Assembly (NCBI GenBank): GCA_021234155.1
Contig: JAJEKV010000006.1
Span: 25,292,369 to 25,356,368, forward strand
DNA length: 64,000 bases
From: Isoetes taiwanensis
Taxonomy: Eukaryota; Streptophyta; Lycopodiopsida; Isoetales; Isoetaceae
Direction of reading: 5' to 3'
The notes below the pieces were generated by a model that was not told the DNA's origin, ran no database searches, and was given only the letters and a program-made list of their open reading frames with translations. This document shows, piece by piece, positions 1-64,000 of this stretch (position 1 is its first letter; the number at the start of each line of letters is the position of its first letter). Both the position numbers and the translations under genes were made by a program.

Positions 1-346
1 GGGTCTTGCACGAACATAAAAGGCTCCTGAGACTCCTACAGTGGGCTAGGCCTGATAGTCGGTCACGTAGAGGGCCGGGTATGGGTCTGACACTCCCTGG
101 GTGTAGAGGTGTGATCCGTATGGAGCATCTTGCACTTTGAGTAGATTTAGGGTGAGTAAGTTGGGTACGGATGCGGGGGTGTGACGCGCACGTATTCTCT
201 AGCTCACCCATGGAACCCTTGTGATCTGGAAGGGGCGCTTCCCGACCTGCCTCATCGGGCCGGGCGTCATGAACCCCGAGTAGGCTCAGCAGGATGATAC
301 CTCGAGCCTGCGTCTCCGGAAGGCTATAGCGAAGCCATAAACACTA
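1..346. other. Unassigned flank of the first transposon
   Basis: No gene is recognised. This moderately GC-rich stretch lies outside the inverted terminus that starts at 347. The sequence right of the element (from 4398) has similar composition, so both may belong to one older repeat split by the insertion, but I could not align the two sides or find a clean target-site duplication. Confidence 0.4.
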
Positions 347-874
347 TTGCAAATGAAACGGGAGTGTTGCATAACTCTCGTTTCAAAGATTCCCTTCAAA
401 AAAACAACATGCTCTAAAAATGACCATTTTAGAGTAACTCAAAAAAAATTTCTAGAGGTTCAGTTTTTTTTTTTTGCATTTTGACACCCCATTAAGTGTC
501 AAGTTTGTATTTTTGAAATGCCACAAACTCAAAAGCGGCAAAATTTAGACATGAATGTACAATCCATGAAAGTAAGACTTCAAAACATCAAAATAGAGAT
601 ATAAGAATAATAAATATTTCAATAATAATTTTAGTACATCATTTAAGCGATAATATAATGTTAGCGTTGTCATGTTTTTGCTTTCATTTCGGCTTTATCC
701 TTCTCCCATAATGCGCTCCTTTGGTGGTCCACTTTTGGAACCTTAAAGGGTAGTCCACGTTTAGTTGTTCCATCAAACATGTTTGACGTTCTATGGGTTG
801 AATAAAAAACAAGAAAATAATCAAGTACATAAATGAACACTAGGACACACACAACAAAAAATATAAAAATAAAA

Positions 875-1132
875 GTGTATTCTGGAATACACTTTTGTTT
901 TTTTTAAAAACAAACGTGTATTCCAGAATACACTTTGGATTCTCAGAGAAAGCAAAAGTGTATTCCGGAATACATACACTTTTGCTTTCATGAGGAAGCA
1001 AATGTGTATTCCGGAATACACCTTTGCTTTCTAAGAAATCAAACGTGTATTCCGAAATCAAACCTGTATCATGTTAATACCCTTAGATACTTGGGATACA
1101 CGTTTCTAAGAAATCAAACGTGTATTCTGAAA
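875..1132. repeat. Left subterminal palindrome array
   Basis: Four full or nearly full copies of the palindrome GTGTATTCCGGAATACAC lie at 875-892, 916-933, 958-974 and 1004-1021. Half copies start at 1045 and 1120. Spacing is about 40 bp. The centre varies (TCTGGA, TCCAGA, TCCGGA) while the arms stay conserved. The layout resembles subterminal transposase-binding sites of plant DNA transposons; binding is an inference. Confidence 0.75.
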
Positions 1133-1180
1133 TCAAACCTGTATCATGTTAGTACCCTTAGATACGTGGGATACTCGTGT
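1031..1180. repeat. Two-copy 75-bp tandem repeat
   Basis: A 75-bp unit beginning CTAAGAAATCAAACGTG at 1031 is repeated from 1106 with a few substitutions. Each copy includes one half-palindrome of the neighbouring array and a CCTTAGATAC motif. It appears to be a local duplication inside the subterminal zone. Confidence 0.8.
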
Positions 1181-3173
1181 ATTTTCTGTAACATATTGTG
1201 AAGGCTTCTATATTGCCAATTGGGATGCCTCTCTTAAAATATGTCTAGTTGGTTGAACACTATCTTTGTAGATGACAATGTTGCTAACATTGGATAAGTG
1301 TTCATTGTTTAAGTGCTATTGACAAAAAGTTCAATATTATAATTCATTGATAATAGTTTACATGGAAGGTCGAATAAAGGTCCTGAATTTAGATTTCTGC
1401 CAAACGCTCGATCAAGCATCTTGTTTCTTGTTCTGAACCAACCCAAGGTAACACCTAGAAATTTCAGCGAACACTTCCCAAGTCAATAAAAAGCAGCACT
1501 AAATAATGTCCAAGCTGAAATATTGCAAAATTATCTTAAATTTCGTAATTATTCAAAACCACGAGTTTTTAGATAGTTTGTTCCTTTGAAGCATTTATTG
1601 TCATCCTTGTCATCTGTGGAAAGCTAACCATGAAGATGCTTTGAAGCACCGCAAGAAAGTAAAGTCAATGATAAGCTTACCTTAGTAAAAGGCAGTTAGC
1701 GAGGAGCAAAGCATGAGCCTCCTCTTTTTGGATCATCGGTGATAGTTCTGCTGCAACAAATTTTAAACACTAAATTATTAACCCCTATTCATCAAAAAGA
1801 TCGGCAACAACATCTTTGGCATCTTTAACACGTAAACAAACCTACGCCGGTTGCAAGCCGCTTCCATGCCTTTAGCCTAACCCTTCGAGTATCACTTTGG
1901 AAAAATAAGATTAGAATGCATGTTACTAATTTTGTCTATATGTAAAATGGATTATCGAAATCATGGCAACACCCACCTCAAAGCGACATTCAAGACATTC
2001 CCATGTGCTTAAAATATGGTTCACTAATCTTAGAGCAAAACTTTTATGCACTAGGCCCTATCCTTAATATGTCCTAGCAGATCCTCAGGAACAATATGGG
2101 ATGCTTTCGTCAACAAGTATTCCCCTTCCTTGGGTGCATCTATCGACAAAGGTTTATTTCGGGACTAACAACAATTCTGACTTCGAAGCGGGAAGAATGT
2201 TCAATACTGAGGTGCCACAATGGTATTCTTTATGTGTAAAGCCTTGATTGCTTAAAAGACTAAATATTGTATAAAAGGTGGAAGACCCTATCAAAGTAGG
2301 CAGTGTTTAGAAGCATGAGTCATGGCGTAATTAGCAAATAATACATGGTTAAGCAGGCATAACTAGCAAAGAGATCCGACAAAGACTTACCAATACATTG
2401 TCCCATGAGTAAATCAGCCCAAATGCTTAATCGGGGCTTCATGGCATATCTTATTCTTTGTAGGCCCCTTTCACGCATCCTATCATTTAGGTAGTCTGGA
2501 AAAAGAAATCAAAATAGGTGAAATAACATCTCAAAAACCTTCCAAGCCATGTAATATATAAGTTTAGCGGGCATAGCATAGCAAACACCCCTTACCACAT
2601 CAAACGCATAATGGTGGATTTGGGGTCTATATGTTGCAAATCCTTCTCCATGCTCTGCACCAATGGCCTACAAAACATTATGAGAAAGACCAAATTTGTT
2701 ATTATTACGCACAAACCTCGGCGGTTTTAGTTTATCAATGCATAGTAGCGGGCGTAGTATACAACTAAAAGATTTCCTTGTATATATGGTGAAAGTTGTA
2801 TAATCTCTATTCACGAAATTCCGCGAAATTCAAGGATAAACCTTTCCAACTAAGTTTAAATCACGTGAGAACAAGTAACCTTTTTTGTATTTGGCTTCTT
2901 ATGATTAGAATTCAAGACACCATCCGCCATAATTCCTTTGGACTATACCTCTTGATAAAAAGCGAGCGAGAAATGTTTGGAACACATATCGCCTTCATTG
3001 TCACCAGTTCGAACCCTATTCAAAGCTGCCGAGATGGGCATTCTTACTCGTTGAACAAGTGCGTGAAACTTAAAATGAAATGAACATTTAGGCTAAAAAA
3101 TGTTTACTCACCAAAGAAGCGGTAGTCGAAATTGGGTGAGAGATGAGAGGTCGCGGTTCTTGATCGAAACTCA
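1181..3173. other. Transposon interior without recognised genes
   Basis: AT-rich sequence with only short, frame-inconsistent open stretches. I recognise no transposase, captured exon or RNA gene here. Confidence 0.5.
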
Positions 3174-3258
3174 AAGTTCTTGATCGGCTCCACGGTTCTT
3201 GAATCCAAATAGTTCTTGATCGGCTCCATAGTTCTTGAATCCACAGTTCTTGATCGGC
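3174..3258. repeat. Short minisatellite in transposon interior
   Basis: About two and a half imperfect copies of a unit containing GTTCTTGATCGGCTCCA and GTTCTTGAATCCA. Only this repetition can be supported. Confidence 0.65.
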
Positions 3259-3625
3259 AAATAGAGAGGTTAAACTCCAATGTCATTCACCGCTGTGATT
3301 CTTGTCATCCCACATGTGCGTGATTCTTGTAAGTCACCAAAAGAAAACTCAATATGTACTTTTTGCTAGAACATTAGGAATACCTAGAAGAGCTACGCTT
3401 TATGCCTAAGCGCTTGACAAAAGCGCCAAAGCAAAATCGAGCCAAGACACAAGCCTTTACGTTTGGAAAAAATTTGAACACCCAAAAACAAGGCGATGTA
3501 GCCCGGTGATTGTATTTTACGTAGGAAAAACCTAAAACAAGCAAGCCAAACTAAAATGGGGCTTAACTCCTCATAAGGAAATCGCCAAAGAAAACAAGAA
3601 CTGCCAGTTTTTTCGAAAACGAAAT

Positions 3626-4040
3626 CGTATTCCGGAATACAAAGTGTATTCCAGAATAAGATTCCCATTTCTTTTGAACCAATATCACGTATCCCTGGTC
3701 CCCACAAAACAAAAACAAAAATCCTTTTTTTATTTGTACCGCTTTCCTGTATCCCCACAAAACAAAAATAAAATTCCAAGGTTGTTGGTTTGTTTTTTTG
3801 TTTCGCTAATCCGGTAAATCCAGAAAATTCATTGAAAATCCAGAAAATTCGAAAAAGTGCAAGATCACTGTCGAGTCTCAAAAACTTGTACATCAAAAAT
3901 GTATTCCGGAATACACTTCGGATTTCGAGCAAGACGAAAAGTGTATTCTGGAATACACTTTGACTTTCAAGAAAAGCAAAAGTGTATTCCGGAATACACT
4001 TCTGTTATTCTCGAATAGTAAAAGTGTATTCCGGAATACA
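3626..4040. repeat. Right subterminal palindrome array
   Basis: The palindrome of the left array recurs at 3626-3641, 3644-3659 (degenerate), 3900-3916, 3941-3958, 3982-3999 and 4024-4040. The last four are spaced about 40 bp apart, as on the left. Because the motif is its own reverse complement, the two arrays are symmetric about the element's centre. Confidence 0.75.
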
Positions 4041-4397
4041 ATTTTGGTACTTTAAAATATTATATCATTAAAAAATGTCTCATTGTAACCTAAAAGTATG
4101 TTTTTTGGAAAACGATCCAAGCTAACAAAATGATGTGTAGGACGTACACTTAAATTAGTGGTTTTCTCTAAAAACACACTTCAGGTAAATTCTAACGGTT
4201 AGGAAAAGTGTCACTTTGACACAGTCAATTTTCTCTTTGCACAAAAAAATGAGTGATTTTGGGGGGGTCAAAATGCATTTTTATGACAAAAATAAAATTT
4301 TTACCCCGTTTTAGCACTTTTTTGGGAAAAAAAAGGAATCTTCGAGGAATATTCCTTTTGCTCCCGTTTCAATGATTTGCTCCCGTTTCTATTGCAA

Positions 4398-5189
4398 ACC
4401 TGTTCATAGCGTGAATCGACCCATCTGCAAAGTGTGCACAAGAGGGGCGGATGGAGTGGACAACCCTAGCCGATGTTCTATGCCCGCCAATGCCATGTTA
4501 TACCTCTGTCTGCTGATCTCTTGAGGCCGAGCTATCAGTCTACCCTCACAGGAGTCTGAGCCGGGGTAGAACCTGGGGTTTGGGGTGCTATCTTTAGTTC
4601 TAGATGCATATTCTTTGCCGTTGGTATTTGGATGGATGCGCCACCCTTCGTGGTGGATATTTATATATATGTGATTTATGCTATGTGCTAACCCTTGTAT
4701 TCATGCTTCCGCGACGTAGGAGCCCATCGAAGGCGTGGGCCGAATGACACCTCCGTGTCCTTCACCCGAGCATCTCTACGTAGATGGCCCGGGTTAGACG
4801 GAGGGCCCTGCTCATGGCAAGTTGGTTGCCATGGGAGGGGAAAGTCCCCATATGTATACGGCCGAGGGTCGTATATGTTCAGGGAGCGTCACAATCACCT
4901 TATTGTCATATGTATATAAGATCTTTGCCAAGGCTTTTGAAAAGTGGGTGAAGGACATCTTGGCAAAGTCCATCTCCTAAAAAAATGGCTTCTTAAGTGT
5001 TTCCAGAAGTCGAGCTACATCAACGATGTCCAGGGATAGGTTAACACTGAAGTGAGAGAATACGGCAAGCAGCAGGTAAGACGTGGACACACCAGATCCC
5101 ATCCCAAACTCAATCGCCTTATAAAAACCTTTTATTGCATGATTAGAATTTTTACGTGAATCCCACTCTCTATTCATACCTGACTATAA
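4398..5189. other. No recognised gene
   Basis: Sequence between the first transposon and the LINE fragment. Part (4690-4920) is GC-rich and could be an old repeat. Nothing identifiable. Confidence 0.4.
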
Positions 5190-6715
5190 TAGAACTGATA
5201 TAGGTCACCATCCCAGCTCGATGCTTTTGAGAATTCAAATCATATTGGCTGCACAGACACGTGAAGGAGCACCACAAGGCATGTTTATGGTTTTGAACGC
5301 AGCTGCTTTCCATGGCCAAGTGTCCCCGCTCCACCATAGGTGCAGCATAATCTAGCTGAAAAAGTCACCCCAAAATGATGGATTTGTTCAGGCAGCTATT
5401 AATTTCAATTAGTACTTCCTGGCCAGGTTGGTATGCGATACTCGCCTACAAAACCTGCGATACTCGTCTGCATTGATGTATGCTAAGACTAGGATTTGGG
5501 GAATAATTCACATCAGACATTATGAACCTGCATGTTTCTGCTCTGGCGACTGTTATGTTTCATGGTGAGCCATCAGAGGTCTTCTCACTTGGTCGTGGTA
5601 TTCGACCGGGATGCCCTTTAGCACCACTGCTTTTCGCAATCGTTCGAGAGGCTTTGTCGCAGTTATTCATCGTTGCAACCACAAAGGGACTTCTCCATGT
5701 TCTCGCAATGAAGGATGTCACACAAAAGATTTGCAATCAATATGCAGATAACACGTTCCTCTTTCTGATTGATCGCTAACTTCGAGAATCTAGAAGCTGC
5801 CTAATTGCTTTTAGGCACATTTTCACTGGCTTCCAATGTCCTTGTGGGGTGGCAGAAGTGTACAACTTTATGGATGTTGGATACTGCGACTATGACATGT
5901 GTTCATGATTATCCATAAAAATTATTTGCTCATGGACAGGCCACCAAGTTGCTGGAGCTTCCAGTTGGCATCCATGTTACTGCTGGCGCTACATGGGAGG
6001 AGATCTTTAAGGGTTTGGAGAAGCACTTGTTTTAGTGGTCCACAACAAAGGTGTCTCTTGTGGATCACAATACAGTGGCCAAGTCAGTCCTTAGTAGTAC
6101 CCATGTCTATATGGCATCCTCATTGCTAGCCCCACAGATCAAAGTACGTGAGCTCATTGCAGTAGTCCGAAACTTTATATGGGTGGATACTGAGAAAGAT
6201 GTTGTGATTAAGGTGGCTTGGTCGAAATGCGTCCTTCCAAAATGTTCAACTGGTCTGGGTATGATGGACTTCTTACTGCAGAGCAAAGTTCTTATTTCAA
6301 AGTTCATTTGGAGACTCTAAATGGTGAAGATGACTCTCTTGGTTTACGCTTCTTAGACAAGCTCTTGGTCACTGTATCCCTTTATGCAATGGGCATTATT
6401 TCAGCCTCTGTAGCTTTTTCCAAATGCATCTCCATTTCTGCATGGATTGTTGACAGCATGGGATGTAGTCAAACATCTCTTTTGACCACTTGGAGACTCC
6501 ATGATGGTGGGCACCACTGCCTCCAAACCCCTCAGTATCTTCTAATTGATTCTTATCGTTAATCTCCTATTCTGGACTAAGTATATTGTGCTTCAAAATC
6601 ATGCTCCTGTGGCATCTTTTTGTTCTTATACAGGTTGATGAGACGTGTGAATTTTGTATTTTTTATATATGAATAATAAACTTTTTGGCTTTTGTCCTAC
6701 AAAAAAAGGGGGGGG
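5190..6715 (+). pseudogene. 5'-truncated LINE reverse transcriptase relic
   Basis: A non-LTR reverse transcriptase fragment. The longest clean part (5522-5779) contains the RGIRPGCPLAPLLF signature and, near its end, YADNTFLF, a variant of the catalytic YADD box in which the second aspartate is replaced by asparagine. The preceding frames carry an MLRLGFGE-like segment typical of the palm region. Downstream, 6051-6320 keeps the thumb-like region (motifs AKSVLSS and LIAVVRNFIW). Stops and frameshifts separate the parts. The 3' part is AT-rich, with AATAATAAAC near 6670, and ends in an A-run followed by a G-run at about 6702-6718. Dead copy; the clade is not certain. Confidence 0.82.
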
Positions 6716-7540
6716 GGGTGAGTACAGATAGAGGGCATCAAATGAAACAATGAAAAGGTTTCAAAGCAACGAAGTCCAAGAACATATTAAATGCATCATT
6801 TCATCAAGTTGAAAGAAAGGACCAATCGTATGCGATGTTTAACAACCAAGTCAAGGGGCTTGATAAATCTAAAACTTAAATTAGTAATGCAGATTCTATA
6901 AACCTGCTGAAATAGGTCAACAAAAACCATGCAAGATATAATAATCATGCTAGATATAGCATGCTAACCAAACATCAAGAATACCCATGCATAACCCCAG
7001 TAGAGCAAGAGGACCAGTCGGACTAAAGGCAACACAAAATTAAACTATCCAAAAAATGGAGGAGCTAGGAACAAAAATCGATCAATAGGAAAAAACTTAG
7101 AGCATTTGAAAAACCTAGCCAGTGGATTATAAAAATATGAAAGATGGTCTAGCAAGGTCAAACATAAGTAAAAATCTCAAGATATCAACTTAGAGACACA
7201 AATTATATGCAAGGTCCTATTTGGGTCCCTCATTTGGAGGGGGGTATTGGCATGACGCATATGCCATACCATATAGATGTCAAAGAAGGGTACTAAGAGG
7301 GGCACTGCTCAAACTTGGCACATAGTGTTTTATGTTGAGTTCGGTATGTGTAGACTACATTCTGTTCGCAGTACGGAGGATACAACGTCATCCTCTGTGC
7401 TCAGTTTCTTTTATTTGATCATATCTGCCACTTCTAGTTCGGCCAGAGTCGTCTCATGTTTTTTAATTTATATTTGGGGATCAAGTACTTTCTACATGTT
7501 TACTCTCCATCACTTTCGGCACGTTAAGCTGGCACACTAC
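6716..7540. other. No recognised gene
   Basis: AT-rich sequence. An open frame begins at about 7277, but its first part resembles nothing; only the portion from 7541 on matches a LINE. Confidence 0.4.
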
Positions 7541-7900
7541 CAGCAGCAAGTCAATCCTAGGCTCACGAGAGGCCCACACCAGTACTTGTACACCCATTTG
7601 CCCATGAAGAAGCGCAGACTTATAGCTTCCATTTGCACAGGTGCATATCATCTCCGCATTGAGACAGGACGTTGGGCTCGGGAAGCACAGGAGGAAAGGC
7701 TTTACCAGTGTTGTCACCAGGGCGCCATTGAGGATGAATGTCATGCCCTCCAGATCTGCCCAGCGTTTGCCCATATCCGAGCATGGTATGTTCGATTACT
7801 AGTGGCTGGACAACCGTTGCATGAGTTATTGAATACGGCGTCAGTGGGTTTGTTGGGGTCATACCTCCAGGAGGTTATGGAGATTCTAGGAGAATCTTGA
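7541..7900 (+). pseudogene. C-terminal fragment of a LINE ORF2
   Basis: The translated segment includes NPRLTRGPHQY, RIETGRWARE and CCHQGAIEDECHAL. It aligns with the 3' coding end of the LINE at 14.6-20.5 kb, where NPMLTRGPHHY and a degenerate AIEDE segment occur at 19911-20110. The spaced Cys/His residues suggest the zinc-binding tail common in plant LINEs. The frame here is less damaged than in the longer copy. No polymerase domain precedes it, so it is an isolated fragment. Confidence 0.72.
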
Positions 7901-8125
7901 GGAATCTATGGGAATCTTAATGGGAATCAGGGGGTAAAAGGGGATCTTGATGGAATGTTAGGGAATCTAAAGTAGCTTCATGAAACGTTAAAAAAATCTA
8001 GAGGAATATCCATAGAATCTTAAGGGAACATTAGACAATCTAGGAGAATTTATATAAAATTTATGGGAATCTTTGTAGAATCTTAAGGAATCTAGAATTT
8101 ATGGGAATCATGAAGAATATGTAGC
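7880..8125 (+). repeat. Degenerate GGAATCT minisatellite
   Basis: A run of imperfect 10-15 bp units based on GGGAATCTTA, GAGAATCT and similar. It is the reverse complement of the AGATTC-type array at 21945-22835. It follows the LINE fragment directly and has no coding potential. Confidence 0.75.
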
Positions 8126-8299
8126 ACAATAACAGGGGGTTACTTTTAGATTTTTATACGCTTTTTCACATGGTTTTTCTATGATTTCGTTGTTGTATTC
8201 GTTGAGGTGTACTAAATAGTATTTCTAGAGTGCACCATTTATGGGCCGTTGATTTTCGTTGGTGGGAACAATCCGAGGGTTGTTGTCTTTCTCTGCATG

Positions 8300-8463
8300 T
8301 ATTTGTGCATGAACACTGCGCATGTGTATGCATGTGCATGTGCACATGCATGTGCATGTGTGTGCATATGCATGTGTATTGTGCATGTGCAAGTGCAAGT
8401 GCAAGTGCAAGTGCAAGTGCATGTGCATGTGCATGTGCATGTGTGCATATGCATGTGTACTTG
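8300..8463. repeat. GTGCAT/GTGCAA hexamer microsatellite
   Basis: Repeated GTGCAT units, interrupted by about five perfect GTGCAA units near 8389-8419, then more GTGCAT. It opens several frames on both strands giving His-Met, Cys-Thr or Ala-Ser runs; these are artefacts of the repeat. Confidence 0.92.
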
Positions 8464-9276
8464 CCCTCTTGGATTCTTATTGCGGAGTGGATTTTACTAC
8501 CCACGAGATGGATTTTTGCTCACACTTACAAAGGTATTTGTTTTTAATGTTTCTTCAGTTAGCATAATGTTTTTTTTTACAAGGTATTGGTTTCCCGATT
8601 CTACAATGTAGTCTTTGCAAAACCCCTTTTGTTTCCTTCCTAAGATTTCTTTGCAGATTCAAGTTTAGGCCCTCTGTTTGCTTCCAACTCTTGGATATTC
8701 CTGGCTGTCGGATTGTTCATAGTACCCAGCCTTTAGCTTCAATCAACAAATTGATTCTTATGCACACAACAGGCGGATTATTCCACGCCCTTTTCCATGT
8801 CACGTAGACCAGTCAAACAGTGGCCACAAGAATGCATTTATATTGTAGGTTTGGAACTTTAATCAAACCGTAAGGTGAATCATGCATTACCTTTAAGGTA
8901 GAGATGGAGCATCCAAAATCATATGGATTGATAAACAATGGTGTCATTGTGAAAGAGAAATAGTTGTAGCGGAAGTAACAATATGTAGCATAATAACATG
9001 GGGTTTTCTTTGTGTTGCAAACTTTATGACTTTCAGAATAAGGGATCAATCTGCTCTATCTTTATGGTAAATTTTACTTATATTCTATTTGTTTTATTGT
9101 GATCAAATTCAAAAGCTACAGGTGATGAAAGCCTTAAATGAATTCTAGTTTTTTTCTGGTTTGAATTCTAAAGTTTTTGTCACACCGGGGGGGACGTCCC
9201 TAAGGCCCCGAAGGGGCCAAAAAAAATTTTTTGCAACACAAACCATTAACATCTAACATATAAAAATTAAATCCCC
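8464..9276. other. No recognised gene
   Basis: AT-rich spacer. A GC-rich patch at 9184-9222, with a short inverted repeat (AAGGCCCCGAAGGGGCC), may be an end of another small element. Nothing else is identifiable. Confidence 0.4.
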
Positions 9277-9360
9277 CAACACATAACAACCAACACATAA
9301 CAACCATTGACATTAACAATCAACACATAACTACCATTGACATTAATTAACACAACCATT
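9277..9360. repeat. Short tandem repeat beside the MITE
   Basis: About three imperfect copies of a unit containing CAACACATAAC and ACCATTGACATTAA, immediately left of the inverted-repeat element. Confidence 0.7.
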
Positions 9361-9382
9361 GGGTCCAACACATTTAAATTAA

Positions 9383-9699
9383 AATCCCCCTTAAACCCCC
9401 TTTGGTTTGGGTGCATATTCACACGGGGGGTGACTCCGGGCAACGAGAGCTGTTGGATAGGGATATTCGCCCCTTATTCCTTAATCTATACCGTACATAA
9501 AGTTCCTCGTTTGTGGGGTATGCAAGTACAAAATTTGCTATACTGTATAACAAGATTCGCAAAATACTATAAGATTTCAAGCAGAATACTATATGGTGTT
9601 GATTTCGTACGTGCAAAATACAATTATGAAGGCTCTCGCTGCCCTACGTCACCCCCCGTGTGAATATGCACCCAAACCAAAGGGGGTTTAAGGGGGATT
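9383..9699. mobile_element. 317-bp MITE with 52-bp perfect inverted repeats
   Basis: Positions 9383-9434 and 9648-9699 are exact inverted repeats over 52 bp, each starting AATCCCCCTTAAACCCCC from the outside and running through TTTGGGTGCATATTCACACG. Similarity continues a few bases further inward. The roughly 210-bp core is AT-rich and non-coding. Perfect arms suggest recent activity or gene conversion. No unambiguous target duplication is visible, so the superfamily is open. A partial second copy lies at 21149-21173. Confidence 0.82.
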
Positions 9700-9786
9700 G
9701 AGGGGGTTTAAGGGGGTCTAGGATGCAATGTTGAGGACATGACTTCTATTATGTAAACTAGCTCTCTCTCTTGAAATTTAGTATGG

Positions 9787-9950
9787 CCCATTGCGGCGGT
9801 GGTCTAGTGGTTAGATCTTGTGCTTAGATTGTTCTAGTCACTGGTTTAAGGAAGGAAGGAAGGCCCACTGACTACAACTAGGCGGGAGACGTGGGTGCAT
9901 GCAAGTCTCACCATGCGCGGTGTGTCCCTTCCTTTAACAAAAAAATTTAG
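9787..9950 (+). mobile_element. Probable tRNA-derived SINE
   Basis: The head carries TGGTCTAGTGG, matching an RNA polymerase III A box, and about 30 bp later TGTTCTAGTCA, close to a B box (GGTTCGANTCC). No tRNA cloverleaf can be formed with confidence. The body is unlike any tRNA, and the unit ends near CCTTTAACAAAAAAATTT, consistent with a SINE tail. Internal pol III promoter function is inferred from the boxes only. Confidence 0.5.
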
Positions 9951-10304
9951 TTAGACTTTTAAAAATTATCATTGCGAAACAACATCTGCATTAACGATGT
10001 TGAACTACGTTGCAAGCAGCCCTAGGAGCCTGCAGTAGAAAGCTATATTTACTAATACAATATACTATCTCAAGTTCAACACATGAAGTGTTTAGATTAG
10101 GGCAATTTTGCACTCACTTAAACAAATAGCTATTGGTTTTATACAATACTTATATAGCAAGGGATTTTCTACACTTTTACAACATACAATCCCTAAATAT
10201 CAATAGCCATTGGTCTCATACAGTACTGATATAAGACTTTCTACACTTTTTTTTGAAGAACGTGTTTTACTTCATATTATACACTCAAAAAATTACAAAG
10301 TACT
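9951..10304. other. No recognised gene
   Basis: AT-rich intergenic sequence with a short internal similarity (ATAGC(T/C)ATTGGT at about 10125 and 10204). Confidence 0.4.
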
Positions 10305-10565
10305 TCAAGAAGTAAGAAATATCCCTGAAGCATCAATCACTTTTAGATGATCACTCCATATTGGAAATTTAATACGATCAGGCCAATTGGAGATCTGAAA
10401 GCAATTATACAACTTCTTACGAATTTCTTGAAGTACCACCTGAGAAGAAATATGCTTATCATAAAAGACCTTTCTTCGCCTTCGCTTCCATACACTCCAT
10501 AGTAGCCAAGACTTTGCCATGTGAAATGCAATCCTTTTAGAAGCAGTCCACTGACAACATACAAC
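10305..10565 (-). pseudogene. LINE ORF2 C-terminal fragment (minus strand)
   Basis: The minus-strand frame includes KSWLLWSVWKRRRRKVFYDK followed by SQVVLQEIRKK. This resembles the segment after the reverse-transcriptase zinc-binding region of plant LINEs, in which an LW-x-IWK-x-RN-x-xxF pattern precedes a helical segment. Only this tail is present. The family differs from the plus-strand LINEs. Recognition rests on one conserved stretch, so confidence is moderate. Confidence 0.5.
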
Positions 10566-11411
10566 ATACAACATACAAGCAGTAAATATCAAGAGACTTA
10601 ACGGACTTATATAATAATACAAGAATTTGTTGCTGTGGCATTCACGGTCGCTCCTTTACGCTTTCTAGTTGTGTTTTTTAGTTTGTGTCTTATAATTTTA
10701 AAAAGTATGATTTTGACAAAAAAACGGAAGGTTCAGACTTCTCTAGTGAAATTTATTAATTTGTTAAACAACATATCTAAGAACATGGAAGCAAAAGAAA
10801 TGGAGTCAAGAAATGGAATAAAAAAGCTTAGATTAGATATTTGAGCTCATTTGTTTTCCAACTTTCAATACAACATTGCAATAATTGGTTGTAAGTTGGA
10901 TTAAATGCTACAATAGAAATATATTTTCTCTTTGATAACCATTGCAAGCTTTTAGTCTATAACAGTGGTAACTATCACTTGTGGTAGTCATCACTTGATT
11001 TGTTTGTCTCGAGGAGCTACAAAAGTGGTTGTTTGGGTCGATGATTTGTTTGGGTCGAGGAGCAGAAAAATAATATATGGAATTTTAGATGTCATTGCAA
11101 TAGTCTCAAAAAACATATTGCCAATATTATCTGGATTTAAAAAGATAAAAGTGCTTTTTTGAGAAATATTATCTCTCGATTCAAAATCATAATTGCATTA
11201 TTCCTCTTCATTATGCATGTCATTACATATTCATGTGCAGAAGGCATTAGTGCATAAACGTTGCATCACTATGTAAGTCCCCTATGTAAGTGAGGCCATG
11301 TGTATCTAAAAAAAAAATAGTTTCAACATGTCCATATTGTTGTACAATGCATGCCTCGGAAAAATGCTTTTTAAGGTCTCCATGTCATTGTGTACATCTT
11401 AACATAAGAGA
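10566..11411. other. No recognised gene
   Basis: AT-rich flank ending at the A base (11411) that borders the Helitron-1 3' terminus. Small open frames here resemble nothing I know. Confidence 0.4.
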
Positions 11412-11440
11412 CTAGTAATGGTGCCCAGCGTTGCTGGGCA
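11412..11440 (-). other. Helitron-1 3' terminal hairpin and CTAG
   Basis: Reading the minus strand: stem TGCCCAGC, loop AAC, stem GCTGGGCA (11440-11422), then CCATTA and CTAG ending at 11412, with T as the next base. This is the replication-terminator-like hairpin that marks Helitron 3' ends. Confidence 0.88.
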
Positions 11441-12060
11441 TAATTTAGAACCTGTAAGCGTTGGGAACATGAGAACCTATGCATTTTCCTATAGTAAACT
11501 TCTAGGCCATTGGAACTTTGCATTTGCATATACAATAACTTCTAAGCCATTGAATAATTTTGAGAACCTGTAGATTGCAAGTCCGGGCCATTGGATCATT
11601 TTGGGAACCTGTAGATTGCAAGTGACCATGTTTATGAGTTGTTGATGTTGTGTTCTAAATCTCATTAAGTCGCTCTCTCTTGTTGCTTATATATGAATGT
11701 GGATGTGTGGTGGCTATGATGTATTGCTGCTTGTATATGAATGTCGATGTGTGTTGTGGCTATGGATGCGTTGCACGTAACCTTTTGAAGGCATTGCATG
11801 ATTATGTGTAACCTTAGACATTTTGTTCATTATGTGCTACACCTTTATCTATAGCTACCTCTAGAAGTACTTTGCTCCTTTGATTAGAGCTACTTTAAAA
11901 ATACTTGACATTTTAATTCTGTTTGCAAATAAATAATGAAACATGTGTTCGTCTTTTGACAATCAAATATGAAAGATGGGCTTAGTGGATTTTCTTCATA
12001 TATGTATTTCATGTGTGCTAGTGTTAAATTTATGAAAAACTAAGTTCTTTTTTTAAGGCT

Positions 12061-12360
12061 GGCATAGAAGAATGTTAGTGGAATTTCAACATTAACTTAT
12101 GTTTTTATGAGACATGGCATAGAAGAACGTTAGTGGAATTTCAACATTAAATCGTGTTCTCAGGTCCATCTCATCATAACACAACACTTCCATCTGTATT
12201 GAACCATCTCAACAACACAGCACTTCCATTGCAATATATCTGTATTAAAGAGGTCCATCTCATCATAACACAACACTTCCTTTTACAATATATCTGTATT
12301 GAACCATCTCAACAATACAGCACTTCCATTTTCCATTGCAATATATCTGTATTAAAGAAC
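12061..12360. repeat. Tandem duplications inside Helitron-1
   Basis: A GGCATAGAAGAA(T/C)GTTAG unit is repeated at about 12061 and 12116. Right after it, a unit containing CATCATAACACAACACTTCC is present twice (from about 12165 and 12252), the second copy with small insertions. Helitron interiors often hold such minisatellites. Confidence 0.75.
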
Positions 12361-14119
12361 TGACAATTCTTGGTAATGATATAATAGGGCTTTTGCGTTT
12401 TTATTGCAAAGCTAGGGATTAGTTTTAAAGAAATTATGATATCCTGGGGAATGGATAAACAATATTAGGATAAGAAAGAGTGGTAAGGTTCTCTGTGTTG
12501 TATGGAAAAATAAAGCACTCCTTGAGAGAAGGTGATTATTGATGTTTATCTAGCTGCTGCACAATTTGTAACATAAACAAAATACAAAACCTACAAAGGG
12601 CAGACCTATCTCTTAGCTCAGCTTGGGTATCACAACATAATTTGGCCACTTAATATCACTAAATATATCGGCAGATAATTTGTCCAAATCAAAAGAATGA
12701 TACCAATTCAAATGCTAGGTACTATTTGCTGAAACTGACTGAAGGCTATAGCTGAAGGTGCAAAGTCCTACAGAGATTAGTTGTGTGCCATAGTCATGAA
12801 CCAGTATTCTTTGACATCTTATGAAGGTACTCTACCATCTCATGAAGGAAGCTAAACACAGAACCTACTCTAAAACTGCAGCAAATATCCAGTGACCCTA
12901 GCCGTTCCGAAATGCATTGTTGCAAAATGCATTATGTTATGGAAACCAAGGAATATCTCGAGAGCAATAAATCTGACTTTGCTTAGCATGAACAATGGCT
13001 ACAATACCTCCCATTGTAGCTTATGCCTTCAAGACAATAAACAATATGACTTTTTTTGCCCTAGCTAGCCCAGGTAACACCTTATCTGAAACCTTGCATT
13101 CTGTAAACATTGCAGTGCATTATGAAGGGGCTAGCTATTTGAACAAATTTAACAATCTAGAGATTGGCAACACCTCTAAAAGATTTGGTATAGGATATAA
13201 TAACTTCCAGCAGTGCAACACCTTGTGAATGTTTACCAGTAAAATTTTGTAGTGACTTGTAAAATCCCCTTTAGAACTGCATGGCAAACCTGCATCAACA
13301 ATGCCCTGTTAGAAAAGACAAAAGGAATTTTGAAATGCAGAATGAAACTTATTAGTTGATATGGTAAGATGGACCAAACACTAACATCCATGTGAAGGAA
13401 GGACAGCTCAAAAGGATAAATCCATCATTGGTCTTGCAAATGTGGTCTGTTGTTTGGTCTTGCAATTTGAATACAATTCTTCTGTCATGCCGTAGGTTTT
13501 CACAGCTTCTTGCGACCTTTGTTCCTGCGCTACAGACTTGAGCATTTCGCACAGATCACAGATGAGGAGAGAAAAACTTGACCCTCTTCCGTCCGTTCTC
13601 GAGTCTCCGATTCGAAGCCTGATCCTTGTGGTCTTTCTAAGCTTGGAATCGATCTTAGTCCCTGCACAAACTTAATCTCATAGCTTGTTAGTTCTTCCCT
13701 AAGCTCCTTTCCGGAGCTTTGCACCTTTCCGATGCCCTTTCAAACTGTCTACATATAAACAAAATGCATACGATTTCCAGGAAGCTTGACTATTCATAGC
13801 ATAGATGCATTAGAAAACTTCAAAAACGTTAGAATACTTCAGGGCCTCGAGCTTCTTGGAAGAGATGGGAGAGTCTACGAAACCCATAACTTCACAGAAA
13901 ATAAGCAGAGCTCTGCTCTTTTCGAAGCATGGGAGCTGCCGGTTCCATTGCCGCTTACCATTTTGGGCAAGCGCCTTGGGAAGGGACCAAGGAAGAGCAA
14001 CCAAGCACGAAATTGGCCAAGGCGGCTAGGGTTCGATGGTCTGCAAGGAAATCCAAAATTTTAAGTGAAATCTGGGCCGTCGAAAGTTTTAGGGTACACT
14101 AAAACTTTATAATAAAGGA

Positions 14120-14559
14120 TAAAGATAAAGATAAAGATAAAAATAAAATTTTTATCCTCCCAAAACAACGCTATTTGACATTGGGAAGCATATGCCAATG
14201 CCTTCGAGAAGCTCTAGTCTACATTTCGAAGCATCTCCCAATATCTTCAAGAAGCTCTATATAGACCCGTAAGTGTTTTATTTGCTATATGAAAGATCTA
14301 TCATGTGCTAATTAGTGGGGGGCTTTGGAAGTTCAAGCTCCAGCTAGCACGTCAATGCAGTTCGTCGCATTTGGAGTACCCAACTATAATGTAAAAAGGA
14401 ATCCATAAAAAATCCACTACAAAGATTCAAACAAAATTAAACATCGCATGGCATACACTCTCTATAAACTATTACGCACCATAATACACTGAAACCTAGT
14501 CTGACTTTTAGAAAAACTACAACACACCAAAACTCAGTATAATGACCTCATGCCCCCTT
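14120..14559. other. No recognised gene
   Basis: AT-rich spacer between Helitron-1 and the LINE, with a short (AAAGAT)n stretch at 14120-14140 adjoining the Helitron 5' end. Confidence 0.4.
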
Positions 14560-15330
14560 TCAGTCCCTTTGCTCCCAACCCTAATTTGGGCAGTCAGAGC
14601 ATACAAATTAATGTTGAGCTAGGCTCCAACATCTACCTGACATTGCTATAGCCCAACCAACTGCCTCTTGGCCTTGCCTAGCCAGGGCCACGCCTACCGC
14701 CTAGCCCTAGCCCCTGCCGGACTGATAAGCCCCTGCCATAGCCTACCTAAACCCTTTTTGACCTGCCATGGCCCAAGTCATACCCCAAGCCATGGCCACA
14801 GACACAGTCTCGTGTGTGGACCCACACTTGGTTGGTGAGCTACCTCAGACCACAGCAACCCATCCTGGGAAGGCCCAAACACACTAACCACCGGTTGACC
14901 CCACGCAGGCCGAGCCCTTTGGGGAAGACCATGAAGCGGGGCCACCAAGGAAGAGGCCTCGAGTAGGGAGGAGACGCGTCTTCCATGAAGGGGAGGCCCG
15001 AGCCAAGGCCCGGTCGACCCGACAGCGGGCCACACAGGCAATCTGCCCGGTCGAACCTTGGAGCCGCATCCAGCGAGGGTTGAGGCCAACGATGGCACGC
15101 CTTGGAGCCTCCCGACCAGGTGGAGAACATAACATCTCGGATGTTGCGCATTGGTTGGTGCCAAAAAGCAGCGAATCACGTAATTGGAGGATCGCACGAC
15201 GGGCGGCATGATGATAGCATCCGCTTGCTACAATTGGAAAGACAACAATACTGGCAGGAGCTTGCATATATGGGGGCATGTAGACACCGTGTTGGCAGCT
15301 ATGGAAGCTGGGACGCAGGACAGGAACTGG

Positions 15331-15816
15331 GTAGAGTAGGAGACACTCGTAACCCTGTCTCGGATCCAGGCCGAGGTTGAGGAGGCTAAGGCCACGGTAC
15401 GAGGAGCACAGGCCGCCCTCCTGTCAGAGGTTGAGGAGGCCGCCACTATGAGACAAGGAGTCCAGGCTGCTTTGGAAGCTAGCCAGGCAGAACTGAGCGC
15501 TCTTCGGAGTAAGGATTTAGCACGAGATCGGGAGCTACAGGAGCTTCGGGCGGCCGTTGCCCAACAAGGCAAGGCATACGAGCAACTCTGTCATTGCACG
15601 CAGGAGATGGCAAGACATGACAACGTCTTGCAAGAGCTGAGCTCCAGACTCCGGAGAACAGAAACCACAGCAAAGAACACACCAACCCCGCGAACCCACC
15701 AACCTCTGAAAGTCCAACCGGAACATCTGATGCGGACACATCAGATCACGCTGGACCGCCACCACCCAGGCGCCGGCCATAGCCTATGCCTCACCCACCT
15801 CAACCAACACGGGTAG
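15331..15816 (+). pseudogene. LINE ORF1-like coiled-coil region
   Basis: The frame is open from about 15331 to 15816 and continues upstream across a single TAG at 15328-15330. The protein is rich in Ala, Glu, Leu and Arg with heptad spacing (for example LEASQAELSALRSKDLARD), predicting a coiled coil of roughly 100 residues followed by a Pro/Thr/His-rich tail. Coiled coils of this kind multimerise the RNA-binding ORF1 protein of many LINEs. Position ahead of the endonuclease fits that role. No zinc knuckle or RRM is visible. Confidence 0.55.
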
Positions 15817-16383
15817 GCCTCCAGCGAACTCCGTGAACGAGAGCCGCGAAGGTGGAAGCGCAATGTGGTATCGAGGAGGAGGAGTCGGAGAACATCTCAC
15901 TTCGACTGCATTACGCATCTTTGATCGGATGATGTTCCCAAAGACTTTGTGACCATTGTAAAGGCCGAAGTCGTCATGGAATTGGCCCCCGGACGCCCGG
16001 GGTGGTCATCTTCCGCGATTGAGCGTGCAGTGGGTGGCCATCGTGATCGGGGCGGAAGTTGAAGGGGACGGCTACATGCGTTGGCGGGACTTGACCCCAA
16101 AGACAGACAAGGAGCGTGGAGGCGGGGTAAAAAGTCGGGGCGCCCACGCGGACATGGAGGGCGTGGGGGCTGGTCAGGGGAAGGATGCGGGAATTGAGGC
16201 TGCCAAGCTTGGGGATGCGAGGCCTCCAGCCCCTCGGAGGAGTCCCCTCGAGGGGGCCCCCAGGCATCCCACATCTTAAAGCTCCCCCGGGACCATCACT
16301 ACCGCCGGGACTGAAGTGGCGATGCACACACGCCCACTAAATAGGGGATCGATGCCTCGGCGTGGTATCACGGAATTGCCGTG

Positions 16384-17090
16384 GCTTCCCATGGCGAGAA
16401 AGGGGGCTTGATCTCAATTTTGTGTTGCCATGGACATGGACCTTATCTTCCTCATGGAAACATGGGAACATGTCCTGAGGCTACCGATTTGCGAGGATAC
16501 CCAGCTATCCGCCTTCAATGAGTGCAGGAAACGAGGACGGAGGAATTGCGTGTTACTACCGAACGTTTTGGCCCAATTGGTCTCCCTTGCAGGCGACCGG
16601 CACAAATGGATACGTAGATACCGGGTACGAAACGGCGATGGCACCCTCTCTTTGTGGCGACTTTGCTACTTCCCACATGCCGAGAGTAACTTTTACCACA
16701 CGCTTGGATGTGGGAGGGGGGAGCCTATGTCGATCTATATGATGACATCTGGCCGATCTGGAACAATTGGGCAAGGTCATGTTGCTTGGAGATTTCAATG
16801 CGCCGCCATGAGGCAGAGCAGATCCCAAAATTCGCACCTCTAGCCGAGGATGTGTTGCAAATGGACCCATGAGAGATGGTTTGGTCAAGGCGCCGGATGA
16901 CGCCGCCGGTGACACGGTATGGCCCGTACCGGCGTTCTTTGGGGCGTTATCTTTGACTGATCATTTGCAATGGGGCTACCACGGTGGCAGTCCTCCGGTA
17001 GCTTCACTTGTAGACATGAGAACGGCGGCACCGGTGTGGTGGATGCGTGCTAGCGGGCGAGCAATGCCTACACTTGATCACTCGCTTTAG
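16384..17090 (+). pseudogene. LINE apurinic-like endonuclease relic
   Basis: Two motifs of the exonuclease-endonuclease-phosphatase fold survive in different frames: DLIFLMETW (about 16439-16465, the Glu-bearing strand) and LLGDFNAPP (about 16780-16806, the GDFN box). Between them is a GGIACYYR segment that resembles the middle of LINE endonucleases. This domain nicks target DNA to prime reverse transcription. Frameshifts separate the motifs, so no functional enzyme is encoded. Confidence 0.68.
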
Positions 17091-17344
17091 TGTCGGGGAC
17101 GGTGGCGGACCAGGGAAGTAGACTTCGACCATCAGCCCCTGTTCTTGCAGATAGATTGGCAGGCCAACCGAGCACCCATTGCCACAACACCCCATGTACC
17201 ACGGTTTGTGCACGGACTATGATCATCGGTGAGTCTATCACGAGGGAGCTTGAGCATGAGCTGCCGGGAGTGCTGCAGCTCCCCACACTTCAACAGCAGA
17301 CGGCCCAGCTGACCCAGCTCCTTCTGAGGGTAGGGGACATCAGG

Positions 17345-17985
17345 GATGCTTTTATTTATTTTCCCAATGCAAATTATATAGAATGGTTGGCGAATCTAAG
17401 GAGAATAAGATTAGTTTTAGTGGCGAATATGCTAAACTACCCATTTTTTTTTATAACTATTTGGCGAATTTGTTTGTTGTTGAAGCTTTAAAGTTTAGAA
17501 ATATAGGCTTGCTGAAGCTTTATAATATAGAATTATAGGCAAATACCACTCTTATCTTGGTGATAAAAACACAATATAAATGATCTATTTGTTTTTGTTT
17601 TTTGCTTCTACTCATATTAGTTTAAAACTTCGAGCATTTCTAGTTCATTCTCAACTCGAAAACATCAAATTCTTTGAAAATGAAAAGAAAAGCTCTTAAA
17701 TCCTCAAGAAAACTACAAATTTTTTTTTTGATGCTCTAAAACTGGTGTGCTTGGATTGATGCTCAGTGAATACTATACCTCAAGGGGCAAGAAGGTGTAG
17801 AATGGAGGCGAATCCACTCCTATCTGAGATTAGATTACAGGCGAATTACGTTCTTGGCGGGATGGCCTCCTATCAACTCGGGGCGAATATGCCAAAAAAA
17901 AATGGGCCACGTACACTACTCAACATTAGTGATGCAATTTTCAAAATCCTAAAATTCGGTTTTGGCGAATATTACGCCACTAAAA
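17345..17985. other. AT-rich insert with repeated GGCGAAT
   Basis: Between the endonuclease and reverse transcriptase of the GC-rich LINE, about 640 bp is AT-rich and carries GGCGAAT at least seven times in the same orientation (about 17390, 17420, 17461, 17808, 17838, 17880, 17964). The last copy lies in the near-palindrome GGCGAATATTACGCC. It looks like a separate small insertion, but I could not define terminal repeats or a target duplication. Confidence 0.45.
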
Positions 17986-18479
17986 TCATCAGCGGGGGAC
18001 ATATGTTTTGGGAGAGGCCGCTCGGCGATCCACGGGGGCTGCAACCACCTTCTCCCGCAATCACCTGGTTCGATGGCCAGATGCCGGAGCTGAAAGCGAT
18101 GGCTCCGCCAAGTGCTACACCCACCGATCATCGCCCTTGAGCCCTCAATCAATACAGCTCCTTCCTCAAGGCGAAGAAAGCCGAGGGTACCTTGAAGTGA
18201 GAACTCATATGAGATGTTTGGTCTACTAGACCGCCACCCTAGGGCCCTACGGAGAAAGGTCTTGAGTAAGCTGCACGACCCACGGGAAACATTACCCGGA
18301 ACAATGGGTGAGATACTTGCGGCCGGTGTGTATGACCCAATGGGAAGCCGGGCGGCCGGTACCTCCATGAACGGGCCTAGCGGGTCATTCTTGAAGGGGA
18401 TGTCATAATGGGCCACCAGCGCCTAACGGGGAAGGCGACAGATTTGGATGGTATGCGTGCGAGCTTCTCAAGTGGGCGG

Positions 18480-19260
18480 GCCCCAATGGTCTTGGGTTCT
18501 CCAAAGACTCTTCAACGGGGCATTGCAAGAAGGCTTCCCCCGCCTTTGGACTACCCGGTAGAGTTGTGCCCATATACAAAGCGGGGACCCCCAGCCCACC
18601 AACTATCGTACCATTATGGTGGGTTACGTCTTTGCCAAGTTGCTTAGGGATTCTTGAGCGGCCCGACACTTTGGGGCGAGAGGATGGAGAAGTCGCGGTC
18701 TCTCATGCGGCGGGCTTGGCCTGACATTCTACTATTGACCATATCTTCACTCTGCGAACACTCATAGAGGATAGCGGAATCAACGCCCGGAACTTGTCTT
18801 GTTGCTTTGTGGATTTCGCAAAGGCTTTTGACCACGATGCCTCGGGATAAGTTGTGGGACGATTGAGGACGGTTGGGGACCCCGTCGACTTCGAGAATGC
18901 TATATATACGGACTATCTGGCAGGCTTGCTCGATTCGTCTCACACCTGTCGGGGAGGCCGTTGTTAGTAGCATTGGGTGCGGGGGGCTGCCCTCTATCCC
19001 CGGCAGCTCTCCGGCTTGTACATTGACCGGCTAGAAGAATGGGTGGGGGAGGTGCTCGATTGATGCACCACATAATCCCAAGCAACTCATATATGCCGAT
19101 GATGTTGACTGCCGCATATATACCCCTGGAGGACATGCAACGCCACGGATGCTTTGGACACACTACGCCAATTCAGCGGCATGAGAGTTAACTTGGCCAA
19201 GGCGGGTGCTGGCGGTCCCATCATCGGCACACACGCCTTCCCTCATTCACTTACGAGGGC
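18480..19260 (+). pseudogene. LINE reverse-transcriptase relic
   Basis: Conserved pieces appear in shifting frames: a YKRGDPQ/NYRTIMVG-like segment (about 18575-18630), NLSCCFVDFAKAFD (about 18793-18834; the polymerase A box with the first catalytic Asp) and LIYADDVD (about 19085-19108; the C box with YADD). The order matches fingers, palm and catalytic core of LINE polymerases. At least three frameshifts or stops lie between them. The family is the same as the C-terminal fragment at 7541-7900. Confidence 0.75.
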
Positions 19261-20215
19261 GTGGTAGTGGAGGTGGCTCGATCTTATAAGTATTTGGGCA
19301 TTGAGTTTTCTACTACCACACATTGGGATGCATCCATCGGGTTACGGGTCACTACAGGTTGGAAAGCCCACAGATGCAATGCAAAACAACATCCACAAGG
19401 CGGTATGCATGGGGTCACCGAGGCACACTTGTTCGGGGCCTTGGTTGAACCGGTCCTCCCTCTATGGGGAAGTGTGGGGGCCGGTGATATCCCTCACCAC
19501 TTGGAGCGATCTAGAGCAGTGCGAGAAGGCCTTCTTGGCCCGCACCAGGAGTGAAATCCACGGTCCCATATCGGATCTTGCTCGAGAGGCGGGCTTCCTT
19601 CCATTCTGACGGGTACTGCTTATTTGGGCGTCACATTATTGACTTCCGGAAGGTGGTGGCTATGGATGAAGCCCGGCTGCCCAACCTTGCTTTGGCGGTG
19701 GCGATGGGCATAGCGACTCAAAGCCTCTTTGGAAAGACAAAGCAAGCCCGGTGATTCCAGCGATGGAATGTGCGGGCCTGCGGATGTGGACCCGGTGCAT
19801 ACAGAAGGAATGCTTGCCTTGAAGCGATACTTGGATGCTTGCTTCATGGCCAAGCTTTGGGATCTGAGAGGCCCATCACATGTCAAGGTGGCAAATTATT
19901 GATAGCGAGGGTTAATCCCATGCTCACGAGGGGCCCACACCACTACTGCGCACCCATCTACCCATGAAAAAAGCGGGGTGATTGCTTCCATTCGATGCAG
20001 GTGCACACCACCTCGCATTGAGGCGGGGAGATGGATTGAGAGCAGCGTGAGGGCGAGTTTGTCGGTCTTTGTCAGCGAGCCATTGAGGATGAAAGTCCCG
20101 CCCTCCGGGGCTGTCGGATAGGGGCTCGGTATGCTCGGTTAGTTGTGCCCCATCGGGCCACTGCATGAGCTCGAGCCCGCGACCTCTGTAGGCTTGTTGG
20201 GATCATTACCTGGGA
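19261..20215 (+). pseudogene. LINE ORF2 C-terminal region
   Basis: Segments such as VEVARSYKYLGIEF (19264-19305), DLAREAGFLPF (19577-19609) and NPMLTRGPHHY (19915-19947) are typical of the thumb and post-polymerase region of LINEs. The last one is shared with the fragment at 7541-7900. An AIEDE segment follows near 20080. Several frameshifts are present. The zinc-binding tail is more decayed than in the 7.5-kb copy. Confidence 0.68.
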
Positions 20216-20470
20216 GGTAATGGATCTGCGGGTTCGGTTATGCCCCGTAGGCATTAACCTCGGATGTACTTGTGATTATGTGTATATAAGCGTGCGGTAT
20301 GTCGGCATCCTTATTGCTACTAAGGTTTTTCCCCAAAACCGCCCGGTGAGGGTTTTAATCTGGTAGTATCGCTTTGCTCTCTCTTTGTACTTGGGTCCCA
20401 TAGGCCAGTTGGTCTCCGTGGACGATAAAATCATATTCTATTCTATTCTATTCTTATAAAAAAACATCAT

Positions 20471-21148
20471 TAACAAAATTGGATTTGCCATTAAAGAACA
20501 TTAATAGAAGCTAGAAACCTTCTGCAATGGAAGTGCAACACCAAGGACACCATCAGAAAGACATGCCTAAGGGCATATATCTATTGCACCCACCACGCAA
20601 TCATAACATTTTAACCTGTAGCAAACAAACAGAGCAAATTTTGGTTTGAAAAATGTAGAGCAGTCGTACTTCACAAAAACATTAAGAATAGCTAGCTACC
20701 AGGTTTCTTCAAAAAATGTCTACTCATACAGCCAGTGTTAGCCAAATTTGTTGCAGTTGTCCTCCAGGACGCACAAGCTAGAATTGCTAAGGCCTACCAT
20801 TGCTCTTCCTTGCTCCTGCCAAGCAATAGTTGATATTTGAGTTCCATTTGAATGTGTTGTCTTATGCATAGGCTGATGGTTCTACTCAGTAGATCATGAT
20901 TATCCTTTGAGATTTTCTTCCCGCTTGTGTATTTGTATATCTGGATTTTGGCTTCGAGTTTCAATAAAGTTTGCCGTCCATTAAAAATAAATAAATAAAA
21001 TAGATTTACTCGTTCTCGTTGCTGAAGAGTTTAAATAGAATGAATATAATTATCCGACCACAAACGAGGATCGCTATCCATGCTTTAGATCGAACAATAA
21101 CTTGCATGTATGCCCATCCAACAGCTTTCAATACCCGGAGTCATTCCT
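20471..21148. other. No gene; possible 3' tail of another retroelement
   Basis: AT-rich spacer. Around 20880-21000 the sequence has an AATAAA-type signal followed by an (AAAT)n tail, as at LINE 3' ends, but no coding part of such an element precedes it. Confidence 0.35.
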
Positions 21149-21173
21149 CGTGTGAATATGCACCCAAACCAAA
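21149..21173. repeat. Partial second copy of the 9.4-kb MITE arm
   Basis: CGTGTGAATATGCACCCAAA and the following bases match the right arm of the MITE at 9383-9699. A diverged CCCGGAGTCATTCC just before it matches the inner arm. The left arm is missing. Confidence 0.7.
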
Positions 21174-21944
21174 AGGAGCAGGGGGAATTTAATTCAAAGT
21201 TTTGATGTAATAGTTTGTGTGGATGTCGGAGGGATACGGGGCATGGAATAGCCATTAAATTGACTTTTACTTAAAGTCATGTCAATGTTGAACGTTAATG
21301 TTGTAACCCTATTCCTCTCTCAGATCTAGTGCCTCAGCTCCAACGTCTTTGTCTTAAAGCTTCAGCTATACCGAAAGAACCAAACCTCCAAGTTCTTAAC
21401 TGTGGATGCCACATGTTTAGTCGAGCCCCCCCTCCCCCCTCCCCAACACCCCCTTCCCACACCCTTCTCCCAATACTAAACTAAATAAGTTCTTCATGCA
21501 TGTGGAACTGTATTGAGTCTTGATGTATGACCTTGATGAACTTAAAGTGTGTTCCCATTGTGTAGATAATCTTATTGAATGATCTAACTCTTAAACATGC
21601 ATCCATTGCATATCACGGAAAGGAATGAACTCTTATAGTTGACTGTCTGGCCTAAGGACTTGTGTGCATGTGTTGATATGCTTCTAATTCTAGATGCCTT
21701 GAACCTATTTTGGCTCCAAAGTAAAAAACACATGTGATCTCCATGGACTAACCGAAGGGCATCAAATTGTAGAATGTCCGTCATAGGAAAGACTAGAAAA
21801 AAAATTATATGATATTTGAAGGGATGGGAATGTAGGTTTGACTGTCATTTTTTATCTACGGTATATCAACATAATACTTTGTATAATACAATATAGTATT
21901 TGTATTTGTATACAAGTGTTTGTAGTATGAGGGACTGCTTAAAG
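21174..21944. other. No recognised gene
   Basis: AT-rich spacer with one C-rich tract at about 21427-21470. A minus-strand open frame of 66 codons (21584-21784) resembles nothing. Confidence 0.4.
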
Positions 21945-22835
21945 CCCGAAGATTCTATGAAGATTCTGTTAGATATGAAGATTCTCTTAGATTCTCTAAA
22001 ATTCCATCAAGATTCCCTTAGATTCTCAAAACTTTTAGGAAGATTCCCCTAGATTCCCAAAGATTCTCTTGAGATTCTCTTAGATTCTCCTAGATTCCCA
22101 AAGGTTTTCTTAGATTCTTAATGTTCTATAAAGATTCCCTTAGATTTTTTATATTCTATGGAGATCCCCCTAGATTTTATTAAGATTCCCAAAGATTCTC
22201 TAAAGATTCCCCTACATTCCAAAAGAATACCCCAAGATTCCTCTAGATTATCCAAGATTCTATCAAGATTCTCCTAGATTCTTCTAGATTCTCCAAGATT
22301 CCATTAAGATTCCCATAGATTCTTAAAGATTTTATGAAGATTCCTTTAGATTCTCCTAGATTCCCAAAGATTAATTTAAGACTTCCTAATATACTCTAAA
22401 GATTCCCCTAGATTCTAAAAGAATACTCTAAGATTCCTCTAGATTCTCCAAGATTCTATCAAGATTCTTCTAGATTCTCTAAGATTCCATTAAGATTCCT
22501 CTAGGCTCTTCAAGATTTTTTCAAGATTTCCCTAGATTCCCAAAGAAACGCTTGAGATTCCTATAGATTCTCTTGAGATTCCTCTAGTTCCCATAGATTC
22601 TATGAAGATTCCCCTAGACTCCCCAAGATTCCATCAAGTTTCCTCTAGGTTCTTAAAGATTTTATCAAGATTCCCTTAGATTCCCTTACATTCTCAAAGA
22701 TGCTCTCTTGAGATTCCCATAGATTCTCATGATATTCCTCTGAATTCTCTAAGATCCTATAAAGATTCTTCTAGATTCCCTCAACTTGCCATAGATTCCT
22801 TGAAACTCGAACATTCCAAAAAGATTCTTAATGTT
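21945..22835 (+). repeat. Degenerate AGATTC minisatellite (about 0.9 kb)
   Basis: Dozens of imperfect 10-16 bp units, mostly AGATTCCC, TAGATTCTC or AAGATTC, with no stable higher-order period that I can see. It is the complement-strand counterpart of the array at 7880-8125. Isolated similar words also occur near 48540-48570. Confidence 0.88.
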
Positions 22836-23504
22836 CGATCATGTTGGCTCCAACTGCGACAAAATAGTGTCAAAGCACCACTCATTGGAAAGCTCTCGAC
22901 GAGAGGAATCCAACAGCATAGGTCCCACCTTCATTCGACCCCTCTACCGCAAGCTACGTGCTGTTGAAGGCGATTAAACGAAAGGAAGCTTCCTAGAATG
23001 TCCACTAATAAATGCTTTGCCACCTCATTACTTTTTTTTTATTAATAAGGGTGCCACCTCACCTCCTTTAAAAAAAATTAATCTTTATTATAATGTTTTG
23101 GCGTGGGTCTTCAATGGAGACCTAATTTGGACGGCTAGGATTTGATATGTTGTCGTATGGTTGAGATTTGATGCAGCACAATTTCGTGTTTAGGGTTATA
23201 GCGCTCGATGGATTTTCTCTTACAAGCAGGGGTTTTCTGCTTGCTTCCTGGCATCGGCTATTATTTTTCTTCCCGTTGTTGCGATTCTTGGGGCCGCTGC
23301 TTTAGAGACCAAGCATTGACCAAGCATGGCCTCTGGACATCCTTCCGCCAGTTAGAGCATTCTCAGACCGAAAAACCGTGTCTGTGTCTGGCATTCTCAG
23401 ACCGAAGTGGGGTTTTCTTTGGATGTGTGGAGCAGGAAACATATGGTTCGTGGCTGTGGTTTTTTGGCTGTTCCTTAGAAATCTAAGAAGAAATCAAAGC
23501 TTGG

Positions 23505-23752
23505 TTGAGTATGTCCGTGAAAGGGATGCGAGTGAAGGCCATTTGAGGCGGGCTTACATGGATAATGCAGTATTAGAAATTGATGATGCACTACCTAAGT
23601 TTCCTGAAAGGGAAATTATGAAGGAAGCAGTACATGTGGAAGAACCAATCACCAGCTGGGATGTAAAAGTAGGTGAAGGTGAGGTCGACCAAGTTGTGGA
23701 AGAATGCCTGGCTGCTCAGGGATTAGATTTGTCCTTCTCATCGCCTCTACAG
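23505..23752 (+). pseudogene. Exon-like captured fragment of unknown gene
   Basis: An open frame (part of 23378-23818) encodes a hydrophilic, acidic segment of about 80 residues, containing VEYVRERDASEGHLRRAYMD and later VDQVVEECLAAQG. It runs to CTACAG|GTGATA at 23752/23753, which looks like a splice donor. Composition and the splice-like end suggest an exon picked up by the Helitron. I do not recognise the source gene, so no function is assigned. Confidence 0.45.
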
Positions 23753-25616
23753 GTGATATATCATCTCTTTAACTCATATGCCTTAATGCAATGGTATTGT
23801 ATGTTGTTCTACACGTAACATGCAGCTTACAGGTAATACCATGGAAACATCTCAGGTAATTCGGATTTTGCAATTTTTTATTTCTACAACCTTGCTTTTA
23901 AATTTATGCATACATGCAAAAGGATTGTGGAGCCACACTGATATGGAGAGTTCAGTTTGCCCAATACTTCTAAACTCGGACCTGCAAAATAAATGTTTGC
24001 GTGATGGCCATAAGGTATGATATATTAGAGCAAACTTTTATGGCATGGGATTTAAGTTTCGCAGAATATACATGAGACAGATCTAGGGTTGTATTGTTTC
24101 GACTTAAAATTTGATTGCTATGGGTCGAGTTTTCTGCTACAGAATTGCAAAATTCTTGAAGTTTTGTGGCAAAGAGTTACTTTGAATGATGAAAAGTTTA
24201 CAACAGACTGCAGATTTATTGAATGAACAGGGGCTTCACGTTTTTCCCCATCTTTTTGATATAATAGATTCATTTTCTCTTCGACGTTATGCTGTTTTGC
24301 TTCTTCAGAATTATTGCAGCCTTCACATATTTGTAAGTCTTATTTGATATTTGTGAGACTTGATTAAGTAGGCAGAACAATTTGTTTGGAATGAAACCTG
24401 TGAGATTTTGCAGATTAATAATGCCGGGGTAGTTGGACACAGATACTAATTCTAGATCTTAAAGTATTTACATTGAATCCAATATGGTTCAGTGAATGAT
24501 TAAAACTATCTTGGACGAATCTGTTGCAGAGGAAGCCATTGTTTACATTTTGGTTCAAGTAAAAATGTGTGCTACCAGTGATTATGCCATTCGCTGATTT
24601 GATCTCCCTTCACACATCTTTCGCACAGGTGTATTAAGTGTACATGAGGATAAACTAGAATTTGCATTAAAAGATGCACCCGTCTATCATTTTCATTGAT
24701 GGAATTGAGCAATTTTAATAATGGAGAGAATGGAATGTAAAAAGAAAGAGACGAATTGCACATTAATAGCTCTAATATATCGCCACAGGGAATTTGGTAG
24801 CACACTTGAAAGCTGTGTTTTTTTGGATGCCGCTGCTTTGGAAACACGACAGAACCTTAGAATCTTCTAACGTCGTGTAAAAGTCATGAAGAAACTTCAG
24901 ATGCAAGAAGGTGCTATGACGTAATCTTAAGACGGTTTGGGTTGTCAAACCCAGAGATTATTTGCATTACTACAGTCGTAGTATTTACTGTGTTTAAAGC
25001 AAAAGCTAGAGGTATATATTTATGTTTTATCTGTGAAAAATAGTGATCTTCTATTTGTCCTATGAGAGGCTAAAAACTCAGACACAAAATAGCGGAGATG
25101 TGGATCAGAAAAAGCAAAAGCAACACAAAGCAAAAGCATGTATCTAGATGTGTAAAGAAAAAGGCATGTTATATGGCGAATTATCTTATAAGAGCTACAT
25201 AAAGTACTTTGCTACGATAGTGAATGCTATCTTATGGATGGATGGACATGATAGATAAAACGTTAGTGGAAGATTGGAAAAAGATGGTTTGTTAGACCTC
25301 TAGCAACAAACTTTGAAAATAGCATTTAAAAGAGTTGTGCAACAACGTTCAATTAAACACAAAAGATAAAGCATTTAAGTAGGATCTATGATGTCCCTCA
25401 ACTATTCAATTATTCACGCAATTGAGCATGCAACATTTTTAAAAGTCCAAAGATATATGCAAACATAACTATTCATGTTCATCACCTGGAACTTCCATCA
25501 ATGGTAGGCAATTACATATATAAAATAAAATAGGCAAATTACAAAAGTAAGAATTGCATAGCGATGGGCTCACTTTTTCCATTGCATCCCAAAACATTTA
25601 TCGCCCCTCAACTTAC

Positions 25617-25644
25617 GCCCAGCAACGCTGGGCACCATTATTAG
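25617..25644 (+). other. Helitron-2 3' terminal hairpin
   Basis: GCCCAGC, AAC, GCTGGGC, then ACCATTA and TTAG, followed by T. Identical to the Helitron-1 end except for the C-to-T change in the terminal tetranucleotide. Confidence 0.85.
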
Positions 25645-26435
25645 TTTAATATTAAAAAGTTAATGGCTAGGATTTATGCTCACTTTTTTATCTAACGGTT
25701 AAGATCTGCTACACCAAATTCACTTTTTGGCACCTTCCTTGCACCTTCCCCAAAAAATCAAGGGCTAGGATTTCGCCTTCCCCTTTGATCCAACGGTTCA
25801 CAGATGGGGTGTATGCCCCCATGCATGGCTCATGCATGCCCCCATCAGAATCCAAGGGCTTAAGCTGTGCCACCTCACCAACTTTTTATCCAAGGGCCAA
25901 GATCAAAACTTTATATGTAATGTGCTATTTTATGACCACCCCCATGAGTTTCTATATCTAAACATATATAAGTTATTGGACGCCCACGTGTCAACAAGGC
26001 CTGCGTTCTAACGTCACGATTGTTTTTCCCGGACATTTTGCTGCAGTTTTTTTTTTTTCGCCGCAATCGATTTGTTTTGTTGCCACGTTCCGTCAAAGTC
26101 CGTCTAGGCTGTCGTTGTGGTGTCCACAAGCTATATGGCGGTGTATAATCTCTGTCCACAAGTTATGGCGGTGGATTTCTCTGGTTGTTTTGCCTCGGTG
26201 CACCTCTGTAACTCTAAATAATTTTAAAACTTTGCTCGGATGTGCTCGAATTTGCTCTGCATCAGTCTGTAAGTTTTCTTGCATCTTTCTGTTTTTTTGT
26301 TTTTTGTTTTTTATATTAGATAGACTGTTGCTAGGATTTTCTCCCTTGATCTTAGTGACATCCGTAAACAGAGTTATGGCCGCTACCTTCTTCCTGCCCT
26401 GCAGATGCTTTCTGTAAAATACCCGTGGTAGAAAC
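25645..26435. other. No recognised gene
   Basis: Contains several short phrases of the type GATCCAACGGTT and ATCCAAGGGC (25690-25910), common in plant repeats, and a palindrome-like CATGCATGGCTCATGCATG near 25820. A 100-codon frame at 26115-26417 resembles nothing and is probably spurious. Confidence 0.4.
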
Positions 26436-26798
<363 letters not shown>

Positions 26799-26852
26799 TT
26801 AATACACATTCAGTGAATGATAGGTCCATGAGAGGCAATTCGTCACCATATC

Positions 26853-27423
26853 ATGATATGAATTGCTGTCTGGTGAGGGGTTGTACAAAACAATGCTTTA
26901 TAAATGAGTTGCGCTATCTTTATAGAGTGTAATCCTGATTGCAAAGCCACATTATTGCCTGCTTCCCACTCACTGTATTAGCAACACCTGTGTATACATC
27001 AAAATTCTTCGTGTCCATGCAAGTCCTGCAGGGTAAAACTTTCTTTGACAACCTTGCAAGCAATCTGTGACAGTCCAATTTACCAGGTCCCTTTTACCCA
27101 ATCATTTTGCAAAATAGGCTAGGCAGAGACGCATTAGCACATATCACAACCATACATAACTTCCTAAATCATAATGTCCAACTATAAGAGGGGCCTGAAT
27201 TATTGCAGGAGCCAATGATAAGTGTCAAAGTGCCAACGCTATGACTGAACAACACACAAGCTTATACAACTGCTTAAGTGTATGATCTAGCTACTTTTAA
27301 AATGTTGAACTGCAACACTCAGAAGTGTTGAGGACTAGAGCATTTGCCCTTTACGTTCCATGTTTTTCCAACATTGTGATATGAATTGTTGTCTGGTGAG
27401 GGGTTCTACAAAGCAATACTTTA
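26853..27423 (+). repeat. Duplicated segment of about 47 bp bracketing the glucanase fragment
   Basis: TGATATGAATTG(C/T)TGTCTGG and the following 27 bases occur at 26853-26900 and again at 27377-27423, with four or five differences. The second copy ends exactly where the recognisable glucanase coding begins (27424). It may mark a junction of joined fragments. Confidence 0.65.
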
Positions 27424-27522
27424 CGTAGGCCATCCAATTTCTCCAACCATTATTGGCATATTGGGATACCCTGCATCCTTTAGTGCTGCCACTAACAGAT
27501 CATAACTTGCATCAAACACATT
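27424..27522 (-). pseudogene. GH17 beta-1,3-glucanase fragment
   Basis: A 33-codon minus-strand frame includes [19 protein letters not shown] followed by [13 protein letters not shown]. This is the highly conserved stretch of plant glycoside hydrolase family 17 proteins; the Glu in VGEIGWP corresponds to the catalytic nucleophile. Family members are usually over 300 residues, so only about a tenth is present. The enzymes hydrolyse callose-type 1,3-glucans in the wall. The frame is open across the fragment; no signal peptide or other part is seen. Confidence 0.78.
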
Positions 27523-27788
27523 ATGTAAGTGTTAGGTCCATCAACAACTGTGGTGGCAGATCCGTTGAAAAAAGCAAAGCTTTTTGGAAAGTGTGGATCT
27601 TGATTCAGGCTGATAAAAGGGTAGAGATTCACCATGGTGCACTGTTTTTCCCCATCGTTTCTATGAAAGCAAAGTCCAGAAACGTTTTGAGAACCTCACC
27701 ACATAGTAAACTAAGGGATTGAGCAGCAGAGTGCATGTGCTGGCCACCGAAGGGAATTAATGATAATGACTTATAAACCCTGAGTCCT

Positions 27789-28145
27789 TTGCTTCCATTC
27801 TATAGAACACCAACAGCTCAATTCAAGTTCAAAAGCTCAAGTGCGGCAGAGTTTACAGATCCCTTAACTCACAAGCTGAAGCATCACCCTGGCCAGATTG
27901 AAGCTGCTGCAGTAATGGAATATGTTTTAGAAGAAAGTGCATACGTGAAAGCTGCTGCTAAGCTTCATGAGACCGATTCTTTGAAGAAACCAAAGCAAGA
28001 CAGATATGCTCTGCGTACTTCTCCCCAGTGGTTTGGCCCCCAGATTGAAGTTATCAGAATGACTAGCCATTCCATTGAAAGAGAAATCAATTCTGTCAAT
28101 GATAACCCTATCATTGATGTCAGCACAGATAAAGCTTTTACATAA
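27789..28145 (+). pseudogene. PAL: Phenylalanine ammonia-lyase fragment
   Basis: About 110 residues match the central part of plant PAL. Recognisable strings include [40 protein letters not shown] and [16 protein letters not shown] (about 700 residues) deaminates phenylalanine to cinnamate, the entry step of phenylpropanoid metabolism. The Ala-Ser-Gly cofactor region, which lies upstream in the protein, is absent, and the frame stops right after DKAFT. Upstream, CTATAG before AACACC could be an old acceptor. It lies on the opposite strand to its neighbours, so this is not one transcription unit. Confidence 0.93.
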
Positions 28146-28442
28146 TTCATGGATCTAGCCAAATCAAATATGACTCTCTGGACAGACCCGAAGCCAAGCC
28201 AATGATGTGCCTCTACGAACTGCCCAACTTCCCACGTTATCAGTAAAGAATCCAAACGAAGTAGATGAGAATGAACAACTGTGATCAGCACCAAATGTTG
28301 CTTTCTTCAGATCATGACATTTTCCAGATAAAGGGAATAAGAGTCTATCATCATGGCTATAACAATGACCATCCGCCCTGTACATTATTCTCCTTTACAA
28401 GATGCTTTGAGTATGAGCTGCTAGCAACCGTTTCTGACTCAC

Positions 28443-28813
28443 ATGCGATGACAGAACAATAGACTTTGCTTTCTTATATTCTCTAACGGCCATATCATAC
28501 TCTCCTTTTGCAATGTTTGAGTGGATTGTACTTGGAAGATTGAAGAGTGTCCTAAAGCACTGTAGCATTCCTTGCACGGAACGTATTCGTTCTGCTTGTG
28601 CCTGTGAGCACAAACATAATAGAAGTTCAGGCCATGTTAGACAAATGAAGGAAACAATGCACAGTACATAGCATGACCCACCTGGCGTTCAAGTAGGGGG
28701 CCAACAGCTCGTTTAGCTGCTCCATCCACATCTTGGATTGCACTATACAGATTCCTCGTGCCAGAACCATTTGGATCTGATTCAATTTGCTGCAACTTCG
28801 AATGTATATCTAC
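28443..28813 (-). pseudogene. SEC5: Exocyst subunit Sec5 fragment (two exons)
   Basis: Minus strand. Exon one (about 28813-28682) encodes KLQQIESDPNGSGTRNLY and ends in LLERQ at a CAG|GTGGGT donor. Exon two (28601-28443) follows CTCACAG and encodes QAQAERIRSVQGMLQ, RTLFNLPSTI and KGEYDMAVREYKKAKSI, ending at CAT|GTGAGT. The joined text matches the N-terminal half of plant Sec5, a subunit of the exocyst that tethers secretory vesicles at the plasma membrane. Both introns have canonical GT/AG borders. The rest of the protein is missing, so it is a captured fragment. Confidence 0.87.
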
Positions 28814-29353
28814 AAATTTGCCATGCATGATTATTATTGAGGTACCAATCCAAAAGCAACGTCGTAATCATATTACCTCTAGATGTTACTAAAACGCAAT
28901 GCCTCTAGATGTTACTAAAACACAATGTTTTGTTAAGAACTATGCCATTATAACTGACTCCTAGTCAGTACTTTTAACTTCATTACCTACTTTTGGATAT
29001 CGTTTACAGTTACTCGTCCACATGTCATCCCGGTTACGTTCAATGTCCATTTGACATGCCATATTATTGTAATATGGACATATGCTTAGGTGGCATATTT
29101 ATCTGCTAACCAATCAGAAAATGGGCAATTTCTCGTATTGATGAGCTTTAGCAGCTTCTTCTGGTGCAACATAAAAGATTTGGGCAGTCAAGGCCCTTAG
29201 AAAACTTTCTCGCATAGACGCATTCTAAGGCGTGGCATGCTATAAGATACACCAAACATTTCTCGCAAGAAAAAAAAACATTTTATTAGACATGTTGCTT
29301 TACAGCCTTGGAGAGGCATCTTTGCTTTAAATACGAATGAGAATCATGCATAC

Positions 29354-29574
29354 AATTTTATGAAATAGCTCACTGCCGGTGACAAATTCAAGGATGGTAT
29401 ATATCTTTGTCCGACTAGCAAGGACCTGCCCAATACCATGGTACCTTAATTATTAAATAATAAGGGAAGTAATGTCGAAAATGACTTACATGAAGCATGA
29501 ATCCACGTTACCTCATGCAGTCGGCCGACATTTGGATGCCTCACTAGCTTCATGACAGTAATTTCTCTCTTTAT
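29354..29574 (-). pseudogene. CBL-interacting protein kinase (CIPK) fragment, two exons
   Basis: Minus strand. Exon 29574-29512 (63 bp) encodes IKREITVMKLVRHPNV and ends in LHE before GTAACG. Exon 29425-29354 (72 bp) follows GGGCAG, encodes VLASRTKIYTILEFVTGSEL and ends before GTATGC. Both are whole phase-0 exons, as in the intron-rich CIPK/SnRK3 genes. They cover the alpha-C helix and hinge of the kinase N-lobe. The ATP-binding lysine, catalytic loop and NAF domain are absent. CIPKs act downstream of calcineurin-B-like calcium sensors. The exact member cannot be named. Confidence 0.87.
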
Positions 29575-30281
29575 CTGATTTAAGATAGAAATTATGTTAA
29601 CATGAAAATCTCTGTCGTTGGCTGAGAAATACGACGTATGCCAAAAAATACACAATCCTAGCCACTACCCTAATTTTAAAATTTCCATCACATAAAAATA
29701 ATAGAAAACCTAGCAAAAATGATTGAATACACCATGATGCCCCTAGGATTCCTATAGAAATTGAAAATGAATACCATTTTTGCACAACAGGCATTGTATT
29801 CATAATGCAAAGGGAAAGTCAACTATTGGGACAAAAAGAGAAACCAATATAACCATTGAAATTCTTAACCTGCAAATCATCAAAGTTAGTAGAAAGTAAA
29901 ACGTCACATTATACTCGATTTACTGCCCAAACCATCAAACCTTGAAAGACATATCTAAAAATATATGTATTTGGCTATTGCGCTTCTGTCACAGTAATCT
30001 CCTTATGTAAAAAGAAAACACGTCCGTTTAACTTAATTCAATTCGACGCGTCCCAGAAAAAAAAAAAAAGTCGTTCTAGTAGAAAACTAGCATTTTTGGA
30101 TGTTTAAGTAAACGAACGAGCAAAGATAAATTATTTGCCATTTGTACTCTAAGTGTGTGCCATAACCTTGCAAGGTTTACATGTGCTCGTTGACACCATT
30201 GCAAACTTTTTTATGAGGAACCGAGCACACAAAAAAAAGGTAAGTGTCTTGCACCTTCTTTGATAGAATTGTAGTGATCCA
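29575..30281. other. Spacer before the Helitron coding region
   Basis: AT-rich sequence without a recognised gene. The 5' end of the large Helitron should lie here or further upstream, but I found no terminus matching Helitron-1 and Helitron-2. Confidence 0.4.
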
Positions 30282-31301
30282 ATGCCTCGTAGACAACAAT
30301 TCTCGAACTTGAGTGAGGAAGGTAGGGATAGAATACGAGAAAGGGATAGAGAACGCTATGCAACCCGGAAAAGAGAAAGAAGACTAGAGAGAGCGAGAGA
30401 CCGTTATGCAAGGAGGAGTGCGGAAGACGTGATTAGGCAACGAGAAAGAAGAAGACAACGTTATGGGAAATATGAATCTACTCATGGTGAGAAACAAGAG
30501 GATATGAGATTGGAGGGAGGGGAGCAAGCATGCATGCTTGATGAAGTGGTTTCAAGTGAAATAATAAATAATATACGTTCTATTCAACCAATGGAACAAT
30601 TGGAGGTAGGTCACCAATGTGAGCATACACAAATTCAAAAAAAACATGAGAGGTTGGTAGATGTTGCACGAAAACATCGACGAGTAGATGCCATGACTTG
30701 TGTAAATGTCTCCCCGCAAGAATTTATTGAATTTAGCGAAAGGTCTATTGCCAATATGACCAGTGTAAACGTCGCGCACAAACAATCTGCATCAAATGCA
30801 GGAATTGGAATTCTGATTGATGAACAGAATTATATATCATCTCTTGCCACAAATGATAGTCATGCAGATGGAAGAATAAGGTTAGATGGAAGATCATATG
30901 TCGAACACACTTACGTAGAAGGTGCACCTGTAAATACTGAAGAAAATGAGAGAAATACGAATGAAGAGTCAGATCCAAGGGTAAGATCTCTCGACTGCAG
31001 AACGGAGGCTTCAGCACATTGGCGATCTCGTGCGCGACAAATGAATGTCGCAATCAGTCAAACATATGCTATGTGCTCTTGGATTAAAAGATGCACATAT
31101 TGTCAAATCCCGTTGCTCAACGTGGAGCATGATGGATTCTGTTGCAATAAAGGGAAATGGTTATTGCCTGTCCTACCCCCTTTACCCACAGCATTGAACA
31201 ACCTATACGATGTACAAGAATTTGCTAAGTTAGCAAGAAAAGTGAATAGGTTATTCTGCTTCAGCGTGCTTGGAGTGAGTGGGATTTTCCTTCATCCGTG
31301 A
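30282..31301 (+). pseudogene. Helitron transposase N-terminal part
   Basis: A 339-codon frame starting MPRRQQFSNLSEEGRDRIRE. Residues 1-70 are very Arg/Glu-rich with repeated RER and RYA(T/R)R words, a basic segment seen at the start of many plant Helitron proteins. Near residues 265-290 a Cys cluster (CTYCQIP, then GFCCNKGKW) matches the zinc-finger-like motif that precedes the Rep domain. The frame is lost near 31260 and continues in another frame from about 31268. The start is taken at the first ATG of the open frame. Confidence 0.85.
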
Positions 31302-33645
31302 CTATTACAGGGCGAACATATCATCGAATATGGCCGACCACAGAATCAGGGCATCCAATACATTGGTATGTGTATGACGAGTCTGAAAGATATGCACAAG
31401 GTCGAGAGTAGCAAGTACCATTCCAATGGATTGCTATTGTCAGTTCGATCCTTGATCAAGTCAACCCATTCATTCAAAACCTTCGAACTATGGGAAGCAT
31501 GCATGTACCATCGGCATACATTACAATTCAAGGGGCAATTGCGAGTAACGAAATAGCAGCCATTGCAGACGCTAGTAATACAGCAGACATTTGTCCTCGA
31601 GTAGCTGGCTTTTGGGTTTGGAGTGAAGGAGAACCAAGTTTCATGAACATCCTAGATCCTATGTATGAACCGCTACAATATCCGCTTTTCTTCCCACACG
31701 GTACTATTGGATGGGGGCTTGGAAATGAACATGGCCTTACACAATTGCAGTGGTACAGGACTAGATTGCTACACGAGGAGCGCTTTCTTCAATTAGGTCG
31801 TCTATGCGGAGAATATTTGGTCGACATGTATTCTAGGGTAGAGGACGCTCGATTAAACTACTTCAGAACACCATCATTTCGGAATAGAAGAGTGCAATAT
31901 GATGAGGACTATTCTGAACGCGAAAACGATGCTCAGAGTGACATTATTTTACCATCGTCCTTCTTGGGGTGTCAGAGATGGTGCTCTGTCCAAGTCGCAG
32001 ATGCATTAGCACTGTCTAGATCAAAAGGTCGTCCAACATTATTCATCACTATGACTACGAATACTGATTGGCCAGAAATACAAGCCCGACTAAGACCAGG
32101 ACAAAATGCATCCGACATTCCTGTGATTGTCGTTCGTTGTTTCCATGGAAGATTACAACGTTTAAAGGAGCTGCTTCATAAATTCTTCCAATGCATATCA
32201 TATGTGATAACAGTCATAGAATTTCAAAAGTGTGGGATCATAACAGAATTAACACAGGGCAAACAACCACTATCCAATGCAAACAAATTACCAAATCTTC
32301 TGCCAAGAAATCTCGTTTTGCGCACTGAACCCGACATACCAATCGAGTGCATAGATGAGATGATCTCAGTTGAATTGCCTACAGATCCCATTCTTCGAGG
32401 ACAAGTTCAAAAATTTATGATACATAGGCACACCGAAAGGTGTTCTCCAAATGGCAGTCCTTGTTGCTATAAATACCCAAAAGATGTCAACCCAACAACG
32501 CATCTTGATTCGAAGGGTTACGTACAGTATAGACGGAGAACTATAGACGATGTATGGGTGGTTCCATACAATGCCTTCCTCCTGCATGAATTGGATTGTC
32601 ACATTATGGTGGATGTTGCATCTAGAGTCCATGTATTCTCCTACCTTTATGGTTACATTTACAAAGGATTCGACTACATTAGGGATTTTTTGAGATCATA
32701 AAAGGGCCTCCTAAGAACTTCTGACTAAGCTATATGAACTACCAATCAGAAAACAGAACTGGTAATCCAGTCAGCAAAACAGTTATAACTAACTCACTGA
32801 ATCACATTTTCTAGCATAAGTGTTGATAGAAAAGTCCAAATGAGCTTTTGTTTGGTGCAATAGATAGATCTCATTGAGATCTTTCCAACCTTGGGTGGTT
32901 TGCATATATTTTAGCCCCCTAGGATAGTAAAAAATGTTAAAAACTATATTTTTTGGAGTTTTAACAATCATAAGTGGTTAAAATATGTGCAAAACACCTA
33001 AGATTAGAAAGATCTCAACGAGATCTATCTATTGCACTAAACGAGAGCTCATTTGGACTTTTCTATCAATAGTTATGCTAGAAAATGTGATCCAGTGAGT
33101 TAGTTATAACAGTTTTGCTGACTGGACCCGTCAGGCTCTGATTTCTGATTGGTAGTTCATTTATCTTCATTTGGCTTAGTTGGCATGTTTTGAAGGCCCC
33201 TTTTTAATCTCAAAAAAACCCTAATGCTAGTTTTCAAGTAAGCCAAGAACGGCACTCGGCTTTCATACCACCGTCCTTAAACAATCAAAATGAAGCGGCT
33301 GCAGAATCCTCGTCAAGAAACAATGGTCAAAGAGGAAATACCACATGCCAACTATCAGGGCATGCACCATCTGAAGAAACCGCTAGCCGACCTCCTAGGA
33401 ATGAAATACAGGATTACTTGAGGGCGCGTTATCTATCGGCAACAGAGGCGGCGTGGAGAACAATGTCATATGACATAACAAATAAGTCTCCTGCCGTCAA
33501 ATGCTTGCCCCTACATATGCCACATCCAAACGAGGTCACTATTAGATCGATATTTTTTGCGCCCCTTTGGATCTCGAGTTTGATGCCATCACATACATCC
33601 AATACCATGAACAATACACGTTGTCTATATACAACCCGACATTAG
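31268..33645 (+). pseudogene. Helitron Rep region, interrupted by a MITE
   Basis: The frame from 31268 has one TAG (31409-31411), then runs open to the MITE at 32682. It contains YPLFFPHG, RPTLFITMTTNTDWPEI and RPGQNASD, all diagnostic of Helitron Rep proteins. The expected HUH segment after VIEFQKCG (32218-32235) is abnormal: the two catalytic histidines are not recognisable, and about 15 extra residues precede a degenerate LPNLLPRNLVL. The Tyr motif region survives as YLYGYIYKGFD (32641-32673). After the MITE the same frame resumes at 33224 and contains YLRARYLSATEAAWRTMSYD. Rep would nick and join DNA; this copy cannot. Confidence 0.88.
32682..33221. mobile_element. 540-bp foldback MITE inside Rep
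   Basis: The ends are GGGATTTTTTGAGATCATAA on the left and, read inward from the right, GGGTTTTTTTGAGATTAAAA. Inverted similarity extends some 200 bp, so nearly the whole element can fold back (for instance AGAAAAGTCCAAATGAGCT pairs with its complement near 33048-33066). It is flanked by TA at 32680-32681 and 33222-33223, a mariner-type target. Removing the element and one TA restores an uninterrupted Rep frame. No coding capacity. Confidence 0.88.
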
Positions 33646-34229
33646 GAATTGAATTTGGAGCCCACGTGGAACAAGAGCGGGAGGGGTTCACGAGGAACAT
33701 AGTGAGGAAGAGGGTAAGGCAGCCAATTATATGTAGGATACGTTTGTTATTGCCTCGAGTGGGAGAGGCATTCTACTTGAGACAAATCCTACTGCACCGC
33801 CCTGCGAGGACATGGGATGAACTAAAAATCGTTAATGGGCAACAATATGAAACATACCAACAATTTTTGCAGAGGCGGTATACGCTGGCAGCACATAACG
33901 AGGGTGTGTTAGTGATGGAAGAAGTCGCTTTCCTTATCATTGAGTCCCCAACAACCACGATTTCTTTTTGCCATGGTACTTCGCTGGATCAAGGTCCAAA
34001 GAATTGAACTATGGAGCAGTTCAAAGCAAAGAATGAGTGTCGACATGCTAGACGAAAGTACCCAAATGAAGAAACAATCGCCTTTAATGAATCCCTTCAT
34101 TTAATCAACAACATTCTAATGCAACATAGTACCAATATCATGGCGTTTGGTCTCCAGCTACAGCCTCGTCTTGGAAGAGATGTCATGCATGAGTTGCGAA
34201 AAATTTCGGACCATGGACGATGACTTAGA
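33567..34229 (+). pseudogene. Helitron Rep-helicase linker region
   Basis: Overlaps the previous frame by a shift near 33570. The segment to 34007 contains FDAITYIQYHEQY, RIRLLLPRVGEAFYLRQILL and a TWDELKIVNG segment, which correspond to the conserved linker between Rep and helicase of Helitron proteins (the PxxGExFYLRxLL motif). A TGA at 34005-34007 interrupts it, and coding-like sequence continues to about 34223. The helicase follows. Confidence 0.82.
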
Positions 34230-34598
34230 TCGTAATGCAAATGACGAAAGCATAATGAAAAAATGACCAACAAAAGATATACAACTTCGTTCGAGAATGG
34301 CTTGAATCCCCTGAAAAGCAAACCAACCTTTGTTCATCGATGGAAAGGCCGGCATAGGGTAAAACATTCCTACTAAATTGCATATGCCTGTTGATACGAG
34401 GCAAGCAAGGTATAATTCTCCCATGCGGTACGACAGCATTAGCAGGTCTTCAGTACCCGGGAGGACGAACGACACACTCATTGTTCCAAATCCCCGTAGA
34501 AGAAAATAATGCAGGGCTTCATTCGATGATAGAACATGATTCTGGAGCAGCAGACCTGCATCTGGGATGAATTTTCAATGGCCAATAAAGCTGTCATA
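34230..34598 (+). pseudogene. Helitron helicase, ATP-binding half
   Basis: The Walker A region reads FIDGKAGIG then a stop (TAA, 34360-34362) then Asn, where helicases have a G-K-T core. The catalytic Lys codon thus appears converted to a stop. LPCGTTALAGLQYPGGRTTH follows (motif Ia area), and motif II survives as WDEFSMANKAVI (34563-34598) after a frameshift. The last codon, ATA (34596-34598), is the left target duplication of the 9-kb insertion. PIF1-type helicases unwind DNA 5'-3' during Helitron strand displacement. Confidence 0.86.
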
Positions 34599-34789
34599 CA
34601 CAAGGCCCCCAAAAATTAACTCACATTAATAATCACCATTGAAACCAGTATAAGTGTGGCTTTTCATACAGGCAATGTATAATATAAAGAAAAAGCATAT
34701 GCCCTTCATGGTTTTCTAAAACCATTGCTAGTTAGAACTTATTTTTCATACTGATTCTATATTCTAAAGTGGTTTCTTTAAGTCACTAC

Positions 34790-34960
34790 TAGTTTAAGAG
34801 ATGGTTTTTAAGTATACATTTTTGGCATTACTATTTGGGATACTTTAATATACTAATTATCATTCTCCTATTAGTTTGATAGATGGTTTTTAAGTATACA
34901 TTTTTAGCATTACTATCTAGGATGCTCTAATATACTAATTGTCTCATTCTAATAATATGC
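34790..34960. repeat. 82-bp tandem duplication near the left end
   Basis: A unit with ATGGTTTTTAAGTATACATT is present at 34801 and again at 34883, with several substitutions. Each copy ends in TAATATACTAATT. It lies in the subterminal zone of the 9-kb element. Confidence 0.8.
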
Positions 34961-37900
34961 TAATAATAATGTGCACTTTCCTTCCAAATTTAGATTGCTT
35001 TGTGAAATTCTGCCTTCTTTCTATAAGTTATTTGTTGCAACATATAGTCTATCCTGGAACTTTGGCTTTATTGGGTTCCATGCCTTATAGGCTTGTTTAA
35101 AAGGCTCTAGAGGCGTGTTTTTATATGTAGGTTATTTAGTAGTAGTGGAATGACCTAAAGACTGGACATCAGATAAAAGTAGCTAGAGGGAACGTTAAGA
35201 TACATGAATGAATGGTGCACATTTTGATGAATCCAATATTTACAAAGGTACGGTTATCGGTCTGGCCGAGGCTGCTAACCAAAAATGCGCGACCAAGGCT
35301 CGAAGATCGTGCAGAGGCCTTACGTGCCAAGTATTTGGCCGAGGATGTACAAATCAGGCCACACATTTTTGGTTATCAGCCGAGGCAAAGACCGATAACC
35401 ACCTTATCGGACTTATATGGGTAGAATAGTACTGATAATTAGTTACCAGTACTCATGTAGTACTAATAACTAATTACCAGTATTGCACCAATAGTCATAA
35501 CGAAAAAAACAAGTACTCTCAACACACAAAAGTCCGATAAGATAGGAAAGTCAGTCCTTTTGTACAAAAGGAATCCACTCCAAAAGTAAAGAAAAGAGCA
35601 TCATCTAGCATTGAAGCCGGGGGCATCAAACCACAAAAAATGCGTATACTTGAAAGCAATGCCAAGAAAGAGAAAGAAAAAAAAATCTAAAAATACCTCA
35701 ACGAATTAAAACAACCACAATATGCCGAATAATGTCTTTGTTGTATGCTTATGGGTTTTTCCTGCATCTTTATATTTGGATCTTTGATTTGGCAAATATT
35801 CTATGTCATATTCCATATCAAAGGCCATTAAATTTTTAGAGGAAACCTCCTTCCCACTTCCAATGGTATAGAACAAACATGGTCAAAGTGCAAAAAAGGA
35901 AAAAAAAAAAAAAAAAGGGGTTTGAACCCAATGGTTGCCATCAAGCCTGCACTCAATGGGACTGCCGGAATAGTGCAGATTACCCCTGGGCTATTGATGC
36001 AGATACTCGAGCATCAATAACCGTTCGTAGCAATGTTCCTGCGTAAAAGAAAGAAACTAACTTCTGACATCAGGGCTGGAGGATTCTAACCTCTTGGCTG
36101 CAACGGCCTCACCAGAGCCCCAAAATACCTTCTTATTGTGAAATCATCCCATAAAATAACGAGAGAACGAGAGCAAAAGCCATGGCCGAACACCCTGTTT
36201 GATTCGATTCAAGCCTTTGTATGCCAAGGTCCAAGAAACATAAATGCATGCCCGCCTCTACTCTGCACATTTCGCCTACTGCTTCGCGAAAACCATAAAA
36301 AAAGGCTTGCAAATAGAAGACAACATGAAAACTTACCCATGCCCTAGAAATTTGGCTAACACCTTCCTTCTTTCTAACTTGGCAACAAAACCACTCAAAA
36401 CACACCAAAATAGAAACATGACTTCTAAATGAAAATAAGCTGCTCAAAACATGGCAAAATAAACGCTCTAGCATACAATACAACATCGAAATTATAGTTC
36501 CAACATGCAAAAAACTCCTCCCGCAATACAAAATAGAAATAGGGTCATTCGTTTTCTCTGGCGCGTAGTCTTGTGCTGCCACGTGGCACCACTCTACAGT
36601 GCGGAATAGAAGTCGGGTGGACTGATTCCGAATGACTGGCAGCATAGGTTATATCTTTAGGGCTTTGTTTTTAGGTTTTTGTTTTCAAGGTACTTGGAGC
36701 TCCTCCACACTACATCTCGTAAGTCTGCAAGCATCTTCCACACAGATAACAGCATCGCACATAGATCGCAGGGTCTTCGCGACATCTTCCACACAGATCG
36801 CAGGGTTGCAGATCGAAAATCGCACATATTGCAGATAGGCAGATATAGCTCTGATAATCTGGCAAAAACTTAAGAATTCCCCTGTTTCCATTTTGTAGGG
36901 TGACGCTGGAAGCAGGTCACCTGCAAACTGGGAATGGAGGACCAACCTCCATTCCCCTATATGAAATAAAATATTGCAAGTTTATGCTTAATAAATTACA
37001 AGAAATTTATCGCCCGAACATTTCTTTCGTTCCTAACCTATTCAATTGGATCCACTATAATGTCTAACGAACATAAATTTCTAGCTGGGCAAGCAATGTT
37101 TGGACCACATTCAAGTAATGTTTGGACCACATTTTGATCCTATGCTAGAAGGCTAAGAGCTATATTGAAATACGTTGGAAATAACTTGGTTCCTTGGCAT
37201 AAACTTTTCTCTTGATTCTTTGGTTGCGAACATTTCTCTTTTCCAATCCTCGTGTCCTTACTCAAATAAAGGGTGAAGATTGTGTTTGGATCATGTGTGT
37301 TGGGTTTGAGCGTGGGGATTTGAACCCGTACTATTGGCTTGCGTTCTTGAGCCCATATGATACATGGATGTTGTGGTTGGCGACAAACAATAAAGCTTCA
37401 AACCTAACTAACCTCGGGTGAGAAAAGTTCGAGCATTCTAGGATCTACATGGCAAGGACAAAGCAGTAAGACTATGGGGTCCTATGCATGAAATGTGCAC
37501 TAGAGAAAACTCACTATATAAAAAACAATGTTTACCAAAAAGACAAAGCAAAAAATATAGGCGGCTGAGATGCACATACAGTTCTTTGATCTGTAAAAAA
37601 CAATTCTCTTGTATAGAAGCCATGTTAGCTCGCGAAGAACAAAACCATAAATACAATAGAGAAAATTTGTCCCTATCCCTTTGAAGCAAGCTCGTAGCCA
37701 TCCAAAGTCATTGTCAATGTAATAGATGTCCACATTTCTCTATAGCAACGATGTATTGAACTCTAATTTTCCACAAATAATAAAAGTTTGGATGCCAATA
37801 GCATTCTCAACTCTCTTCTCTAGACAAATGCAGCTCCAAATATGTGTTGTTGATGCGCAAAATGCATTTCATTAAGGCGAACCCTAGCTGCAATATAATG

Positions 37901-40900
37901 GGGATTATCCCACATAAAAGTAGCTTCATTCAATGAGAAAATTAAAGACCGAAAGTACCTAAGGCAGAAAATGTATATTTGTGTTCACATTCAAGATATG
38001 TACCGCTTTGCTTCAAGATCGGGACTCTGTTTTGTGCTTATCAATTCAATTAAGTAACTTTTGGCATTCGACCTACACTTAAGACCAGATTTATAATTAG
38101 ACGTAATTTTTCGTGGCACCTCAAAACATAAGTAGAAATGTCATTCACCTCTAGCATTGCCATTTTTGTTTTTGCTTCTTGTTGAGATGACCTTGCACGT
38201 TCTACTTTCTCTCTATGCCTATGATTCAAAAACATAATTAACATCTTTCTTCAAGCAATTTTCTAGAATGATCTCCAACTTGGACACTTTACATACCTGT
38301 GTTCGTATCATCGTTGTAGTTGCATCATGAACACACTTTGCTCTAATTATGTTTCTCTCGACCGCCAATTATATTCAAACAAAAGTTTAAACATTAACTA
38401 CTTCAGTAACCAACCTAATTTCCAAAGGCTGATGGGTTAGGGGAAATACCATCCATGTGGAATTATGAGCAGCATGCTCTTACTCAGCCCTTCTTTCTGA
38501 ATGCTTTGTTTCGCTCAGCGAAGGTCTAAGAACACTTAGATAATGTGAAGCTACAGATACAAAACGACTACAAACCTTTTGCTAAATCTCTTGCAAGTGC
38601 TCTCTCATAAATGAATTCTTTGTCAACTAATGTTACACAGAAGTGAAAAAAAGAAGAAGCTAAAAATAGACTAAGGAATGATCATGGCCCACAGAGATAT
38701 ATCCAATTTGGAGGAATGTAGACTCTCCGCAACACATTCAAGTGCACATATTAGTTGCCAAGCCTTTCATACTTATGGCATCTGCTCTACTTTTTCCAGA
38801 TTGCATTTGCACCCGCCAATGTATTTGCTATAAAACTTTCATATACATGCTCATTCTTTATAGCCATGATCTCGGATCGTTTGCCTAATGTGCAACATTT
38901 CTTGCACCTTTGCATGCATGATTGTCATAATAAAGCAAAGACCCACTTTGTCATGCAAAGGCACTTGCAACTTGACATGCCAACATTGCGGACAACACGC
39001 AGAACATGTTTCTATGGAAGATGCAACATGTTTTGCATCTTCCGACCTGGCTACATCTTTGTTTGTGCAGGTCGTTATCACGATCTTAATCTCCAATGCA
39101 ACCACGCATAAAACCATCTCACATCTGAGCTAGATTACCTCGTTCTAAAACATCTTCATGCTTTAAATTATTACACGCAATCCAACGGCATCCACAACAT
39201 TGCTTGCAAGCTTGTTAATCTTCAATACCCATCTATGTATTCACAAGTTTGAACCTAAGAGGTCCGCCTTAGTACTATTATTCTTTTCTAGTCCTTTACG
39301 TGTGACACAAATACATGGGTTAGATGCCCCGAGAACTCGGCTGCAAAAGTTACAAGACAGACGACCGCCACATACCCCCAAGCTTGAATCATTAAAGGCG
39401 CTCATAATATTTTGAGAATCGGGACGTCCGCGGGAAAATATCATCATTGTCATGTAATCAAGCAAATAAAAAGTCGATCGAGGAAAACAAAATGACATCG
39501 TAGATGATGCGTAATTTGAGATCAAGCCGGGCATTATACCTTGCCATGTTCTTTTTTAGTATTCTATCAAAGACAAAGATAAGATTTCGTCTAGCTCCTT
39601 CAAATACTCTTGGCAAATATTTGGATAGTGCGAGAACAAACTCAACTAGAAAATTGGCACTCCCTACATCGAATTTTTTTATTTGCTACAAACACATAAT
39701 AATCCATACCTTTTGAGATGATGATGTTAGAATATCAAGAGGGTAAACGCTTCTTAATTCAATCCGAACTAGGTGCTAAAGATGGGAAATAATAAGACTT
39801 TTGAATCTTGCTCCACGCCTAGTTTATCCAAAGATGGAGCGACCAAATTTGAAAGACAAAAGCAAAGTAATGGGGAATGCTTTGTTAGAGAGTGTTTCAA
39901 GACAAACCTTACCATCTTCCTCGGAGACTAAGCAACGTGCTAAGCGAAGAATAACCAACTTCCGCCTACAGATGAATCGCTCCATACGAGCAGAAAAAAG
40001 GAATTGAGACCCGGTGAAGAACCAACTAGACCAAGGCCGGGAGGACGATCCCGGCAAAGAAAGGAAACAAACTCGGTAGAAGGAAAGGGTCCGGGAGGGC
40101 GGCCCGTTTCCTGGTTGGCATTTTCTCGCTAGCTCCACCATAGCTCGGCGAGTAGACGCCTTGAAGGAAGGAGGAAGAAAGACACGGTGAGGGGAGTCAC
40201 GTGGCTGTGGCTCCTCCTCAATAAATGCAAAAATGCAAAAATGTTCCCCGAATTTTTTTTTTTGACATTTGGCGGGCATGCAATGGAGCATCAAGGAATC
40301 TTGAAGAATAGAATCAAAGTGAATGCTTTATATATGTTTTGATAGGGAAAATATTAAAAGTGCAACTGTACTTTGAGGAATTTATCAAAATACCCCTAGA
40401 TTTTGCCACATTGTCAAAATGCCCCTGGGCCTGTAGCCTTCAGGCGATCCCTACAATGCTAGCTCTGAGTCTAATTAACAATCTAGCAGCAGCAACTTAA
40501 AATATGGAAATTTTCAGACACAACTGGTTAATATGGTGTCTGATTGGTGCAATCTTGGGATTTTACGCCCATGAATTTGCATCAGTGCATATCTTATCAG
40601 AAGCCCAATCATCAGCTCCAATTTACCACTCTGGGATCATCTTCTCATAGTGGATTTGTTTCGGATAGTGAGTTCTGATCTTGCCTTAAGCCGTAGCCAT
40701 TCGTTGCCGAATCATTCCAGTCGGTAGTTTCTTGGCCGTATCAACGGCAGTATTACAATATCTCAAAATATAAGCGTATTTTTACAAATACCTAAAAAAA
40801 AGGGTATTTTTGAAATTTTCCCTAAATTATATTTGCAATTCGATCCGGTGTGTTTTTTTTCCCCTTTTCTGGTGAGGGGGGCATTTTTGAAATCCTCCCT

Positions 40901-41475
40901 TTCAATGCTTTCCCTCTATTTTTCTGAAAGCTGCGATGGAGGCGATGGAGCTCCGATTTCATTTTCAAAATCCTTTCCCTACACGGCGATGGAGCTTCTT
41001 CTACCGTGATATCGCCTTTAGGGGCTTGGATGCTAGGTTCACTTTTTGCTTCAAAATCTGTTTTCCCTACGGGCGGAGCTGTTCCTCGCATGTCGATCTC
41101 GTCGTGGTATAGTCAATAAGGTGCGTGCCTAATTGAAGCGTGTAAGGGCTGTCTGTATGAGATCCATCCGCTTTTATGTTTTTCTTGACCATTTTGAGCT
41201 CGCTCACGGATATGCCATATGTTATAGTTGTTGCGGTGGTTCACCATGACTATCTATTATCTGATAAATTACTTGTATTTTCTTTTCCGGATGGGTCTCT
41301 TCCTTACAATTTTCTTATTGAGTGCTATTTCTTCAAGTTTTATTAGTTTTGCATCTTAACCCTTATATGATATTCTTCCGCAGCCTACTTTTGTATTGCG
41401 GATCTTAAGACATTTAAAGCTTGATGGGCTTTACAAGTACTCAAGAGCTTTGATAACTCGAGGAATAAACTTTAT
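34961..41475. other. Interior of the 9-kb element, no recognised gene
   Basis: AT-rich, with scattered short frames. The longest (36133-36645, minus, 170 codons) lacks any family resemblance. An exon-like minus-strand piece at 38155-38225 (HREKVERARSSQQEAKTKM before a GTGAAT) could be captured but is not identified. A GC-richer patch at about 39950-40190 may be from another source. Confidence 0.4.
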
Positions 41476-42661
41476 TTGTCTCATGCTCTAGTGTTTTTGT
41501 GGCATTTCTTCACGAAAAACAATATTTCACATTCTCTCATGCAGGGTTTAGGGGCTTTTTTCCGATCTTATGTTCTTGCAGACTTTGAAAGCATTGTGGA
41601 GAAGTTTAATAAAATTTTATCTTTGGGTTCTTGCCGTGGTAGGTCCTTGCAGCCAGATATCAAAAGCGATCTAGAGAAGCTCTCCAAAAATTTATGCTAG
41701 GTTCTTGCAATTTTTTTTCTTATGAGGTTCTAGTTTTATGATGGCAGCTCATTTTGGACCTCGGGTGACTCATCACTGCGTATGATGGACTCGGGGCATC
41801 CATGATACATCCTGGTTTGGGTAATTACGCTTGAGAAGTTTTTCTCGATTCTTAGTCTTTCATGCTTAGTTATGCTATAATCATATTTATCATGGTAAAT
41901 TTGAAATCTTGGTAGGTTCGTGGGATCATCGGTCTATTATTATGATCTCAGGGAATGTAGAGACACCGTTTATATGCTTGGTGGTCATCATAAGGGCCAG
42001 ATGTAAAGTTTATTTCCGAGAGTGAGCTAGTTTCTCGCATCAACGACTGCACCTTGCGCCTTTGGAATGTCCGAGATAACACATTTGTATGACATGACTT
42101 CTTATGTTGCTTTCTTTTATTGTAAATACATGAATTTTGAGTTTCTTGTTTGGAGTTCCTGTTTCATCCCATCTTTTGAAAGAAATGAAAATATATTGCT
42201 AAACATTGTCAAATAGTCTCTCTTTTCGATATAGTTGCTTTCCAATCTACGGCATTTGCAAATGGAGATTAACTAACTTTGCTCATTGTTATAGTGCGAT
42301 CCTTTAGGGGTCACATGAATGACAAAACTTTGTGGGGTTGAGTGTCAACGGTGAGTTTATTTCTTGTGGAAGCGAGACAAATGAAGTGTTTGTCTACCAT
42401 AAGGTAAGTACTTAAGACATCTACATTTGTTAATGATTGAACACTCGAGAATGACTTTGAATATTTGTAGGCTATATCAAAACCTATTTACATGTCACAA
42501 GTTTGGAGTTCAAGATGTGGACGAAAAGATGAAGATAGTTCTCATTTTATCGATCTTTGTCTCGTTGGAAAAGTGACAGCCCCACAATGCTGGCTGCAAA
42601 TAGCGAAGGGACAATAAAGGTCCTTGTGCTCTCTGTTTGATTTTGTCTGTCTCTGGCATAT
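41476..42661 (+). pseudogene. COP1/SPA-type WD40 gene fragment with introns
   Basis: Four exon-like blocks match the C-terminal WD40 propeller of COP1-like proteins. They contain SVYYYDLRECRDTVYM (about 41934-41981), DCTLRLWNVRDN (about 42045-42080), [20 protein letters not shown] (about 42330-42390; the block ends in VYHK at a GTAAGT donor) and AANSEGTIKVLVLSV plus a stop (42613-42660). The last matches the carboxyl end of COP1. COP1 is a RING/WD40 ubiquitin ligase that represses light signalling. RING and coiled-coil parts are not seen. The block at 41476-41700 may be an upstream exon, but this is weak. Frameshifts occur in the last exons. It is a captured genomic segment. Confidence 0.82.
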
Positions 42662-43671
42662 TAAGGCCAACGTGCCATTATAAAAATGCTGGTGAGACTG
42701 ATTCTGCTAGTCATTTTTCCCAATGGGACCATCCATTGGCTATGTAAAGTACCACCAAAGGTTAGGAGACCTTGTTGGTCGTCAATTTTGACTTGTGTAG
42801 TTACAAGTTCCTCTGGATAATACCATTTCCAGATTATGGAAAGAGGTGTATGGCTGATATTATTGTACTTTTATAACAAAATTCAATGGAAAAAAAAATT
42901 GAGCATCTTGGTCTTCTGTAGTATTTGCTTTTGTAATCAAAATACTGATAATAAGCAAGTTTGGATTAAAAAAAAAAGAAAAAGAAAAATGCTAAAATGA
43001 ACCATATGCTGAAATAATACTAATTAATTAGGTGACATCACAATTTAGAACCATGTAAAAAAAATCGCGAACCCTCAAATATTATTACGCTAATACATGA
43101 AGGTTGAATACTATGGTCTCTTATCGTATTACCAAACTTGCCACATGAAGCACAGTAAGGTTGATATTATGAAAAATAAAACACACTAGTTTTTGACATT
43201 ATCATAGAAGAAAAATAGAAGAAAAATCATAATGGTATATCTAAACCAAGCATAGTTTTATTGACAATTAGTCACTATAAAATACCATAATAATTATACA
43301 CTAAAATAACAAAGATGATTAATCGCTGTAAAATATCATACTAATTACGCACGTAAAATTACAATGTCAATAAACCAAGGATAATAGATGTGATCAAATA
43401 TCATTCCGATAAATTTGATAAATTAAGCAGTAGCACATATCATATATTCAAGTTGTCTTAAAAACTAGCTATAAATTATCATCTTTCAATACCATGTGAA
43501 GAAACACTATTCGTATGTCATGTTACTAAACTGTATTGATGAACTATATGGTATAACTAGACATGATTTGTAAACTTTTTGGCCCACATACCGGTATTGA
43601 TTTTAGGAGTTGATTTTTACCATGAAATCATTAGAAAAAGGTCATACTAATTCAATTTTGGGGGCCTTGTG

Positions 43672-44679
43672 ATAGAAAGTGCCCATCATCTAATGCAACG
43701 ACTGTGCAGGAACAATCTTCCCTTTGGAGGCAAACATTTCATTGCCTCTGGAGATTTTAGACAAGTCGCACCTGTCGTAAAGGGAGGGGGAAGAAATGCC
43801 GCATATAATGCATCCATAAAATCCTCGCCGTTGTGGTAAACTTTTCGTGTGATGAGATTGGAAGAACCGATACGTAACGCAGATGACCCTGAACTAATGA
43901 AATTTGTCGATCATATAGGAGAAAATTGGGAGGAGTCGACGGTCTCACTAGATATATTCAATATAACTACTAGCGTAGAAGATAGCATTGAATTTTTGTA
44001 TCCGTCTGACGTATTGCGAAATCCAGCTTCATGCAAGACACGAAATACATTGTCGACAATTAATAAAAGTGTTGATAGCTTCAACGATCGCATTCTTAAT
44101 AGAGTTCCTAATCATGACAGATTGTATTATAGTCACGACCACATCACGGAGCAAGATGAAATCATACATGACCACCCCTATGCAACTTCAGATTTTCTTA
44201 ATCACTTCACACATTCTGGAATACCCAACCATGAACTGAAGCTTAAAGTAGGGGCCGTATGCCGCATTATAAAACGATTGGACATGGAAAAGGGCCTGGT
44301 AAAAAATGCGAGAGTTATGGTCGTGTCAATGCACGCAAAATTTGTCATGGTGAAAGTACTAGACGAGGCATCCCAGGACGATGCATGTACATACCCAATT
44401 TCTAGAACTGACTTTTTCTATCAACCAGAGAACCGGCCCTGGACCATTCATAGACGACAATTGCCACTCTGTTTATCCTATTCGACCACCTTCAATAGCT
44501 GCCAGGGGCTAACATTGGATCGCGTTGTCATTGACCTGCGTGCCGATGTATTTGCACATGGCCAGTTATATACGGCTCTTACTCGCATGCGGAAGAGAGA
44601 AGACGCACTCATCCTCCTCTCACCAGAGAATACATCGAGGCGTACCAAAAATATCGTCTATAAAGAGCTCCTCTGTTGA
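43672..44679 (+). pseudogene. Helitron helicase, C-terminal half
   Basis: Resumes in frame from ATA (43672). Motif III area reads FIASGDFRQVAPVV (about 43738-43779). A TAA replaces one codon after SSPLW (43836-43838). From 43849 a 276-codon frame is open to TGA at 44677-44679 and contains KNARVMVVSMHAKFVMVKV, the STTFNSCQGLTLDRVVIDLR box and FAHGQLYTALTR, i.e. the late helicase motifs typical of Helitron PIF1-like proteins. The carboxyl end is close to the normal helicase end. Confidence 0.9.
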
Positions 44680-45182
44680 TAAGGTACTTTTTTAGCTCTT
44701 CTTTGTAGTGTTCACAAAGGATGATGTAGCGATGTATCGCCCGCAAAGGAGTTAAACTCAAGTAAGGTATGTCCTCGGCTTTCATATGTATGGTATCGTA
44801 CAGTTTACAAAAGATGATGTGGCAGTGTATCGTCTGCAAGAAGCTGAACTTTAAGTAAGGTATGTCCTTTGCCTTTCACAGGTACCATGTGATGTGATGA
44901 TCCTCTTATCTCCAGACAAATTGTCTGGAACAAATTGTGCTAACGTGTGTTTTCTCCGCCACTATTTAGGCAGTGCAGCACGACTTCTTCAAGTCCTCTT
45001 CTATAGATGACACCATTCGAATGTTATTCAGATAAGGTATGCCAAAGAAAAAAAAAATCCCTTCCCTGCCCATACGATAGATGACGTGCTACCTGATTAC
45101 CATGGGATTCCCTCTCATTCATTTTTTATTTTTTGCTTTGAGGAATTGAAAAGAAAGGCAACAAAGGAATAGAATAAATAAC
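44680..45182. other. No gene; possible Helitron 3' non-coding region
   Basis: Follows the helicase stop. A repeated (A/G)GTAAGGTATGTCCT word appears near 44764 and 44857. No terminator-type hairpin with CTRR is found in this part. Confidence 0.4.
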
Positions 45183-45490
45183 CATCGTGATGCCAGCCTA
45201 GTGGTCAAGCTATTGGTAATAGGTGACCCCTATCCAAAGCCCAAAACCCACTGACTGTCATTAGATGCAAAAAATAAATGAAAAGAACATCCATCATGTA
45301 GAATACCGACCTAGTGGTCAAGCTATTGGTAATGGGTGACCCCCATCCAAAAGCCATATCCCGCTGACTGTCATCGGATGCAAAAATTAAAATAAAATAA
45401 ATGTCCATCGCGGTAACAACCTAGTGGTCAAGCTGTCGGTAATGGGTAATCCCCACCTAGGCCCAAAACCCACTGGCTCATCGGATGTCA
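45183..45490 (+). repeat. Three tandem SINE-like units of about 112 bp
   Basis: CCTAGTGGTCAAGCT recurs at 45197, 45310 and 45420 (spacings 113 and 110 bp). Each is followed by GGTAAT(A/G)GGT(G/A)A(C/T)CCC and then a CCACTG/CGCTG(A)CT word. The start resembles an A box (TRGYNNANNNGG), but no clear B box is seen. It may be a trimer of a tRNA-related unit or just a minisatellite. Confidence 0.6.
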
Positions 45491-45656
45491 AAAGAAGAGA
45501 CGAGACACGCAATAATGGGAATCGCATGGTAGTCGGTTATAGCACCTATCTATCCTCTGGGCACAAAACAAACGGCAATAATGCAGGTCTATTCGACTGA
45601 GATCTATTCGACTTATCACAAAAGTTCTTTTGCAGCGGGTTGGACAAAAGAAATGT

Positions 45657-45680
45657 TCGCGGCGGCCTTGGCCGCCGCGA
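45657..45680. repeat. Perfect GC-rich hairpin, candidate Helitron 3' end
   Basis: Stem CGCGGCGGCC (45658-45667), loop TT, stem GGCCGCCGCG (45670-45679), with one further T-A pair. Eleven bases later the sequence reads CTTG followed by T (45688-45692). Spacing agrees with Helitron ends, but CTTG is not CTRR. Confidence 0.5.
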
Positions 45681-45692
45681 TAAATTTCTTGT

Positions 45693-46351
45693 ACATATTA
45701 AGATAAGATATATTTAACAAATTAGAACCAAGTCAATGATTCTAACAATAAATGATATCAATTTTAATATCACAAATTATCACTCAACCAACCATTGAAC
45801 TATTCAATCAGTTATGAAACTTACTATTACGAAATACCAATAGCATTCATTCACGAAATTCGGCCCGACAGGTAGCCGACTACTCGTAGAAATTTTGGTA
45901 GGCCGGGGAAGATGAATTGTCATCAGCGGATTGCTTGCATGTTGAATGTTTCACAGCCTAGAGTGCTACAAGAGCTCGTCTGAACCTACAGACACTTGAT
46001 GTACTTATGCTAGTGTCGTTATGAGATGCACCATTTGAGTCCATAGATTGGCAAGCATGTTTTAAGGATTGGTATGAAGCAAAAGATAGAAGAGCAATGT
46101 CGCTTGTTAATTGATCAATTTGTGTTTCTAAAACTTATGTACTCTTTTTTGGTATAGCACGTGCATTTTCTATGTATTTTTGTTAAAAGTTTGGATTCTG
46201 TCATTTTAAATTTTTGTCTGGCATATGAAAGGTTGAAATTTGAGAACTTCCTGTGTCATGCAAAAAAACATAAAATATTTCCCCTGTCCTTTGAAAACCG
46301 TCGAATTTACATAGAGACTTAGATTAATACGGCTAGAAACTTGGTGTGATT
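45693..46351. other. No recognised gene
   Basis: AT-rich spacer between the Helitron candidate end and the CACTA terminus. Nothing identifiable. Confidence 0.4.
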
Positions 46352-46369
46352 CACAACAAGAGAATGGAC

Positions 46370-46900
46370 ATTTAGCGACGTGGGCTTGCGACGCGTCGGC
46401 GGGCGACGTGGACGTCGCCAAATAACGCCACCATCTTGCGACGCAACGCGATGTCCACGTCGCAGACACCGCCGCGCGGCGCGTGTGGTGCGACGTCGAC
46501 ACGTGGCGTGGCGCATCCGCCATGCCAGTGGGCGCCATGCCCGGTGGGACGGCGGTGTGTCACGCCCAGTGGGCTTTTGACGCCGTCGGCCGCATGCGAC
46601 GCATAAATGCTTGGCCCATGCGTTACCGCCGGGTGGGCTTGGGCCCGTGGGCCGGCGGAGTGTGTCTCCAGTGGATGTTTGACGTGGCGTGGCCGCATGC
46701 ACGGCGTCGTATATGTGACATTATATGTGACGTATGTGTCGTATATGACACGCCAAGACGTATATATGACGTATGTGGCGTATATGACACGTCGATGCAT
46801 TGCATATGTGGCGTATATGACACGCGGTGATGTATATGTGACGATATGACACGCGTCGAGCACGCATATGTGACGTAGGTGGTCGCATGTGACGATATTT
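46370..46900. repeat. CACTA left subterminal repeats
   Basis: Starts GC-rich with repeated GCGACG and GACGTGG words, then changes to alternating TATATGACACG, GTATATGTGACG and GACGTATGTG motifs in both orientations. Such clusters bind TNPA-like protein in known CACTA elements; binding here is inferred. Open frames across it are compositional artefacts. Confidence 0.8.
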
Positions 46901-47127
46901 TTTATATACGAAGGTTAATGGTTTTTAGGATTACAAATTCAATAGTCATTCGATTGATACCGCCTAAAAAGACTCGACGACCAACCCGCAGCCTTCATTT
47001 TAAGCGTGTTACTGCGCATGCATCATCACGATAGATATGCTACCGCTTATAAATTGTTCATTATAAAACCGACGTTGTTCGCGGTCAAAATCTAGTTGTT
47101 CCAAGTTTACAATCCTTTGAAGGTAAC

Positions 47128-49299
47128 TTGACAATAGGCTTGTTGTCAATCATTGTTCTTAGAGAGAAGAACAGGATAAAGCCTTTAAAATTTGTGCAAG
47201 AACACAAGAAAAATCCCACACTTTTACCTTTTGTCCGGCCAAGCATTATAGTGTTTAATATGACTTGCGGTACCGCTTTGTCCCGAGGCGCCCTAATGGC
47301 GGATTCTAGGTTTAGGTCGATGGCGAATCAAACATAGCGTTAACTCAAACATCCCAAGAAAAGGGATTTATTGATTATTGACCGATTGATCTGTCCATAT
47401 CAATGCGCTTCATCAGTCTTTTCCGAAGTAATCTTATCTCTAGATGTGAAAGAGAATGGTCATTTAGCGACGTGGGTTTGCGACGTCAATTACCTCCTTC
47501 ATCTAGACTCTTCAAAACCGAATCATGGAAAAATGGTTTTTTGGGGGCTTTAAGAGCTTGCAAGAGCTTGAAAAATATTGTCGGAACTATATCGAAACCA
47601 AAGAAGCACATATGGATACCGCCAATGTGGGGAAGAAGGTTATGATCTAAAATCTCATCTTTGGATATACAAGTAATTTAATGGCACTATGGAAGTTGAA
47701 AGATCAACATCAAGGTTGGAATCGGCAGCAATGCTTGAACTTGCAACTTTACCGCCAAACGCCCGATGATTTTGTGATATATGATGGTGGAGGAATTTAT
47801 GTTTCAATTGCACAAGTTCCATATGAAGCCGGAACCCCATTGATGAGGATTTTGAAAAGCCGAGATACTATGTGGCTACACCGTTGATGGCCTTGTTTGG
47901 AGATCCATACATGGAAAGTGGAATTGAACATAGCTCGTCGCTCACGCCAAGAAGAGTATCTAAACCGCCACCGTTACCTTGGAAGTCTTCAAAGCGAGCA
48001 TGTCATGGTGCAAAGGAAAATGGGCTTCAGCCTGGAGCTTAGGGATCACAAGGCGGTTGAGCTTGCCGACATCGCGGGGGGTTCTTCACGAACACCCAAT
48101 ACCGAAAAACAGACCTCTCTTCTGCTCCTACATGCCAAAATCAGATCCTTTGGTGCAGTTTTTAACGCCATGCTCGGGGATTGTTTTCGCTTCATGACTC
48201 ATGAACTTGTTCCGCTTTGAGCGCCTAAGATTTTATGGGTTGCTGGCCGATCGATTGTATGATCCGACAAACACAACATACAAGAGCAAAAAAAATCATG
48301 CTTTTTTTCGAGAAATCTCTTAACCTGGTTTTTTTAATTTCTTCATTATGGCCATTCTGAGGTTGTGGAGGCTGTTGCCTTCTTGGACAAGTTTGTTCAT
48401 CGAAAATCAAGAGAATTGTGGAGTTGGTTGAACCAAAATATTTTAATTGGTCATCTAGCAAAATGCTTTGGGAAGAAAAAATAAGTGTATTCTCTCGCAA
48501 CATTCATTCTAGAACTTTCTACAACATTCGAATTTTCTAGAAGGATTCCCTTAGGCTCACCCAAGATTCTCTTATATTTTAAAACTTTTTAAAACTTTCT
48601 AGAACATTCTAGAACTTTCAGATATGTGACGATGTGACATATGTGTCGTAGAAGGTCGCATGTTCCGTGAAAGGCACCATCTTCATTGTGCCCTTAAGCC
48701 CCAAGAAGCACATGAACTTTTAGTGTGAGCATTTCTAATGGATTGAGCTTCATCCGCAATAATTCTAAACCACCTAATGTTCTGGATAGCAGATTCCTTA
48801 GCCCTGGGGTCGCTTCTTTTCATCCTCTTCGATGGCTTTTTCAGAATTTAGAACAAATGGTTCCATATGTAGTAAGCACAATGTCGTGGCTTACAAAATT
48901 CAACACAATTTATTCTTCTCTCGATCTTCATGGTATATGTACACAGATAGTTTTGATGATGGTACTACTTTTTCCTTCAATTCATGTTCCCATTGTTTTT
49001 AAAGCGATTTAGGGCAAAACAATCAAGGTGCAAACAATCGGGGTTGGCAAGGAGTATAGAAAATGATGCGCCATCTTTAAGAGAGCTTGATTCACGTTTG
49101 ATAATCGAGCCATCGCGCTACAAAAGTTGACCTAGAGGATATTATGCTAGACACTCCACGTGATATTTCGTGGTGGATCTAGTTGGCTCTCAAGATAGTG
49201 TAGATTGGTTAGATAAGAAAGTCCTTGAGACTGGCATTTCATTTCGCGGCTTGTGCAACCAAGTGGGGCAACTTGATTTGATAACCGATTCTGCGTTGG
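47128..49299 (+). other. CACTA interior with unassigned coding-like pieces and an internal terminus copy
   Basis: At 47450-47484 a 33-35 bp copy of the left terminus (AGAGAATGGTCATTTAGCGA, then CGTGGGTTTGCGACG) recurs in direct orientation. Coding-like pieces at 47681-47887, 47897-48220 and 48358-48483 have plant-like codon use but match no family I recognise. A small GTGACG/GTGACATATGTG cluster lies at 48622-48662. Short AGATTC-like words occur at 48540-48570. Confidence 0.5.
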
Positions 49300-49669
49300 A
49301 TTTTTGTTTCAGCTCGTCATTCCAAAAAATCAACGCACACATTTGCCTTATGCGATGGAATTGTGGAGAAAAAAAGATGAAAATCAATGCATGTGGAAAT
49401 TTAGATATCGTTATTGGGATAGTTCCCAAAGTTATGTCTTCACAAAAGGTGGAGCAGATTTGTCAAGGCAAAAGAATTTGCGTGTGAATGATGTGGTTTC
49501 GTTTGAGAGAGATATCCAAGGTAAAAAATTTTACATCAATCATGGGCTAAGGATCCTTTCGCCGGTGCCGGAAATTGTTGTTGATGAGGATGCAAATGCC
49601 CCTTGCGTAAAGTTTTCAGCCGTTTGGAGTCGATATTTGGTATTGAAGCAACTTAAATTCTATCTTTGA
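49300..49669 (+). pseudogene. B3 DNA-binding domain, RAV/NGA-like, inside the CACTA element
   Basis: A 121-codon open frame (49304-49669) holds most of a plant B3 domain: LVIPKNQRTHLP near the start, WKFRYRYWDSSQSYVFTKGG in the middle, and KNLRVNDVVSFERD followed by KKFYINHGLR. In RAV/NGA proteins, [20 protein letters not shown] and LRAGDVVSF fill these places, so the DNA-contacting core is conserved. TTTTGTTTCAG directly before LVIPK looks like a splice acceptor, so this may be a 3' exon; the first B3 strand is not visible. The domain frame has no stops, unlike the nearby transposase. It could be a captured host exon or a gene used by the element. Marked pseudogene because no full gene is seen. 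Confidence 0.82.
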
Positions 49670-50559
49670 TATAACTATAATATGGTAGTTTTGAGCTCGA
49701 TTAGCTCCCCGGTTGATCCGTAATTTTTGAGCTCTAATTTAGCTTATGGTTGATCCAATTTTTGAGGCACCGCCTTTATGTATATAAGCATGATGTAGAA
49801 TACAAAACTGGATATATGATATGATATAGATTTTAAATCGGCTTTTCAAAATGGAATTTGAAGATAAAAATATGAAGAAGATGAATATGATCGTGGATGG
49901 ATATCAAGAAGATGAATGCCACGATGAATAAGGATATGACAATAATATTGCTTGTTTTAATTTATATAGGCCTATTTGTGCTATGGGTATTTTGAAAAAG
50001 CAGATGAATTTAGTGATGGACATGGAGTTGGAGATGGTTGATCCGCAATTTTGAGCTCATAATTTAGCTTCGGTTGATCCGGAGAAAGAGAAAAAGAAGG
50101 AATTAGAAATGACATATGGATTTACCCCCTAGAATTTCTACAACCAGAAGATTGGGTAGTCAAAAGTGGGACTCCCATATCCTCACCCAACATCTTTAGA
50201 GAAGCAACAAAATGCAATCCCCGAATGAGGAACTTGGTGTCCAAAGATAGTGGGAGAACCGCTTCCTCGACGACTCCTTGCAAATCCAAGGCATTAATGT
50301 CCCATGTGTCAAAGCTGCCCCGATCAAAATTTGCCTAAAATGCCATCGCCCACCGCATCGCCACGACAAATGTCACAAGAAATGTCGAATTGCCACGCTA
50401 ATTTGCTTTCTCGTGGATGCAAAACTAATCAAGCTTATGTTCAAGTGTTTTGAGGTATGCAGATTTTAGGTTGTTACACAAAACTTGCTCGATTTTTAGG
50501 TTGCTCGTAAGCAAAGATAGGTATACATAAATTTCATAACAGGCAAATGTCACGCGACA
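49670..50559. other. No recognised gene
   Basis: AT-rich. GTTGATCCG plus TTTTGAGCTC words recur at about 49712, 49752, 50036 and 50075, a loose repeat. No family recognised. Confidence 0.4.
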
Positions 50560-50825
50560 AATGTCACGACAAATGTCGACGCCGCGCATGCGACGTCATG
50601 TGACATTGGCTTAACCTAATTACGCCAAGACGTGCCGCCATCGCGGTAACGCCAGTCGCATGTGACTGGATTTTGACCGATTGACTATATCGCCGTGATG
50701 CGACGTGGTCTACACGACGATGACACGTATGCACGCATTTGCCGGTGTAACGCCAAAGTCGTAGGTGACCCGCATGTGACCGTTGACACACGTCCGGGCG
50801 ACGCCACGCCGCGATCGCGACGCTT
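50560..50825. repeat. Second CpG-dense, subterminal-like block within the CACTA element
   Basis: Repeated GTCACG, ACAAATGTC, GTGATGCGACG, GCATGTGAC and CGCCACGCC words, similar in kind to 46370-46900 and 57080-57160. An internal block of this type suggests a nested CACTA border or an internal duplication of the end. Confidence 0.6.
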
Positions 50826-51142
50826 GATTTATATAAAACAACTTTTTTCGGCAGATTCATTGTTATTTTTTTCGCTTCCTCTTCGACCTAGCGCTTTGGT
50901 GTTCTTCTTTTAACCATATCTTATACTTGTTAAGCGCCCTACATGGATCGCCATGGTCAATTTGATGATCGACGCACGGAGATGGCCAGAGAGACATTGA
51001 TGTTGTCTTACCACCGGGGGAGGCTGGATATATGAACTGATCACATGTAAGTTATCGATTCTTGTATTTAGTAGCCTAGACATATATAAACTAGGAGAGG
51101 ACGGTAATCGCGAAAGTAGTAAAAAAAAAAACGCAGTGTTTT

Positions 51143-51420
51143 TGGTCAAGGATACCTGGCCGCCTCCACCTTGAGTGGAGAGGACCAGGTGTGCCAGCCC
51201 AAACTCACCTTCATACCTTACTAAGTACAATGTAGATTACAAAATTGAGGTGTCGCGTAGTCAAGGTCATATGTCGACTTCACCTTGAGTGGAGGGGACT
51301 CTATGTATCTGGGCTAGCGCCTCCAAAAGATCTTTATTGAAATTGAAACTTATATAAGGGTCAGACGTGAAAGGGCATGGTCGGCTTCACCTTGAGTGGA
51401 GAGGACTACGTGTCCGGGCC
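51143..51420. repeat. Three dispersed copies of a CACCTTGAGTGGAG unit
   Basis: CACCTTGAGTGGAG followed by (A/G)GGAC occurs at 51167, 51281 and 51388 (spacings 114 and 107 bp). Each is preceded by a C-G-C/A-C-T-T/C-C context and followed by a GGGC(C/T) word about 25 bp later. The rest of each unit has diverged. Confidence 0.75.
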
Positions 51421-51430
51421 CACCGGCCCA

Positions 51431-51476
51431 TTTAGGATTTAGGGTTTAGGGTTTAGGGTTTAGGGTTTAGGGTTTA
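51431..51476. repeat. Interstitial telomeric repeat (TTTAGGG)n
   Basis: One degenerate TTTAGGA, five perfect TTTAGGG units, and a partial unit. Arabidopsis-type telomere sequence, here inside the transposon and far from any visible chromosome end. Short telo-box arrays can also act as promoter elements. Confidence 0.93.
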
Positions 51477-51888
51477 TACTACCATATATTGTATCTATCA
51501 CACTGCTCAAACTATTGTGCAAAGATATAGTACTTACCTTTTGTAATTGGCGAGGGACAAAATAGTTTCATGCATTGTAAAAGATGTATGGGGGGAAGAG
51601 ACGACTTAGAACGGTTGTTGAAGACCATCCGATAAGATTTGGTACATTTGAACAACCCACCGATCTGATGCTCGTCATGGATATCAAAGTTGGTATACAA
51701 TTATTATTTGTTTTTTTTTTTTTTTTAAGAGTATCTCTCCCAATTCAAGTATATATTCAAGATGTTTATGATATCTAAATATGTAGGTAGATGATGCCGA
51801 TGTCTCCTCCAAACTAGATGTGGATTTTGGTTTAATGTTGTCCATAGAGGCATATGAAACCTGAAGCAGAACCCGATTCATCAATAAT

Positions 51889-52608
51889 GTGGATGGGTGT
51901 GCCAACGCCGAAAGTGTTCCCCGCAGGAAAGAACACGGTAAGGGCTACAATCATGAGAACATTGCATGTGTCGTGACATTTTCCCAAGAACGCTTTGGCC
52001 TCACCGCCGAAAGCGTGAAATTTCAAGAATTGCAAAGATTAGTCCGACCTTTGTTAGGCAATCAAGAAGACATTTGGCTTGTGGCCAGAGACTTACCTAT
52101 CCCTATGGATCAAGAATTTGCTTATTGGGGAAGAAGATACATCATTATGCGGAGCCGCATTTGTCCGTGGTCGATTCGGCTTTTATCTCCCAGACGCTGT
52201 GATAGAAGTGGAGCGAGATACCCACATTCCATTAATGCCATATGTGTCCCGAGTACGATTGGAAAACTTGGCAAACTTTGACTAAATATGCTTGGCGATG
52301 AGGATTTATGGAATGAATTCCAATGCCGCGATAGAAAATGGGGGGCATGTGATGAGGAGTTGAAGTTTATTGATGGTCGGCCGTGGGTTCATGGCAATAT
52401 TGCAGGGTTCATCAACAGTTCTATTGACAAACCGTGAGCGATGCAATTGTGAATTTTAGAGTGTCAAGGAGGGGAGGAAGATTTTTTTTTACAAGATCGT
52501 AAAAAGCGTATATATCATGGTGTGTGCTATTAAAAGCATAAACATTGGAGATGAGTTATTTATCAACTATCGCTATGATAGACCTCTCCCATTTGAGATG
52601 GAACAATA
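51889..52608 (+). pseudogene. SET-domain-like methyltransferase relic
   Basis: Frames shift, but the order of motifs is that of a SET domain. VRGRFGFYLPDAVIEVERD (about 52165-52221) is upstream, GRPWVHGNIAGFINSS (about 52376-52424) resembles the SAM-binding N-x-x-x-F-I-N-H-S motif with the His changed, and SINIGDELFINYRYDRP (about 52540-52590) matches the C-terminal G-E/D-E-L-x-x-x-Y motif with its tyrosine. SET enzymes methylate lysines, mostly on histones. The N-x-H catalytic pair is altered and there are at least two frameshifts. It lies between the B3 domain and TNP2. Confidence 0.6.
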
Positions 52609-52927
52609 GTATTGTTGTAAAAAAAAGGAATAAAGAGGTTTTTTTAATATGTTTTTGTCATTCGTGAGTCTATACAAAATGGTTGTATGTATTTTATACT
52701 TATTACATTATTTGACATGATGGTTAATAATGTTACTCCCTCGCTTAATGAACTCATTCAGAGCGGTTCCATCCCGATCCATTAGTTCTAAGTTACGGTG
52801 CAAAGGGAAACCTATCGCCGTGGAATTTCAAGCCGAGAGCGCACCAATATGAAGATATTGCGCACGATCAATATGAAGAGGATGAAACTATTGACTTAAC
52901 CCGAGAACGAAGTCTTTGTGATTTGCC

Positions 52928-53400
52928 GATGCTCAATATGTTGCACGCCTTCAAGAATTACCCGATATTGATTTAGATGATGTCGAGGATGGTGGTGGAG
53001 AGGATATGGTAGAAGATGTTGATACCTTCGAGGATTGGTCGACCGACGATGACCCTATTGTTATCGAAGGGTAAAACGCAGCTTATTTCCGCGGCTCTAA
53101 CCTCTCGCTTGTCTGGCGGCCTCGCTAATTCTCAATCTCCAAACCAAGTTCAAGTGGAGCAATGCAAGTGTCTCTGCCTATTGAGGTGACATACTTATCA
53201 AGTCTTTCTATCTTACCACCATCTCCATCTTTTATCTTACCACCTTAGATGCGCAGTTATTGCACGAGAAGATCCTTCCAGAGAAGAACAATATGCCTAC
53301 CGACAGATCTCAAGTTAAGAAAATGATTCGCCGACCGGCCTTGGTTATAAAGTCATACATGCATGTCCAAATGATTGTATGATCTTCTATCCCCACCGAA
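52928..53400 (+). pseudogene. CACTA TNP2 transposase, N-terminal part
   Basis: A strongly acidic open stretch (52928-53074; DIDLDDVEDGGGEDMVEDVD) ends in TAA. After a gap with an acceptor-like TTAG at about 53248, AQLLHEKILPEKNNMP and then, one frame over, LGYKVIHACPNDCMIFY (about 53341-53391) appear. The latter matches the conserved L-G-Y-x-x-I-x-A-C-x-N-D-C motif of TNP2 proteins. Frameshifts show decay. TNP2 is the CACTA transposase that cuts the element ends. Confidence 0.85.
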
Positions 53401-54752
53401 AGCATGAGAAGTCCACTCATTGTCTCGACATGTAATGAACCGAGATACAGGAATGACCTAAAGGGAAAAACGGTACTCGCATAAGGTTATTCGACACTTT
53501 CCAATAATCCCAAGGTATATGCATCACCACTTCTTACAAATAGTTGTAAATTCACTTATTTTCTAGACTTATATGTTGCCTATAATTTATTCTATAGGTT
53601 AAAGTTGATGTTCCGTTGTAAAGACATTGGCTAGCCTAATGGATTCTCACGGCCACACATGCATCTAGTGATGATGTGATGCGAGTCCCGAGCGACAAAG
53701 AAGTTTTGAAGCATGTCGCGACATGGCCCCGACTTTTGAAAAAGAACCACGTAACGGGCGCTTGGGCCTCGCCACCGATGGCGAAACTCCATATGGTACA
53801 CAATCGACCGCATGGTCTACATGGCCGCTGATGATAGTGAACTACAACATACCCCCATGGTTGTTGATGAAAGTGGGCACATTATGATGACTTTATTGAT
53901 ACCGGGAAGAAAACCAAGTAATTTAGATGTGTACCCAAGAATAATTGTGGATGAGTTATCCCAGGAACACAGTATTCAGGTCTACGATGCCCATAAAATG
54001 ACGTTTTTAATCTTAGAGGTATACTATTGTGGACTATGCATGACTTTCCGGGGTTTGCCGAGTGTTCGGTTTAAGACATCGGGGCACTTCCCTTGCATGA
54101 TATGTGGGGAAAAGTTGCAAAGACCGCTACCTAAGCATCAAGAAAGTAGTATACTTAGGGTTTTAGGAAGTATTTTACCACGCACTCCCTTCGTAGCAAC
54201 AGACACCAAAGGGCAATCAGAGACTATACGTAACCACCAAGCGTAACTACTATACGCAGAATGGGGAGAGCGTTGGGATAAGAAGGAAGAGGGGGAAAAC
54301 CGCAAGGGGAAATCCGTGGGGGCACTCAAGAATCGAGGAGGTCGAGCCGACCCAGACAAAGGAGGGATGAGGAATTATACAAAGGTGGCGAGGAAGCCGC
54401 GGAGGAGGAAGTCTTTATCGCCAATATGAAAAGGAAGTCTGCTTTTTATAGACTACCATATTGGACCGACCTATTGATTCAACACCTTTTAGACCCGATG
54501 CATATCTTCAAGAACGTGGAAACTTCTTTATGGAAGCATGTATTTGGTCAAAAAAGACACAACAAATGCCGGATGGACCTTAAGGTAAGTAATACAAAGA
54601 AAGAGGCATGGATCCGAGGTGAAGGGCAAACCACTTCCTCCGCAAAATGGGTTATTGCTAGGGCTGACCATCGAGCTATTTATGATGATTTAAGGGCCCT
54701 TAGAACACCAACCGGGTTACATGCAATCATTGCGAACCGCATTCACAAGTAG
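53401..54752 (+). pseudogene. CACTA TNP2 transposase, central part
   Basis: After PRYRNDLKGK and a likely intron, RLGLATDGETPYGTQS (about 53752-53798) matches the N-V-R-L-G-L-A-x-D-G motif. The 53812-54246 region encodes MMTLLIPGRKPSNLDVYPRI, VYDAHKMTFLILEVYY and GHFPCMICGEKL, the DDE-type catalytic core with the CPxC-like finger degenerated to CMIC. The 54426-54752 region has AFYRLPYWTDLLIQHLLDPM followed by HIFKNV, the D-x-M-H-x-x-K-N motif. The matches follow the family order and only small frameshifts divide them. Confidence 0.92.
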
Positions 54753-56420
54753 TAAGGGAGTCGATTGGTTTAAAGTCCCATGATCGCATAAGTTCTTGCA
54801 TGTAAGCAATTGAAGTCCACATATATATGCACTACTATAAAATGTAAACCTATAACTTATATTTGGTGTTTGGATCATGCAGAGTTCTTCATGCCCCGAC
54901 CTTTAGGGGAGTTTTAGACAAGGGACCATTGAGGCAATAAGTGCCCTATCAAAGGTCATAAGGTTGTTACCATGTTGATTTAGTGGTCCCTGCCTATTTT
55001 ATTTGTGGCTAAGTTTTTTGTTTTGGACCTCATAGGTGGATGTAAAAAAAACTATACCGAAAAAGACTAAATTGAAGAGATGAAAGTGAAAATGGCAGAG
55101 GCATGTTGCTTGTTGGAGAAGGAGTTTCCTACGAGCTTTGATACCAAACCCATCTTTTGGTACATCTTATTGAGGAAGTGGAGCTCATGGAACTGCCGAT
55201 GGATGTTTTCTTGGAAAGGTTTATGAAGGTATTGAAGGATATGGGCGCCAAAAGAGCACGCCCAAGGTAGTATGGCAGAGGGATGGCTTATGTAAAGAGT
55301 CACTTTTCTATATGATGAATATATTTCCGCAGACATCCAGATGCACCTCGCTTATGGAGTGATGAAGGGACGAGAAGATTGTGGGGTAGTGGCAGAAGGC
55401 AAATGGTATGCGGTCATTTCACCGATATGATCATTTAGGTTAATCAATTTCTTCTTTACACCCGCACCAATGGCAAAATGGATTGCTCAAGTTATGAGAA
55501 CGCAAAGGAAGAAATGGAAGAGAAGAGGCATGAATGGAGACGACATAATAGACGAGCCTGCACTCGATGGATATGAACCCTTGCCGGACAAGATGGAAAG
55601 AGAATGGGTACTATGTGCTTTGACCGATGATATCACAAGGGGAGTATATTACCACAAGGAATGGGCATACGCACAAGGTGTCATGAAAAAGGTAGTTGCA
55701 ACAAATTATGTTGATGTCGAAATCGAAAGTATTTTCTTTTGATGTTATTGTATCTATTGACATTAATGGTGCTTTTTGATAAAGATATATCTTACTCCTC
55801 GATATGGTGGCATGGGACCCACTATCGTGAGTTCTCTTGACATACGGGTGAAGACTTCAGGATCATGGAGTCATGGCATCATTCACGATGGAGTTTCAAT
55901 CAAGTGTTGCCGATCGTAATATTGTGAAGCCACCCCGTGATTGGGGTCGGGAGGTTAAAGACTATAATGGAGGTGGATGTTGGTGGCAATTTTAAGACCT
56001 TCATATTCGATGTCGATTGGTTTGACCTTCAATTAAGGGGGCCAGCCTACAAGAAAAGTATGATAGAACAAGTGGCTTTTTTCATTGCCAACTCTAGCAA
56101 GATGTACCGGTAGTGAGACGCTTGTCCTTCCGCATAACCGTGTGTACACACATACACATATCCACTTCAAAATTTAGACCATCAATATCAATCTCACGCC
56201 CAACTTCTTTGACCAGATTTTTTTCTTTACCGATCGACAAGACCCAACATGGTGGTTTATCATACAAACTACACCGAGGGGGGACCCAATATTCCAAGGT
56301 GTTGTGCTAGAGGAGTCAATAACGCCTCAAGAGCCCTCCGCAGATCAAGGCATTCAAACTCACCGGAAAACGAGCATCAAGAGGTTGACCACCACCTCAT
56401 GCAAAGATTTACACCGTAGC
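54753..56420 (+). pseudogene. CACTA TNP2 C-terminal domains
   Basis: From about 55080 the frames encode CCLLEKEFPTSFDTKPIFWY then, shifted, IEEVELMELPMDVFLERFMK and VLKDMGAKRARP, which match the DUF4218 region of TNP2. Positions 55470-55742 are an open acidic/basic stretch with no specific match. FKTFIFDVDWFDLQLRG (about 55991-56041) corresponds to the DUF4216 strand VxFKCDWxD. KTQHGGLSYKLHRGGTQYS (about 56239-56295) is the frameshifted continuation. The order supports one long decayed transposase gene. Confidence 0.8.
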
Positions 56421-57079
56421 AATTCCAATAAAATATGTATGTACTTCGTGCATTTTAATACAAATGTTGGTATGTTAACAATGACGACCCTAGTTAGCAC
56501 CTAGAGGAGACGATCATTAAATTTATATGTCAAATATTATGCACATCCTCAAGGTAATCCTCTTCCGATAGGCTATGTCTATTGGTCTTCGTGGTGCAAT
56601 AAAACCCATTCAATTCAATTTTTTTTTTTTCCTCCCCTTTGGTATACATTATATTGGAGGAATAAAGAACTACCGGAACATGGGCTCAAAGAAGCCACAT
56701 AGGCTCAAGCATTGCCTCTAGACTAGAACATGCAAAGAGTCTTCAATGGTATCTTAGTTACTTCCGATTTTTTCTAACCTTAAACCAAAGGCCACCACCA
56801 AGTTAACCTCGATCATTGCTTAATTTGATGCTATCCACTAGCTTTCGTTGTGGATCACCGCTTCACCTTTCAAACAGATAATAATAATGGTATTTTGTAG
56901 GTGAACAAGTCCAAATACATAGAGTGAAGCATGAGGAGCCTATAGATGTTGAACGTAGGCGCATTTCTTTAGGGCCTAAACATGCTACCTAGGTTCAAAC
57001 AAGCCTCTTAGGCTCAAGCATTGTCTAGGCTCAAACATGCCCCAAAGATCAAACATGTACACAACAAAAATAAAAATAG
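56421..57079. other. 3' non-coding part of the CACTA element
   Basis: AT-rich; no gene. From about 56690 to 57060 a degenerate repeat based on AGGCTCAAGCATTGCCT and GGCTCAAACATGCC appears several times. Confidence 0.5.
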
Positions 57080-57184
57080 TTTAAACGACGCCGCTATAAA
57101 AAAATAACGCCGTGATGCGACGTATTGACGCCGCGAGACGCGACGACACGAAATGACGCTTAAAACTCATTTCTTAGTTGGGTG
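57080..57184. repeat. CACTA right subterminal and terminal repeat
   Basis: GACGCCG, GATGCGACG and GACGCGACGACACG words, then AATGACGCTTAAAACTCATT and the degenerate terminus. It is the inverse of the left end at 46352-46390 with several changes. The satellite begins directly after it. Confidence 0.65.
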
Positions 57185-60100
57185 AACATGAGTGGTCTTC
57201 CGGGTCACGTAACTTGGTCCCTAGGGCAACGCCGACGCTCGAGTCCATTGGCGAGCCAAATCGCGATTCGGAGAGAGGGAGGTCGCCTCGCCCGTCCCCG
57301 TGGCCTTGGGGAGAGGAAATTTGGGGCAAAGCGCCTGGGGATTTAGGGTCCGTGGATATGGGGCCAACACCCCCACTCCTGCACTTGGGACTGGCCGAAG
57401 AAGCAGCCGAGAACACGGAGCAAGGGGAACCGGACGAAGCTGAGTTTGGGCCTGTCCTCCTCCGATGTGGCAAGTAGAAGTAGGGGGCTTTGGTAAAGGG
57501 CAAGACATTCATAAATTCGCAATTAATGCATTGTACCTAAAATAAATTTGATTTTTGCCACCGAATCCTAATCCATTTCCAAAGACACAGCCCAATTTTC
57601 AAAAATTTTCTGAGAAGGTCTAGGTCAAAGGGTTAGCATTAGAACGGCCGGGGCAGCCCGCTGTAGGCAACCGAAGCCGGCACCCTTCCCCAAGTCAAAC
57701 GAGGCTGTGGACCTGGGCAGGATCCCTCACAAGAGGGGAGAGTCCCGACCCCAAGAGGCTGGATCCAAAAGTTCCCGAGGCAGTTCTTCCTCGGCAGCAG
57801 CGCCCCGGGCCGCACGCTAATGACCACCCTCCCGAGCCCTGTTCCCTATCCGACCGCTGGATCCTCCGCTCGTGGGCCCCTTCGGAAGGCCCAAAAGATT
57901 CCAGATCGGGTCCGGGAGAACTTGTCAAACCGCTGGGCGCCCCGAGGTCGGCTTTGTAGAAACCGCAGTTGTCTTGTCGTCGGGCACCGGGAGGTTCCGA
58001 ATGGCAAATCGACCCCGCCAAATCGTCCGAATGGCGAAATTACCCTAGGGAGCAAGTTACAAGGTCGGTTTTGCAAAAGAAAGAAACACTCACGCCTCCA
58101 CGACGAAAAGATCCCGCATCCACATCCTAGGCCAATTGACTACGAGTGTGATGGAAGTGAGCTACTTTGGCGCTTCTTGAGGTCGGGTGGTCTTCTTCGC
58201 CACGGAACTTGGTCCCCTGTGGCAACGTCGACGCTCGAGTCCATTGGCGAGCCAAATCGCGATTCCCTGAGAGGGGAGGTCGCCTGGTCCGGCCCCCGTG
58301 GCCTTGGGGAGAGGAAATTCGGGGCAAGCAGCCCGGGATTTTAGGGTCCGCGGCTCAAGGCCAACACCCCCACTCCACGCCAAGTCACGGCGCAAGGTCC
58401 CGCCCCAACCGACAAGGAGAGGGCCTCCAAAACGTAAACCCCGTGGGCTGCTGTGTTCTAGAAGGGTTTATGCTTTGGGGGCCGAGACTTGGTCTGCTGC
58501 ACTTGGGACCGGCCGAGAAGCCGCAGCCGAGAATACGGAGCAAGGGGAACCGACGGAGCGGAGTTTGGGCCTGTCCTCCTCCCGATGTGGCAAGTAGAAG
58601 TCGGGGGGCTTTTGCAAGTGGCAAGACATTCATAAATTCGCAATTAATGCATTGTATTTAAAATAAATTCTGATTTTTGCCCACTGGATTCCTAATCCAT
58701 CTCCAAAGACACAGCCCAATTTTCGAAATTTTCTGGAGAAGGTCTAGGTCAAAGGGTTAAGATTAGAACGGCCGGGCAGCCCGCTGTGGCAACCGAGCTG
58801 GCACCCTTCCCCAAGTCAAACGAGGCCAGGACCTTGCAGGGATCCTCACAAGAGAGGGGAGAGTCCCGGACCCCAAGAGGCGGATCCAAAAGTTCCCGAG
58901 GCAGCTCTTTCCCGGCCGGCCTCCCGGGGGTCAGACGCTTAATGACCACCCCTCCCGAGCCCGGGTTCCCTATCCGACCGCTGATCCTCCGCTCAGGCCC
59001 CTTCGAAGGCCCAAAAGATTCCAGATCGGTCCGGAGAACTTGTCAAACCGCTGGGCGCCCCGAGGAGGGCCTTGTAGAAACCGGGCAGTTGTCTTGTCGC
59101 TCGGGCACCGGGAGGTCCGAATGGCAAATCGACCCCGCCAAATCGTCCGAATGGCAAAAAATTACCCTAGGGAGCAAGTTACAAGGTCGGTTTTGCAAAA
59201 GAAAGAAACACTCACGCCTCCACGACAAAGATCCCGCATCCACATCCTAGGCCAATTGACTACGAGTGTGATGGAAGTGAGCTACTTTGGCGCTTCTTGG
59301 AGGTCGGGTGGTCTTCTGGCCACGGAACTTGGTCCCTAGGGCAATGTCGACGTTCTGAGTCCATTGGCAGAGCCAAATCGCGATTCCGGAGAGGGGAGGT
59401 CGCCCGTCCGTCCCCAGGGCCTTGGGGAGAGGAAATTCGGGGCAAGCAGCCTTCCCGGGGATTTTAGGGTCCGCGGCTCAAGGCCAACACCCCCCACTCC
59501 ACGCCAAGTCACGGGCGCAAGGTCCCCCCCGACCGACAAGGAGAGGGCCTCCAAAACGAAACCCCGTGGGCTGCCGTGTTCTAGAAGGGTTTGGCGCTTT
59601 GGGGGCGGAGACTTGGTCTGTTGCACTTGGGACCGGGCCGAGAAGCCGCAATGAGAATGAATACGGAGCAAGGGGAACTGACGGAGTGGAGTTTGGGCCT
59701 GCTCTCCTCCCGATGTGGCAAGTAGAAGTCGGGGGCGCTTTTGCAGTGGCAAGACATTCATAAATTCGCAATTAATGCATTGTACGAAAATAAATTGATT
59801 TTTGCCACCTGAATCCTAATCCATTTCCAGCACACAGCCCAATTTTCAAATTTTGGAGAAGGTCTAGGTCAAAGGGTTAGATTAGAACGGCCGGGGCAGC
59901 CCGCTGTAGGCAACCGAGCCGGGCACCCTTCCCCAAGTCAAACGAGGCCGTGACCTTGCAGGGATCCCTCACAAGAGGGGAGAGTCCCGACCCCAAGAGG
60001 CTGGATCCAAAAGTTCCCGAGGCAGCTCCTTCCCCGCGCCGCCCCTGGGGGCTGACGCTTAATGACCACCCTCCCTGAGCCCTGCCTCTATCCCACCGCT

Positions 60101-63100
60101 GGATCCTCCGCTCAGGCCCCTTCGAAGGCCCAAAAGATTCCAGATCGGTCCCGGGAGAACTTGTCAAACCGCTGGGCCCCGAGGTCGGCCTTTGTAGAAA
60201 CCGCGCAGTTGTCTTGTCGCTCGGGCACCGGGAGGTTCCGAATGGCAAATCGACCGCCAAATCGTCCGGAATGGCTTAAATTACCCTAGGGAGCAAGTTA
60301 CAAGGTCGGTTTTGCAAAAGAAAGAAACACTCACGCCTCCACGACAAGATCCCGCATCCACATCCTAGGCCAATTGACTACGAGTGTGATGGAAGTGAGC
60401 TACTTTGGCGCTTTTTGAGGTCGGGTGGTCTTCTCGCCACGGAACTTGGTCCCTGTGGCAATGTCGACGCTCGAGTCCATTGGCGAGCCAAATCGCGATT
60501 CCTGAGAGGGGAGGTCGCCCGTCCGGCCCCTGTGGCCTTGGGGAGAGGAAATTCGGGGCAAGCAGCCCGGGATTTAGGGGTCCGTGCTCAAGGCCAACAC
60601 CCCCACTCCACGCCAAGTCATGGCAAGGTCCCCGAATCGACAAGGAGAGGGCCTCCAAAACGTAAACCCCGTGGGTTGCCGTGTTCTAGAAGGGTTTGGC
60701 GCTTTTGGGGCCGAGACTTGGTCTGTTGCACTTGGGACTCGGCCGAGAAGCCGCAGCCGAGAATACGGAGCAAGGGGAACTGACGGAGCGGAGTTTGGGC
60801 CTGTCCTCCCCGATGTGGCAAGTAGAAGTCGGGGGGCTTTGCAAAGTGGCAAGACATTCATAAATTCGCAATTAATGCATTGTACGAAAATAAATTTGAT
60901 TTTTTGCCACTGGAATCCTAATCCATTTCCAAGACACAGCCCAATTTTCGAAATTTTTGGAGAAGGTCTAGGTCAAAGGGTTAAGCATTAGAACGGGTCG
61001 GGCAGCCCCAAGGTGGCAACCGAGCTGGCACCCTTCCCCAAGTCAAACGAGGCCAGGACCTCTGGTGGATCCCTCACAAGAGGGGAGAGTCCGGACCCCA
61101 AGAGGCTGGGATCCAAAAGTTCCCGAGGCAGCCCTTCCCGGCGCCCCCGGGGTCGTGACGCTAATGACCACCTCCCCGGAGCCCGGCTCCCCTATCCGAC
61201 CGCTGATCCTCCGCTGGGGCCCCTTCTGGGAAGGCCCAAAAGATTCCAGATCGGTCCGGGAGAACTTGTCAAACCGCTGGGCGCCCCGAGGTCGGCCTTG
61301 TAGAAACCGGCAGTTGTCTTGTCGCTCGGGCACCGGGAGGCTCCGAATGGCAAATCGACCCGCCAAATCGTCCCGGAATGGCGAAATTACCCTAGGGAGC
61401 AAGTTACAAGGTCGGTTTTGCAAAAGAAAGAAACACTCACGCCTCCACGACAAGATCCCGCATCCACATCCTAGGCCAATTGACTACGAGTGTGATGGAA
61501 GTGAGCTACTTTGGCGCTTCTTGAGGTCGGGTGGTCTTCTCGCCACGGAACTTGGTCCCTGTGGCAATGTCGACGCTCGAGTCCATTGGCGAGCCAAATC
61601 GCGATTCTGAGAGGGAGGTCGCCTGGCCCCATCCCTGTGGCCTTGGGGAGAGGAAATTCGGGCAAGCAGCCCGGGGATTTTAGGGTCCGGGCTCAAGGCC
61701 AACACCCCACTCCACGCCAAGTCACGGCGCAAAGGTCCCCCCGAACCGACAAGGAGAGGGCCTCCAAAACGAAACCCCGGTGGGCTGCTGTGTTCTAGAA
61801 GGGTTTGCGCTTTGGGGGCCGAGACTTGGTCTGCTGCACTTGGGACCTGGCCGAGAAGCCGCAGCCGAGAATACGGAGCAAGGGGAACCGACGGAGCGGA
61901 GTTTGGGCCTGTCCTCCTCCCGATGTGGCAAGTAGAAGTCGGGGGTTTTTAAAGGGCAAGACATTCATAAATTCGCAATTAATGCATTGTACCTAAAATA
62001 AATTTGATTTTTTTGCCACTGATTCCTAATCCATTTCCCAGCACACAGCCCAATTTTTAAAAATTTCTGAGAAGGTCTAGGTCAAAGGGTTAGCATTAGA
62101 ACGGCCGGGGCAGAGTTTGTGGCAACCGAAGCTTGGGGCACCCTTCCCCAAGTCAAACGAGGCCAGACCTTTGCAGGATCCCCACAAGAGGGGAGAGTCC
62201 CGACCCCAAGAGGCGGGATCAAAAGTTCCCGAGGCAGTTCTTCCCTGGCAGCCCCCGATGGGGTCAGACGCTTAATGACCACCTCCTGAGCCCTGCCTCT
62301 ATCCAAAATCGCTGATCCTCCGGCTCAGGGCCCCTCTTCGGGAAGGCCCAAAAGATTCCAGATCGGGCCCGGGAGAACTTGTCAAACCGCGGGGCCCCGA
62401 GGGTCGGCCTTGTAGAAACCGCAGTTGTCTTGTCGCTCTTTGGGCACCGGGAGGCTCTTGAATGGCAAATCGACCGCCAAATCGTCGGAATGGCTTAAAT
62501 TACCCTAGGGAGCAAGTTACAAGGTCGGTTTTGCAAAAAGAAAGAAAACACTCACGCCCCACGACAAGAGATCCCGTGATCCACATCCTAGGCCAATTGA
62601 CTACGAGGTGATGGAAGTGAGCTACTTTGGCGCCTTTTTTTGGAGGTCGGGTGGTCTTCCCGCCACGGAACTTGGTCCCTGTGGCAACGCCGACGCTCGA
62701 GTCCATTGGCGTAGTCAAATCAGCGATTCCGGGAGAGGGAGGTCGCCTTGGTCCCTGTGGCCTTGGGAGGGAAATCCAAAAGCTTCCCGGATTTTTAGGG
62801 TCCGTTCAAGGCCAACACCCCACTCCACGCAAGTCACGCAAGGTACACCGACAAGGAGAGGTCCCAAACGGAAACCCGTGGGCTGCTGTGTTCTAGAAGG
62901 GTTTCTTGCTTTTGGGGGCCGAGACTTGGTCCGTTGCACTTGGGACCGGGCGAGAAGTCGCAGCCGAGAATACCGGAGCAAGGGAACCGACGGAGCGGAG
63001 TTTGGGCCCGTCCTCCTCCCGATGTGGCAAGTAGAAGTCTGGGGCGCTTTTTGGTAAAAGGGCAAGACATTCATAAATTCCGCAATTAATGCATTGTACT

Positions 63101-63990
63101 AAAATAAATTTGATTTTTTGCCACCTGGATTCCTAATCCATTTCCAGCACACACCCCAATTTCGAAAATTTCTGAGAAGGTCTAGGTCAAAGGGTTAGCA
63201 TTAGAACGCCGGGCAGCCCGCTGCCAGGTGGCAACCGAGCTGGCACCCTTCCCCAAGTCAAACGAGGCTGTGACCTGCGTGGATCCCTCACAAGAGGGGA
63301 GAGTCCGACCCCAAGATATGGATCCAAAAAGTTCCCCAGGCAGCTCTTCCGCGGCAGCCCCCGAGGGGGTCCCAGACGCCAATGACCACCTCCCAGGAGC
63401 CTGGTTCCCTCTATCCGACCATTGGATCCTCCTCGCTCAAAGGGTCTCCTTTCGGGGCAAGGCCCAAAAGATTCCATCGGTCCCGAGAACCTTGTCAAAC
63501 CGCTGGGCGCCCCTGGTGGCTCTGGCCTTGTAGAAACCGGCAGCTGTCTTGTCGCTCGCACGTGCAGTCTCCACGGCAACGACCCCAAATCGTCCTATCG
63601 CGCAAATTACCCTAGGGCGTTACAAGGCCTGCCTTCAAAAAGAAAGTTAAACACTCACGCCTCCCACTCACAAGAGATCCCTAAGACCACATCCCAGCCA
63701 ACTGGATCACGGTGTGGCTGAAGTGATTACCATTTTGGAGGCTTCCCAGGCCCCGCCACCAACTTGGGGTCCCTCAGCAAACGCCTGACGCGCCCGAGTC
63801 CATTGGCCAGAGTCAAATCGCGACCCGGAGGGGAGGTTTTCCGCCCGGCCCCGTGGCCTGTAGGAGGAAACGCCTGGATTTTAGGGTCCGCGTTCGCCAC
63901 CACCCCACTCCATCAGCCAAGCCCGCCAGGGCGTCCGCCTGTAACTTACAAGGAGAGGGCCCAAAACAGCAATACGTAACTGAACGAAGC
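57185..63990 (+). repeat. Tandem satellite with units of about 1.1 kb
   Basis: Seven landmark copies of GAGTCCATTGG lie at 57241, 58237, 59357, 60473, 61579, 62699 and 63796 (spacings 996, 1120, 1116, 1106, 1120 and 1097). A second landmark, GACATTCATAAATTCGCAAT, recurs at 57505, 58625, 59753, 60853, 61960 and 63066. Units are GC-rich except for an AT-rich core of about 60 bp around the second landmark. Copies differ mostly by single-base indels in G or C runs. Unit 1 lacks about 130 bp between CCCACTCC and GCACTTGGGAC. The copy from about 63.6 kb is clearly more diverged. No coding frame persists between units. Confidence 0.95.
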
Positions 63991-64000
63991 AAATTGAGTT

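Follow-up and report, generated by a model that had tools for sequence, protein, structure and literature searches.

A decayed CACTA transposon of Isoetes taiwanensis, probably from a lineage with a SET gene directly 5′ of its TNP2 transposase

Gene content and ends of the Isoetes element

We analysed a 64,000-nt stretch of the genome of Isoetes taiwanensis, hereafter called the window, in which an initial annotation had described a CACTA element holding a TNP2 transposase, a B3 DNA-binding domain and a SET-like domain. All three features were recovered (Table 1). First, the transposase is recognised by a Transposase_21 match (E 3e-16, stops read as X). In the window, as in the related element L002 described below, the transposase is of the Transposase_21/TNP2 type, and no Harbinger-type transposase was found among the Pfam matches listed. 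The short window pieces further downstream gave no Pfam match and are assigned to DUF4218 and DUF4216 because of tblastn with L002.

Second, the SET domain lies about 2.4 kb past the B3 domain and is broken by frameshifts; it ends at a stop codon (position 52607) with an AATAAA at 52629. Translated in a single frame, stops being replaced by X, positions 52400-52612 match the Pfam SET model with E 0.0038 and 18 bits (cut-off 22.4), and the same piece inside the longer frame 52400-56500 reaches only E 0.18. A composite across frames rises above the cut-off (E 3.4e-6, 27.9 bits), and the reversed composite gives no match. Being a pseudogene, this SET gives no sign that the window copy was active. 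Finally, the B3 core matches Pfam with E 3.1e-9 and is closest to RAV/NGA proteins in sequence comparison (RAV1 E 7.7e-15, TEM1 1e-13, NGA1 1.8e-10). Rfam found nothing over the window, NCBIfam returned only irrelevant weak matches, and no relative turned up when viral contigs were scanned with proteins and a DNA pattern.

Table 1. Positions of the features in the window
Feature	Position	Strand	Remarks
Left terminus	46352..46393	+	begins CACAACAAGAGAATGG; offset 21 reads TAGCGACG, shared with both L002 ends
CpG-rich subterminal array	46352..46905		up to 46596 GCGACG words, followed by ATATGTGACG-type repeats
Candidate right end of a separate 1.1-kb element (46352-47448)	47437..47448	-	CACATCTAGAGA, 2/12 mismatches; weak alone
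Second left-terminus copy	47444..47485	+	first six bases altered; 36 bp, 94% to 46358-46393
RAV/NGA-type B3 domain	49277..49669	+	open frame of 130 aa; may lie outside the SET-TNP2 element
Internal GCGACG array	50590..50822		then TATA-like box 50830-50837, ATG 50943
Decayed SET domain	52093..52606	+	pieces 52093-52161, 52169-52282, 52282-52434, 52460-52606
Frameshifted TNP2 transposase	53104..54737	+	Transposase_21 region and flanks
DUF4218-like transposase part, decayed	55071..55414	+	tblastn with L002, E 1e-6; Pfam E 0.11
DUF4216-like part, decayed, weak	56193..56432	+	tblastn with L002, E 0.002; no Pfam match
Right CpG-rich stretch and weak terminus	57081..57184	-	CpG o/e 2.60

The left terminus at 46352 ranks first among 127,944 positions (score 19.6) with a profile built only from L002; five shuffled windows scored with this profile have maxima of 11.0-16.1. 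The CpG o/e of the subterminal array is 1.56, and of the 20 GCGACG/CGTCGC words in the window, 17 fall into 46375-57145, with GCGACG arrays at the ends in the manner of CACTA subterminal repeats. As to CAC...GTG inverted termini, there is a match on the left and a weak one on the right, where 0.65% of shuffles do equally well and position 57182 ranks about 158th with the L002 profile. The flanks ATT and AAC show no 3-bp target duplication at the ends used, the right end being uncertain. Altogether, the weak right end, the lack of a visible duplication and the second left terminus do not bear out the initial delimitation of a single element at 46352-57184. Indeed, the second left terminus makes the element boundary ambiguous, so that the B3 domain may sit outside the SET-TNP2 element.

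Right ends of the type seen at 47437 are expected at about 2.9 sites per shuffled 64 kb, and this one ranks 862nd with the L002 profile; what speaks for it is solely its placement directly before the second left-terminus copy. In the region 47480-49060, no Pfam family was matched in three frames. The internal array, together with the TATA-like box and the ATG, may be read by eye as the promoter of the SET gene. A terminus at this array, which would exclude B3 from the SET-TNP2 element, is a weak candidate, the scores being 7.2 (17th) and 12.2 (2nd), the latter within the range of the shuffle maxima.

A related element with an intact SET frame

Scanning with the window TNP2 led to two relatives, on contigs L001 and L002 of a Trichormus MAG. 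This single assembly is the source of both outside copies, and the two contigs probably are fern (Azolla) DNA. L002 holds a nearly intact CACTA element of 8.9 kb, with CACTACAACA at both of its CAC...GTG inverted termini and all 19 of its GCGACG/CGTCGC words within about 210 bp of an end; its flanks, CTA and ATG, show no 3-bp target duplication. Its left terminus is similar to that of the window, and the subterminal word GCGACG is common to both. Directly 5′ of TNP2, on the same strand, L002 carries a SET frame intact over 260 aa (Pfam E 6.2e-6, 27 bits against the cut-off of 22.4, model positions 1-104 of 105), which is followed on that strand by TNP2 (E 1.1e-62) and DUF4218 (E 1.6e-31). The order, strand and near-spacing of SET and TNP2 are those of the window: in the comparison of L002 with the window, the distance from WGRR to LILNLQ is 955 versus 999 nt and that from WGRR to LDPMH is 2211 versus 2363 nt. 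Exon candidates on the minus strand of L002 match no Pfam family, and a TNPA-like gene there is hypothetical.

In L001, the contig end cuts the element, and the last 49 SET codons are kept 5′ of TNP2; SET is present in both of the two close copies that reach this region. L001 is itself decaying. In L031, a distant TNP2 copy found in this assembly as well, no SET is seen in the approximately 1.3 kb available 5′ of TNP2. Of six SET-model matches in the MAG, one is the L002 SET (L008); when the others were compared with it, L005 gave E 0.02 and L006, L007, L009 and L010 gave nothing at E≤1.

The L002 SET finds the window SET with E 4.9e-12; used as queries, its 200 shuffled versions reach 0.015 at best and its reversed version 0.68. 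The catalytic motifs of SET domains have the consensus RFINHSC and ELxxDY. L002 reads INSS and EIFVNY, and the window INSS and ELFINY, so that both have NSS for NHS and NY for DY. By eye, GxG is also found in L002, together with the Asn of motif III and the Tyr of motif IV. PDB sequence searches with the SET composites, the L002 SET and the profile A2 returned no SET chain, and the L002 SET with a profile including the window SET found no solved chain at E≤1; one of the SET queries returned a PCNA chain (E 0.069). Since they match each other and not solved chains, the window and L002 SETs are, as far as their sequences tell, a divergent SET group common to these elements. An AlphaFold2 model of the L002 SET made without alignment was useless (mean pLDDT 31.2).

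Between L001 and L002, dN/dS over the last 49 SET codons is 0.163 (Fisher p 4e-5 to 1.5e-4, from rounded SET counts), indicating purifying selection; it is similar to that of four transposase regions (0.105-0.345). The recurrence of SET and its low dN/dS make it most likely that SET is a selected component of the lineage and not a chance capture. We therefore favour, with a probability of about 0.68, the explanation that a plant CACTA (EnSpm) lineage, represented in the window by a decayed copy, has retained a SET gene directly 5′ of TNP2 under selection.

Alternatively, B3 and SET could both be host gene fragments, captured by chance in the window copy and, through an unrelated event, in the family of L001 and L002. 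Chenopodium CACTA elements are described as carrying captured gene fragments 5′ of the transposase, with an AP2 fragment in three species (PMC8978399), and both B3 and SET lie 5′ of TNP2 in the window. However, the same divergent SET would have to be captured twice independently, at the same place and on the same strand, which is unlikely; the two SETs match each other at E 5e-12 and no solved SET chain, and the L002 frame is intact over its 260 aa and constrained. Such a double event appears very improbable to us, and we prefer a single acquisition by a common ancestor, with subsequent selection, over independent chance captures.

The B3 domain and its relation to the element

The clean B3 frame beside a broken TNP2 had been taken as a mark of selection or later capture, but the B3 frame is not significantly cleaner than TNP2. 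Indeed, two open stretches of TNP2, with 163 and 156 aa, exceed the 130 aa of B3. We counted, as minimum numbers, 5 frame changes over about 1.5 kb of TNP2 and 3 over 0.514 kb of SET; at these densities, a B3 core would stay clean with a probability of 0.26-0.47 and a 390-bp frame with one of 0.10-0.27. CACCTG, the site of host RAV/NGA proteins, occurs once in the element and nowhere in the CpG-rich arrays. Searches with the B3 model and the window B3 protein found no B3 in L002 and no convincing match in the whole 5.9-Mb assembly (best E 0.74 with the protein), an absence that says little beyond L002 because the assembly is mostly cyanobacterial. In the window, B3 lies to the left of SET, in 2.6-3.7 kb of extra sequence that has no counterpart in L002. 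An AlphaFold2 model of the B3 frame without alignment (mean pLDDT 34.9) was useless.

B3 and SET might nonetheless form one element-borne system, in which B3 would be a TnpA-like binder of the CpG-rich arrays and bring the SET protein to element copies. B3, SET and TNP2 share a strand and are enclosed by the left terminus and the weak right end, and the subterminal-binding proteins of CACTA elements are known to be unrelated between elements, according to PMC2613891. Moreover, when RAV1 was made to decay neutrally in simulations until the observed identity was reached, the frame stayed clean in 0.15% of runs with an indel ratio of 0.1, in 1.9% with 0.05 and in 19% without indels; with so few clean frames, much of the B3 divergence was probably gained while coding. 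This simulation is, however, blind to host versus element evolution, and B3 was noticed because it is clean. Furthermore, L002 lacks B3, the window B3 sits in surplus DNA by the second terminus copy and left of the internal array, which may place it outside the SET-TNP2 element, and the lack of its site in the arrays argues against guidance. We regard such a system as highly unlikely. The same strong doubt applies to the broader proposal that the lineage encodes a divergent SET methyltransferase rewriting the chromatin of its own copies, and that at least one branch added a RAV-type B3 reading the GCGACG arrays as a guide; if true, the B3-guided SET would be a transposon-borne, self-targeting epigenome editor.

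Most likely, B3 stands outside the conserved set, either as a RAV/NGA-type fragment captured by the window copy or as cargo of a neighbouring or nested element, and it is probably a one-off capture. The idea of a transposon system uniting B3 and SET is thus upheld for the element's own SET, which recurs and is constrained, and is without support for B3 combined with SET. Other copies lacking both domains had been expected if host fragments were merely captured: SET was found in L002 and at the end of L001, and B3 is missing from L002.

Possible roles of the SET protein and known systems

In the lineage that we favour, the element would make a SET protein, presumably a lysine methyltransferase. 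Tentatively, this protein would act at the copies of the element, by modifying their chromatin or a protein of the element, and so let them escape silencing. Catalysis, a chromatin effect and anti-silencing are predictions for the element SET. A different, rather unlikely reading is that SET is a structural or transposition factor which is no longer a histone methyltransferase, or whose methylation target is not a histone but another protein, for example the transposase. It would fit with the NSS and NY motifs of both elements, and with an upstream ORF of L002 that a GT-AG intron at 1735-1833, seen by eye, would join in phase to SET and that weakly matches Transpos_assoc (E 0.0072, below the cut-off); the gene predicted in this way has its stop at 2614. 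Conversely, L002 keeps the GxG, Asn and Tyr positions mentioned above, and a title cited in PMC12730594 calls the SET genes found in other transposons lysine methyltransferases.

A combination of CACTA, SET domain, B3 domain and transposon was not found in the literature, and no CACTA-borne SET stands among the titles listed, Repbase reports and most subscription papers being outside this scope. In a primate genome, SETMAR fuses a SET gene of the host with a mariner transposase; it likewise associates SET with a transposase, but the SET described here is a separate frame inside the transposon. HarbingerS and Phytophthora MuDR transposons are reported as carrying a SET histone methyltransferase gene (work cited in PMC12730594). 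These too are DNA transposons with a SET gene beside the transposase, while they belong to other superfamilies, with oomycete hosts for the cited MuDR families, and are likened to our plant-type TNP2 CACTA by description and not by SET sequence. Fungal EnSpm and other transposons carry a TET/JBP dioxygenase, as reported in PMC12730594; there also an EnSpm-type lineage gained an enzyme acting on epigenetic marks, although it is of the DNA demethylation type, in fungi and on another EnSpm branch. VANC of the VANDAL Mutator-type elements (PMC5735166) resembles the proposed role, an element-encoded anti-silencing at the element's own repeats, and the likeness is one of role and not of sequence; for VANC, the effect is on DNA methylation and has been proven.

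Among plant CACTA elements, En/Spm, Tam1 and Tgmt* (TNPD/TNP2 with a TNPA-type binder) share TNP2 and subterminal repeat arrays with the element described here, as well as CAC termini, which are seen at both ends of L002 and at the left end in the window; the passages used from PMC2613891 mention no SET. CACTA elements with captured fragments (PMC8978399) likewise have coding sequence of foreign origin on the 5′ side of the transposase, an AP2 transcription-factor fragment being one example. This captured AP2-type fragment is likely a model for B3, while SET differs in recurring intact and constrained in a related element.

Altogether, our results associate a SET gene under purifying selection with a plant-type CACTA transposase, earlier SET records including those of Harbinger-type and oomycete MuDR elements, as cited in PMC12730594. 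They also tell apart a conserved component, SET, from B3 as a probable one-off capture. Whether plant transposons may use histone methylation against silencing becomes directly testable, as the intact coding frame of L002 can be assayed.

SET frame and CACTA transposase

A SET frame is linked to a CACTA transposase and conserved with it, and we consider SET to be a native component of this CACTA lineage (probability of about 0.8). The TNP2 transposase and the decayed SET domain proposed by the initial annotation are both genuine, the former with frameshifts and the latter in broken frames. Against the Pfam SET model, the piece 52400-52612 gave E 0.0038, below the curated cut-off, and only E 0.18 inside its longer frame, while a composite across frames reached E 3.4e-6, above the cut-off, and its reversed copy had no match. 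As this composite was picked by eye, the weight rests on an independent test with the SET protein of L002, a contig of a Trichormus MAG (Table). Searched against the whole 64 kb, it matched 51997-52582, immediately 5′ of TNP2, with E 4.9e-12 (1.1e-10 without composition adjustment); the best of 200 shuffled queries gave 0.015 and the reversed query 0.68.

The SET blocks common to both copies include DGRPxxxGNIAGxINSS and WGRRxII, and the order and strand of SET and TNP2 are the same. From WGRR, the transposase landmarks LILNLQ and LDPMH lie at 955 and 2211 nt in L002 versus 999 and 2363 nt in the window. A terminus profile built from the two ends of L002 alone ranked 46352 first of 127,944 window positions (score 19.6; maxima of five shuffles, 11.0 to 16.1); it singled out neither the right end, where 57182 ranked about 158th and 57184 very low, nor the putative end at 47448, which had a rank of about 863. 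L002 has 19 occurrences of GCGACG/CGTCGC, none farther than about 210 bp from an end of the element; of the 20 occurrences in the window, 17 fall between 46375 and 57145.

No 3-bp target duplication is evident at the ends of the L002 element (CTA / ATG). By eye, a GT-AG intron candidate at 1735-1833 would link an upstream ORF in phase with SET; this ORF matches Transpos_assoc weakly (E 0.0072, short of the cut-off). On the minus strand of L002, candidate exons at 600-1420 and 6400-7900, with no Pfam match, could belong to an opposite-strand gene perhaps enclosing SET and TNP2, and perhaps the TNPA-like gene of this lineage.

Table. Features of the L002 element and of the window
Sequence	Feature	Position	Strand	Details
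L002	CACTA element	68 to 8935		contig of 9,076 bp
L002	Termini	each end		CACTACAACA
L002	Element ends	offset 21 from either end		TAGCGACG
L002	SET	ORF 1834-2616	+	260 aa; Pfam E 6.2e-6, profile 1-104 of 105
L002	Transposase	3′ of SET	+	Transposase_21 E 1.1e-62, DUF4218 1.6e-31
L002	DUF4216		+	E 0.006, under its cut-off
Window	Helitron replicase/helicase-like frames (by eye)	30267-44676		344, 429, 279 aa at 30267, 31412, 43840
Window	Second left terminus	47444-47485
Window	TTCTAGAA-type repeats	48507-48619		0.7 kb 5′ of B3; we take them to resemble heat-shock elements
Window	Internal GCGACG array	50590-50822		immediately 5′ of the SET gene; counterpart place in L002 is the left terminal array
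Window	TTTAGGG (plant telomere unit)	51431-51476		6.6 copies, in the element between internal array and SET
Window	G+C-rich region (0.56-0.58)	57185-64000		similar frames every ~1.1 kb by eye, like a long tandem array

Other copies and selection on SET

L001, a second contig of the same MAG, is about 81% identical in DNA to L002 over the longest stretch that aligns. It retains the final 49 codons of SET 5′ of TNP2, the contig end falling within SET. Over these 49 codons, dN/dS between the two copies is 0.163 (dS 0.652, dN 0.106), with p values of 4e-5 and 1.5e-4 in Fisher tests on rounded counts; the four transposase regions gave 0.139, 0.345, 0.105 and 0.191. Stops in all four of these regions indicate that L001 is decaying, which would push dN/dS upward.

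DUF4218 is found at four places in the assembly, and SET at L002 and L001. The sequence of L030 (C247) stops short of the SET region, and L031 (C316), which has a distant decayed TNP2, shows no SET match in the ~1.3 kb 5′ of it. SET is present in 2/2 close copies able to show the region. L031 also holds, at 4867-6150 on the minus strand, a 428-aa frame whose Cys-rich stretch looks Dof-like by eye, with no confirmation by Pfam.

History and placement of the B3 frame

The window does contain a B3 domain of RAV/NGA type, as first annotated: the frame at 49277-49669, open throughout, has a Pfam B3 match of E 3.1e-9 and, among solved proteins, matches to RAV1 (7.7e-15), TEM1 (1e-13) and NGA1 (1.8e-10). 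Over a block of 51 residues without gaps, it has 27/51 identities with RAV1 and 23/51 with NGA1, RAV1 and NGA1 sharing 40/51. The data do not bear out the supposed contrast between a clean B3 and a broken TNP2: if frame changes occur at the minimum densities counted for TNP2 and SET, the core would be clean with P 0.26-0.47, and a frame of 390 bp with P 0.10-0.27. Neutral decay was also simulated from RAV1 (to 27/51 identities) or NGA1, with 2000 runs each. At indel ratios of 0.1, 0.05 and without indels, a clean frame was left in 0.15%, 1.9% and 19% of runs from RAV1, and in 0%, 0.65% and 14% from NGA1. On these figures, much of the divergence was probably gained while B3 was protein-coding, whether in a host gene or in an element; the simulation does not distinguish the two, and B3 was noticed for its cleanness. 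CACCTG, the RAV/NGA site, occurs once in the element and never in the arrays.

In the Trichormus MAG assembly, the B3 model had no match at E<=1 and the window B3 protein a single one (E 0.74). Because the assembly is mostly cyanobacterial, L002 alone is telling, and it spans both termini without B3. Of the two domains, SET recurs in the close copies and B3 does not in L002. The left terminus lies 2063 nt from WGRR in L002 versus 5774 nt (from 46352) or 4682 nt (from 47444) in the window, and B3 sits in this surplus DNA. A weak right-end-like site immediately precedes the second left terminus. The structure left of SET is ambiguous, and B3 may be part of a neighbouring or nested element.

Proposed working of SET and source of the related contigs

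A stop and AATAAA before TNP2, seen by eye in the window and L002, suggest that SET would be made as a separate protein. It may act as a lysine methyltransferase on the chromatin of element copies and so counter their silencing, a mechanism that we put forward tentatively. The SET motifs of this putative enzyme are divergent from the consensus (NSS in place of NHS, NY in place of DY), and no solved SET chain matched at E<=1.

SET methyltransferase genes are described in HarbingerS and in MuDR families from Phytophthora, and TET/JBP in fungal EnSpm and other lineages (PMC12730594), whereas the carrier here is a plant-type CACTA element; the literature searched yielded no description of a SET-bearing plant CACTA. 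VANC of VANDAL elements is the established plant anti-silencing factor (PMC5735166). The DNA-binding proteins of different CACTA elements are unrelated (PMC2613891), and CACTA elements can have captured gene fragments 5′ of the transposase (PMC8978399).

Prokaryote genome contigs were scanned once with the TNP2 piece 54282-54752; 2 of the 77 pattern matches encode relatives, both on contigs of a single MAG titled uncultured Trichormus sp. The fern Azolla has Trichormus (Nostoc) azollae as a symbiont, and we therefore infer that L001 and L002 are fern DNA binned with the symbiont. The distribution of Transposase_21 supports this reading: it is found in 1/217 searched genomes of this cyanobacterial family, the sole one being this MAG, and in 0/14 control genomes. 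Plant-like contigs with CACTA pieces in this MAG (G001) are L001, L002, L021, L030 and L031; L021:47-660 is 79-93% identical to the right end of L002. Such bins may supply copies of host transposons.
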